A stretch of DNA of 64,000 nucleotides, taken from assembly GCA_903813345.2 (NCBI GenBank), contig CAIIXF020000002.1, positions 31,056,926 through 31,120,925 of the forward strand, in the 5' to 3' direction. The notes beneath the pieces are model-generated. The model saw only the letters and a list, made by a program, of their open reading frames with translations, made no database searches and was not told the DNA's origin. This DNA comes from Owenia fusiformis (Eukaryota; Annelida; Polychaeta; Sabellida; Oweniidae). Below, piece by piece: positions 1 to 64,000 of this stretch. The position numbers and the translations under genes were made by a program. Each line of letters opens with the position of its first letter. Within the stretch, counting starts at the first letter, position 1.

Positions 1-457
1 CAAAATCAAAACTCAATTTAATTTATGCCATTAATTTGAAAATAACACTACAGAATATGTACGATGACATATTGTTAAATGTAGTTTGAATCCAAAATAT
101 GATAAGTAAGTTATATTTGCCATTTTGTTTTGAGGATCGTAAATAAACATTTTACTGTAACACGGTCTATACAATGTCATGAAGCATATAGTGGGTAGTG
201 GAAAACACAAAACGGCTCAACGGCTCACATACTCTTTCCTTGTCATACTTGCTACATTTATAACATTCATCTTTTACTAGTTGACAGAGTATATCCTTCA
301 TTCAAAGGACTTCATTTATTACTCAATTTTATGGAAAGAAGTGAAATACCCTTAGACCAAGGATGACATAGTGTCCCATGTCACTAGTTCAACAACCTAG
401 ATTGAATCTAGATAGGATCTATAGGCTAATTGCCAGTTCCTCCTCGAACTATCTTAC
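1..457. other. intron or flank of the SLC6 gene, no gene seen
   Basis: AT-rich DNA lying 3' of the SLC6 exon donor on the minus strand. It should be intron if the gene is intact. I see no further exon or repeat in it. Confidence 0.4.
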
Positions 458-614
458 CTCCGCCATTATCATACGCCAAGTAAGGAAACCGCCATACGTT
501 GCCAAGTCCAACAGCATAGCCGATGCACGATAATAAGAAATCAAGCTTGCCACTCCAGTTCCCTCTTTCTTTGTTTTCATCTTCACCGTCGATGGAGAGT
601 TTCTCTGTACTATT
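458..614 (-). CDS. SLC6 Na+/Cl- dependent transporter, one internal exon (TM1)
   Basis: On the minus strand an exon of 157 nt lies between an acceptor (TTTTAACAG, ending at 615) and a donor (GTAAGAT, starting at 457). It translates to an acidic N-terminal tail and then [20 protein letters not shown], followed by [17 protein letters not shown]. This is the signature first transmembrane helix of the SLC6 neurotransmitter/amino-acid transporter family. In that family the unwound GNVWRFPY segment helps bind Na+ and substrate. The exon ends in phase 1. Later exons should lie left of base 1 and the start codon right of 617. I found no upstream exon, so this could be an orphan or pseudogene exon. 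Substrate class cannot be told from TM1 alone. Confidence 0.85.
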
Positions 615-617
615 CTG

Positions 618-1117
618 TTAAAAGAGTAAATAAAAAGAGATAAGCTTAAGGTGGATCATGGATTTTCTTTTTTCATTATTTTACTATTACTTTTAAACTC
701 ATGATCACCGTGTTATGGGTAAAATATTAGCATATATTTATTAAATTTGTCTGCGTATATTTCCAAGTTACACAATAACAGAATATTGTAGTTCTCATAC
801 ATCTTTTGAGATTATCACTTGTTAGAATGGTATTTCAACAAATAATATTTGAATGATTTCTCAAAGCACGAACATTGACGTTTCAAGTCGACCAAAGAGT
901 TTTAAAAAGTATCTTGTGATTTGACTTGGTAATACCTGAGGTCATACAGAAAACAAAGTATCACTATAGTACAAGATGTCAACATTTCTGAAGTAAAAAG
1001 GGAACTCTGTCAAAGTTTGTTGGCAAGGGAGTCGAGTAAAGAAACAGGATTGTGGCCTTGGGGGGGGGGATTGTCAAATGTAAACCCCCTTTTACTCCCA
1101 CCATTATGGATATACCC
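618..1117. other. no gene seen
   Basis: AT-rich DNA between the SLC6 exon and the LINE tail. A short poly-G run lies near 1061-1070. No exon or RNA gene is visible. It may be SLC6 intron or upstream DNA. Confidence 0.4.
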
Positions 1118-1980
1118 TTTTTTTATTTATTTTTTTTTTATTAAAATTTTTATTCCAAAAAATATAACATATGAACATATAATACATTAAAAATATATAT
1201 ACAATACAGGTACAGAAAAACACTTAACTTACTTCTTATAAAATATTACAAAAAACTTACTTCTTATAAAATATTACAAATTCTTTTTAACATATCAAAA
1301 TCCATATTGAATTTATTTAGTAGAAATACACTGTTGTAAGATAAAAGGTCTGATAAAACTTGCTGTCTAAAATTAATTTGTCTCAAGACATCTGGCTTTT
1401 CATTAAGGTTTGTCCATCTTTTATATATTGAATTTGCAACAATAGTTAAAATAATATTTCTGTTTCTAGTTTTTCTGTCTATTGTGCTAAAACCAACAAC
1501 AATGTGTTTCCACTGAACATTAAAATTCAAAATATCTCCAACATCTTCCCAAATATTTCTAACCTTCTGGCAATCAAAAATAAGATGTTTCGCCGTGTGA
1601 TTTTCATTACAAAAAATGCAGGTTGAACTTATATTTCTGTTCCATTTACTAATCATGTATCCACAGTATAAACAATTATGAAGAATTTTAAAATTAAAAT
1701 CAGAAATCTTTTTACATGGCATTTCTTTTATTTTTTGCGTGTATATGATTTTGAAATAATTATTTGTATTTTCAAAATTGAACATTGTACTCCAAACATT
1801 TTCTAAATTTGATCTCTCGAACTGTTTATTTCTTAATATACTATAGAAAAACTTTGACTTTTTTCCTTCTAATTTTTCATATTTTCCATTTACTATAAAA
1901 TCACATTTATAAAATATATTAGTGAATTGAGCTCTATTTGTCTGTATATTTTTCATTGCCATTTTGATAGTACTTCTAAT
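1118..1980 (-). mobile_element. LINE 3' part: reverse transcriptase C-terminus and A-rich tail
   Basis: Minus-strand frame from 1980 to the TAA at 1264-1266 encodes the C-terminal part of a non-LTR retrotransposon protein. It includes the Cys/His zinc-knuckle-like motif CIFCNENHTAKHLIFDC typical of LINE reverse transcriptase C-termini. After the stop, a short 3' UTR runs to an A-rich tail (T-rich on the plus strand, about 1118-1145). The reading frame is cut at 1980 by the TIR of the first Polinton-like element. Upstream protein sequence continues in the fragment at 11378-11635, which now points the other way. Confidence 0.85.
1226..1281. repeat. 28-bp direct duplication
   Basis: AACTTACTTCTTATAAAATA begins at 1226 and again at 1254. 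It is a perfect tandem duplication spanning the LINE stop region. Confidence 0.85.
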
Positions 1981-2220
1981 AGTAGTGGGAGAAAGGAGAG
2001 ACCTAGACCACCTTTCCTGGGGGCCCATGGGGGCAGCAGGACAACGCCCCCATGTGCACGAAATCCCCGGGGTTTTTCTCCATTAATAAAACAGATTATG
2101 TTTGGGTTCGTCCAGGGCTCGAACTCAGGCCGCCATAACTTGAGTCTAACGCTCTACCACTGAGCTACCGCCGCATTGATATTTAAGCGAGTAATTTTAT
2201 ATGACTGATACTTTACATGT
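1981..2220. repeat. left terminal inverted repeat, copy 1
   Basis: About 195 bp at the tip match the right end (about 11183-11377) with few differences. Weaker similarity runs in to about base 240 (shared AGTAATTTTATATGACT). The tip contains GC-rich palindromes around GGGCCCATGGGGGC and CCCCGGGG. Diagnostic differences from the right TIR include G instead of A at tip position 11. Confidence 0.9.
2105..2174 (-). ncRNA. tRNA-like Pol III module in left TIR, copy 1
   Basis: The minus strand from 2174 reads GCGGCGGTAGCTCAGTGG, which includes an A box (TAGCTCAGTGG). About 40 nt later comes a B box-like AGTTCGAGCCC. A D-arm and a weak anticodon arm can be drawn, with a CAA triplet in the loop. The acceptor stem does not close, so it is not a working tRNA. 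A TTTT run follows about 30 nt beyond, giving a possible short outward Pol III transcript. It may derive from a tRNA or a tRNA-type SINE. Confidence 0.5.
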
Positions 2221-3320
2221 GTTTGAATTACCCGCCAAAACAAGAGTTATCGATTTTCTATAACAGGCGCATATACGTTGTTTGTTTATTAGACTTTCAC
2301 CTCATACGTACTAAGTTGACTGCTTCAAGTAATAATAAGCCTTGAATGACCTATGCTCGTTATCTGAGATGGTATATATTAGCCTGGCCAGGAGTATGTA
2401 TAACGATCACTGTATTTATCAACTAACAGACTACGATAGACCATGGATAGACTGACATACTCAATACAGTGTTAACGAAATAAGGTCATACATATAACAA
2501 GGCTGTAAATAAGGACGTGGAATTATATAGTCGAATATTTCGAATAAATCCTTTTTATTCAGAAAATTCGAAGGGAAATTAAAACATTCAATGGGGTGAG
2601 TATGTAGACAACAGACTTATTATAGAAACGGATCCTATATCAACTAATTAGAGGTGAGTATTATAACAAGGTAAGTACGTGTATCTAATAACAAAAGCTT
2701 TATGTAAATAATATAGTTTAATTTGTTTCAAATGATTTTTCTGTAAAACACGAACAGGCTTAAACCAGTTTTTAAGGGGGATCCCCTAATTATTGAGATA
2801 TGTCCAATCAAATCATTATATGAAAACGAGGCTGGGTATTCTCCAGATCAAAACATTATAAAAAGACCTTACATTGCAACCTTTTTCATTCTACTGATGG
2901 AATCACTTTGGTACAACACCTTAAACTGGAGGAAGCAAAAAGGAGAAACTAGAACTAAATACAACAAATAGTGGATATAACAGACTATTGGACTACTTGG
3001 ATTTAGATGCATTCACTCAACGTGAATTTACACAATCAGACAACACGGATAAATAATTAACACGATTGCTACAGTTAAAGTGAGTACTTTTATATCACTG
3101 TCGCTTACTTTTGACATAATAATACAGTGTGATTTACATTCATAGTTCACATATTGACGTTAGTATGTTCATTGATATAAACTAATACAAAACACAGTGT
3201 ATATTATGTATTGGAAATTGGAAATAGAAAGCTTAATTATATTTATTTGCTACGAATAAAGATATGAGGGGAAATGATGAATGTTAAAAAGAACAAATTG
3301 TTTTTCAGATCAACAGAAAT
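2221..3320 (+). promoter_or_regulatory. promoter and 5' leader of polymerase gene, copy 1
   Basis: No coding frame. A TATA-like TATAAAAAG lies at 2857-2865. A likely 5'-UTR intron runs from a GTGAGT donor near 3079 to a TTTTTCAG acceptor at about 3308, 12 nt before the polymerase ATG. The copy 2 counterpart is 11876-12975. Confidence 0.45.
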
Positions 3321-6300
3321 ATGCCTGCAAAACATGCTACATACACTTGTGACTGTGGTAAACAATACAAACAAGCTGTCAGCCTTGCAAGACATAAACG
3401 TCTAGAGCATGCTACTAATAATGAGAGATATCATTGTCACTGTGGGAAGATATTCTCAAGGAAAGATAAGTTGATGAGACATGAAAAGATTCATGAAACA
3501 CCAGAGTATAAATGCAACGATTGTGGTAGTGCTTTCCATAGAAGGGAAAGCTTAAGAAACCACATTGCATCACATCATAACCAAATAGGAAGGGGACCAC
3601 CGACCCAAGAGTCGGCAATACCAACTTGGCCTTCTGAGACACAATCTACCCAGTCATTACATAATGATAAAATGACACACGCCTCTACATCAAATGATTC
3701 TACCTCATCAATATCTGAACCTTCAACTCCAATAGCTGAGTCTGATACCATATCTCAATCACAGGAACAGCAACATACGCAGCTAAATGGTGAACAAAAC
3801 TTGGTTAATGAAGAGGAAGAATGTGAGTTTGAGGAGGCATTGAATGGATCTTTGAAGACAGTAACAATTAGTTCAACTGGTCTATCAAAGTTCGACCCAT
3901 TGCGTTTGTTTAAAGAAAGGGAATCAAAAATAAAAAGTGTTTTATTAAAACAAATGAAAAAGAAGGGAGCCATCAAATGGTATGTTGCCATTAATGTGCA
4001 GTTCAAAAAACAGAAAAAAGAAGAAACAGAAGTTGCACGCCCACACTTTAGAGGGAAATGCTTTGTTCTTATGAAAGCAATTGATTTGAATGAGTCATAT
4101 CAAGAGTCTGTTAAAAAAATATACGATTCTTTCATCAAATATCAACGACAGGGATCTGCTTGGCTGCTCGATTATGTCATCAATGTTAAGATTCATATGG
4201 CATACTACAAGCCAATAAGAGCTTCATCATACATACCAACACCAGTTACCCTACGAGGTAAAAAGGCATTAGTTAATGTGCAAAACAGAGACAACAAATG
4301 TTTTGTGTGGGCTATACTTTCTGCCCTTTATCCACAACACAAACACATTCAAAGAGTTTCCAAGTATAGGGACTTTGCTCCCAAACTTAATATGGATGGT
4401 ATATCCTATCCTGTGAAACTAACTGATATAGAAACATTTGAACAAAACAACAACGTATCAGTCAACGTTTTTGGATATGATAAAGAGGTGTTCCCTCTAC
4501 ATATCACCAAAAGTAGACTAGATAAGCATGTGAACTTAATGCTGCTCTCAAACAGGAAAGGTAGCCACTACTGCTGGATTAAAAATATGAGCAAGCTTCT
4601 CAGTCATACAACACATCACAATGGAAAAAGATTCTTCTGTGATTATTGTCTCCATGGTTTTAAGAGGAATGATCTTCTACAAAAACACATCAAACAATGC
4701 CAACTATATGGCCCTCAAAAGATCGAAATGCCCTCTGATGATGACAAATGGCTTTACTTCAACGATGTTGCAAAGCAATTGAAAGCTCCTTGGATCGTTT
4801 ATGCAGATTTTGAGGCAGCAACTGAAAAAATACAAGGGTGTCAACAAGACCCTAGTATATCAAACACTCAGAAGTTAACCAAACATACCCCCTCTGGATT
4901 CGCTTATAAAGTAGTTGGACCAACAGATGACCTAACCAAACCAACTGTGGTATACAGTGGTGCCAATGTCACAGATACATTCATTCAGCATATGGTGAAG
5001 GTCCAAGATAAAATTGACCTTTGGTATAAGAACCCCAAACCTATTGATATGAAACCAGATGATTGGAGAGCTTTTAACAAAGCAGTAAATTGCCATATAT
5101 GTGATGAACCTATGGGTGATGATAGAGTCCGTGACCATGATCATGTTACAGGTAAGAAAATTGTTTTAGATATAATTAATGATAAATAATGATAGATTTT
5201 TGCATTTTATTTACAACATTGTCTCTTTATTATCTTATGTTTTATATATTTCTTTTAGGTAAATTCAGAGGGGCAGCACATAATGCATGTAACGTCAACT
5301 TCCGGTTTAGAGGGAAAATACCAGTTGTCTTTCATAACTTAAAGGTTTGTATTCAATTAATATATCAACAAGAAGTAGATCTTACAAATAACTCTTTAGC
5401 TTTAAAGTTGGCACATGTACACTAACCATGGTCTATATATAGTTTATATATGTATACATGTACATTATATTTTACTTTCTTTATTTGCAGAACTATGACG
5501 CCCATTTGATTATGCAATCAATATCACTTTATCAACATGGCTCACTTAAAGTCATACCAACCAACATGGAGAAGTACATTTCCTTCTCTATGGGTTCAAT
5601 GGATTTCATTGATTCATATCAATTTCTGGGAACCTCATTGGATAAGTTGACAAAGAATCTCACGCAAGAAGGCGTAACCAAGTTCAAACACTTACAAAGT
5701 GAATACTCAGACCCAGAATATATCACCTTATTATTGAGGAAAGGTGTATTCCCCTATTCGTGGTTTGACACTACTGAAAAATTTAACAGCAAAGAACTTC
5801 CACTACAACAAGCATTCTATAATGATCTCACAGATGAGCCATTGAGTGACACCGACTTCAAGCATGCTACAACAGTTTGGAAGAAGTTTGGAATGAAAAA
5901 ATTTCATGAATATCATGATTTATATCTCAAAACAGATGTTCTTTTACTGGCTGATGTCTTTGAGAACTTTAGAAATTTAGCAATGGATTTGTATGATCTT
6001 GATCCTGCCCACTTCTACACAGCACCGGGACTAAGTTGGGCGGCTGCCCTCAAATACACAGGTGTAAAGTTGGAATTATTTACTGATCCAGACATGCACC
6101 TTTTTATCGAGTCTGGTCTGAGGGGAGGGATATCCATGATTTCTGGACGTTATGCAAAGGCTAACAACCCATACCTGGAGGGCTTTGATCCAACAAAACA
6201 GAACTCCTATATAAGTTACATAGGTAAGTGTTCCTTTCCCATTGGTTTTTGTTGATAGTCCTACCTTCATATAATTAGAATTGAATAAGCAAATAAGTAA

Positions 6301-8087
6301 TTTAGAAATATAGGTATATTATACTTGATTTTCAATATTTTTCTTATAGATGCCAACAATCTTTATGGTTGGGCCATGAGTAAGCCGCTACCAACACATG
6401 GTTTTCGTTGGTTAAGTAGCAGTGAGATCGAAACTCTTGATATTCAAAGCATAGATGAGGATGCTGATGATGGTTTCATACTAGAAGTTGATCTTGAGTA
6501 TCCCAATATCCTCCACGATGCACATTCTGACTATCCATTAGCGCCAGAGTCCTGTGTTATAACAGAGGATATGGTCTCACCATTTTGTAAGGATCTCGCT
6601 AATGACCTGCAGTTAAAAAGTGGCACTTGTAAGAAGTTGGTTCCAAATTTAAATGATAAAGAAAAGTATGTGCTACATTACCAAAGTCTACAGCAATATC
6701 TAAAATATGGATTGAAGCTGACTAAAGTGCACAGAGTGATGACTTTTAAGCAATCATGTTGGCTAAAACCATACATTGACCTGAATACAGAGAGAAGAAA
6801 AATGGCCAAGAATGCTTTTGAGAAGGACCTATTCAAGCTTATGAACAATAGGTAAGGAAGCACTTAAAATGATGCAATTATATCCATTTACTTAAAAATA
6901 ATAATTTTTCCCCTATTTTTTATTTTATTTTTTATTTTTATTTTTTTTATTTTTTTTATATATATATTTTTTATTATTATGTAATATGATGTCCTTTGCT
7001 TACTGCTTATAGTGTCTTTGGGAAGACCATGGAGAACCTACGAAAGAGGAGGGATATTGAATTGGTGCATAAAGAACTGAGGTTGAAGAAACTGGTATGC
7101 AAACCATCGTTCCACTCGTTCAGCATTTTTTCTGATGATTTAGCTGCAGTTGAGAAATTGAAGACGAAGTTATTTCTCAATCGACCTATCTATTGTGGAT
7201 TCACTATACTAGACGTGAGCAAAACTCTCATGTATGACTTCCACTATGGTCATATTGTCCCAAAGTATGGACCAAAGGCTAAGCTGCTTTTTACAGACAC
7301 AGATTCCCTGTGCTATCACATCCAGACAGATGATATCTACAAAGACATGAGCAACAACCTAGATTTGTATGATACTTCTGATTTCCCCACAGACCATGCA
7401 TTGTTCTCCACAACTAACAAGAAAATCATAGGCAAGTTTAAAGATGAGACTGCTGGAAAACCCCCATCTGAATTTGTTGGACTAAAACCTAAGATGTACT
7501 CTTTGTTAGTTGCTGGTGAGGCTAAAAAAACGGCTAAAGGTGTTGCTAAATGTGTTGTTAAAAACACTATCACACATGAAGACTACAGAAATGCTGTGAT
7601 GAACAAGCAACTTATGATGTCAAACATGAAACAGTTTAGGTCAATCAAGCATAAAATCTTTATGTTGGACATCAACAAAATTAGTCTGAATCCATATGAT
7701 GACAAGAGATACATACTTGATGATGGCATCACAACGTTGGCTCATGGACATTACAAAATAAATAGGTATATATGCCATTCATTTCTTTCTCCATCCTCAT
7801 CCTTCGCACATCCTACCAGTTCCTCCCAGTCCCTCCCTATATCCAACCATTCCCTCCCTATCTCCCTCTAGTTCCTCCCATTCCCTCCCATCTCCTCCCA
7901 GGTCCTCCCTATTTCCTCTTCCCTCCTCCCTATTCCCTCTTTCCTCCTCTCTATTCCCTCTTTCCTCCTCCCACCCTCCCCATTTCCTCTCTATATCCTC
8001 CCTTATCCCATTCCCACTACCCAACACGATCTCGGTAATTTAATCCTATTAATTTATTTACAATTGATTTTAATATGTAGTTTTTAA
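3321..8087 (+). CDS. protein-primed family B DNA polymerase, zinc-finger N-terminus, copy 1
   Basis: Spliced gene that should replicate the element. Exons: 3321-5151, 5259-5344, 5491-6223, 6350-6851, 7013-7765. A tiny last exon at 8081-8087 is a guess giving about 1,303 aa; reading through the last donor would instead stop at 7871. Every junction is GT-AG and keeps frame. Three C2H2 fingers lie at residues 8-86 and another near 430-452. Exonuclease motif I is D496/E498 (YADFEA). Exo II (a YDAH motif) opens exon 3, and Exo III (LKTDVLLLADVF) lies further on in it. Palm motifs A (ANNLYGW), B (FGKTMEN) and C (FTDTDS) are all intact. A segment with C327 (DNKCFVWAIL) and H416 (GSHYCWI) between the fingers and the exonuclease is of unknown role. 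The 3' intron is CT-rich. Confidence 0.9.
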
Positions 8088-8179
8088 ACCAATCAAAATG
8101 TTTTACTTCAAAATATTCTTATATAATTTAAGTTGTCTATGTTTTGAGTCATTCTACCGATAGTTCTTGAACACACAAC

Positions 8180-9752
8180 ATGTCATTTGATTGTTCTGAG
8201 TGTAGTGTGAAGTTCACGAGAGCTGATAATCTAGCTCGACATATGAATAAGTTTCATGGGGGACATATGGCTCAATCTGATATTATTCTGAAACATCCAT
8301 TTACTATGATAGCAGGTAGGCATGTTGAATATTGTAAATTCTTATAGATGTAAAAATCTTAATGAATATGACAATTTATTAAATATAAAATTTGTTGTAT
8401 TTCCAGCTGGACCAACATCCTCGGGGAAGACTTGGCTCATGAAGCACTTGATTCAAAATGCTGAACGGTTTATATCTCCATTTCCAAAAAGAATCATCTG
8501 GTGTTATGATCAATGGCAACCCGCCTATGAAGAGCTAAGGAAATACCCGCGTTTGGAATTTGTGAAGGGAATACCAGAGGACATTGATGATCCTAGATAC
8601 CTTGACACTTCAGCACCTACTTTGATACTACTCGATGATCTCATGAATGAAGCAACAAATGACCAAAGAATATGTGACCTCTATAGCAAAGGAAGCCACC
8701 ATCGAAATCTGTCTGTGATTTGCCTTCTCCAGAATATGTACCACCAGGGAAAAATGAACAGATCAATGAGTTTAAACTCACACTATATGATACTATTTAA
8801 TAACCCCAGAGATCGCCAACAGGTGGCATTCTTATCCAGGCAAATGTATCCTGGAAATGGAAACAAGTTGGTTAGAGCATATACCAGCGCCACAAGCCGA
8901 CCCTATGGCTACCTGCTTCTTGATCTAAAGCAAGAAACCCCAGAACATAACAGATTGAAGCCAAATGTCTTTACCAAAGATGAAGGTGAATTGAAAGATC
9001 CTCAATACTCCAACATTTTCAAGCAACCAATGAAGGATTCCAAACGTCCAATTGAAATGCAGGGCATTTCAGAAGTCAAACACCCAACTTCATCTGTAAA
9101 TACCAATGATGTTATGAACTACCCTTATTTGGAATCTGAAGTTCAACAGGACAACATGGTATCTTGTGATGATTGTGGTTTAGTATTTGATAGCATTCAC
9201 GACCTACAAAGGCACATTAAAAATTGGTGTCAAGATCAGGGGCCACAACCCAAAAGGATGAGGACTCAATCCACCCTGAATATGGACGAGAATATTCCTA
9301 GAGAAGAAGATGATGATTTAAAAGAAAATGAAACATTTGCTTACTTCAAGAAGTGGGCTAGAGAATCACTTAAAGAGGATTATCAAGATAAATTGAAAGA
9401 GTATTTGGATCGAGGAATGGATAGAGAAGAGGCTATAGAAAAAGCAAAGAAGAAACAACTATCAAAAGTAAAGGAGAAATTTATGAAAAACTATAAACAG
9501 CTGGTTGAACTATTATTTGGTGTAGCAGATAATGCATTACATAGAAATATTGTGGATGTAGTGAATAATATGATGAGCAGAGGCGTGTCTAGGGGTCTTG
9601 CTATTAGAAAAATACTTTTGAAAAACAAACACAAGTTTGATGAGCTATTCATAGATGATACAGATGAGGATGATTCTGAGGATGAGGGAAGTGAATCTGA
9701 GAACGAGACTGGTGAATCTGAGAACGAGGCTAGTGAATCTGAGGATGAGTGA
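8180..9752 (+). CDS. zinc-finger P-loop ATPase (A32/FtsK packaging type), copy 1
   Basis: Two exons, 8180-8315 and 8407-9752, joined in phase 1, encode 493 aa. The start was chosen because the first exon gives a C2H2 finger (C5, C8, H21, H26) and because splicing places the Walker A motif GPTSSGKT at residues 47-54 directly after it. Walker B is LILLDDLM. A second finger (CDDCGLVF...HIKNWC) follows the ATPase domain. The C-terminus is charged, coiled-coil-like and ends in a run of Ser/Glu/Asp. In viruses and Polintons such ATPases pump DNA into capsids. With no capsid gene here the role is open. The stop is 59 bp before the integrase ATG. Confidence 0.85.
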
Positions 9753-9811
9753 TAAATATCCATGAATTCATGAGAGATCTTCATTTGTAAGTCAGAAAGC
9801 GACCATACAAG

Positions 9812-10909
9812 ATGTCATATCAGGACTATTTGAAGAAACTATACTTTGACAGCCAACATTCTGGAGCATTTGCTGGACCCGATAAATTATATAGAACTAT
9901 ACTAAAAGATGGAAAATATAAGCTTTCTCGCTATCAAATAAAGAAATGGCTCGATAATCAAGAAGCCTACAGCCTGCAGCGACCTTACAAGAAGCGCTTT
10001 ACTCGAAATAAAGTATATGTTTCACATATTGACGAACAATGGGATGCTGATCTAATGGATGTCTCTAATATGTCATCACATAATGATGGGATCCGTTTCA
10101 TACTTGTGGTTATTGACATTATGTCTCGTTTTGCCTGGGTCAGACCTTTACACAATAAAACTGGGAAATCTGTGGCTGATGCATTTGATGATATCTTCAA
10201 GGAGGGACGTCAACCAGATGTAATACGGAGCGATGCTGGCCAAGAATTTCGTGCCAGGACTGTACAAACATTGCTGGGTAGATGGGGAGTCCGCCATTTT
10301 GTTATGAGTAATACCCCCAAGGCCAACTATGCAGAGAGACTTATAAAGACATTAAAAACTAAACTCATGAGATATATCACGTACAAACAGAACTATAGAT
10401 TTATAGACAATTTACAAAACTTTGTTAAAAGTTATAATACCACTTGGCACAGGGGAATAAAAATGGCTCCTAGAAATGTATCCAAAGATGATGAACTCAC
10501 CATTTGGTGGCGGATGTATTATCCTACATCAGCTATTGTTAAAAGCAAATCTAGACAGATATTTAAATTTCCTATTGGAGCTTTGGTTAGAATTACCCAA
10601 TCGAAACATGTTTTTAGTAGGGAATACGACCAGCATTGGACTGGGGAGGTTTTCAAAGTAGACAAACGTTTTATCAGACAGGGGTTGCCATTATATCGTT
10701 TGAAAGATTTTCAAAATGATGATATCAAGGGTACGTTTTACCAATCAGAGCTTCAGAGAGTACAAGCTAATGAAGATGACATTTGGAAGGTGGAAAAGAT
10801 ACTTAAAACACGAATCAGACGAGGTCAAAAAGAGTATTTAGTGCATTGGCAATATTGGCCCAAAAAGTTTGATTCATGGGTTAAGGAATCTGAGATTTCC
10901 TCATTGTAA
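9812..10909 (+). CDS. Polinton-type integrase (DDE) with chromodomain, copy 1
   Basis: Single-exon 365-aa protein. The retroviral-type integrase core has catalytic residues D80 (WDADLMD), D141 (RSDAGQEF) and E175 (ANYAERL), with 33 residues between the last two. The N-terminal region (AGPDKLYRTI...QIKKWL) is the usual Polinton integrase head. A C-terminal chromodomain spans about 321-365 (VEKILKTR...YLVHWQYW), which in other integrases targets chromatin marks. The enzyme would insert the element and make 6-bp target duplications. An AATAAA signal lies at 10964-10969. Copy 2 differs at residue 165 (Met here, Thr there). Confidence 0.93.
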   Translation: MSYQDYLKKLYFDSQHSGAFAGPDKLYRTILKDGKYKLSRYQIKKWLDNQEAYSLQRPYKKRFTRNKVYVSHIDEQWDADLMDVSNMSSHNDGIRFILVVIDIMSRFAWVRPLHNKTGKSVADAFDDIFKEGRQPDVIRSDAGQEFRARTVQTLLGRWGVRHFVMSNTPKANYAERLIKTLKTKLMRYITYKQNYRFIDNLQNFVKSYNTTWHRGIKMAPRNVSKDDELTIWWRMYYPTSAIVKSKSRQIFKFPIGALVRITQSKHVFSREYDQHWTGEVFKVDKRFIRQGLPLYRLKDFQNDDIKGTFYQSELQRVQANEDDIWKVEKILKTRIRRGQKEYLVHWQYWPKKFDSWVKESEISSL

Positions 10910-11137
10910 ATATTGTGTATTGTATTGCACTAATTTGTTTGCTTTTATATGAATCATAATGTAAATAAATATATATCCTATTTGTGTGTTTATTTATAAA
11001 AAAAATGTTTTGTTTGTTTCATGATTAATATAAATCAGATCATCAAAGAAAAGAAAAAAAAGAAAATATGAAATAGCAGTGAACATCCATATTAGATTGA
11101 GGGTTGTAGAAAGTTAATATATTACTCATGTTTAAAT

Positions 11138-11377
11138 GATGTGAACTATTAGTCATATAAAATTACTGTTCCTATTACCAATGCGGCGGTAGCTCAGCGG
11201 TAGAGCGTTAGACTCAAGTTCTGGCGGCCTGAGTCTCGAGCCCTGGACGAACCCAAACTTAATCTGTTTTATTAATGTAGAAAAACCCCGGGGATTTCGT
11301 GCACATGGGGGCGTTGTCCTGCTGCCCCCATGGGCCCCCAGGAAAGGTGGTCTAGGTCTCTCCTTTTTCCCACTACT
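11138..11377. repeat. right terminal inverted repeat, copy 1
   Basis: Inverted match to 1981-2220. The tRNA-like part starts at 11183. A T at 11278 breaks the TTAATGGAG seen in the other three TIRs. Confidence 0.9.
11183..11253 (+). ncRNA. tRNA-like Pol III module in right TIR, copy 1
   Basis: A box TAGCTCAGCGG is intact. The B box region reads GTCTCGAGCCC, with one extra base compared with the left TIR, so promoter strength may be lower. It reads outward toward the element tip, and a TTTT run lies near 11266. Confidence 0.4.
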
Positions 11378-11635
11378 TATAAGGAAATATTTTCATGTTT
11401 CAATAAATGCAAAGATAAGATTGAATTATCAAAACACTCATTTGGTGATATTGTTTGGTTAAACAACAATTTTAAATGGAAAAAACATATCCTTTTCTAT
11501 AAAAACTGAATTAAGTCAGGATTTATATATCTGAAAGATTTTTTTGATGATAAAGGGATTTTTATTAGTGAAAAGTATGTTTTTGACAAGTTGAATGACA
11601 GAAGAAATTGGATTAAAGAATATATGATAATTAGA
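11378..11635 (+). mobile_element. LINE internal fragment trapped between the two elements
   Basis: This 258-bp spacer encodes on the plus strand a LINE reverse-transcriptase stretch (WLNNNFKWKKHILFY...SGFIYLKDFFDDKG). It carries one stop, where a Trp is usual in such proteins. It begins with TATAAG and ends with ATTAGA. In frame, it would be preceded by the minus-strand fragment at 21033 and followed by the minus-strand fragment ending at 1980. It is therefore inverted relative to both. Confidence 0.85.
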
Positions 11636-11875
11636 AGTAGTGGGAGAAAGGAGAGACCTAGACCACCTTTCCTGGGGGCCCATGGGGGCAGCAGGACAAC
11701 GCCCCCATGTGCACGAAATCCCCGGGGTTTTTCTCCATTAATAAAACAGATTATGTTTGGGTTCGTCCAGGGCTCGAACTCAGGCCGCCATAACTTGAGT
11801 CTAACGCTCTACCACTGAGCTACCGCCGCATTGATATTTAAGCGAGTAATTTTATATGACTGATACTTTACATGT
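11636..11875. repeat. left terminal inverted repeat, copy 2
   Basis: Matches the left TIR of copy 1, including G at tip position 11 and the intact B box-like motif. Confidence 0.9.
11760..11829 (-). ncRNA. tRNA-like Pol III module in left TIR, copy 2
   Basis: Same sequence as 2105-2174: A box TAGCTCAGTGG and B box-like AGTTCGAGCCC, reading outward. Confidence 0.5.
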
Positions 11876-12511
11876 GTTTGAATTACCCGCCAAAACAAGA
11901 GTTATCGATTTTCTATAACAGGCGCATATACATTGTTTGTTTATTAGACTTTCACCTCATACGTACTAAGTTGACTGCTTCAAGTAATAATAAGCCTTGA
12001 ATGACCTATGCTCGTTATCTGAGATGGTATATATTAGCCTGGCCAGGAGTATGTATAACGATCACTGTATTTATCAACTAACAGACTACGATAGACCATG
12101 GATAGACTGACATACTCAATACAGTGTTAACGAAATAAGGTCATACATATAACAAGGCTGTAAATAAGGACGTGGAATTATATAGTCGAATATTTCGAAT
12201 AAATCCTTTTTATTCAGAAAATTCGAAGGGAAATTAAAACATTCAATGGGGTGAGTATGTAGACAACAGACTTATTATAGAAACGGATCCTATATCAACT
12301 AATTAGAGGTGAGTATTATAACAAGGTAAGTACGTGTATCTAATAACAAAAGCTTTATGTAAATAATATAGTTTAATTTGTTTCAAATGATTTTTCTGTA
12401 AAACACGAACAGGCTTAAACCAGTTTTTAAGGGGGATCCCCTAATTATTGAGATATGTCCAATCAAATCATTATATGAAAACGAGGCTGGGTATTCTCCA
12501 GATCAAAACAT

Positions 12512-12520
12512 TATAAAAAG
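12512..12520 (+). promoter_or_regulatory. TATA-like box of polymerase gene, copy 2
   Basis: TATAAAAAG, identical to 2857-2865 in copy 1. A likely 5'-UTR intron follows it, as in copy 1. Confidence 0.4.
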
Positions 12521-12975
12521 ACCTTACATTGCAACCTTTTTCATTCTACTGATGGAATCACTTTGGTACAACACCTTAAACTGGAGGAAGCAAAAAGGAG
12601 AAACTAGAACTAAATACAACAAATAGTGGATATAACAGACTATTGGACTACTTGGATTTAGATGCATTCACTCAACGTGAATTTACACAATCAGACAACA
12701 CGGATAAATAATTAACACGATTGCTACAGTTAAAGTGAGTACTTTTATATCACTGTCGCTTACTTTTGACATAATAATACAGTGTGATTTACATTCATAG
12801 TTCACATATTGACGTTAGTATGTTCATTGATATAAACTAATACAAAACACAGTGTATATTATGTATTGGAAATTGGAAATAGAAAGCTTAATTATATTTA
12901 TTTGCTACGAATAAAGATATGAGGGGAAATGATGAATGTTAAAAAGAACAAATTGTTTTTCAGATCAACAGAAAT

Positions 12976-15900
12976 ATGCCTGCAAAACATGCTACATACA
13001 CTTGTGACTGTGGTAAACAATACAAACAAGCTGTCAGCCTTGCAAGACATAAACGTCTAGAGCATGCTACTAATAATGAGAGATATCATTGTCACTGTGG
13101 GAAGATATTCTCAAGGAAAGATAAGTTGATGAGACATGAAAAGATTCATGAAACACCAGAGTATAAATGCAACGATTGTGGTAGTGCTTTCCATAGAAGG
13201 GAAAGCTTAAGAAACCACATTGCATCACATCATAACCAAATAGGAAGGGGACCACCGACCCAAGAGTCGGCAATACCAACTTGGCCTTCTGAGACACAAT
13301 CTACCCAGTCATTACATAATGATAAAATGACACACGCCTCTACATCAAATGATTCTACCTCATCAATATCTGAACCTTCAACTCCAATAGCTGAGTCTGA
13401 TACCATATCTCAATCACAGGAACAGCAACATACGCAGCTAAATGGTGAACAAAACTTGGTTAATGAAGAGGAAGAATGTGAGTTTGAGGAGGCATTGAAT
13501 GGATCTTTGAAGACAGTAACAATTAGTTCAACTGGTCTATCAAAGTTCGACCCATTGCGTTTGTTTAAAGAAAGGGAATCAAAAATAAAAAGTGTTTTAT
13601 TAAAACAAATGAAAAAGAAGGGAGCCATCAAATGGTATGTTGCCATTAATGTGCAGTTCAAAAAACAGAAAAAAGAAGAAACAGAAGTTGCACGCCCACA
13701 CTTTAGAGGGAAATGCTTTGTTCTTATGAAAGCAATTGATTTGAATGAGTCATATCAAGAGTCTGTTAAAAAAATATACGATTCTTTCATCAAATATCAA
13801 CGACAGGGATCTGCTTGGCTGCTCGATTATGTCATCAATGTTAAGATTCATATGGCATACTACAAGCCAATAAGAGCTTCATCATACATACCAACACCAG
13901 TTACCCTACGAGGTAAAAAGGCATTAGTTAATGTGCAAAACAGAGACAACAAATGTTTTGTGTGGGCTATACTTTCTGCCCTTTATCCACAACACAAACA
14001 CATTCAAAGAGTTTCCAAGTATAGGGACTTTGCTCCCAAACTTAATATGGATGGTATATCCTATCCTGTGAAACTAACTGATATAGAAACATTTGAACAA
14101 AACAACAACGTATCAGTCAACGTTTTTGGATATGATAAAGAGGTGTTCCCTCTACATATCACCAAAAGTAGACTAGATAAGCATGTGAACTTAATGCTGC
14201 TCTCAAACAGGAAAGGTAGCCACTACTGCTGGATTAAAAATATGAGCAAGCTTCTCAGTCATACAACACATCACAATGGAAAAAGATTCTTCTGTGATTA
14301 TTGTCTCCATGGTTTTAAGAGGAATGATCTTCTACAAAAACACATCAAACAATGCCAACTATATGGCCCTCAAAAGATCGAAATGCCCTCTGATGATGAC
14401 AAATGGCTTTACTTCAACGATGTTGCAAAGCAATTGAAAGCTCCTTGGATCGTTTATGCAGATTTTGAGGCAGCAACTGAAAAAATACAAGGGTGTCAAC
14501 AAGACCCTAGTATATCAAACACTCAGAAGTTAACCAAACATACCCCCTCTGGATTCGCTTATAAAGTAGTTGGACCAACAGATGACCTAACCAAACCAAC
14601 TGTGGTATACAGTGGTGCCAATGTCACAGATACATTCATTCAGCATATGGTGAAGGTCCAAGATAAAATTGACCTTTGGTATAAGAACCCCAAACCTATT
14701 GATATGAAACCAGATGATTGGAGAGCTTTTAACAAAGCAGTAAATTGCCATATATGTGATGAACCTATGGGTGATGATAGAGTCCGTGACCATGATCATG
14801 TTACAGGTAAGAAAATTGTTTTAGATATAATTAATGATAAATAATGATAGATTTTTGCATTTTATTTACAACATTGTCTCTTTATTATCTTATGTTTTAT
14901 ATATTTCTTTTAGGTAAATTCAGAGGGGCAGCACATAATGCATGTAACGTCAACTTCCGGTTTAGAGGGAAAATACCAGTTGTCTTTCATAACTTAAAGG
15001 TTTGTATTAAATTAATATATCAACAAGAAGTAGATCTTACAAATAACTCTTTAGCTTTAAAGTTGGCACATGTACACTAACCATGGTCTATATATAGTTT
15101 ATATATGTATACATGTACATTATATTTTACTTTCTTTATTTGCAGAACTATGACGCCCATTTGATTATGCAATCAATATCACTTTATCAACATGGCTCAC
15201 TTAAAGTCATACCAACCAACATGGAGAAGTACATTTCCTTCTCTATGGGTTCAATGGATTTCATTGATTCATATCAATTTCTGGGAACCTCATTGGATAA
15301 GTTGACAAAGAATCTCACGCAAGAAGGCGTAACCAAGTTCAAACACTTACAAAGTGAATACTCAGACCCAGAATATATCACCTTATTATTGAGGAAAGGT
15401 GTATTCCCCTATTCGTGGTTTGACACTACTGAAAAATTTAACAGCAAAGAACTTCCACTACAACAAGCATTCTATAATGATCTCACAGATGAGCCATTGA
15501 GTGACACCGACTTCAAGCATGCTACAACAGTTTGGAAGAAGTTTGGAATGAAAAAATTTCATGAATATCATGATTTATATCTCAAAACAGATGTTCTTTT
15601 ACTGGCTGATGTCTTTGAGAACTTTAGAAATTTAGCAATGGATTTGTATGATCTTGATCCTGCCCACTTCTACACAGCACCGGGACTAAGTTGGGCGGCT
15701 GCCCTCAAATACACAGGTGTAAAGTTGGAATTATTTACTGATCCAGACATGCACCTTTTTATCGAGTCTGGTCTGAGGGGAGGGATATCCATGATTTCTG
15801 GACGTTATGCAAAGGCTAACAACCCATACCTGGAGGGCTTTGATCCAACAAAACAGAACTCCTATATAAGTTACATAGGTAAGTGTTCCTTTCCCATTGG

Positions 15901-17742
15901 TTTTTGTTGATAGTCCTACCTTCATATAATTAGAATTGAATAAGCAAATAAGTAATTTAGAAATATAGGTATATTATACTTGATTTTCAATATTTTTCTT
16001 ATAGATGCCAACAATCTTTATGGTTGGGCCATGAGTAAGCCGCTACCAACACATGGTTTTCGTTGGTTAAGTAGCAGTGAGATCGAAACTCTTGATATTC
16101 AAAGCATAGATGAGGATGCTGATGATGGTTTCATACTAGAAGTTGATCTTGAGTATCCCAATATCCTCCACGATGCACATTCTGACTATCCATTAGCGCC
16201 AGAGTCCTGTGTTATAACAGAGGATATGGTCTCACCATTTTGTAAGGATCTCGCTAATGACCTGCAGTTAAAAAGTGGCACTTGTAAGAAGTTGGTTCCA
16301 AATTTAAATGATAAAGAAAAGTATGTGCTACATTACCAAAGTCTACAGCAATATCTAAAATATGGATTGAAGCTGACTAAAGTGCACAGAGTGATGACTT
16401 TTAAGCAATCATGTTGGCTAAAACCATACATTGACCTGAATACAGAGAGAAGAAAAATGGCCAAGAATGCTTTTGAGAAGGACCTATTCAAGCTTATGAA
16501 CAATAGGTAAGGAAGCACTTAAAATGATGCAATTATATCCATTTACTTAAAAATAATAATTTTTCCCCTATTTTTTATTTTATTTTTTATTTTTATTTTT
16601 TTTATTTTTTTTATATATATATTTTTTATTATTATGTAATATGATGTCCTTTGCTTACTGCTTATAGTGTCTTTGGGAAGACCATGGAGAACCTACGAAA
16701 GAGGAGGGATATTGAATTGGTGCATAAAGAACTGAGGTTGAAGAAACTGGTATGCAAACCATCGTTCCACTCGTTCAGCATTTTTTCTGATGATTTAGCT
16801 GCAGTTGAGAAATTGAAGACGAAGTTATTTCTCAATCGACCTATCTATTGTGGATTCACTATACTAGACGTGAGCAAAACTCTCATGTATGACTTCCACT
16901 ATGGTCATATTGTCCCAAAGTATGGACCAAAGGCTAAGCTGCTTTTTACAGACACAGATTCCCTGTGCTATCACATCCAGACAGATGATATCTACAAAGA
17001 CATGAGCAACAACCTAGATTTGTATGATACTTCTGATTTCCCCACAGACCATGCATTGTTCTCCACAACTAACAAGAAAATCATAGGCAAGTTTAAAGAT
17101 GAGACTGCTGGAAAACCCCCATCTGAATTTGTTGGACTAAAACCTAAGATGTACTCTTTGTTAGTTGCTGGTGAGGCTAAAAAAACGGCTAAAGGTGTTG
17201 CTAAATGTGTTGTTAAAAACACTATCACACATGAAGACTACAGAAATGCTGTGATGAACAAGCAACTTATGATGTCAAACATGAAACAGTTTAGGTCAAT
17301 CAAGCATAAAATCTTTATGTTGGACATCAACAAAATTAGTCTGAATCCATATGATGACAAGAGATACATACTTGATGATGGCATCACAACGTTGGCTCAT
17401 GGACATTACAAAATAAATAGGTATATATGCCATTCATTTCTTTCTCCATCCTCATCCTTCGCACATCCTACCAGTTCCTCCCAGTCCCTCCCTATATCCA
17501 ACCATTCCCTCCCTATCTCCCTCTAGTTCCTCCCATTCCCTCCCATCTCCTCCCAGGTCCTCCCTATTTCCTCTTCCCTCCTCCCTATTCCCTCTTTCCT
17601 CCTCTCTATTCCCTCTTTCCTCCTCCCACCCTCCCCATTTCCTCTCTATATCCTCCCTTATCCCATTCCCACTACCCAACACGATCTCGGTAATTTAATC
17701 CTATTAATTTATTTACAATTGATTTTAATATGTAGTTTTTAA
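12976..17742 (+). CDS. protein-primed family B DNA polymerase, copy 2
   Basis: Exons at 12976-14806, 14914-14999, 15146-15878, 16005-16506, 16668-17420 and a tentative 17736-17742. These are the copy 1 coordinates plus 9,655. The coding exons look identical to copy 1, so all exonuclease and palm motifs are intact. The only difference I noticed lies in intron 2 (C at 5354, A at 15009). Two intact copies side by side mean that either could supply the enzyme for both elements. Confidence 0.9.
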
Positions 17743-17834
17743 ACCAATCAAAATGTTTTACTTCAAAATATTCTTATATAATTTAAGTTGTCTATGTTTT
17801 GAGTCATTCTACCGATAGTTCTTGAACACACAAC

Positions 17835-19407
17835 ATGTCATTTGATTGTTCTGAGTGTAGTGTGAAGTTCACGAGAGCTGATAATCTAGCTCGACATATG
17901 AATAAGTTTCATGGGGGACATATGGCTCAATCTGATATTATTCTGAAACATCCATTTACTATGATAGCAGGTAGGCATGTTGAATATTGTAAATTCTTAT
18001 AGATGTAAAAATCTTAATGAATATGACAATTTATTAAATATAAAATTTGTTGTATTTCCAGCTGGACCAACATCCTCGGGGAAGACTTGGCTCATGAAGC
18101 ACTTGATTCAAAATGCTGAACGGTTTATATCTCCATTTCCAAAAAGAATCATCTGGTGTTATGATCAATGGCAACCCGCCTATGAAGAGCTAAGGAAATA
18201 CCCGCGTTTGGAATTTGTGAAGGGAATACCAGAGGACATTGATGATCCTAGATACCTTGACACTTCAGCACCTACTTTGATACTACTCGATGATCTCATG
18301 AATGAAGCAACAAATGACCAAAGAATATGTGACCTCTATAGCAAAGGAAGCCACCATCGAAATCTGTCTGTGATTTGCCTTCTCCAGAATATGTACCACC
18401 AGGGAAAAATGAACAGATCAATGAGTTTAAACTCACACTATATGATACTATTTAATAACCCCAGAGATCGCCAACAGGTGGCATTCTTATCCAGGCAAAT
18501 GTATCCTGGAAATGGAAACAAGTTGGTTAGAGCATATACCAGCGCCACAAGCCGACCCTATGGCTACCTGCTTCTTGATCTAAAGCAAGAAACCCCAGAA
18601 CATAACAGATTGAAGCCAAATGTCTTTACCAAAGATGAAGGTGAATTGAAAGATCCTCAATACTCCAACATTTTCAAGCAACCAATGAAGGATTCCAAAC
18701 GTCCAATTGAAATGCAGGGCATTTCAGAAGTCAAACACCCAACTTCATCTGTAAATACCAATGATGTTATGAACTACCCTTATTTGGAATCTGAAGTTCA
18801 ACAGGACAACATGGTATCTTGTGATGATTGTGGTTTAGTATTTGATAGCATTCACGACCTACAAAGGCACATTAAAAATTGGTGTCAAGATCAGGGGCCA
18901 CAACCCAAAAGGATGAGGACTCAATCCACCCTGAATATGGACGAGAATATTCCTAGAGAAGAAGATGATGATTTAAAAGAAAATGAAACATTTGCTTACT
19001 TCAAGAAGTGGGCTAGAGAATCACTTAAAGAGGATTATCAAGATAAATTGAAAGAGTATTTGGATCGAGGAATGGATAGAGAAGAGGCTATAGAAAAAGC
19101 AAAGAAGAAACAACTATCAAAAGTAAAGGAGAAATTTATGAAAAACTATAAACAGCTGGTTGAACTATTATTTGGTGTAGCAGATAATGCATTACATAGA
19201 AATATTGTGGATGTAGTGAATAATATGATGAGCAGAGGCGTGTCTAGGGGTCTTGCTATTAGAAAAATACTTTTGAAAAACAAACACAAGTTTGATGAGC
19301 TATTCATAGATGATACAGATGAGGATGATTCTGAGGATGAGGGAAGTGAATCTGAGAACGAGACTGGTGAATCTGAGAACGAGGCTAGTGAATCTGAGGA
19401 TGAGTGA
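17835..19407 (+). CDS. zinc-finger P-loop ATPase, copy 2
   Basis: Exons 17835-17970 and 18062-19407 encode the same 493-aa protein as copy 1: an N-terminal C2H2 finger, Walker A GPTSSGKT, Walker B LILLDDLM, a second finger and an acidic tail. I saw no difference from copy 1. Confidence 0.85.
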
Positions 19408-19466
19408 TAAATATCCATGAATTCATGAGAGATCTTCATTTGTAAGTCAGAAAGCGACCATACAAG

Positions 19467-20564
19467 ATGTCATATCAGGACTATTTGAAGAAACTATACT
19501 TTGACAGCCAACATTCTGGAGCATTTGCTGGACCCGATAAATTATATAGAACTATACTAAAAGATGGAAAATATAAGCTTTCTCGCTATCAAATAAAGAA
19601 ATGGCTCGATAATCAAGAAGCCTACAGCCTGCAGCGACCTTACAAGAAGCGCTTTACTCGAAATAAAGTATATGTTTCACATATTGACGAACAATGGGAT
19701 GCTGATCTAATGGATGTCTCTAATATGTCATCACATAATGATGGGATCCGTTTCATACTTGTGGTTATTGACATTATGTCTCGTTTTGCCTGGGTCAGAC
19801 CTTTACACAATAAAACTGGGAAATCTGTGGCTGATGCATTTGATGATATCTTCAAGGAGGGACGTCAACCAGATGTAATACGGAGCGATGCTGGCCAAGA
19901 ATTTCGTGCCAGGACTGTACAAACATTGCTGGGTAGATGGGGAGTCCGCCATTTTGTTACGAGTAATACCCCCAAGGCCAACTATGCAGAGAGACTTATA
20001 AAGACATTAAAAACTAAACTCATGAGATATATCACGTACAAACAGAACTATAGATTTATAGACAATTTACAAAACTTTGTTAAAAGTTATAATACCACTT
20101 GGCACAGGGGAATAAAAATGGCTCCTAGAAATGTATCCAAAGATGATGAACTCACCATTTGGTGGCGGATGTATTATCCTACATCAGCTATTGTTAAAAG
20201 CAAATCTAGACAGATATTTAAATTTCCTATTGGAGCTTTGGTTAGAATTACCCAATCGAAACATGTTTTTAGTAGGGAATACGACCAGCATTGGACTGGG
20301 GAGGTTTTCAAAGTAGACAAACGTTTTATCAGACAGGGGTTGCCATTATATCGTTTGAAAGATTTTCAAAATGATGATATCAAGGGTACGTTTTACCAAT
20401 CAGAGCTTCAGAGAGTACAAGCTAATGAAGATGACATTTGGAAGGTGGAAAAGATACTTAAAACACGAATCAGACGAGGTCAAAAAGAGTATTTAGTGCA
20501 TTGGCAATATTGGCCCAAAAAGTTTGATTCATGGGTTAAGGAATCTGAGATTTCCTCATTGTAA
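19467..20564 (+). CDS. Polinton-type integrase with chromodomain, copy 2
   Basis: 365 aa, with the same D80/D141/E175 core and C-terminal chromodomain as copy 1. It has one amino-acid change, Thr165 instead of Met (codon ACG at 19959-19961), inside the core between the second Asp and the Glu. Both residues are plausible at that site, so both enzymes may work. Confidence 0.93.
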   Translation: MSYQDYLKKLYFDSQHSGAFAGPDKLYRTILKDGKYKLSRYQIKKWLDNQEAYSLQRPYKKRFTRNKVYVSHIDEQWDADLMDVSNMSSHNDGIRFILVVIDIMSRFAWVRPLHNKTGKSVADAFDDIFKEGRQPDVIRSDAGQEFRARTVQTLLGRWGVRHFVTSNTPKANYAERLIKTLKTKLMRYITYKQNYRFIDNLQNFVKSYNTTWHRGIKMAPRNVSKDDELTIWWRMYYPTSAIVKSKSRQIFKFPIGALVRITQSKHVFSREYDQHWTGEVFKVDKRFIRQGLPLYRLKDFQNDDIKGTFYQSELQRVQANEDDIWKVEKILKTRIRRGQKEYLVHWQYWPKKFDSWVKESEISSL

Positions 20565-20792
20565 ATATTGTGTATTGTATTGCACTAATTTGTTTGCTTT
20601 TATATGAATCATAATGTAAATAAATATATATCCTATTTGTGTGTTTATTTATAAAAAAAATGTTTTGTTTGTTTCATGATTAATATAAATCAGATCATCA
20701 AAGAAAAGAAAAAAAAGAAAATATGAAATAGCAGTGAACATCCATATTAGATTGAGGGTTGTAGAAAGTTAATATATTACTCATGTTTAAAT

Positions 20793-21032
20793 GATGTGAA
20801 CTATTAGTCATATAAAATTACTGTTCCTATTACCAATGCGGCGGTAGCTCAGCGGTAAAGCGTTAGACTCAAGTTCTGGCGGCCTGAGTCTCGAGCCCTG
20901 GACGAACCCAAACTTAATCTGTTTTATTAATGGAGAAAAACCCCGGGGATTTCGTGCACATGGGGGCGTTGTCCTGCTGCCCCCATGGGCCCCCAGGAAA
21001 GGTGGTCTAGGTCTCTCCTTTTTCCCACTACT
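20793..21032. repeat. right terminal inverted repeat, copy 2
   Basis: Matches the right TIR of copy 1 apart from an A at 20858 and a G at 20933. It keeps the right-specific A at tip position 11. Confidence 0.9.
20838..20908 (+). ncRNA. tRNA-like Pol III module in right TIR, copy 2
   Basis: Like 11183-11253 but with G to A at 20858 in the D-arm (GGTAAAGCG), which weakens the tRNA-like fold further. Confidence 0.35.
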
Positions 21033-21053
21033 CTTATAAAATTGAGAGTTTTT

Positions 21054-21066
<13 letters not shown>
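21033..21066 (-). mobile_element. LINE remnant, 5' truncated end
   Basis: The minus strand encodes KNSQFYK, which runs in frame into the EIFSCFNKC start of the spacer fragment. Beyond it lies an A-rich AAATAAATA tract at about 21050-21094. The LINE copy was therefore short, about 1.2 kb, with its 5' end lost before the Polinton-like elements arrived. Confidence 0.65.
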
Positions 21067-21095
<29 letters not shown>

Positions 21096-21334
21096 GCAAA
21101 TATACAAATGTATATTGGCCATTTATCAATGGTTTGTTGGACACTACATGAACTCTTTGCTATTCATTACATATCATGATTGGCAACTAAAATATTTATG
21201 ATGTGCTGTGTGAAGCGATACTTTCCTAGTGTTCCCATAACATATATTTTTATGTTTAAATTGGCCTTTACTTTAATTAGTCCTTAAATCATTGTCAATT
21301 AATGTCAATACCAGATCGAGTTACTTATCGCGAT

Positions 21335-21419
21335 GTTGTTACATCTTGGATTTCCAAGGTATTATGTGTTCGATGTTCAGGATTGGAAATCAAACTGGGA
21401 AACGAGTATGATGTTGTTA
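21335..21419. repeat. dispersed repeat, copy A
   Basis: Diverged match to 26024-26097. Both read ACATCTTGGATTTYCAAGGTAT and then a similar stretch ending in AAACTGGGAAA. The nature of the repeat is unknown. Confidence 0.6.
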
Positions 21420-21545
21420 CGGGTTACCTGTAATTATATGCAATTAAGTAAATCAGTTTTGGATATGTTTGCCTGTATAGAGTTAAGGAAACCATTCATG
21501 ATAGTTCGATTTTGCTCCATCTCATAGTGGACTACAAATTGCCCT

Positions 21546-21626
21546 TACCCTTTGCATTCGTTTGACTTCACTTCTTAAAAGAGAGCTTCGTCTTTTGTAG
21601 TTTAACTAGACTCTGCACGCAGGGTA
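21546..21626. mobile_element. 81-bp MITE, TIR TACCCT, 9-bp target duplication
   Basis: The sequence starts TACCCTTTGCATTCG and ends ACGCAGGGTA. It is flanked on both sides by the perfect 9-bp repeat AATTGCCCT (21537-21545 and 21627-21635). A related copy lies at 28819-28903. Target duplications of 9 bp are typical of Mutator-like elements. There is no coding capacity. Confidence 0.85.
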
Positions 21627-22036
21627 AATTGCCCTCGGGGTAGACTAAACAAAGATTGAAGAGAACTCTTTTGAACTGATTAAATTGTATCGATAATTTA
21701 TTATTTATTTCCTAAATTCCAAATCTCGTATAAATTCAGCATCGTTAAATATCAAATGAAACCAAAGCCAAAGTAGACCCAGGCATATGGTCCGATGAGC
21801 ATCATTGATGGTTTGGGCTTATTTCATGTTCACTTTGCACATTTACAAAATGAATGCATTTGACATGATACTGTATTATACAGGTGTAAAAGGGTAGAAG
21901 GTCCTATCAAATTATACTCTCCATTGATTTATATGGTGATCTAAATACAACTCTTTCCCTCATTATCTTATACGCAATCAGGGCCAGTAAGGGCCGATAA
22001 GAAAGGGGACCATCATTTCTTTCACACCGGTCTTGC

Positions 22037-22222
22037 AGGCCCGTAGCCAGGATTTGCAAAGGGAGGGGTTCACTTTTTGAAAATTTCCAGGGGGGGGTTC
22101 TCTTGTAACAAATTTGGTCCAAAAATGGCCAAAATCACTTAAAAAGTGCTCAGAATGGTGAAAAACTGAATGATTTGAAAGACTTTTTGGCCGACCCCCC
22201 CCCCCCCCCTCCCCGATGCTGA
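22037..22222. repeat. dispersed repeat beginning CCCGTAGCCAGG, with poly-C
   Basis: A G-rich segment opens with GCCCGTAGCCAGGATTTG and ends near a poly-C run at 22196-22210. Related starts occur at 23694, 28930 and 44633. This is a dispersed, probably transposon-derived family. Confidence 0.6.
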
Positions 22223-22859
22223 CAAGGAAATTTTTTTTTATCGAACTATTGTTTCACGCAGCGTGAGACTATAATGATAAAATGAAAATAAATAATATAA
22301 CTGTGTAAGTTTTCATTCTGAGTAACGGTTGAATGATTTCTCGCCCATATAATCCTTTCTATCTATAATATACATGTACTGTAAAGTGTACAATACCAAA
22401 CGCATATCAAAGTGTCTTGACCTAAGTCTGTAAGTTAGGTTGACAACTTTTTTATTTATCGATCTGTCATCGTGATTACCTTACGGTACCGGTGAATACG
22501 CTTTTCTGTTTTCAATAAAATATTGTGCTCATACACCATACATGCGAAGGTTCATTTTTCTTACAAATGAATGCTTGAAAAGAAAAAAGTTTTGGGGTGA
22601 ATCAAATATTTTAATCCCACCTAACGTTTCAAAACTTCGGGAATCATTGGCTGACTAATTTATAAATAGGATGTGATTGAAATATATCAGAAATAAACAT
22701 CAGTGGCGGATATGGGGGTGGGGCTGGCCCACAAGTGAAGGTCAAAAATCTGCTTCTCTCCACATAAACTGGGCAATTTTGTTAACTGGCCTTAATGATT
22801 AATAATTAATAATTTTTCAACAATTTCGGGCCTGTTTTTAAGAAATTGGGCCAACCCCA

Positions 22860-22884
22860 CCCCCCCCCCCCCCCCCCCCCCCCC
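22860..22884. repeat. poly-C microsatellite
   Basis: An unbroken run of about 25 C. Confidence 0.95.
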
Positions 22885-23693
22885 TGCTGTTGATTCTCAG
22901 GTCTGCTCCTGACCATGGAGTGGGCTTTAAATGTTTGCATACTGCCGATCATAACAAAAGTCCAAGTTACACTGTGTGCACGTTTAGAGCATCTTGCTTC
23001 ATCAAGCTTCGGACCTATCCTCACCTTGATTCACCAGAAATTATTGGTTATACACTAAATAAACAAACCCCAGCTGATGCGCTGTCTTGAATATCATTAT
23101 CCATAGATAGAACGTAGTGATTGAGCGTGGGAGCCGGTTTAGAGTGCACGACAGTTATACAATATTCCCTTTACACTAACAAAGGTAAAGAAGAAACATA
23201 AACATTCTCTTTGGATTACATAATTGTTAAACGCCATTGTAAACTTGCTTTTATACTTGACTTGCATATCCTTGTAACATGGGGACCCTGTGCATAAACA
23301 TGACAATTGGTAAAATATTCCATACCTAAACTAAATCACCCATTCAAAAGTAATGTCAGTGGAAATAATCGTGCGGGTTTCCGCAATGGGGCGAACATAA
23401 AATTACAATATTTCGCATTTTCGATTACGTATGCATACATTTGCATCTACCCCTGTTGATCAAAGGGCCCGAAATAATGTTTATAACATGACGTTAGATT
23501 TGCACACAATGCTGTAAATGCATTGTAAAATAGGCATAGTATGCAGCTACGCCCAAATAAAATGTTAAAGGACAAGACTATGTTGAATCATGCCATGAAA
23601 CAATGTAACTGCCTTATGAACATTATATGCAGAAAGATTTTTATATTACGGATCTTTTGAATTAAATCTGTGATTTTAAGTGAAGTCTAATGA

Positions 23694-23760
23694 CATGCCC
23701 GTAACCAGCTTTTGGTTAGGGGTGGGACTATAAACCCCCTCCTGCCCACACATACTGTAG
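23694..23760. repeat. dispersed repeat fragment, CCCGTAACCAGC type
   Basis: Related to the repeats at 22037 and 28930, sharing GCCCGTARCCAG and TTTTGGTTAGGGG. Confidence 0.55.
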
Positions 23761-26023
23761 AATGTATCCATGCTAAAGTAAACTAGCACCATTTGTAACG
23801 TGAAAGGTATGTTTAACAACACAAGTTCAATGTTGAAGGGCGATCCTGAAAATCCATAAATTACCTTTAACTAAAAATTGAATGACCTATTGAGGATACT
23901 GTACAGAAATCACAATGATTGGTGTATTTAAAATCTCAACAACCAACCATGGTCATAATAAACACAGAACATGATTTAGCTCATTGTTCTCTGGACATGA
24001 ATCAATCAAACAATGTCTCGCATGTTGAAGCTGAAGTGCGGAAATTTGACAACTAACTTTTGGACATCCTCCATGTAATCACTCAACTGTTCTAAGTTGT
24101 AGACTGTGTTTGCATTAACCTTACCTATAGGATCTATCCAGTTAAACTTGACATTGGAAAGGCCTTGGACAATTATTAGTACAAGTATATATATATATAT
24201 GTCAATTTGTATTGAGGAAATTGAATATTTAATGTTGTACCAACGTATAATACAACTTTTAAACGAGGCAAAGTACTAAATTGTATATCTAAGTATGAGC
24301 TATGAATTGATCATTACCGTTTTACCGAATCCATTTTTAAAAAAACGAACTGAGAATTCTCTCTTGATAGCCACGACTCATTAATCCGAAACAAAAGTAA
24401 AATAGGTAATTTCCCTTTTTATTGCTGGACACTTTCTACGATTTTGATGACCATTTGATTTTTTCAGATGAACATAATTCATTTCAAACACGGCCTAAAT
24501 ATTTCATTTTTGCACAAAAGGTGCCTTTGTATATCCAGATTATTATTTGAGTTAATCTTTCTTTAGAATGTACATGTATAAATAACTAGAAAATTCTTCT
24601 CAAAATTGCATAAAGTTTCTCATGCAAATCTGCCTTAATAAAATGCCGGATACGAAGACGGACATTCCTGTCAACAAAGACTTACTAATTCTATACCATT
24701 GCTGTCAAAGATGGATAAACTAAGAACAGATCAAGATACCATAAATATATCAAAAACAGTAACAGGTACAATTTGGACCATAAATGAGAGAATTTTCAAG
24801 AGGCCATACATCAGTGGATGAGAGTATGCGAAATGTAAGATATACACATTTAGGGGATATGTATCAAGAGAATATTGGAAACACGGGCTTTCAAACCACC
24901 ATGGTTTTGAAACGGTGATAGAAAATCGACTACTCATTTATTTATGATCCAAACTGTAAGTCTAGAAGGCCTAAAAATCTAATAATTCCACTTACCCCAA
25001 GATCTTTCCCCATCTTTCTTTAGTTTATATTAACAGCAACTTCAAAAACTCCTTTTGGTCTGGTTGACTCCAACTTCGATTCTGTGAAGCAGAATTTGAC
25101 GAAGTGCAATCACAAATTGTTGAGTGTCAAAAATTGGTCACATACATAATAAGAGCCAATTATATCATGAAATAATGTAATTAAGAAGTAAGTAAACTAA
25201 TAAACAGGTTCCTTGTTGTTTCTTGACCTTAACACGTAAGGCCCTACATATACCTGAATAATATACATCTATAAAATCGAACGATCGGTGAACCAATCGG
25301 TGAACCAATAAGCCTGTTTGCGTATGCTGGGTGTGTACCATTTGATATTTCTAGTCCTTTTCTGTGATGCAGTCTTTATTAGCCGTTTTATAAATAGGCT
25401 ATTTGGTTACCAATTCAATGTTGATCAATACTGGCCGTTGGGGAACAATAAGGCCTGGGGATATTTTATAAACTGATGTTTAAAAAGTTCCCGAGTCGTA
25501 CTGAGTTGATACTGTGTAGTGTCTTGTATAAGGTCTAGATTTGCACACGAGGCTGTTAGAGATGTGCCCAGGATGAAGAAAAGATGGACGTAACATAAGA
25601 AACTATTTCAGTACAGTTTATTACGGCATTACCGAACCCCGGGAAATGAAATTACCATACACAGAAAATTGTCATTTCAAGATAACAATCTCTGTATGTT
25701 TATAATCCAAACGCACACAAGTCACACAATGCGCACATGAATAAGGTCATTCGGTTCAAGGACGCCTTGTTCGGTTGGTGGTCGCGTGCAAACAAGATTT
25801 GTATCAAGTTTTTCATGAATTAAAGGCAGGCCAATATAGCAATTTTCACATAGTAAGTAGTACGATGAATTCAATTTGAAAAAAACTTAACCCTTTCAAT
25901 TTGTATTGTGTAAATATTTAAAGATATTTATACTCAAATATACAAATAATTCTATTTTCTCGTAGTATGTCAAATGGTTCCTCCCTATCTCAATTTTCTA
26001 AATAGCGGTTGTTTATCAGTTTT

Positions 26024-26097
26024 ATACATCTTGGATTTTCAAGGTATGATGTGTTTATGATTGAAAATTAAACTGGGAAAAAGTATGTTGTTTATAT
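26024..26097. repeat. dispersed repeat, copy B
   Basis: Diverged copy of 21335-21419. Confidence 0.55.
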
Positions 26098-27660
26098 TCA
26101 TTCTGATACTCAGGCATGACATCAGAGGCCGTGCACTGAGTTATTTATATGCTTACCCCATCACATTTTGTTGTTTTTTTGCCTGGAGGATGGAGCTCAT
26201 TAATCAACAACCTTCGTGTTGTCGTGTCATCCTATGACCAGTAAGGAGAGAATGATTTTTTGGACTCTCTGTGTACTATCTATAATATATTCATCCTAGG
26301 TCTGTATAAACTATGAATTTAACCTTACAAAACTTCTTAACGGAGAGGAATAAGGGAAAATGCTTGCCGAATTCTGAATCTGTGTATTTTTTTAATGATT
26401 TTTCACCGTCTTAGAATTTCAATTTTTTTCCTTTGAAAAAATGAGATTTGCATTGTTTTCCAATTAGAAAAATGAGTAAACATGAATAGCTCGAAATCTA
26501 ACGGTGAGATTTTGTTTTAAAAAATCATGGATATCAAGGCTAAATATAGCTATACAGTAAACATAAAAAAGCAATGCTTGGACTCTTCATATTCACACAA
26601 AAAATTAGTTAGTAAATGAGGTTTGATATTTGTGAGAATAAGTTGTACGAGGTGCAATGCTCTACAAACACCAGACTACAGGGTGGATTAGGATCAATGA
26701 CACACATAAAAATTAATTTAAAAATATTTCATGATAATTATCTCAAACAAAAGCAGTTAGCGAAGGATACGTTTCATTACACTCAATAAATAGTTATCAC
26801 TTTTGACTATATATACATATCTCATGGGAATGTATTTCCATCTGCTCAAGATATCATATTTTAGCTTCAGTAATCACAATCGTTGGATAATACATTTGTC
26901 TCAGAATGATAGGCCACCCTGTAGCAATGTAGCTTTCACTTGACGTGTACCCTTGAGAATAATGAACTTACTTTCAAATTGGTCTTGCTTTTGTGGTGTA
27001 TGTGGCTTTTTAGCAAATCTGCCACGCTCATTTCTTTCCAGAACCATCTTGTTCAAATGTATGTTTATATATACGCGCATGTATAGACAGATGACATAGA
27101 TACATATAAATTATATATTGCACCTGTATCTACTTACTTTGGAAAAATGCAAATGCATGAACATATATTTTCATCTTATATATGACTTCAAGCTAACATA
27201 TTATTTCATATTTATATTTTCATAGTTAGTTTAACATGAATAATAGATCCATGAGAACAATATTCTTTGTTTTTTCTAAATTGATGGGTTTACTGTGAAT
27301 TCAATAAATTACAATTTGCAAGAGGTAAGTACATATACTGTATGAGCTAGCTAGTGGCTTTGTATTTTATGTTAGGCCAGGGTAATTAATTAATTAATTA
27401 AATTAGTTGTTTCTTTTCTATTTTTCAAAATTGATAAGGGAATGACGGTTTTTATATTACCTTTTTTGTCTATCTAAAATGATGATGAGGGACGGGATGA
27501 TTTTTTTCTTTAAAATAACTGTAAAAACAAATAACTAATTTTGAAGGAAATAAACTGAGTTTATGTTGAATTTATATGTTGAATTTAGCCTACTTAACTG
27601 GTATATTTGATCATATATCAGTACCACGATATTGTCAATTATCCTGATCCATAAAAAGTA

Positions 27661-28045
27661 ATTTTTTTTCTTTTATTCTTTATTTCTACCCACACTTGTG
27701 AGCATAAAATAGTACATATACATACAATGATAATACAGTTTAGTTTAATTCCCTACCACCAATAATCTTCATCAATTTACTTAATTGCACAGAATATTTA
27801 ATATTTGACAACAAACTTTTAAATTTTAACATATTTGGTTGTCTAATGAAGTAGTTATCTAGAAGTATTTTTCTGTCATCTTCAAAAAGTTTACATTCTA
27901 AAATATAATGGTACTCATCTCCTAGTCTGCTACATTTGGTACACACTCTCTCTAACCTTGGTCTTTTTATGAATCTCCCTGTTTCTATAGGAAGATTATG
28001 ATTTGAAGTTCTAAGTTTCACACGCCATGGATGCGCGTGTACGGT
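27661..28045 (-). mobile_element. LINE 3' fragment (reverse transcriptase C-terminus)
   Basis: The minus strand encodes KLRTSNHNLPIETGRF and then a zinc-knuckle-like motif (CTKCSRLGDEYHYILEC). It stops at 27740 and has an A-rich tail ending about 27661. This is the C-terminal end of a LINE protein from a different family than the one at 1118. The match begins abruptly near 28030, so the copy is 5' truncated. Confidence 0.8.
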
Positions 28046-28426
28046 GTTTTTTTTTCTCAGAAATGGCAGAAAAAAGGTGGAGGGGGATTGGGCCACACAC
28101 GGGCAAGAATGAGAAACAACTAATTTAATTACCCTAACCTTAGTTCATCCAGTAGTGCGTTTTTACTGCAAAGTAGTGTTTTTATATGCAGCTTAATAGC
28201 ATAAAATATGTTGAATGAAGCATATGGTGGGGATTAGTCGTGTGACACACAAACTGACCAATACATGGGGGTATTAGCTACTTTTCACATAAACCAAAGG
28301 AGGACAGTGCTTTTATTTCAACTGGGAGCTTACCTTCACACCGCCTTCACACGACTGATCATGTGACCATGGTGGTGGTCCCCTTTAAGGTACAGCTGGA
28401 AAATAACATTTTGGTAAAAATTGCTA

Positions 28427-28930
28427 TACCTGCACATGTTATTTTCTGGTACAAAATAAAGCATGAAGGCATGCGTCAATTTCCTTGCCTTTTTCAGAAA
28501 AGTATCATTACATTGTCTTCTTGTAGAATATCTGGTAGGAGTTCAATGGGAACTCCAGGAAATTCTGATATTTCACACTTTCTATTTTTCCAAATTTTCT
28601 TTCAAAGTTTCCAGACAACACAGGAGCTGCCATTGACCTGTTTCCAGGTTTACTAAAAGTAGACAGTGTAATGATACTTTCCTGGAAAAAAGCAAGGAAA
28701 TACACACATGCATTAAACTCATACCAGATATTCTAAAAGAAGACAATGTAATGATACTTTCCTGAAAAAAGCAAGGAAATTGACAGATGCCTTCATACTT
28801 TATTTGTACCAGAAAATATACCCTTTGCATTCGTTTAACTTCACTTCATAAAAGAGAGCTTCGTCTTCGTCTTGTAGTTTAACTAGACTCTGAACGCAGG
28901 GTACAGAAAATAACATGTGCAGGTAAGTCC
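28427..28930. repeat. imperfect inverted repeat, one arm interrupted by a MITE
   Basis: The left arm (about 28427-28535, TACCTGCACATGTTATTTTC...) is repeated in reverse complement at about 28730-28925. Part of the right arm is also tandemly repeated at about 28650-28700. The right arm contains the MITE at 28819-28903. The left arm shows the uninterrupted sequence. Confidence 0.75.
28819..28903. mobile_element. 85-bp MITE, second copy, 9-bp target duplication
   Basis: Starts TACCCTTTGCATTCG and ends ACGCAGGGTA, as at 21546. It is flanked by CAGAAAATA at 28810-28818 and 28904-28912. The intact target is present in inverted form at about 28436-28455. Confidence 0.88.
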
Positions 28931-29060
28931 ATGCCCGTAGCCAGGTTTTGGTTAGGGGGGGGGGGGGCTCGGACCACAAGGGTGTTATTAACAAGACACC
29001 AGGAGTGGCCACGAAAACAAGGGAGGGGACCTAAAAATTTCCGCGCTTGTTCAGAAGAAA
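28930..29060. repeat. dispersed G-rich repeat, CCCGTAGCCAGG type
   Basis: Opens ATGCCCGTAGCCAGG and has a G run of about 12. It is the same family as 22037 and 23694. Confidence 0.6.
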
Positions 29061-29159
29061 ATAAGGGCTCAAATTTTGAAAAATGCCAAGTAATTCCCTA
29101 ATGTTGTTAAAAATGACTAGTTCGTTAATTTAGACGGAAAAAAATTCGAGCCAAATTAT

Positions 29160-30260
29160 CATGGCCTGTAAAATAATAGCTTGTGAGTGATATAGCCAGA
29201 GGGCATGCTCCCCTGGAAAATTTAGGAGTTTTGGGCTAACTTATTGCGTTCTGGGCGATTCTCAAAATAAATGATTTGAATTTTTAGGCTTTTTAGCGCA
29301 TTCTGGACGATTCTGATGCGTTCTGATCGTTCTAGGGATCAAAATATATAGGCGAGTAGGAACTATGAAAAAATAAGGAATTTAAAGTCTCGAGAGGTAT
29401 GAAGACAAATTATATACCAAATTAAAGCTAGAGACTTCATCTTTAAGGATCTGATATTAATTTCTTCCAAATGTGCCTCGGTTGCTATGGAAACGGGACG
29501 CAAAATCAACGCCCACTTTTCAAATCTCTCAATAAGTGCTTCATGCATTTCGGATTGAAACTTTTTTGTTTCCTGACCTATCTTACCTTAATTGGTATCA
29601 GAAGAAGCGGAATAAGAATTTTTCTCATAAAATGCATAAATTATGTTAAATAGCTCATTTGCATATTAATTATGACGTCATCAATCATATTTTCGTTAAT
29701 AAATAGCAATATGTTCAAACCCATCTGGATTTTCTGTGTTTGAGGCCCATCTAATTGGAGTAAAATGTGAAATCATATTTAATACTGTAGAGGAGATTGT
29801 TAGCATTAATATTTAGATATTTACTATGGTCAAATTTGCTGACATTGCTATGGAAACGGGACAGAAAGACAACGCCCACTTTTCAAGTGTTTTTAGTGGT
29901 AAATTCCTTTTTGCATGTAACTTTCTTGTTGCTTGATCATTTTAAACTTTATTGGTACCAAATGAAGCGGAATCAGAGTACCTTTCATCGCATGCATAAA
30001 TTATGTTAATTTGCTCATTTGCATATCAATTATGACGTCATCAATCACATTTTCATCAAAAACAGCAATCTTTTCAAAGCCATTGGGGTTTCCGTTGTTA
30101 AAAAACATTGAACTTGAAATAAACATGTTATTTTTGATATCATATATAAAAGAATGTTACGCATTGATATTGTGATGTTCATTTTAGACAATTTTGCTAA
30201 TTTTGCTATGGAAACTGAGTGGAAATTCTAAGCCTATTTTTCAAATATTTTAATTGGTAA
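29160..30260. repeat. modular repeat, left member of an inverted pair
   Basis: About 365-bp modules recur at 29482, 29846 and (diverged) 30205. Each has TTGCTATGGAAACGGGAC followed by CAACGCCCACTTTTCAA. Two of them continue to GCTCATTTGCATAT and AATTATGACGTCATCAAT. Related modules lie in reverse orientation at 35180-36440. The outer part has GCGCATTCTGG motifs. Confidence 0.7.
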
Positions 30261-30299
30261 ATCCCTTCATTTGAGCTCTGGTATGTTCCCAAATTACCC

Positions 30300-33070
30300 C
30301 ATGGTTGGTCGTGGAGGTTCCAAAGTATCGCCTCTGTAATATAGTAATATCTAGTGCCAGTAGTGGTTACCTGATTGCCTCATTACCTCTTAGATGTTTT
30401 CTAATAACCCCGAGTGATCGCTAATAGCATATAACTACCCCAGTTGCCACTTTTACCCTCTAGGTTTTCACTGGTAGACTCAAGTGGTTTAATTGTAAAC
30501 AGTGGTTGGCTCAGTGTCTACACACGAGCCCCTAGTGGTACCCTAGTTGCCCCAATATGATCTCTAGTAGCCCCTAGTGGTACCCTAATTACCCCAAGCG
30601 GTTCCCTAATAGCTCTCTGTCCTAATGGATCACTAGCAGCACTCGGTGGTTCACTGGTAGGCTTCTCTTGTTCCCTAGAGGGTCCAAGTGGTTTTCTAAT
30701 AGACCTCAATGGTCCTCTAGTTGTCTCTAGTAGTTCCCCAGTTGTTCACTTATGGCTCTTGTTGTTCCCTAGAAGTCCCTCATGGGTTTTAAGTAGACCT
30801 TAGTGGTTTCCTAATAGGTTCAACTGGTGATTTAGTGGTTTCCTAGGTACCCTTATAAGTTCTCTAGTAGCCCTTAGCCGTTCCCTAGCAGTCCCTAATG
30901 GATCATTAGTAGGCTCATGTTTCCATAGTAGCCACCTAATTTCCCCAAGTGGTTCTCTAGTAGCCCTTATTGGTACCCTAGTTGGCCATTTTTTTGTTCT
31001 GGCATAGCCCCAAGTGGCTCACTAGTAGCCCTCAGTGGTTCCCTAGTATTCACTTATGGGTTTTAAGTAAGCCCTCGTGGTTTCCTAAAAGGTTCAGCTG
31101 GTAGTCCCTAGTGGATTATTACTAGGCCAGTGTTTCCATAATAGCCTAGTTACCCTTAATAGTTCTCTAGTAGCCCTGAGTGGTATCCTAGTTGCCCCAA
31201 GTGGTTCTCGTGTAGGCCAAAGTGATTCACTAGTATCTCTCAGTGGTTCACTAAAGGCTTTCTTGTTCCCAAGAGGGCCCAAACAGTTTTCTCATAGACC
31301 TTAATGGTTCTCTAGTTTTCCCTAGTAATTCCCTAGTTGTTCACTTATAGCCCTTGTGGTTCCCTAGAAGTCCCTCATGGGTTTTAAGTAGACCTTAGTG
31401 GTTTCTTAATAGGTTCAACTGGTGATTTAGTGGTTTCCTAGTTACCCTTATAAGTTCTCTAGTAGCCCTTAGCCGTTCCCTAGTAGTCCCTAATGGATCA
31501 TTAGTAGGCTCGTATTTCCATAGTAGCCACCTAATTTCCCCAAGTGGTTCTCAAGTAGCCCTTATTGGTACCCTAGTTGGCCATTTTTTGTTCTCGCATA
31601 GCCCCAAGTGGTTCACTAGTAGCCCTCGATGGTTCCCTAGTATTCACTTATGGGTTTTAAGTAAGGCTTCGTGGTTTCCTAAAAGGTTCAGCTGGTAGTC
31701 CCTAGTGGATTATTACTAGACCAGTGTTTCCGTAGTAGCCTAGTTACCCTTAATAGTTCTCTAGTAGCCCTGAGTGGTATCCTAGTTGCCCCAAGTGGTT
31801 CTCGTGTAGGCCAAAGTGATTCACTAGTATCTCTCTGTGGTTCACTAAAGGCTTTTCTTGTTCCCTAGAGGGCCCAAACAGTTTTCTCATAGACCTTAAT
31901 GGTTCTCTAGTTGTCCCTAGTAATTCCCTAGTTGTTCAGAAATAGCCCCTAGTTTTTCCTTAGTAGTCCTAAGTAGGCCTTAGTGGTTTCACAATAGGTT
32001 CTACTGGTGTGTTTGTGGTTCCCTAGTTACCCTTACTAGTTCACTAATAGCCCTTAATGGTTCATTAGTAGTTCTTATTGAATCAATAGTAGGCCAATGT
32101 TTTTAAAGTAGCCCCTAGTGGTACCTTAGTTTCCCCAAGTGATTTTTCAATAGCCCTTATATTAGTAGAACTCTATTTGCCCAAAGTGGTTCTCTTTTAG
32201 CCCAAAATAGTAGCCCCCATTGGTTCACTGTAGGCTTTTTTTGTTCTTTAGAGGACCAAAGCGGTGTTCTAATAGACCCTAATGGTTCTCTTGTTGTTCC
32301 AAGTAGTTCCCTAGTTGTTTGCTAATAGCCCTTAGTTTTTCCCCAATAGTCTCTTATGGGTCTTAAGTAGGCATTAGTGGTTTCCTAATAGGTTCTACTG
32401 TTTTAGTGGTTCCCTAGGTACCCTTAGTAGTTAACTAATACCCTTAATGGCTCCCTAGTAGGTCTTAATGGATCACTAATAGGCCAATGTTTCCAAAGTA
32501 TCCTTAGTGGTACCCTAGTTGCCCCAAGTGGTTATATTTTAGCCCAAAGTAGTTCCCTAGTATCTAGTTGTTCCATAGAAGGGGTTTCATTATAGGTTCT
32601 ACTGGTGCGTTAGGGGTTCCCTAGTGGATGGATCATTAGTATAGTTCCCTAGTTGCACACAGTGGTTTATCAATAGCACTTAGTAGTTTACAAGTAGGGT
32701 CGGTTGGTTCCCTAGAGTGGTTTTCTGGCGATTCTCTTGTTGAGTCTATTTATTTGCCAATGGCTTTAAGTGGTTCACTAGATGTCCTTAGTTTCTCACT
32801 AAGATGCCTAAGGTCATTTACGTTACTTCTTCTCTGAGTAAGGTCATATAGGATCCCTAATTGAATCCAGCTTGTCACAAAATTTACCAAAATGATCCTA
32901 GAACATCTAGTAGATTCTCTAGCTACACCTAATAGTTTCCATGTAGCATGAAACGGTTCTGTAGGTGCCTCTTGTGATTACCAGCTGGCATGAAAAGTTT
33001 CTTAGTAGATCCGAGTGATTCCCAGGTCGCTCATATTGTTTTCCAGTGATTGTCCAGTCGGCCCTTGTCA
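30300..33070. repeat. degenerate tandem repeat tract, AGTGGTTCCCTAGTAGCCC type
   Basis: About 2.8 kb of short degenerate units built from GTGGTTCCCTAGTAGCCC. A higher-order duplication of about 595 bp is visible, since GGGTTTTAAGTAGACCTTAG recurs near 30785 and 31379. Units decay toward 33000. No gene seen. Confidence 0.85.
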
Positions 33071-33082
33071 TTCACAGATCGC

Positions 33083-33600
33083 CCATGTGGAAATGGACCA
33101 TGGTCATACCATCAACCATGATATACAATGGTAATACCATGGTAAATGATGGTCAGGAACATGGCAATGAAATACCATGGTATGACCATGGTATTTCATT
33201 GTCACATCTTATAATGAAATGCCATCAACCATAATATACTATGGTAAATTATGGTCAGGAACATTGAAATACCATGGTATTTGATTGTCATATCTTACAA
33301 TGAAATGCCCTAAAATGCACTCAACCATGATATACCATGGTATATCATGGTAATACCATGGTAAATGATGGTCAGGAACATGGCAATGAAATACCATGGT
33401 ATTTGATGGTTAACTTTGAATATGAAATACCATGAAACATGGTATAACATGATATACCATGGTATACCATGGTCAAAAATAGACCAAAAAACATCATTGC
33501 CACCATGGTCAGAGTTGATGGTAATTTCATTGCCAATCATGATAGACCATGGTAAACCATGATATACCATGGTATCATGGTTTACTTTTAAACATGGGCC
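33083..33600. repeat. CCATGG-rich palindromic tract
   Basis: About 500 bp made of variations on ACCATGGTATACCATGGT, with TCATGGT and ATCAACCATGATA. The motif is its own reverse complement, so many hairpins are possible. Confidence 0.85.
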
Positions 33601-34330
33601 CTAGCGGTTACCAAGTAGGATGTGTTGGGCCCTACTTGTGCATTAACAATTCTAACTAGTTCCCTTGGGGCCTAGTGGTTTTTTCCATTGTTGTTAAATT
33701 TAGCAGGACCAGCCTGCATGGCACTAGACTATACTCCTGTTCTAAATAACATGTAGGTCAAGGAAGATAGCAAAAGCAAAAAGGGATCAATATTGATACA
33801 GCAAAATGTTTCATGGGGACTACAGTGAACTTGAAGAGGATGGTTATAGACAGACTATAATGAAGAGGGGAGATTTTAATGATCATTTTCATCTTGGGCA
33901 AGAATAAGGAATGAAGAGGAAGGACTATAAAATACACATATGTAGCAGTTTATTCAAAACCAGAATTATCAGGCAACCTATAATCAAGATGAAAGATTAT
34001 AAATCTAAGTATCTAGCAGTTGTTTTGACTAAAACAAACTTATAGAGGGATGATTATGAGAATGGGGGAGTCCAGCAAAGAAATGAACCTAGAGAGGGGA
34101 GACTATAAACATACAAGTTACATGTTCAATATGTACTAAAACCAGAGGTTTCTGGCAGATTATTAATGGATATGAAGAGAAGATAATATTAACAAATATT
34201 TGATATGAAGTTCCATTCCTCTGGTCTAAATGATTTAGGTCATAGTAGCCCCCGCATGGCAGCAGCCCCTTAAAAGGATAAATACCTGTATATTGATAGT
34301 ATAAACTTGACTGATTCTTGAATTAAGGTG
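33601..34330. other. no gene seen
   Basis: AT-rich single-copy-looking DNA with recurrent GAAGAGGGGAGATTATAA-like stretches. These may be decayed tandem repeats. Confidence 0.35.
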
Positions 34331-34970
34331 AACTTGTCCAAAGGCCTTGAAATGACCAGTACTTAGATATTCAGCTTTGACCTTGAGATGACTTTGGCCA
34401 ATTAACATTGACTTTGACTTAAGATTACCTTACCATGATTCGCCAAGGGTCACAGTATCATTCAAGTGCCAATGCCAAATACCTAGATATTGACCTTTGA
34501 CCTTGAGATGACCTTGACTAATAAATAGTTGACCTCGACCTCAGGTCATCTAATCATGGGTCACCAAGGGTCACAGCACAGCAGCCCCTTGGGTCTTAAA
34601 ATGCCTAATACCGAGATATCGACCGTTGACCATGGAATAACCTTGACCATAGGTCACATATTCATGTGTCGCCAAGGGTCAAAGCATCCCCAAGGACCTT
34701 CAATCACCAAATACCTAGATAATGACCTTTGACCTACAAATGACCTTGACCTCAGATGACCAAATCATGGTTCGCTAAGGGTTACAACAGTCCCCAAATG
34801 CATTTCAACACCAAAATGCCTCAAATATCGACCTTCGACCTTGAGCTTGTAGTTGATGTTAGGTCACCTTATAATGGGCTGTAAAGGGTCACAGCACAGA
34901 CCAAGGTTTTAAAAAGCCAAAGACCCCAAGATACTGACTTTTTACCTTTGAATGACATTGACCCCTGAAC
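34330..34970. repeat. tandem-like repeats rich in TGACCTTGA and GGGTCACAGCA
   Basis: Irregular units of about 110-120 bp repeat the order: ATACCTAGATAT, TGACCTTTGACC, TTGAGATGACCTTGAC, then CACCAAGGGTCACAGCA. Perfect TGACCTTTGACCT sites lie at 34491-34503 and 34723-34735. Confidence 0.7.
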
Positions 34971-35179
34971 TTCGTAGAATGCCCACCGACACACTTCGTA
35001 TTTTGACCAAGTATGAGGGTCCTAGGAGGAGATGTCCAGACAGACAGACTACCGTGGTTTACAGTAAGAGGAAAATATGTTATTGCTTAATATTATTAAG
35101 TTACATATTATACATATACATCCGTCAGACATTGGTTTCAAAATCCTACAGACTGACAAATAATGGTTGAAACACACTT

Positions 35180-36440
35180 CATCAATTAATAATTGATGTG
35201 AAAATGAGCAAATTGTCATACAATTAGTAATATACTAATATTTCCATTTCTTTTCTTCTGATAAAAGATTAAGATTAGTTCAGAAACAAGAAAGTCACAA
35301 TGAAAAAGACATTTAACCATTATTGCTTTATTTATCCTTTATGATCTTGCTTTGCTGAGACGTATTTTGATGGAAAGTGGGCAATGACGTCATAATTGAT
35401 ATGCAAATAAAATAATTAACATAATTTATTCATGGGAGTAAAGATACTTTTAATCCGCTTCTTTTGGTACCAATTAAGTCAAAATTAGTTGAAAAACAAA
35501 AAAATAACAATCTAAAATGCATTTACAACTTATTAAGATATTCCAAAAAGGGGCGTGGCCTTTGTGTCCTGTTTCCATAGCAACATCTTCAAATTTAATT
35601 GAAATTGTTATCAGAGTATTATAGTCAAACATTGAAATTGTTATCAGAGTATTTTAGTCAAACAATCTTTGGCATCAGACATGTTTTAGCATGGTGACAA
35701 GTTAAATGCATTTTGGCACAGAAAACCCCTTAACAGAATTCAGTTTTTGAGGAAAGAGTGGTTAATGACGTCATAATTGATGTAAAAATGAGCTAATTAG
35801 CATAATTTATGCATGAGGTAAAATTTATTTTAATTCCGCATCTTTTGATACCAAATATGTTAAGATTGTTTGAGAAAGAAGAAAGTTATAATACAAAATG
35901 CATTATACACTTATTAAAACATTGAAAAGTGGGCGTGGCCTTTGCGTCCCGTTTCCATAGCAACGGAGGCATATTTAGATGAAATTAATATCAGATCCTT
36001 GATCTAGAGGTCTCTAGCTTTAATTTGGTATATGATATGTCTTCATACCTCTCAAGACTTTAAACTCCTCTAAATAAGGCCTTTTGGAGGATTTCCTACT
36101 CGCCTAATATGATTGACGTATTTCAAAAATTGAATTTTTAGCCTTATTTGGCGCATTCTGGGCAATTCTGGTGCATTCTGAGCGATTCTAGGATCAAAAT
36201 ATATGATTTACGTATTTAAAAAACTGAATTTTTAAGCTTTTTAGCGCATTCTGGGCGATTCTGATCGTTCTATGGATCAAAATATATGATTTACGTATTT
36301 TTTGACACGTTCTGAGCGATTCTAGGATCAAATATATGGTTTATTAAAAAAACAGGGGCATGCTCCCCTGAAAAAGTTAAGATCAAAAGATATGATTAAT
36401 TTCCGAATTATTTAGTTGCCTCGCTATTCTAGTCAATTTA
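35180..36440. repeat. modular repeat, right member of an inverted pair
   Basis: Reverse-complement modules of 29160-30260. GTCCYGTTTCCATAGCAAC occurs near 35572 and 35950, and TGACGTCATAATTGAT near 35385 and 35767. The outer GCGCATTCTGGGCGATTCTG motifs are in the same orientation as on the left, so the arms have mixed structure. Confidence 0.65.
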
Positions 36441-37508
36441 GAATTTTATAAAAAGAAAGTGGCAATCACATCAAAATACACCGTTATGTCACCAAATGTT
36501 ACCTCCTACCTCGAAATGTCAGAAAATTCTTCAAGAAAGCAAAAAAGGTAGGTCCACATTATTTTAGGAGATATCTGGGGGGGGGGCTCGCACGAAGGAT
36601 AGAGATGGAAAGGGCGTGGCAAAATAATTTTGGTCGCCCCCAACGCAACAATGGTAGAATCATATTAACCTTTCTCTTTATTTAACATTTTTTATTTTCT
36701 ATCACCCTTTAGCCTATGCATAATATTATTTTGATATTTCCAAAGAATGAAAAGCAAACATTCACATTGCACATTTCACTACAATGTATGTCTGTATGTA
36801 ATATAGTCTTGCTTAGTAATAGTAGTAAATATCTGAATCTGAATCTGCTTCAAGACTGTGAACCTGGCTCCCTATCTACATGTAAACAACAGTTCGTTGT
36901 CAGAGTATACTGTCGTCCAGGATCTCAAATCAGTACAAAATGAATATTTTTCGTACTAAATGCACTACTTTTAATAGGTGCATTCATGCACCCTCTGAGT
37001 CTCTGAGGATCGTGTTGGCCTAGTAATACAAGTCCATACGACAATCCAACGCATTAGAGGCGGTGTTCACCGTCTATACTTTTAAGAGTATCAATTAGTA
37101 CTCATAAAGGATAGGTATCAATATGGTGAACTGAGTTCAACAATGTTTTTCTCTTAAACCAATTATTGAAAACATTCTGTAAAAACAAGGTATTTTATGT
37201 TATGTTGACTGATTGACAACAATTTAATGCGAAAATTATTTAGAAATATTTTATATAACTGTTTTTGTTAACATTTTTTGTTTTTTTAGTGCAATTGTTA
37301 TTGCTTCTTTCTACCAATTCTTGAGAATGAAATAAAATGTCTTTCCAAACCTTGTTGGAACAAAATAGCATGTACAACATTTTTTAGACCTCTCAATATT
37401 ATAGTTATACAAAGGAATTTTTGGTTGATTTTAAAAAAGTATTCAAAAAATTAACACAAAATCCCCCCAAAATAGATTAAAAAATCAAGATAAACTTTTT
37501 ATTTCATT
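36441..37508. other. no gene seen; its end is part of a duplicated segment
   Basis: AT-rich. From about 37150 the sequence matches 42830-43080, sharing TTTAATGCGAAAATTATTTA and TTAGTGCAATTGTT. The match resumes after the 2.6-kb insertion. Confidence 0.5.
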
Positions 37509-37539
37509 AACAACATACCTGCCAACCTAAGACAAAAAT

Positions 37540-38270
37540 TTTGCGGTAGATTTTTTTAAAATTGCTGTATTTTTGCGGTAGATTTTTTCAAAATACGGTA
37601 GTTTTTACGGTACTTTTAAACAAAATTGCGGTAGTTTTTGCGGTAGATTTTATAAAAAAAACGGTAGTTTTTGCGGTAGATTTTTTAAAAAACGGTAGTT
37701 TTTGCGGTAGATTTAAAAAATACGGTAGTTTTTGCGGTAGATTTTAAAAAAATACTGTAGTTTCAGAGGTTTGGGGTAGATTTTTGAAAAAAGTATAATT
37801 TTGCGGTAGAAATTTGAAAAAAGCGGTAGTTTTGCGGAAGATTTAGAAAAAATGCGGTAGTTTTACGGTAGATTTTTAAAAATGCGGTAGTTTTTTACGG
37901 TAGCTTTTTGAAAAAACCGGTAGTTTTGCGAAAGATTCTGAAAAAATGCGGTAGTTTTACGGTAGATTTTGAAAAAATACGGTAGTTTGTACGGTAGTTT
38001 TTTGAAAAACCGGTAGTTTTGCGGAAAATTTTGAAAAAATGCGGTAGTTTTACGGTAGATTTTGAAAATTGCGGTAGTCTTTACGGAAATTTTTTGAAAA
38101 AACCGGTACTTTTGCGGAAGATTTTGAAAAAATGCGGTAGTTTTACGGTAGATTTTGAAAATTGCAGTAGTTTTTACGGTAATTTTTGGAAAAACTGGTA
38201 CTTTTGCGGAAGATTTGCCAAAATGCGGTATTTTTCGGTAGATTTTGAAAAATGCGGTAGTTAAACCTTT
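37540..38270. repeat. GCGGTAGTTTTGCGGTAGATTTT tandem tract
   Basis: Degenerate units of about 20 and 40 bp built on GCGGTAG plus T- and A-rich linkers. The short open frames in them are repeat products, not genes. Confidence 0.85.
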
Positions 38271-39377
38271 ATACAATGCGGTTTTTCATATTGATACAAT
38301 GTTTACGTGGTCATATTGTTGTTGTTATTGTGAATACATATTTTACTGCAAGAGTGCTTTTGATAATTACAGTTTGTAAAGTAGAACTACCACCTGAGAA
38401 TTATACGAAACTATTATTTTCAAGAAAAAATAGATATACTATTTTCAAGAATAAATAGAGACTAAACACTTTTTATTCTTCATTTACCATGCCTACAATG
38501 GACTGACAGCAACTTTGGATTTTAATGTTTCAGCAAAATGTACATATACAACTCTTTTACAATAAATCTAGATTGATTCAAAATACGAACACAATATTCA
38601 TATCTCAACTTTTATTCACCTTCTAACCAGTTTTTTTTAGATATTAGGATGTTTGGAAATACCATGAATGAAACATTTACTGAAATACAAAATATGGATT
38701 TTACACGTTTTTACTCACCATCTTATATGATCTATCACTTTAACGAATTAAAATGACAGACATAATGTTCATATAACATTGGAATCATATGGTATTAAAT
38801 ATTGATTTGTTCACTCGCAAGTCTCTAATGATATCAATGTGTTTGTCTGGCACAAATAGAAAATAAGTACAGATCAATTGTCTTCCAAAAATAATCTGTT
38901 ATGAGCATTTGCTGAAACCTTTCCCCTGAGACATCGTTCAGATTCGGATGTCACAATACGTTTATAATAAACCAGAACTCAATGCTTTATTTTTTAATTA
39001 TGTATTTGTTACTGATAATGTGTTCTGATGAAAAATACAACATTTTATCGTTCTGTTAACAAATTGATTAAACTATGTATAATGTATATGTGCCGTTCGA
39101 TCATTGACTCATAACAAATCAAACTACGCATATTTCATACGCTAAATATGCATACACATTTCCACTCATTTATTTAGATGAAGCGCAACTAAAATCATAT
39201 TTTTGTTGCATTCGGAATAAAGATTTGTGTACAAAAGGGTTTGGTTAACTACAAAAATCATGGCAGAAAGAATTCTTTCTAGCTAGTGGTAGTTGGTGTT
39301 TGGACTGATTACACGCAAGCTTACTTAGATAAATATGCGCAATAACCTGATAACCACAGACCTGCCGATACCTATTT

Positions 39378-39770
39378 TTATCCTATGCCTAGTAGAGTTT
39401 TAGAGAGATAAGTTGGTAAGATATATCCCGTATCCTGATTTTGAGGTTTCCATATCCAGAACCTCCATATCTCCCGCTTCGGTGCATATCTTCCCGCTTC
39501 CGGTGCATATCTTCCCGCTTCCGGTAATGCATTAAAATGACTTGATTTGTTTATTTTTACACCTTGTACTATTGAAATGGCCATATGCCCCTGAAAACTC
39601 TACTTGGTATAGGATAAAGCAGTTATGTACGGTCGGTTTGGATATGGGGTTCATCCCTCGGGAGATATGCACATCTACCTTCGGTCCCTACGGTCCCTCA
39701 GGTAGATATGCATATCTCCCTCTGGATAAACCCCATATCCAAAACCTCCCAGTACATAACCCTTATATAT
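39378..39770. repeat. palindromic MITE-like repeat, copy A
   Basis: Starts TTATCCTATGCC and ends CATAACCCTTATATAT. It contains two inverted-repeat blocks: TTATCCTATGCC near the start with its inverse before 39620, then a foldback around GGTAGATATGCATATC. A second copy lies at 53253-53668. Two copies of a 21-bp CCGCTTCCGGTGCATATCTT-type unit are present here, three in the other copy. Confidence 0.75.
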
Positions 39771-40146
39771 TCGGGTTGGTGAAGGAATATTACAGGGACA
39801 GTACAGGAAGACTTCAATTTTTCAGCATTTCCCAATAACAATAACGGGAAATTTTACGGTAGTTTGAACAAAAATACTGTTGATTTTAGCAGAAATACGG
39901 TAGATTTTCGAAAATTTACGCTAGATTTTCAAATATTTACGGTAGATTTTACGGCCGTTCTCATGAAATAAACGAGTTTTTTAAAAAGAAAATTTACGGT
40001 AGATTACGAAAAAAATACGGTAGATTTTTTTACGGGCGTTTTTACGGGAAAAAATGGTATTTTTTTACGGTAGTTTGTCATTTTTTTACGAAAAACGAAA
40101 AATTTACGGTAGATTCCCGTAAAAATACGGTAGGTTGGCAGGTATG

Positions 40147-40408
40147 AACAAGATACTTTTTTAAAATCAACCAAAATTTCCTTTGTACAATTACAATATT
40201 GAGAGACCTAAACATGTTGTGTTTATGTCATTTCGGAAAGATGTTTCATTTCACTCTGGAAACATGATACCAAGAACAAAACAAGTGTTTGATGTATTTT
40301 CTAAAACAATATAGATGAAAGTATATATATATTTTTCAAATTATATTGTTACCATTCAAAAGATGACCATTAAATTGACGATGTGATAAGGTGAACGCTC
40401 AACAATAT
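40147..40408. other. distal half of the duplicated segment, no gene
   Basis: Matches 43080-43330 (shared TTGAGAGACCTAAACATG and ACCATTCAAAAGRTGACC). A further diverged fragment lies at 58378-58475. Confidence 0.6.
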
Positions 40409-41415
40409 TTCACTAGATAGACTTTATAGTGAATTCAATGTTGTATATTGTTAAGTTGTGGAATCTTCAACTAGATTTTCTCAATATTTCACTGCGTTCA
40501 GTCGTGGAATCAACTAGAATTACTCAATATTTCACTGTGTTCAGTCATGCATTGTCATGGAATCAACTACATTTTCTCAATATTTCACTGTGTTCAGTCA
40601 TGAAATCAGCTAGAGTTTCTCAATATCTCAAAGCATTCAGTCATGGAATCGACTAGATTTTCTCAATATTTCACAGCATTCAGTCATGGAATCGACTAGA
40701 TTTTCTCAATATTTCACCACGTTCAGTCATGGAATCTGCTAGATTTTCTCGATATTTTACTGTGTTCAGTCGTGGAATCAACTAGATTTTCTCAATATTT
40801 CACAGCATTCAGTCATGGAATCAACTAGATTTTCTCGATATTTTACTGTGTTCAGTCGTGGAATCAACTAGATTTTCTCAATATTTCACAGCATTCAGTC
40901 ATGGAATCGACTAGATTTTCTCGATATTTCACAGCATTCAGTCATGGAATCAACCAGATTTTCTCGATATTTTACTGTGTTCAGTCGTGGAATCAACTAG
41001 ATTTTCTCAATATTTCACAGCATTCAGTCATGGAATCAACCAGATTTTCTCGATATTTTACTGTGTTCAGTCGTGGAATCAACTAGATTTTCTCAATATT
41101 TCACAGCATTCAGTCATGGAATCGACTAGATTTTCTCGATATTTCACTGTGTTCAGTCATGGAATCGACTAGATTTTCTCAATATTTCACAGCATTCAGT
41201 CATGGAATCAACCAGATTTTCTCGATATTTTACTGTGTTCAGTCGTGGAATCAACTAGATTTTCTCAATATTTCACAGCATTCAGTCATGGAATCGACTA
41301 GATTTTCTCGATATTTTACTGTGTTCAGTCGTGGAATCAACCAGATTTTCTCAATTTTCTGTGTTCGTTGTGTTCAGTCATGGAATCAACTAGATTTTCT
41401 TAATATTTCACTAGA
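40409..41415. repeat. 43-bp minisatellite derived from the end of the THEM6 coding sequence
   Basis: About 23 units of TGGAATCAACTAGATTTTCT plus CAATATTTCACAGCATTCAGTCA. The right-most unit is the last coding exon of the THEM6-like gene itself (minus strand), containing its final codons and the TGA at 41386-41388. The left end carries a copy of a further 30 nt or so of that exon (CACTAGATAGAC and on). Confidence 0.9.
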
Positions 41416-44400
41416 TAGATTATTATAGTGAATCCAGTGTTTTACATGCTCAGGTGTTGGTAGAGGTGACACTGGTCTACCATAGTGATCATCTAGTGCA
41501 TTCTGGGGGGAAATACCTCCTGACCATGTCTGCTTTAATGTAACAACAGCACATACAAAACTGTCCCTATTCCTCACAAATTTTTGTTCGACGTAGAATG
41601 CCTTGTCATCCCAACATAGGAGCTGAAATTAAAGATTGACTTAAGTTCAGATCACTACAAGAGCAACTGTGCCCTGTCATGTGCATTCGATTTTAACTTT
41701 TAAGAGTACGTAGGGGCATATTCAGACACGGGATATTCATTCTCAAACAATCTTTAACAGTTTAATAATTCATGGTTTTGCATGATTTCTTTATTGAAAC
41801 TTCAAAAAATTAGACACATCGTGATTCTGTGATATACATTGTAAAGAGTCTTACATGACAATGCCCCAGATTTTCACCTGATCCCAAGGGTTTTTCCGGG
41901 AATGCCCCATGGCCGAAAATGCCCTAGCTAAGAAGTCTATGATCAGACAATATTTTGAAGCAAGTTCACCATTTGTCTTTTCATGTTGTAACAAGAGACC
42001 TGAATGTCACAGTGAGAGTGAGATACATTTGCCCATAGGCACACACTTTGCGCTAATATTCAAATTTCTTAAATGTTATTAACATGAACCATACTAGTAC
42101 TGGAACTGATTTATGGTATATGTCAGTATGTAATATGCATGTCACTCAGGAGAGTTTATTTCTGGAGAAGGGACCTTGCGACTCAGAAAATAAATTTGCA
42201 CCACTCCTTGAAGCTATTATACATTGGTGGAAGTTTTGTTTTGTCCAAAATCGCAAAATGCTGCCTTATGTTACATGTAAGAAACCCCTGAAAAGCTTAA
42301 AACATACCTTTGTAATGATATTATAAGTATCAAATAAATCGATGGATTTCCGATATCTTATTGTACTTGCTCCAGCCAGCATTCTGCCCTTAAGCTTTCT
42401 CACAGCCTGGTATATTCCTGTGGTGATCCAGAAGTCAAATCTAGCAAAGTCACACTCCCGTAAATACCTAAAAAACATTGAACTTTACAATGAGTTTCAA
42501 TTTTGCGATAAATAATTGTGGGCATGTCCAAAAACAATTGAAGTAAAATAGGTTTCTTTTAATTCTACTGAATTCTGATATACCAATGAACTACAGCCTT
42601 GTGCTTGGATGAATATTAGGAAACACCCTGAGTGTACATACCAGGTTGTTCAATAAATTGGCGGAAAAATTACACTGATTCAAAGATTTTCAATACTTTT
42701 TCATGAAATTGATTCGTAAAATATCAACATATCTAATTTGATTGTTCAAAAATAATGGTTAACTTTGAAATGAGAAGATTTTTCTGTGAACTTATTGAAA
42801 GACCTGGTATCCTAGTTTATATAATGCTACTATGGCATTCTGTAAAAATACACAGTCCTTTATGTAATGTTGACTGACTGACAATAATTTAATGCGAAAA
42901 TTATTTATATATACTTTATATAATTGTGTTTGTTAACATTTTTGTCTTTTAGTGCAATTGTTTTTTGTTACTTTCAGGGTGTAGTTATACATAAAAGGAA
43001 ATTTTGGTTGATTTAACAAAAAATATTCAAAAAAAATAAATAAATAGATTATGATTAAGATAAACCTTTTATTTCATTAACAAGATACTTTTCTAAAATC
43101 AACCAAACTTTCCTTTGAACAATTACAATATTGAGAGACCTAAACATGTTGTTCCAATGAGGTTCGGATACAGAGGTTTCATTTCATTCTGAACATATGA
43201 TACCAAGAACAAAAGAAGTGTCTGAAGTGTTTTCTAAAACAATATAGAGAAAAAATTTTTCCAAAGTATAATGTTTCCATTCAAAAGGTGACCATTTAAG
43301 TTGATGATGTGTAAGATTTTCATAATTTTTTGACGACTGGTTTAAGAGAAATGTGTGTTTAAAAAGTTCACCATATCGATACCCATCCTTTGGATATTCA
43401 ATAATTACCTGGCATTATTCATGTGCAGCACCAGATCTAGGTCAGTTGTCAGACATATACCTGCAAATATTATGGAGAGTACAGTAATACTAGGTCAGTT
43501 GTCAGACATATACCTGAAAATATTATGGAGAGTACAGTAATACTAGGTCAGTTGTCAGACATATACCTGAAAATATTATGGAGAGTACAGTAATACTAGG
43601 TCAGTTGTCAGACATATACCTGAAAATATTATGGAGAGTACAGTAATACTAGGTCAGTTGTCAGACATATACCTGAAAATATTATGGAGAGTACAGTAAT
43701 ACTAGGTCAGTTGTCAGACATATACCTGCAAATATTATGGAGAGTACAGTAATACTAGGTCAGTTGTCAGACATATACCTGCAAATATTATGGAGAGTAC
43801 AGTAATACTAGGTCAGTTGTCAGACATATACCTGCAAATAGAGTACAGTAATACTAGGTCAGTTGTCAGACATATACCTGCAAATATTATGGAGAGTACA
43901 GTAATACTAGGTCAGTTGTCAGACATATACCTGCAAATATGATGGAGAGTACAGTAATACTAGGTCAGTTGTCAGACATATACCTGCAAATATTATGGAG
44001 AGTAGAGTAATACTATACATGTATGTGTAAAATACAGTTATACCATAATCACTGTGATATTAGTTGATTCTTTTTTTCAAAAAAAATATTTCTCCCGATT
44101 TTTGGAAAAAATATCTTAATTTTTATTTTTTACTTGATAGGTACAATTAAGCTTGGCCTGAGAGACTGACAGAGTCTGGTTTGAACATGGGTGGAGAGGA
44201 AATGGTGCTGTGTCAGATTGCTAATAAAAAGTAAGTTACAATAACTACAGCGAGAGACCAGGGAAGGAACAAATAACGTAACCATCCGACGACAAGATAT
44301 TGTACCATCTAAGATGCAGTTGGCAGTTTATATTCAATGGACGGTGCCTCAGCTGGCTTTAGACAGAAAGACAGGTACATGTATGTTTGCAGTAAGTATA

Positions 44401-47400
44401 AGAGTAGATATCTATTTACTGCAAAACATGACTCCCAAATAAATGTCAATTGATTGATTTGTGTTAGATGTGTCTCTTTCTTTTATTTGATGTAATGTCA
44501 AAAGCAAGAAAAAAGCGCAAATCAACCCCGTAGTTGTGGGGATACTGTGAATGTAAGGACCAAAATGGATTTGATGTTCACCATGACTGTACATTTTCCC
44601 ATGACTGTACAGCCCTGTACAATAAGTAGACGCAGTGGCGTAGCCAGGATTTGGTGACCAGGGGTTCTATTTTTATGTTATCCACAAATCTCCACATTCA
44701 TCGGTGTACCTCACATAAAAGCATTTTTGTATTTGTCATACATACAATTTTCACCACTCCAAAAGTTTGGCAACCGTAACACCCCCATTGAGTGTTTTTG
44801 GTGAATCTTTTACTGAAAAGATATTGAAATCTGGGGGCAAAATCATACATTTTAATACAACATTTGTTTAATGAAATCCAAATCAAGAGTTAGCATACAT
44901 TGAGCTAACTTTTGTTAAGGGCAAATCCTAACATATCTTTAAGGAACATATTTTTAACGAGCTATTTTATTTTGAAATCCTCATTCCTAATTCATTCTTT
45001 AGGGTTCAAGGCATTCAAAGATACAGGGTGTCCGGAAAGTAAAGATACAAATGCTCTCATTTCAAGAGATTTACCTGTTATGAGATGAAATTGCACCTGA
45101 ATGTAGAATGACATTCTAACAATATATCCTGCAACTGTCAGGACTTTCAGTTTCAAAATGAAAAAGTTATGGTTGTTATGGTAATGAGAGTCGAGGGTAA
45201 GTGGAGCAACGTCACAACTGTGTTGTACAAATCTCTTTCCTGCTCATACATGCGGTCCTAACTTGGACCGTTATTTTAAATTTTTGACCTACCGGATGTT
45301 TGAAAATCAAGGATTACGAGTCTCATACTGCACCGTTTTTCTTCAAACTTGTTCCATTCAAGGTATAACAAAAATCCCTTTCTGATGGTACATTATTCTC
45401 TTAAACGGATTCCCTACTTTCAGCGGCATTTTGGTCCCCAGCTGTAAGAAGGCCTTCTAACAGCTGGGGACCAAAACGCTGTTAGAACGAGGGACTCTTT
45501 ACAATAAAGTAATGCACCGACATAAAGGCAATTTTGTTCTGCTTTTAATGGTATAAGTTTGAAGAAAAACGATGCAGTATGAGAGTCGCAATCCTTGATT
45601 TTCAAACATCCGGTAGGTCAAAAATTCAAATTAACGGTCAAAGTTAGGACCGCGTGTCATATGATCTTGGCACTCCACGATCTATTCCTATATTATATCA
45701 AATTATGTACCACAACAGCAGAGAGATTAGTACTGCAACATTATTTGATCATTTCATATTACTACTATCATTAAATATTCAGTATTTTCCCCATTATCTT
45801 AACATTCTTGGTGCATCTTGGCCGGCGATTCAAAGACCTGACAAAACCGCTGTTTTCCATCTCTCAGATTGCTGATAAAATTGGCTTCCAGCTGAGTCCC
45901 ATTTTGTATGTTGAACTTCTTTGAAATATTGCTTTCAAATGGTCATTAAGGTAGAAGTCAAAAGATGCTCTATCAGGTGAATATAGGACATTGAAAGGCT
46001 TTATGTCAAGACACTCCATTGTAAGATTTGTTTTTTGCTTTGTGAATTGGTGTATTGTGGAGATGCAATATTGACTTTCCTACTAATGGCCAGGGACCAT
46101 TCTTCTAGGCACTTGTATAATATTTCTTTGATTATACTGGTTAGTGATATAACTACTAGTTCTGATATGTAGCAATGACATCATTATATAAAAGAAAACG
46201 CTATGGCAGTGACAATACAATGATGAACAAAACAAACCATAGATAGGAAATACAACAAAAAACACTGTTTGAAATGGTTGTCTTTAAGCAATTTTTCACA
46301 TTTTAGCGTTGTTCAGGAACTGCTCCGCATAACAAGTCCAAAGATAGATTCCTGCATGTATAACTGGTCATGGCGTAATCATAAAATATGAAATCAAATG
46401 TCCGCCATTTTTCCACATCACAATTTGAATTGCAAGTTTTGGTCTTATTACCTCACCAAAAATTCCAAAACACACATGAAGTGATCAATGTATTAGTTCA
46501 CATCTTCTGGATCGCTAGAATTTACAGCCAGTTAGTAATATCAGACATTAATGACATTTCGTCCAGTTTGGAATATCGCCATTTTTCTTGGAGCCATTCG
46601 TTTTAATTTTAGACGAAATCCTGATGAAATCATATCTCATCATGGGGCGGTCCCATTTTAATTAATGATTTATTTATCAGGCTATTTCTAAAATATTCAA
46701 TGAATTTATGACACGCCGGCCAGCTTTTTTTCAAATGGAGTTCACGGTATTCCAGATGAAATTACCTCTAGCCAAGAATTAGCTAGAGACTCAAGTAACC
46801 CCAGATGATTCAGATTGATTTTTCAAATCACCCCCAAAACTACTTCGGTTCACAGGCACCAGTATCGCCACCTTTTAGCAGTCGGATTAGAACGATCTAA
46901 GCCCTGTATTTTAAAGGGCTTAGGTCGTTCTAATCCGACTGCTAAAAGGTGGCGATACTGGTGCCTGTGCTTCGGAGCGTAGCGACTACTTTGCGGGAGA
47001 CCTCGAACCATTGATCACGTTTGCTCCTGTAATTATTCACTTCTTCACCTCTTTAAAATGTAATTTCAATCAGTTGATCAAATTTTCGGACTTTGACCTC
47101 AAGTTCAAATATTGATATTTATAACAAAAAATACTGACTCATTATTTTATTTTTAAAAGTCTTTCAAATAAAGTGAAATGAAGCCAAAATCAGCTAAAAT
47201 TATGCAATGTCGTAAAATGGCGTTACTGGAATATGATGCAATCACCTGTGACGTCAGACACGTATTGCCACATCAACAACTAAACAAACAATTAATATAG
47301 ACTTAACTGATTGGTTTAAATATTCTTCGCATCATTTGTGACGTCATAAGCATGTACCCCCATAGATGTGGGGTTATTTTGAGGTTTTTTGATATTTAGG

Positions 47401-47831
47401 ACATTTGTTGAGAAACAAATGTCCTAAATATAAAAAAAACTCAAAATAACCCCACATTTATGGGGGTATAAGCATGTTACCCAACCAACAACTAAACAAA
47501 TAACAAATAGGCATAGGTTCGTTCAGTGCCAAGCTCCTGAATCAGTTATAAACAGGATAATTAAAAGATATATGATAGGGTCAGGATTTTTTGACTTGGA
47601 GACCTCGACTCGAGGAGTTTGCTGCATTTTCTTGTTTAGCCAACCTCTTTCAAATCTTTTGACACACTGATCTGATACAGTACCTGGGGTAAAGACTTCT
47701 CCATTCAGTGCATCAACTGGTCTGATGGTTCGTTTGACAAGAGCTAATATGTACATAAGTATTCCTCGCCAGAAATAGTGGAAATCAAAGAAACAGAAGA
47801 GAAAAGTTGAAATCAGCAAGATCCAAAACAT
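41386..47831 (-). CDS. THEM6: THEM6-like protein (thioesterase superfamily member 6)
   Basis: Four exons on the minus strand: 47831-47684, 43460-43409, 42467-42308 and 41622-41386. All are GT-AG with matching phases and give 198 aa (human protein about 208). The start MFWILLISTFLFCFF is a signal or membrane segment. The small second exon gives TTDLDLVLHMNNAR, and the third continues with YLRECDFARFDFW. Together these form the conserved 4-hydroxybenzoyl-CoA thioesterase-like hot-dog core of THEM6. The last exon gives RDSFVCAVV and the C-terminal VKHWIHYNNLSSEILRK. THEM6 is a membrane protein of the ER/secretory system with poorly known substrate. Minisatellites sit on the acceptor of exon 2 and on the stop codon. 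It is divergent from AIMP1. Confidence 0.92.
42830..43330. repeat. duplicated segment with empty site, in THEM6 intron 2
   Basis: Matches 37150-37508 joined to 40147-40400. It holds ATTTCATTAACAAGATACTT, with no insertion between. Confidence 0.8.
43439..44011. repeat. 53-bp minisatellite carrying the 3' splice site of THEM6 exon 2
   Basis: About 11 units of AGGTCAGTTGTCAGACATAT plus ACCTGMAAATATTATGGAGAGTACAGTAATACT. On the minus strand each unit holds a TTTGCAG or TTTTCAG acceptor followed by the first 24 nt of exon 2. The true exon is the unit at the left edge. One unit near 43839 is about 10 nt shorter. Confidence 0.93.
44633..44680. repeat. dispersed repeat fragment, GGCGTAGCCAGGATTTG type
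   Basis: Short match to the start of the repeat at 22037. Confidence 0.5.
45025..45075. mobile_element. mariner-like terminal sequence
   Basis: ACAGGGTGTCCGGAAAGTAA resembles mariner-family TIRs. No opposite end was found. A compact foldback with the same end lies at 58154-58210. Confidence 0.5.
45250..45655. mobile_element. 406-bp foldback element
   Basis: Long imperfect palindrome. GCGGTCCTAAC at 45252 pairs with GTTAGGACCGC at 45643, and GACCTACCGGATGTTTGAAA pairs with its inverse near 45600. The centre is TTTGGTCCCCAGCTGT paired across about 14 nt. No coding capacity. No clear target duplication. Confidence 0.8.
46851..46969. mobile_element. 119-bp hairpin MITE, ends CACAGGCACC
   Basis: Arms of about 55 bp with one mismatch around a 9-nt loop. 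The flanks CTTCGGTT and CTTCGGAG agree at 6 of 8 bases, a possible decayed 8-bp target duplication. Confidence 0.85.
47356..47467. mobile_element. 112-bp hairpin MITE, 10-bp target duplication
   Basis: Near-perfect palindrome starting ACCCCCATAGATGTGGGG and ending TTATGGGGGT. It is flanked by perfect ATAAGCATGT on both sides (47346-47355 and 47468-47477). Confidence 0.88.
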
Positions 47832-47890
47832 TTTAAGTCACGTGACTTCACCATGTGAAACTTCCGGATCCGTCTGTTCGTCTTCGGTAA
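47832..47890. promoter_or_regulatory. divergent promoter of THEM6-like and AIMP1
   Basis: Directly upstream of the THEM6 ATG are the palindromic E-box GTCACGTGAC (47837-47846) and an ETS-type ACTTCCGG (47860-47867). A possible donor TTCG|GTAAAA near 47887 would end an AIMP1 5'-UTR exon, which would splice to the acceptor at about 49063. The shared use is inferred. Confidence 0.45.
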
Positions 47891-48215
47891 AAAGATTTTT
47901 TATTTTTATTGAATGAATATTTCAACGTTTTCCTTCCCCTCAGTTAACTTTTAAAGGTAATCAATCATCTATTGGAGTTTCTAAACGCGTGCTCCAGATC
48001 TTGAGTTGTTTCCAAACAGCGCATTATGAAATTTTAAGACGTGATTGAGCTTCATTCACTTGGCTTCAATCGCTGACTGACTCAGTTTGAGTTTCAGTCA
48101 CTGTGTTCATCTTTCAGTGCATAGACTTAGGTTTATCTTAGGTTTATGGAACAGGAAGTTGTATCAAATCTGTTATTGTCTTGTCTTGTCCTCACAATAA
48201 AAATGTTTCCAAGTA

Positions 48216-48393
48216 CAGTAAAACTTGTGTATAGTGAACATTTTTTTGCCAAGAAAAAACGTTCACTGTAGGTAGGTGTTCACTAGAGATAGGGTGATTT
48301 ATACAGAAGTCAGTGGACTATGTGCGTAGGAAGGGTGTCCACTAGGGACAGGTGTTCACTAGAGAGAGGTGTTCACCTAGACAGGTTTTACTG
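48216..48393. mobile_element. pogo/Tigger-like MITE
   Basis: Ends CAGTAAAACTTGT and ACAGGTTTTACTG are inverted repeats flanked by TA on both sides. Inside, GTTCACTAGAGA-type units repeat. Confidence 0.75.
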
Positions 48394-48422
48394 TATTTAC
48401 TTATAAAATTTGTATAAATTGT

Positions 48423-48565
48423 CACAGGAAGTTGTATCAAGTCCTTTTTGGGCCTTGCCCTTCCCCAATCTCAGAACAGATGTATTCCTCATACATCTGT
48501 TCTGAGAGTGGGGAAGGGCAAAAAGCGCTGTTAGGCACAAAAGGACTTGATTACAACTTCCTGTG
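48423..48565. mobile_element. 143-bp hairpin MITE, 8-bp target duplication (hAT-like)
   Basis: Starts CACAGGAAGTTGTA and ends TACAACTTCCTGTG, with arms folding through TCTCAGAACAGATGTA. It is flanked by perfect TAAATTGT at 48415-48422 and 48566-48573. Shares CACAGG tips with 46851-46969. Confidence 0.88.
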
Positions 48566-49111
48566 TAAATTGTACCATGGGCTTTCAATTAGAAATTCTA
48601 GTTGAATGCCCATGATTGTACAAATTTTAAAATATCAACAGAATCGCTACAAGTCTATTAGTTTTTGAATTATAGCAAAATATGTAAAATGACACATAAA
48701 ATTACGGCAATTTTTTAAGATAGTTTACAATTATCCCATGCCAGGACTATAGTCCTGAGAACGTCTCTATCTTTTGCCTGTACGATTACAACATTGGAGA
48801 ATTTTCTGCGCCTCTTACACTTAAGATACCTACTTAAATAGATTCCTTGGTATTTTAGCATTCTTTTTGTGTAGAAGTTGAATCCACAATAACAGTGTGG
48901 GAGGTCTGGATTGATTTATTTCCTGGGTTGTGATGGCCATCAGTAGGGAGGTCGCTGAACTGTTAAATTGTCTTAAATCTTCTAAGTTGCTTTAGAACCA
49001 ACCTCTGCATTCAGTGTAGTGTAAATAGTCAATATTAATTCTCTCTTATCTCAACTATTTTAGGTGAATATAAAATATTAAGCAGTTGTATAGGTCAGAT
49101 TCATGTTGAAG

Positions 49112-52100
49112 ATGGCCAGTTCTGCAGTACTAGAGCGCCTCGCTGCAAGGTCTTCCCAAGCAGATCAGATTATTAAAGATTTGACAGATAAGATTATGGA
49201 TTTGCGACAGTCTGCAGGTAAATGATACTTACATTCCTCCAGTTATTCTGCCTCATTCTGCCATGGTTTCCATGGTCAAAGTAAATAGTTTTTCAAAATT
49301 GTAAGACTAAATGTGGTAAAATGTAGTACAGTCTGTAAGTGAAAATAACTTTTGAATTTTTGGGATGGGATGCAGTTTTGTATCAAATAGATGATGTCAA
49401 AATTGGAAAAAACTCTCGAATGTATATTCCAGTTGCTGAAGCGTGTAAGAAGGAAGAGGAAAGCTTACGTCGAGAAAATGCAGCCCTCAGAAGTGAAGTA
49501 GATGCCTTAAGGAAGCAACTATGCCAAGCTGAATCTAGAAATGGAAGTGAGTGAAAAACATTTAAAAATGCATTTAAGGCCATGAAGGCTGATGGTGAGT
49601 ATCTGGAGAATCGAATAGTGTAACAATGGAATACAAGGCTTTTCAGTTTTTAATTTAAATTGTTCATAAATGAAACAGGATTCGATGTAAAGTTGATGGG
49701 ATGATATCACTCAATCTTCAAGAAACTGATGAATTAAAATGTCTTTTGTAGGGAGACAAATCACACTTCCATCCCAGCCTGCAAAGGTTAATGTACCAAC
49801 TGTAGTCCTGGCAACAGCAGACAATGCAACTGGAGAACCATCTAATGAAAAAACATCTGTTGAGAAACCTAAACAAGAGAAGAAAAAGAAAGAAAAGAAA
49901 GGTACTTTGAAATTGAAAGTCTGGGTCAATCATCAGCCAGTACATACCTTCATCTTTGTTTTTATCACACTTTTCAAAAGTGCTACATTGGCATTGTCCA
50001 GTGCTGATGGGCCGGGGGTCTGATCTGAGTGTCTGAGCGAGCAGCCATAAATTTTGTCATCAAGATTCCAGGAAAATTGCTTAGTGTACTGAGTCAACTT
50101 AAAATTTTTACAGATACAAGAGCAAACTAGTGCCAAGATCTGATTAGGTTTTGGGCATGCTGGGTAAATTACATGTTGGCCATTTTGAATTTTTTTGAAA
50201 AAAGTGTGATAATCATCACTGTGTGTTCTGTTGAAGTTATGTTATACATTTTTACATTTTAAAATCTTCTGATTAGATTAGATTGTAACAAGGTGCCAAC
50301 ATAGACTAACAACCTTTGGATTAATTTTGTTTTTATTTGACCTTGTAGAAGCAAAACCTAAAGCACCAGCTGAGGGGGCCCTGCCTGTGGATATCTCCAG
50401 GATGAACATAAAGGTCAGTGGTTACATTATATACCGGCAAAAGATGACTTCATGAGACATGGTATTAGAGCAATGATTATCCCAACTAACAAAGTTAAGT
50501 AGGGTTAGGGAAAGGCAGTCCATCTGTCCATCCATTTGTTCATCTGTCCAGTAATAACTGGGTACATACATGTTAATCCGGTATTGGATACATTCATGTA
50601 TGTTGGTTGGATTCAATGAATTCTACCCAGTTATTTTGTTGCACTTTGCTATATACAAAGCGTGAAAAAAAAATTAATAAACCATATTATAACATACCTA
50701 TGATGATGTATAGTGCAAAGTGTACACAAGACAGCGGGCCAATATAAGTTTTGAAAAGCCCGCGCCCGCTAATTTTCTGATTGGTCAAGGCGCTGACGTC
50801 ATAACCAATCAATCGAAGATAAAACTGCGCGAGCAATTTTTCTAAACTCATTTCAATCATTTTCAAACCATTTGTTTGTCAATTCTATAAGAAAACGGTA
50901 CTCTCTGACCAGTCTACATCAGCTTAGGTATGTTATAAATCGTTTATGTCACTATCGTGGCACATATGCCCTCAGTGCTCAGAGATCAATGTCCCTCCCA
51001 AGGTCGGGCCATATATCACTGAGACCTCGGGCATATATGCCACGATAGTGACATAACCTCTAATGATAGCACTGTTCAAATATGAACCACAGGATGAGTC
51101 TCTTGTCCAACTATGTACCACATGATAGCATTGTTGCTCAAAAACTGACCAAAACTGATCCCTCACTCAATTTCCAGGTTGGTCAGATAGTGAATGTAAA
51201 AAAACATCCAGACGCTGACAGTCTTTACATTGAGGAGGTCAACCTTGGAGAAGAGAGGAACAGGACCATCATCAGTGGACTTGTTAACCACATCCCTATA
51301 GAAAAGGTAAGCAAAATGTATTATTTACCACATCCCTATAGAAAAGGTAAGCAAAATGTATTATTTACCACATCCCTATAGAAAAGGTAAGCAAAATGTA
51401 TTATTTACCACATCCCTATAGAAAAGGTAAGCAAAATGTATTATTTACCACATCCCTATAGAAAAGGTAAGCAAAATGTATTATTTACCACATCCCTATA
51501 GAAAAGGTAAGCAAAATGTATTATTTACCACATCCCTATAGAAAAGGTAAGCAAAATGTATTATTTACCACATCCCTATAGAAAAGGTAAGCAAAATGTA
51601 TTATTTACCACATCCCTATAGAAAAGGTAAGCAAAATGTATTATTTACCACATCCCTATAGAAAAGGTAAGCAAATGTATTATTTACCACATCCCTATAG
51701 AAAAGGTAAGCAAAATGTATTATTTACCACATCCCTATAGAAAAGGTAAGCAAAATGTATTATTTACCACATCCCTATAGAAAAGGTAAGCAAAATGTAT
51801 TATTTACCACATCCCTATAGAAAAGCTAAGCAAAATGTATTATTTACCACATCCCTATAGAAAAGGTAAGCAAAATGTATTATTTACCACATCCCTATAG
51901 AAAAGGTATGCAAAATGTATTATTTACCACATCCCTATAGAAAAGGTAAGCAAAATGTATTATTTACCACATCCCTATAGAAAAGGTAAGCAAAATGTAT
52001 TATTTACCACATCCCTATAGAAAAGGTAAGCAAAATGTATTATTTACCACATCCCTATAGAAAAGGTAAGCAAAATGTATTATTTACCACATCCCTATAG

Positions 52101-55100
52101 AAAAGGTAAGCAAAATGTATTATTTACCACATCCCTATAGAAAAGGTAAGCAAAATGTATTATTTACCACATCCCTATAGAAAAGGTAAGCAAAATGTAT
52201 TATTTACCACATCCCTATAGAAAAGGTAAGCAAAATGTATTATTTACCACATCCCTATAGAAAAGCTAAGCAAAATGTATTATTTACCACATCCCTATAG
52301 AAAAGGTAAGCAAAATGTATTATTTACCACATCCCTATAGAAAAGGTATGCAAAATGTATTATTTACCACATCCCTATAGAAAAGGTAAGCAAAATGTAT
52401 TATTTACCACATCCCTATAGAAAAGGTAAGCAAAATGTATTATTTACCACATCCCTATAGAAAAGGTAAGCAAAATGTATTATTTACCACATCCCTATAG
52501 AAAAGGTAAGCAAAATGTATTATTTACCACATCCCTATAGAAAAGGTAAGCAAAATGTATTATTTACCACATCCCTATAGAAAAGGTAAGCAAAATGTAT
52601 TGTTTACCACATCCCTATAGAAAAGGTTAGCAAAATGTATTATTTACCACATCCCTATAGAAAAGGTAAGCAAAATGTATTGTTTACCACATCCCTATAG
52701 AAAAGGTAAGCAAAATGTATTATTTACCACATCCCTATAGAAAAGGTAAGCAAAATGTATTATTTACCACATCCCTATAGAAAAGGTAAGCAAAATGTAT
52801 TATTTACCAAATCCCTATAGAAAAGGTAAGCAGAATGTATTATTTACCACATCCCTATAGAAAAGGTAAGCAAAATGTATTATTTACCACATCCCTATAG
52901 AAAAGGTAAGCAAAATGTATTATTTACCACATCCCTATAGAAAAGGTAAGCAAAATGTATTATTTACCACATCCCTTTAGAAAAGCTAAGCAAAATGTAT
53001 TATTTACCACATCCCTTTAGAAAAGCTAAGCAAAATGTATTATTTACCACATCCCTTTAGAAAAGCTAAGCAAAATGTATTATTTACCACATCCCTTTAG
53101 AAAAGCTAAGCAAAATGTATTATTTACCACATCCCTATAGAAAAGGTAAGCAAAATGTATTATTTACAACATAAATTGACAAAGTGAGTAAGAGAGCAAA
53201 AAACAGAATGAACATCCTCTGATGTAATTTTTTATCAAATAAATAACAGACTTTATCCTATGCCAAGTAGAGTTTTAGTGAGATAAGTTGGTAAGATATA
53301 TCCTGTATCCTGATTTTGAGGTTTCCATATCCAGAACCTCCATATCTCCCGCTTCGGTGCATATCTTCCCGCTTCCGGTGCATATCTTCCCGCTTCCGGT
53401 GCATATCTTCCTGCTTCCGGTAATGCAATAAAATGACTTTGCATATGAATGATTTGTATATTTTTACACCTTGTACTATTGAAATGGTCATATGCCCCTG
53501 AAAACTCAACTTGGTATAGGATAAAGCAGTTATGTACGGTCCGTTTGGATATAGGGTTCATCCCTCGTGAGATATGCACATCTACCTTCGGTCCCTCAGG
53601 TAGATATGCATATATCCCTCTGGAAAAACCCCATATCCGAAACCTCCCAGTACATAACCCTTATATATGTACTCGGCATATGGTGTATGGTGAGCTAAAA
53701 ATTCTTACCATTATTATCAAATTGGGTAACATTCTTTGGCTCACCCTGTGTCTACTTTCTCTTCTCTCTTTAGATGCAAGATAGAATAGCTCTGTTTATG
53801 TGCAATCTGAAGCCAGCAAAGATGCGAGGTATTCTCTCAGAGGGAATGATAATGTGTGCCAGCACCCCAGAAAAGGTGGAGATCATTGATCCTCCTGCAG
53901 GAAGCAAACCTGGAGACAGGGTCATATTTGAGGGCTATTCAGGTATAGTACATCTTTTTGGCTCACCCTGTACATCTACATAACTTCTATGTGAGATCAG
54001 AAACTGATAGGTTTTATCAGACATATAGTAACAATAGCTTTGTCTCATAGTATTATGACTTACCATTTGTTACAGGCATCAAATGCCTAACACCAACAGT
54101 TCAACACTGTCCACAAACATGACAAAAGAATTGGAGACTATAACAATATATCACCACTTCTGGTGTACATCATAGGATATGTCCCCTGTTTGCCTTTAAA
54201 GTGCCCGATAAAGTATAAAATGCGCATGCGTCCAGGTGTTGATAAACTATAAATAGCGAAAATCCAGGGTTTGTCACCACAAGGTAAGCCAGGACGTGTT
54301 GAGAGAACAGCTTGTGTTGATATTGAATTTATATGTAGCCAGATAAGTTTCCTTATTGAAATTACATATGGTTATTAGCAATACTTTGTAGGTGCTAAAT
54401 AATAAAATATTTAGAGTATATATGAGAGAAATTGGTCATTTCGAACCTGTTGAAAAGTTTGTGGCTCTCGGCTACACCGGGGAATTTACTTCCATGAGTA
54501 CACACATAAATGTGGGGTTCCCCAAGAGGTACGCAACAAGGTGACCTGGCATCAAATGTGCGACTAAATTCTACTATCGAGAAGATAAAATAACGAATAC
54601 GACAATAAGTTATTGCATGTGACAATTCGGAGCCTTCATCTCACTGAAGTATTTTGAAGTGAAAATAGGATTTTTGTTTTGATACATGGATTCAGATGAA
54701 CGTAACTTTATTCTGACAACTAATCAAAACTAAACATTTTTAATTGTACGTAACAGACAATTTATTGTTTTACAATGTTTTGATTGGCTAAACGAATGAA
54801 ACCAACAAATTATGACATGTAAAATGACAATTTTGAAGTGACAAACACAACCTCCCTATCCACCCTTTGGGAGCCCTAGTAAATTAGTAATATGTACATG
54901 CAGCAGTGGTAGTGTGCAGCTTATTATCACACTACGCTTTGTATTCTAAAGCCTGTTGTTTGTAATAACACTGTTCACTCAACGTATGTTTTGTGTGTGG
55001 GCAGTCAACGATAATCATTGTTTTATCCCGGTTATATGACCTCGGCAATTATAACAAAACCGTACTAAACGAAAAAACGCAAATAAGAGAAAGCTTTCAC

Positions 55101-55413
55101 ACACATATAAAAAATGAACTAGTCTAATCCGCCAGTATAAACTCTGTGCTATACGTAGCCGGGTCAGGCGCACACTTTAAATCTAAATAATCTGAAATAG
55201 GTCACTCATTAGTTGTCACTAGGATCATCAATTTTATTTTCAGGCACCCCTGATGAGATGTTGAAACCAAAACAGAAAGTCTGGGAACAAATACAGCCAG
55301 AGCTTCATATCAATGGAGAGAGTGCTGCCACCTATAAGGGGACCCCATTCCAAGTGGAGGGCATTAAGGGATTCTGTAAAGCCCAGACAATGACAAACTG
55401 TGGTATTAAATAA
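49112..55413 (+). CDS. AIMP1: AIMP1, multisynthetase complex scaffold / EMAP-II precursor
   Basis: Seven coding exons: 49112-49217, 49433-49546, 49752-49901, 50349-50413, 51178-51306, 53774-53942 and 55244-55413. All junctions are GT-AG and in phase, giving 300 aa (human 312). The ATG at 49112 is preferred over the in-frame one at 49103 because it has A at -3 and G at +4, and [10 protein letters not shown] aligns with the human start. The N-terminal helical/leucine-zipper part ([18 protein letters not shown]) would bind the synthetase complex. A Lys-rich linker ([12 protein letters not shown]) follows. The last half is the EMAP-II type tRNA-binding OB fold ([34 protein letters not shown], ending [10 protein letters not shown]). 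The donor of exon 5 is multiplied into a 1.9-kb minisatellite. Confidence 0.96.
50687..50938. mobile_element. MITE in AIMP1 intron 4, TIR TTATAACATACCTA
   Basis: TTATAACATACCTA at 50687 and its exact inverse at 50925-50938 bound about 250 bp. No clear target duplication. Confidence 0.6.
50944..51056. repeat. inverted repeat, TTATGTCACTATCGTGGCA
   Basis: The two ends are inverse copies of about 30 bp (TTATGTCACTATCGTGGCA and on), with a partly paired middle. It lies directly next to the previous MITE. Confidence 0.75.
51287..53169 (+). repeat. 40-bp minisatellite carrying the 5' splice site of AIMP1 exon 5
   Basis: About 47 units of ACCACATCCCTATAGAAAAG plus GTAAGCAAAATGTATTATTT. The first half is the last 20 nt of exon 5 and the second is the start of its intron. 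Nearly every unit keeps AAAAG|GTAAGC. At least six have GCTAAG instead. The GCTAAG and GTATGC variants at 51821/51901 recur at 52261/52341, showing an 11-unit (440-bp) block duplication. Four GCTAAG units with CCCTTTAG cluster at 52970-53110. Confidence 0.96.
53253..53668. repeat. palindromic MITE-like repeat, copy B (AIMP1 intron 5)
   Basis: Second copy of 39378-39770. It starts TTATCCTATGCC and ends CATAACCCTTATATAT. Inner inverse at about 53500-53525. The foldback around GGTAGATATGCATAT fills the right third. Confidence 0.75.
53943..55243 (+). other. AIMP1 intron 6
   Basis: No exon seen. A 30-bp stretch (TTGGAGACTATAACAATAT, near 54131) recurs near 58022, so a dispersed repeat fragment is present. 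Confidence 0.6.
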
Positions 55414-55531
55414 GAAAGGACTGACTAGAGATAAAAAATTCCCATCTTAAGGCTGCTGTTCGGACATCAATTTACTGTCAGATGTGTTGCATGAAATATT
55501 TTCAAGCTTTACATTGTCAGAAAAATTTCAA

Positions 55532-55537
55532 AATAAA
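55532..55537 (+). terminator. AIMP1: likely poly(A) signal of AIMP1
   Basis: AATAAA about 120 bp after the stop codon. Confidence 0.5.
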
Positions 55538-57303
55538 ACAAAATATGTCATGATAATTGTTTCTTTTGTGACTTAAAAAACTTGTTCAAGGTAATATTTT
55601 GAAATAAGACCTCTACTCGAGCTGGAATTTGTAATACGGCATGACGCTACACCATCAGATCAAAGGTATGGATTTTCTCAAAATGAGACAATAGTATTAT
55701 TTCCATCATGTTATGTTAAGAATGATGACTGATTTGTTCAATTATGTTTTGTCGGTGGGAATTGCTACTCTGGGGGGGGGGTTCTAGTTCAGTTTTTTAT
55801 CACTAAAATTCATCTCGTAATGAACTTATCCAGTTTTGTCAGTGAGTTAATCAAATGAGTTCAAAATACGTTTGTGTCTTCATTGGGCACCCAAAAATAG
55901 TTTATCTTTAGAATAATGTTGGAACTTTCAATAGGGTCCCTTCCACACAGTGTTCAAGGTCATTATTCTAAATATGATTTACTCTGCATATACTTGTATA
56001 TGAGAAAGCACAATTGGTCGGCAGTAGTTTTAATTATATTGAAAAAAATTATAAAAAGAAACCCAGTCTCTCGTATTATCATAATAAACAAAAATCTTTC
56101 ATTTTAGTATGTATATTTACCATCTTTAATAATAATATACATATTTATTTAGGAAATGTTTTACATGACAAAAATTTTAAGACATAAGTTTTGTGGCCAG
56201 AATTTAAGCACATACAATCTTTACACAAGAGTGCTTAGTTTCTCAACATAAATAAAATGCACATTAATTTACAGTCTATAATACATTGCTACAAAAATAG
56301 ATTTAATTAATTACTTTCGTTGACCTTTGACCTTATATGGCACAAGTATCAAACAATATACAATATTAAATATTTAATTCCATCCCCTGTTTAACATATT
56401 CAGTTAAATCGTTAAGCCAGACACCTCTATTAGCTTAACAACTCTATTAGTTCTACACTCGTTTGCCTGTTGATCCTGAACCGTCACCATCTTGACTGCT
56501 ATATAGCTTTATAAGGTTTTGTTAAGTTTTTGATGAGATTTTAGGAGATTTGTATATCCATAAGGACTTTCTTCCACTGGATGACACATCTTAATTTTCT
56601 GCACAATTAAGGCCAAGATTTTTAAATTTTCTGAAAATATCAGGCTAAATCCCTATGAACAGACTGTTTAGTTAAGTTGATTGACTCTTAAAGATCACAT
56701 TGTCAGATTGTTAAGGTTAAATCCTTATCAGTGTGTCAACAAGATCAACCAGTTGAATACCAATGAAGTTTTACAAATAGTGTTATTCTCATGCTAAATA
56801 ACAACGTAAAATATTTTAATTTTTAATGATATAGGTACTAGTACTACTTACAGAATCAACTGACTTTGTCATAAGCATTCTTTTCTGTATTGACAGTTAA
56901 AAAGATTGAAGATGTAGAAATGGAACATTCCACTTAAAAATTGAAAAAGGTGTGAGCAGTTTTTTCAATTTGGATCCTTTACTGCTTCCAAAGAAGATTC
57001 AGAATTTTTTATTTTTTGTCTATTGATCATGTACATGTAAGTCTACGGATCGTGTAAGTGACATACCGTTATTAATTAAAACACACTTAAGGTTTATTTG
57101 GGATAAGAATTACATCTTGAGCCTTTTAATAAATGGAAAATAAGTCAAAAGACTGTCAGTTTTCTCTGTTATATGTTATATGTAGTGGTATTCCAGCCTG
57201 ACCAAAACCACTAATGCCATCTATTTTTCATAAAGCAAGTCTTCTCTTGGCTGACATATTTTATTGTGTCATTGTCTTAACTTGCCATTGGCTGGCCTCT
57301 ACC

Positions 57304-57540
57304 ATCATGTGTCACTACCACAAGAACATATTGTATTATCATGTGTCACTACCACAAGAAAGCATTGTACTGTCATGTGTCACTACCACAAGAAAGCATT
57401 GTACTATCATGTGTCACTACCACAAGAACGTATTGTACTGTCATGTGTCACTACCACAAGAAAGCATTGTACTATCATGTGTCACTACCACAAGAAAGCA
57501 TTGTACTATCATGTGTCACTACCACAAGAAAGCACTGTAA
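57304..57540. repeat. 34-bp minisatellite
   Basis: About seven units of ATCATGTGTCACTACCACAA plus GAAAGCATTGTACT. It is not at an exon edge that I can see. The overlapping open frames are repeat products. Confidence 0.92.
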
Positions 57541-58153
57541 GCTGAATACCAAAGAAAAACCTTTCAATCCTAATGTGTTCAACCTAATTTTAGGTTTTAG
57601 CATTACTGTACAGTGTACATATATTATTGCTAGATTACCTTGAACATTAAAAAAAAATCTATGTTGAGAAGCACTATCATGTACAGTTTTAATTGATCAT
57701 TGTGATGAAAGAAAGTCTAAATTTTAGTTAATAACTAAATGAAACATAAAGTGCCATTAAATGGTACTTTCTTGAGCCAATATGTTAACTATAAGACTGA
57801 AAGAACAATTTAGTATTATAAGATTGACTACCAAATAAAGTCAATTAATACAGTTCAACCAGAGTACGGAATTTTCAGTGCTCACTTAAACCCATCTAGA
57901 CAACAATGAAACTTGATGACATCACATACAACAAGGCATTAACATGCAAAATGTCACCACCCTCCATTCACTACAGATGCTGAACTCCGAGCACAAACTT
58001 CCAGATGCCTTTACAAAAAAGTTGGAGACTATAACAATATGTCACCACTTGGGTTGGTGGTGAAAATGAAAAGGGCGTCATCATTAAATGATGTCAGTCA
58101 ATACACTATCCAAATATAGATTTTGGAACACTTTTTCTTATTTCTTAATAGTC

Positions 58154-58210
58154 TACTGGGTGTCCAGAAAGTAAAGACCATTTGTATCTTTACTTCTTGG
58201 ACAACCTGTA
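58154..58210. mobile_element. 57-bp mariner-like foldback
   Basis: TACTGGGTGTCCAGAAAGTA and, inverted, TACTTCTTGGACAACCTGTA pair around about 7 nt. TA lies at both ends. Related to 45025. Confidence 0.6.
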
Positions 58211-58909
58211 CATGGCCATATTATGCCACATTAAATGTGTGCAATATTGGAACATGGAAAATGTGATCCTCTTATTTTGAAAGCACTCCTATGATGTACA
58301 AACCTGAATAGTGAATTTCCTTGTGTAGAGTATCCAATGCATTAAACAGTAGTATGTATATATATCATCTTTGACTTTGTTATATTGTTACCATTCAAAA
58401 GATGACCATCGCAAAGATAATGTGTGATTTTCAATATTTATCGATAACTGGTTTAGCTTAAAAATGTTGAATTTAGTTATAAACCCACAACCAGTTCTTT
58501 CAATTTTTCCCTTTTCCTTGCCTATTTGGTAATTATTGACAAAAACAAATTCCATATTTGAACGATTCGTAGAGATGCAAAGTTGGGTTTCTCAAAATCT
58601 GAAGGCAATTAATAATTGCTATTAAAGTACACCACTGTTTTATGTAAAGGCAAGGTATCAGCACAATACGATTCAAGGATTCATCATATTTGAAAAAGTA
58701 ATTCCAAAATTAGAGTACTGCATTTTTCTGTCAGCCATGCTACATAAATGACCATGAAATAAAAATGACAGTGTAAGTATTACACATAAGGTATAACCAT
58801 CTGTGGAGCTCATCGTATATTGCACATATGACCATACAATGGAGCACGTCATGCTTGTATTAAGTGTAAACTATTATAATTTTCTGCAAAATCAATATCA
58901 TACAATTTA

Positions 58910-61900
58910 CTACAATTTCTTTAAGGCAGAGTTCAATCCAAAATGCTCTTCAACATCAAAGTCCAAAACAAGTAGTTTGGTTTCCTCCGTGCCATTTCTC
59001 GATCCAACTGCACATACAAGTTTTGTATTACTACACCTCACACGCCAAACTACCCCTCCGCTTCCCCCACTGTCCAAACTAACGAGATTTCGTACAAATT
59101 CACCGTTTTTCAAATCCCAAATTTTGACAGTTCCATCATCTGAAGAAGTGATGACAAATTTTCTGTTGAACTGTAGGCATGTCACAGCACTCTGGTGCTT
59201 GTTGGTGCCTGCAAAAAAACAAATCAAATTTTCTCAAAATTATTTTCAAACTTTTTGAGAAATTCAGTATATGAGCCCCGCCATAGGAAAACCGGTCTTA
59301 TCACAAAAATTGAAACTGTGCTAGAGAGCCAAAAATGTGCCCAAGATTAAGAGGAAAATGTGCTAAATTCAAATCCATGTTTTGGTCTATATCTGCGAGG
59401 AAAAATTTATTAGACATAAGCCATGGGACATTTGAAAGGCCTCTTTGTGCTTTTTAAGAAAAACAATAAAATCAAAATATTGAAAAAATCTGTGATAAGA
59501 CCAGCTTTCCTGTGGCCTGGCTCATATAGTAAAGTACATTTATAACTAATTTTTTTAATTTCAACCCTAATAACTGTAGAAGCAAAAGTGTCACTGCCAG
59601 TGCCTGGTATATCTATTACATGTATATACAGTAAAGGAAATGCCACTGTAGGTGGAACACTCTGAAAATGCAACACTTTTCCCCATGACCAACTGACTAA
59701 GGCCTTATTGTATTGTATTTTGTTATACCACCAATTAAGGTGAGCAATACCTTTTGGGTATATCCTGTATAGATACAGTCGTAATTTACGTAATTAACAA
59801 TGAAGATAGACCCAGAAACCCCTCCTTGAAGGAGCCCTTATGTTAAAAAATGAGCCTCTCTAAGTGGAACACCTAAGTGGAACACTTGATAGAGTTACAA
59901 CGAAGATGTTCCACTTACACAGGTTTTACTGCACATTCCCACTCAAACCCATATTCCATTTCAAGACATAACTACCACCATAATATGATTATTGTCATTT
60001 ATTGATTTATGACATGTATCTTCATGAGAACAAGCCTCACCTTGTAATGTCTGTAAGCATTGGCCAGTCAATATATCCCACACTTTAACAGTCGAGTCAG
60101 CATTCCCAGATACAAGAATATTGTCTTTAAGTTCCATTCCGCTAGTTAAGGACTGATGCCCTATGAGAGTGTGAAGACAGTTGCCAGTCTCAACATCCCA
60201 AACTCTAATTGATGTGTCCAGTGAGCCACTGACAATGTGAGCTCCATCAAACTACAAAACATGTCATAAAGATCATAAGTCCTCATTTAGTATGCAATGT
60301 GAGCTCCATCAAACTACAAAACATGTCATGAAGATCATAAGTCCTCATTTAGTATGCAATGTGAGCTCCATCAAACTACAAAACATGTCATAAAGATCAT
60401 AAGTCCTCATTTAGTATGCAATGTGAGCTCCATCAAACTACAAAAACATGTCATAAAGATCATAAGTCCTCAGTTAGCAGTGCATGAAATAAGGATTTTT
60501 TTAACCTAGACATTTTGGCAGGCCAGCCAGATTTTAACCAGCCATATCATTTTTTCTCAGGCCAATTTCTGGCAGGCTGTTTCTTACTTTCCCCCTAGAT
60601 TCACCTTACAAAAACATGAGGAACATGTACATGTTGATCAAACTAAACTGTACTGATTTTGGTCGGTTAAGAAATGCTCAGAACTCAGGAGCTTCAAGGT
60701 ATTCAAAAAAAAAAATTTTGGCCAGCAGGCTTCTCTGTCCTTGGGGCTGAGCTGGACATTTAGGCATGATTATCTGAGAGGAAATGTGAACCTAAATCTA
60801 TCTAGATTTTTATTTCTTTAAAAATCTGAAAACCAGGTGCGAACAAAACTAAGTTGGAGGCATAACGATCCCAGTATTTATTTTACATGTCAGATTATTT
60901 TGAGTCATCCCGCAGACAAAAATACATGTTCACATCACAAAACGCAAAATATGACAACACATACTTTGACATACTTTGATATGTATTCATTTAGGCAGTC
61001 ATTTTGAAATGACTGAGTCATGACTCTAAAAAGTTACATTTCTCCTATTAATATCTACAATATGCAACACAGGAGAAATACTTTGGAGGGAATCACGTTT
61101 AATGCCATAAAGGCAAGGCATTAAGCATGAAGAAATTGTATAATGAAATAAATTGTTAATGAATAAAAAAAAGAAATGTGAATTCTAATATTCTGGCAGC
61201 CAATGTATGTCAGATTTTTCGATGCAATTTCCATTTTTTCTAAATGTCTATTTTCATCAGAGCCGATAGTAATAACACTGTGTTTTACCTGCAATGAGTA
61301 GACCCTGTTTGTGTGGCCCTGTAAAGTGTGTAAGCAAGTCTCAGTATCTGGATCCCAGATCTTCACCATATAGTCATAGGCGCCACTGACGACTCGTCTC
61401 CCGTCATACTGCACGCAGCGCACTGCCGCCACATGGCCCATGAGGACATGTAAGCACTGACCTGAGTCTATGTTCCACATTCGTAAAGTAGCGTCCCTAG
61501 AACCACTGACAACACTGGAAATGGAAAACCATTGCAATTTATTATTACATAGTACTTGGTGCAAATGATAAGCACCTGAGAAAAGACAATTACTTTTGAT
61601 CTGAGCCAGATCAGATTAGTTTTTCAGCACGTATAGGAGAATATAACAACTGGTCAGTCATTAAAATTTGATTTGCAGTTCTGAATCTAAAGCGCACACC
61701 TGACACATCCTAGCATGGAGTCAGATTATTTATTTGAGGAGTGTGGAACTGGAATAAGCATCTAAAAAATTTAGATCCAAATTTAGACAGACTGATGTTT
61801 GTTAAACCCAAGACTGATACATAAACGAGCCCATGTAATAATCAAAAATTGTAAACTTACATATTTTCAAACAGATGCATACATCTAACTGTTGAAGTGT

Positions 61901-63323
61901 GACCATAAAGGGTATGTGTACATTGACCAGTGTCAGCATTCCAGACTTTGAGAGTTCTGTCAGTTGATCCACTTATTATAACATTTCCTTGCATTTGCGA
62001 TGACCAAACACCCCCTGTATGACCAACTAAGGTACGTAAGCACTGAAATACAATAAATTGAATATACATTAATTGAATATACATGCAATTGAATGTACAT
62101 TTAATAAAACCCAATGTGGTCAACTTTGGCCACAAATGCAAAACAATGAAAACAATGAAACTTGTATACAAAAGCATTGGAAATGATGGGAATGGTTTAC
62201 TTATTGAGTATAAAAGTTCCACATAATCAGATTGCAATCACCGAAAAGGAGCATTATATTTTACAGGAATACCTGTGAAACAGAGACCAGTATTCATAGT
62301 GGCCAAATTCCTTCTTTGTGGATGGATGTGCCTTATCGAAATTTATGGTTGAAATATTCTGACCTTTACTTAATCTATTAAATTAAAACGCATGTGTTCT
62401 GCAACATACAACAAAAATTTGCGATCCTTTTAAATCTTAACTTTGAGTGTACAAATGCTTGAAGAACCAGAAAAAACTATTTTTCAAAAACTCAGTTTTT
62501 CTAAAACAAATTCTTGATAAAAACATATTTCCAAACTTTGCATAGTTTCTTTAATGAGGAGTACTCACTTTTCCAGTTAAGGCGGACCAAACTTTTAGTG
62601 TGTTGTCATCAGATCCACTCACAATACGATTGCCACAGAACTCCAGGCAGGTAATTACATGGTCATCATGTCCTTTCAATACCTACAACAAAAAGAACTT
62701 TATTGTTTAATGTTTTAACAAGAATTCCCACTGACAAGTGCCATTGGGAGAACACAAAGCACACTTATCTCGTACTTCTTTCACTCAAATAATCTTATGT
62801 ATTAAGTATCTTATACACAGTAAGCAAATTTTAAATGTCATTTTACATAAGTTTTTTAAAGCATTTTAAAGCCTAAATCAGAATTTTATACAACATACAA
62901 TGTCAATGTGGTGTTGGATCTAGTAAAGGATTCCTCTCATATTTTCAACAGGGAAAACTGTTGTTTTACTTCAGACTTTTGACATTAATTGGAGACATTT
63001 TACAATCACTTCTGAGTTAACAATTACTCAACCAAACATACCTTTGGATTTTTCACTGAACCCGTACGCCAGTTTTGTTCAATTTGATGCTGTCGCATAT
63101 AAAGCGCCTTATATGGGCATGGAGCTTTTGGAGAGGACACAAGAGGTGACAAGGATTTCCTCCGTACTCTAGGCCCAAAAACTAGCGCCTCATCTATATT
63201 TTCTTGGTTGCACTTTTCCCGCCAAAGTAAATTGTCCTCTGCTAGAATACGCCAATAGCGACAAGTCTGAGCAGCTTGGAGTAAATCTTTCGGATCCAAG
63301 AATGATAAAACATATAACGCCAA
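58910..63323 (-). CDS. FBXW7: FBXW7, F-box/WD40 substrate receptor of SCF ubiquitin ligase (5' part missing)
   Basis: Six exons on the minus strand: 63323-63042, 62682-62569, 62042-61861, 61514-61289, 60251-60041 and 59208-58910. All are GT-AG and in phase, giving 437 aa to the stop. The first exon is most of the F-box ([37 protein letters not shown]) and its linker. It opens with an acceptor, so the N-terminal exons lie right of the window. The remaining exons form the eight-blade WD40 propeller. The three arginines that hold phosphodegrons in human FBXW7 (465, 479, 505) are all kept, in [16 protein letters not shown] and AAVRCVQY. It recruits phosphorylated cyclin E, Myc and Notch-type substrates in other animals. 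The C-terminus is about 10 residues longer than in human. Confidence 0.97.
59627..59932. mobile_element. pogo/Tigger-like remnant in FBXW7 intron
   Basis: ACAGTAAAGGAAATGCCACT at the left and ACACAGGTTTTACTG at the right resemble the ends of 48216-48393. GTGGAACAC units lie inside. Confidence 0.5.
60237..60485 (-). repeat. 62-bp minisatellite carrying a 3' splice site of FBXW7
   Basis: Four units. On the minus strand each holds about 43 nt of intron ending GTTTTGTAG and then the first 19 nt of the fifth WD40 exon in this window (TTTGATGGAGCTCACATTG). The left-most unit is the true exon start at 60251. Confidence 0.93.
60486..61288 (-). other. rest of FBXW7 intron 4, no other gene
   Basis: AT-rich. 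A stretch around 60510-60760 (GGCAGGCCAGCCAG) looks like a dispersed repeat, but I found no second copy here. Confidence 0.4.
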
Positions 63324-64000
63324 CTGAAAGAAAAATGCCATGGTGGTTGTTAGTTAAGTCAAGACTTAGCAAATATAAAAAATAAGCAAAGATCCCTCTT
63401 AACTGTTAAAATGCTTTTTAAGCGAGAGATAATTCATAAAAAAGAAACTAGTTAAATAAATGAAAAACATGGTATGCTCAATATTTCAACTGACATCATG
63501 TAATATAATTAGCAACTACATTACAACATAATAAATTGATGATCACAACAATCTTAAGAACCAGTTATGTAAAATAGGAAATGTCTCTCATTACAAATAG
63601 TAATAGATATTTCAATTTTGTATTTTCTGGTTTCATGAACTCTAGCTAATTCAGAATTTTGACGATTGACAGGTAAAATTTTCTGAAATGTCAAATACAC
63701 AATTTTTTACGATCTGTGAATTTTCTTAAAGATGCATTATGCCATAGGTTTCTCCCCCAGACAATCAATAATGTCCTATTGTTATTGCTCATATAATAGC
63801 TCACATACCATGGATATATCTTGAGAATAACTTTTGGGTATATTATTGCCGAAATATCGGAAATAATCAACAGAACAACCAAACTCCAGAATTTACACAA
63901 TAGATTCCTCGGCTAGCGACGGGAATCCCCATTGAGTCACACAAGCAGTGTAGTCATTAACGGCCTTCCCGGCGGACATTGTCCAGTAGATTGAGCCCCG
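63324..64000 (-). other. FBXW7 upstream intron, no exon seen
   Basis: In frame before 63323 the sequence is a pyrimidine tract and an acceptor. I see no preceding FBXW7 exon up to the window end. The last 100 bases are more GC-rich but show no clear reading frame. Confidence 0.45.

Follow-up and report, generated by a model that had tools for sequence, protein, structure and literature searches.

Splice junctions repeated in tandem at three neighbouring genes of Owenia fusiformis

What becomes of a splice junction that is present not once but many times in a row, and how could such an arrangement arise? Both questions are raised by a 64,000 nucleotide stretch of the Owenia fusiformis genome (hereafter the window; its GC content of 35.3% is lower than that of Branchiostoma, though a single window carries little weight). 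As claimed in the original prediction, TRF detected four tandem arrays within 20 kb of the window, with units of 43, 53, 40 and 62 bp. In three genes a splice junction is repeated in tandem at an intron edge, in 4, 11 and 47 copies. The four arrays are not a product of chance, since none of the nine TRF rows from 20 dinucleotide-matched random windows had a unit of at least 30 bp and at least three copies. The units were also said to be unrelated, and this was borne out: when they were compared pairwise, together with a 34-bp unit from the same window, at least 31% of the shuffled sequences were equally similar in each of the 10 pairs. A common origin of the units is thus unsupported for every pair in this shuffle comparison.

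The 47 copies lie at a donor site, that of AIMP1 exon 5.

49103..55413, forward strand: AIMP1 gene, seven coding exons encoding 303 aa, all 6 introns GT/AG
49103-49217, 49433-49546, 49752-49901, 50349-50413, 51178-51306, 53774-53942 and 55244-55413, forward strand: AIMP1 coding exons
51178..51306, forward strand: AIMP1 exon 5, functional donor AAG/gtaagc after 51306
51287..53172, forward strand: 40-bp array spanning the donor of AIMP1 exon 5, TRF 40 bp x 47.2

The AIMP1 model carries the Pfam domain tRNA_bind, and residues 6-303 align to the solved AIMP1 chain 4r3z (which we take to be human; E 5.5e-93), gap-free at the exon 5/6 junction. Unit 1 of the array comprises the final 20 nt of exon 5 and 20 nt of intron, and the remaining 46 units are located inside intron 5. 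The donor 9-mer AAGGTAAGC occurs in 38 of the 47 units including the functional one, thus in 37 of the 46 extra copies. Variant donors read AAGCTAAGC in six units, AAGGTATGC in two and AAGGTTAGC in one; 9/46 extra copies are weakened or broken. Units 1-9 follow the consensus without change. Variants of units 14-16 recur at units 25-27, and this 11-unit shift points to the duplication of an 11-unit block. One double variant is common to units 43-46, so the two patterns together fit a turnover both block by block and unit by unit. Variants appeared to accumulate away from the exon when every unit was counted (P 0.005), but the effect was gone once copied units had been collapsed to seven events (P 0.23), and we therefore do not claim such a polarity. 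Directly past the array, still within intron 5, lies a repeat with the 21-bp tandem CATATCTTCCCGCTTCCGGTG (53252-53668), which is 88% identical to a second copy at 39377-39770.

At the neighbouring THEM6-like gene it is an acceptor that is multiplied.

41386..47831, reverse strand: THEM6-like gene, four coding exons encoding 198 aa, all 3 introns GT/AG
47684-47831, 43409-43460, 42308-42467 and 41386-41622 (stop), reverse strand: THEM6-like coding exons
43437..44015, reverse strand: 53-bp array spanning the acceptor of THEM6 exon 2, TRF 53 bp x 11.1

The encoded protein has a Pfam 4HBT_2 thioesterase domain, and the putative name THEM6 is adopted from the original prediction. No solved relative was found for aligning the protein; the exon 2 acceptor was assigned from the reading frame and GT/AG only. 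Each unit combines 29 nt from the end of intron 1 with 24 nt from the start of exon 2, and on its exon side the array ends with these opening 24 nt of the exon itself (43437-43460). All 11 acceptors have AG, the ten extra ones without exception. Since every copy reads CAG/GTATAT, it is conceivable that a misused acceptor copy could serve as a ratchet-like donor and be respliced.

The third junction, again an acceptor, belongs to FBXW7, whose 5' part lies towards or beyond the end of the window.

58910..63323, reverse strand: 3' part of FBXW7, six exons
63042-63323, 62569-62682, 61861-62042, 61289-61514, 60041-60251 and 58910-59208 (stop), reverse strand: FBXW7 exons
60233..60484, reverse strand: 62-bp array at the acceptor of exon 60041-60251, TRF 62 bp x 3.9 at 60233-60477

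Residues 1-425 of the 437 modelled here align to the solved FBXW7 chain 2ovp, presumably human (E 1.1e-249), and the junction within the array (SLQ/FDG) is gap-free in this alignment. The AIMP1 and FBXW7 junctions are thus supported by protein alignments independently of the repeats. Of the 62 bp in the unit, 43 are intronic and 19 exonic, and on its exon side the array ends with the opening 19 nt of the exon itself (60233-60251); AG is present in all four acceptors, including 3/3 extra ones. A fifth array (57300-57539, 34 bp x 7.1), the unit of which is unrelated to the other four, is located 1371 bp 3' of the FBXW7 stop.

The original prediction had likened these arrays to the 'mirage' minisatellites of amphioxus. 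This was right, as mirages are defined in print as tandem repeats across exon-intron boundaries, and in the papers covered they are reported from amphioxus. The genes concerned are Adh3, the globins BflGb6 and BflGb9, TnC (as cited in PMC3902484) and PGBD5 (PMC3902484), and two further loci have been cited, the references being papers on retinol dehydrogenase and presenilin. Amphioxus mirages are described as showing length instability, of which the recurring variant block in the AIMP1 array may be at most an indirect sign here, and published RT-PCR suggests that they are spliced normally. As in these amphioxus examples, units of the AIMP1 donor, THEM6 acceptor and FBXW7 acceptor arrays span an exon-intron boundary, donors as well as acceptors are affected, and the AG/GT signals are kept in many copies (37/46 extra donors and 13/13 extra acceptors). 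What differs from the described amphioxus mirages is that three arrays occur within 20 kb and that one has 47 copies, whereas of two BflGb6 haplotypes one is described with 6 units and the other with 3 (150-160 bp), the BflGb9 mirage with 157 bp and the Adh3 mirage with 10-72 bp. By anatomy, the three splice arrays are mirage-type minisatellites, and the cluster is an unusually dense set of examples of an already known repeat type, one of them very long. Three new examples are added, but the claim that the class is hereby extended to three unrelated genes was overstated, because several unrelated mirage genes had already been described. Among the literature matches listed (titles and abstract openings, with few subscription papers covered), there was no genome-wide mirage survey.

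Two further systems resemble the arrays in part. In the potato RdRp case of intron gain (PMC4974935), extra splice sites likewise arise by tandem duplication; here, existing introns would have been lengthened and no new intron is invoked. Human internal tandem repeats in segmental duplications (PMC2812944) likewise place minisatellite units at exon-intron boundaries and can alter gene structure, but there the arrays alter exons or introns of recent paralogs, whereas the conserved coding exons appear intact here.

The fourth array is of a different kind.

40404..41447, reverse strand: 43-bp array over the THEM6 stop and downstream sequence, TRF 43 bp x 21.6 at 40467-41412

It begins over the final THEM6 codons and the stop, extends downstream, and overlaps a coding end instead of an exon-intron boundary. 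From the stop to its far end it contains neither AATAAA nor ATTAAA, the canonical signals searched for; the first AATAAA past the array is at 39550, and the ATTAAA at 41534 is within the THEM6 coding exon. With the next canonical polyA signal beyond it, the array probably sits in the 3' UTR of the last exon; as a coding-end/3' UTR minisatellite it does not qualify as a mirage. The original prediction of an exon boundary in every array, with the edge unit as the functional exon, accordingly stands for the three splice arrays: the gene models place a boundary in each, and unit decomposition returned the exact array consensus at the exon-side end of all three. It fits the stop array only loosely, because the units on the coding side of that array are divergent. 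The far end of this array (40404-40448) is a relic of the coding end, matching 41402-41447 in 40/46 alignment columns, and for this reason the founding duplication probably reached further into the coding sequence than the unit does now.

How could such arrays have grown? The explanation that we favour, and hold to be quite probable, is that three mirage-type arrays and one coding-end/3' UTR array grew by tandem duplication and that the outermost splice site is the one used. A short segment spanning a junction would have been duplicated in tandem, after which slippage or unequal exchange would have raised the copy number and kept the copies alike. Such growth would keep the exon whole, since the outermost site would still end the exon and everything else would become intron. 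With the exon left intact, duplications of a junction may be tolerated like purely intronic ones. The array over the THEM6 stop falls outside the splice part of this scheme.

Compatible with this explanation is a process that preferentially duplicates DNA across exon ends, as had originally been proposed; we regard it as possible but rather unlikely. For the placement tests, in which a single 64 kb window supplied both the edges and the arrays, 69 TRF rows were collapsed by hand into 37 arrays, a C run at 22855-22884 being excluded. Nine of the 37 at or below position 21100 were left out, six of them lying inside the mobile element copies and three next to these, which left 28 for testing. Since arrays grow in place, the ancestral single unit was placed at random as a seed. 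Three of the six long arrays (unit of at least 30 bp, at least three copies, 21100-64000) hold a splice edge, against 0.18 expected (P 0.0005). The excess was also found for long arrays in gene spans (3/3, P 0.0008), in the gene-rich part at 39000-64000 (3/5, P 0.0017) and with coding ends counted (4/6, P 0.00002), and likewise with cut-offs of at least 25 bp per unit (3/11 arrays, P 0.003) or at least 20 bp and 3.8 copies (3/8 arrays, P 0.0007). It was weaker when all 28 arrays were used (P 0.014; 3/9 inside gene spans, P 0.008). Placing the arrays at full length gave no significant excess, neither for the six (mean 1.5, P 0.17) nor for all 28 (mean 2.4, P 0.44), nor within gene spans (P 0.12 and 0.32, respectively).

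Other junctions also speak against a general process. When 1 kb of intron-side flank was scanned at 29 splice edges, 26 had no copy beyond controls, and the best of these 26 was matched by 8.9% of 2000 control positions. Only the three known edges stood out, and older, decayed mirages at other junctions were thus rejected for this 1 kb range. Moreover, the P values cannot stand for the genome, because the window was put forward for this very pattern. Of the predicted process, the seed-unit excess within the window persists, whereas the full-length test does not support it, and a duplication bias towards exon ends is unproven. That duplication, or its persistence, is focused on exon edges here, perhaps beyond cephalochordates, is a tentative suggestion. 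If it were true, splice-junction minisatellites would be common and fast-changing, and the outermost of dozens of identical sites would routinely be chosen; arrays both common and biased towards exon edges would also be a concrete way for introns to lengthen and for new ones to arise.

Growth by tandem duplication with use of the outermost site, our preferred explanation, makes demands on splicing. The mRNA that would result from each extra site was computed, with the FBXW7 model restricted to its 3' part. All 59 extra sites (46 in AIMP1, 10 in THEM6, 3 in FBXW7) introduced a premature stop located over 50 nt upstream of the last junction. Products of this type are expected to undergo nonsense-mediated decay, and those of the extra sites should therefore be removed. 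As all other copies yield a premature stop, the conserved protein can be made only if the spliceosome selects the exon-outermost copy; that this copy is the one spliced is deduced from protein conservation and, in the case of THEM6, from the reading frame. Protein conservation likewise argues for normal splicing of AIMP1 and FBXW7 despite the arrays. The protein-preserving site is the first transcribed copy in AIMP1, where 38 donors share the same 9-mer and only the first preserves the protein, and the last transcribed copy in the acceptor arrays of THEM6 and FBXW7. Consequently, neither transcription order nor intron proximity alone would suffice for the choice, and site strength cannot discriminate between identical copies. 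The likeliest selector of the authentic site is exon definition with exonic enhancers: the authentic exon would be recognised as a unit, and the outermost copy selected with it. Together, the three arrays form a natural test of transcription order versus intron proximity versus exon definition.

The extra sites might instead be functional, either as nonsense-generating decoys that tune expression, for which the premature stops at 59/59 sites would be suited, or as U1-binding arrays that counteract premature polyadenylation. Intact AIMP1 decoys equal the functional donor in U1 pairing energy (-9.5 kcal/mol, calculated with the U1 sequence). However, the weakened or broken AIMP1 donors count against such a role, and nothing in the sequence requires a function; we consider this reading very improbable. 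Still less probable is an inflation of the arrays by an assembly or sequencing artefact, for while 1.9 kb of near-identical units in AIMP1 and two near-identical 9.4 kb element copies in the same window are error-prone for assemblers, the units of AIMP1, THEM6 and FBXW7 show ordered variant patterns, the units of different arrays are unrelated, and open reading frames run on through the exon-side ends.

These two 9.4 kb copies (1981-11377 and 11636-21032) are 99.95% identical, have the same orientation and are separated by 258 bp. Each is flanked by inverted termini roughly 240 bp in length (93%), and their ORFs encode an integrase core with chromodomain, C2H2 fingers and an A32-like ATPase match below the Pfam cut-off; the pair looks like a Polinton-type element. 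No known RNA family reached the gathering threshold in the window, and no tRNA genes were found. A segment at 30539-32094 repeats itself at an offset of about 600 bp (88.5% identity over 975 alignment columns) and contains several short 21-bp tandem arrays. Outside the modelled genes, we also observed a CGGTAG-rich array at 37539-38262 (31 bp x 23, with a higher order of 93 bp) and a smaller CGGTAG-containing 21-bp array at 39896-39950.
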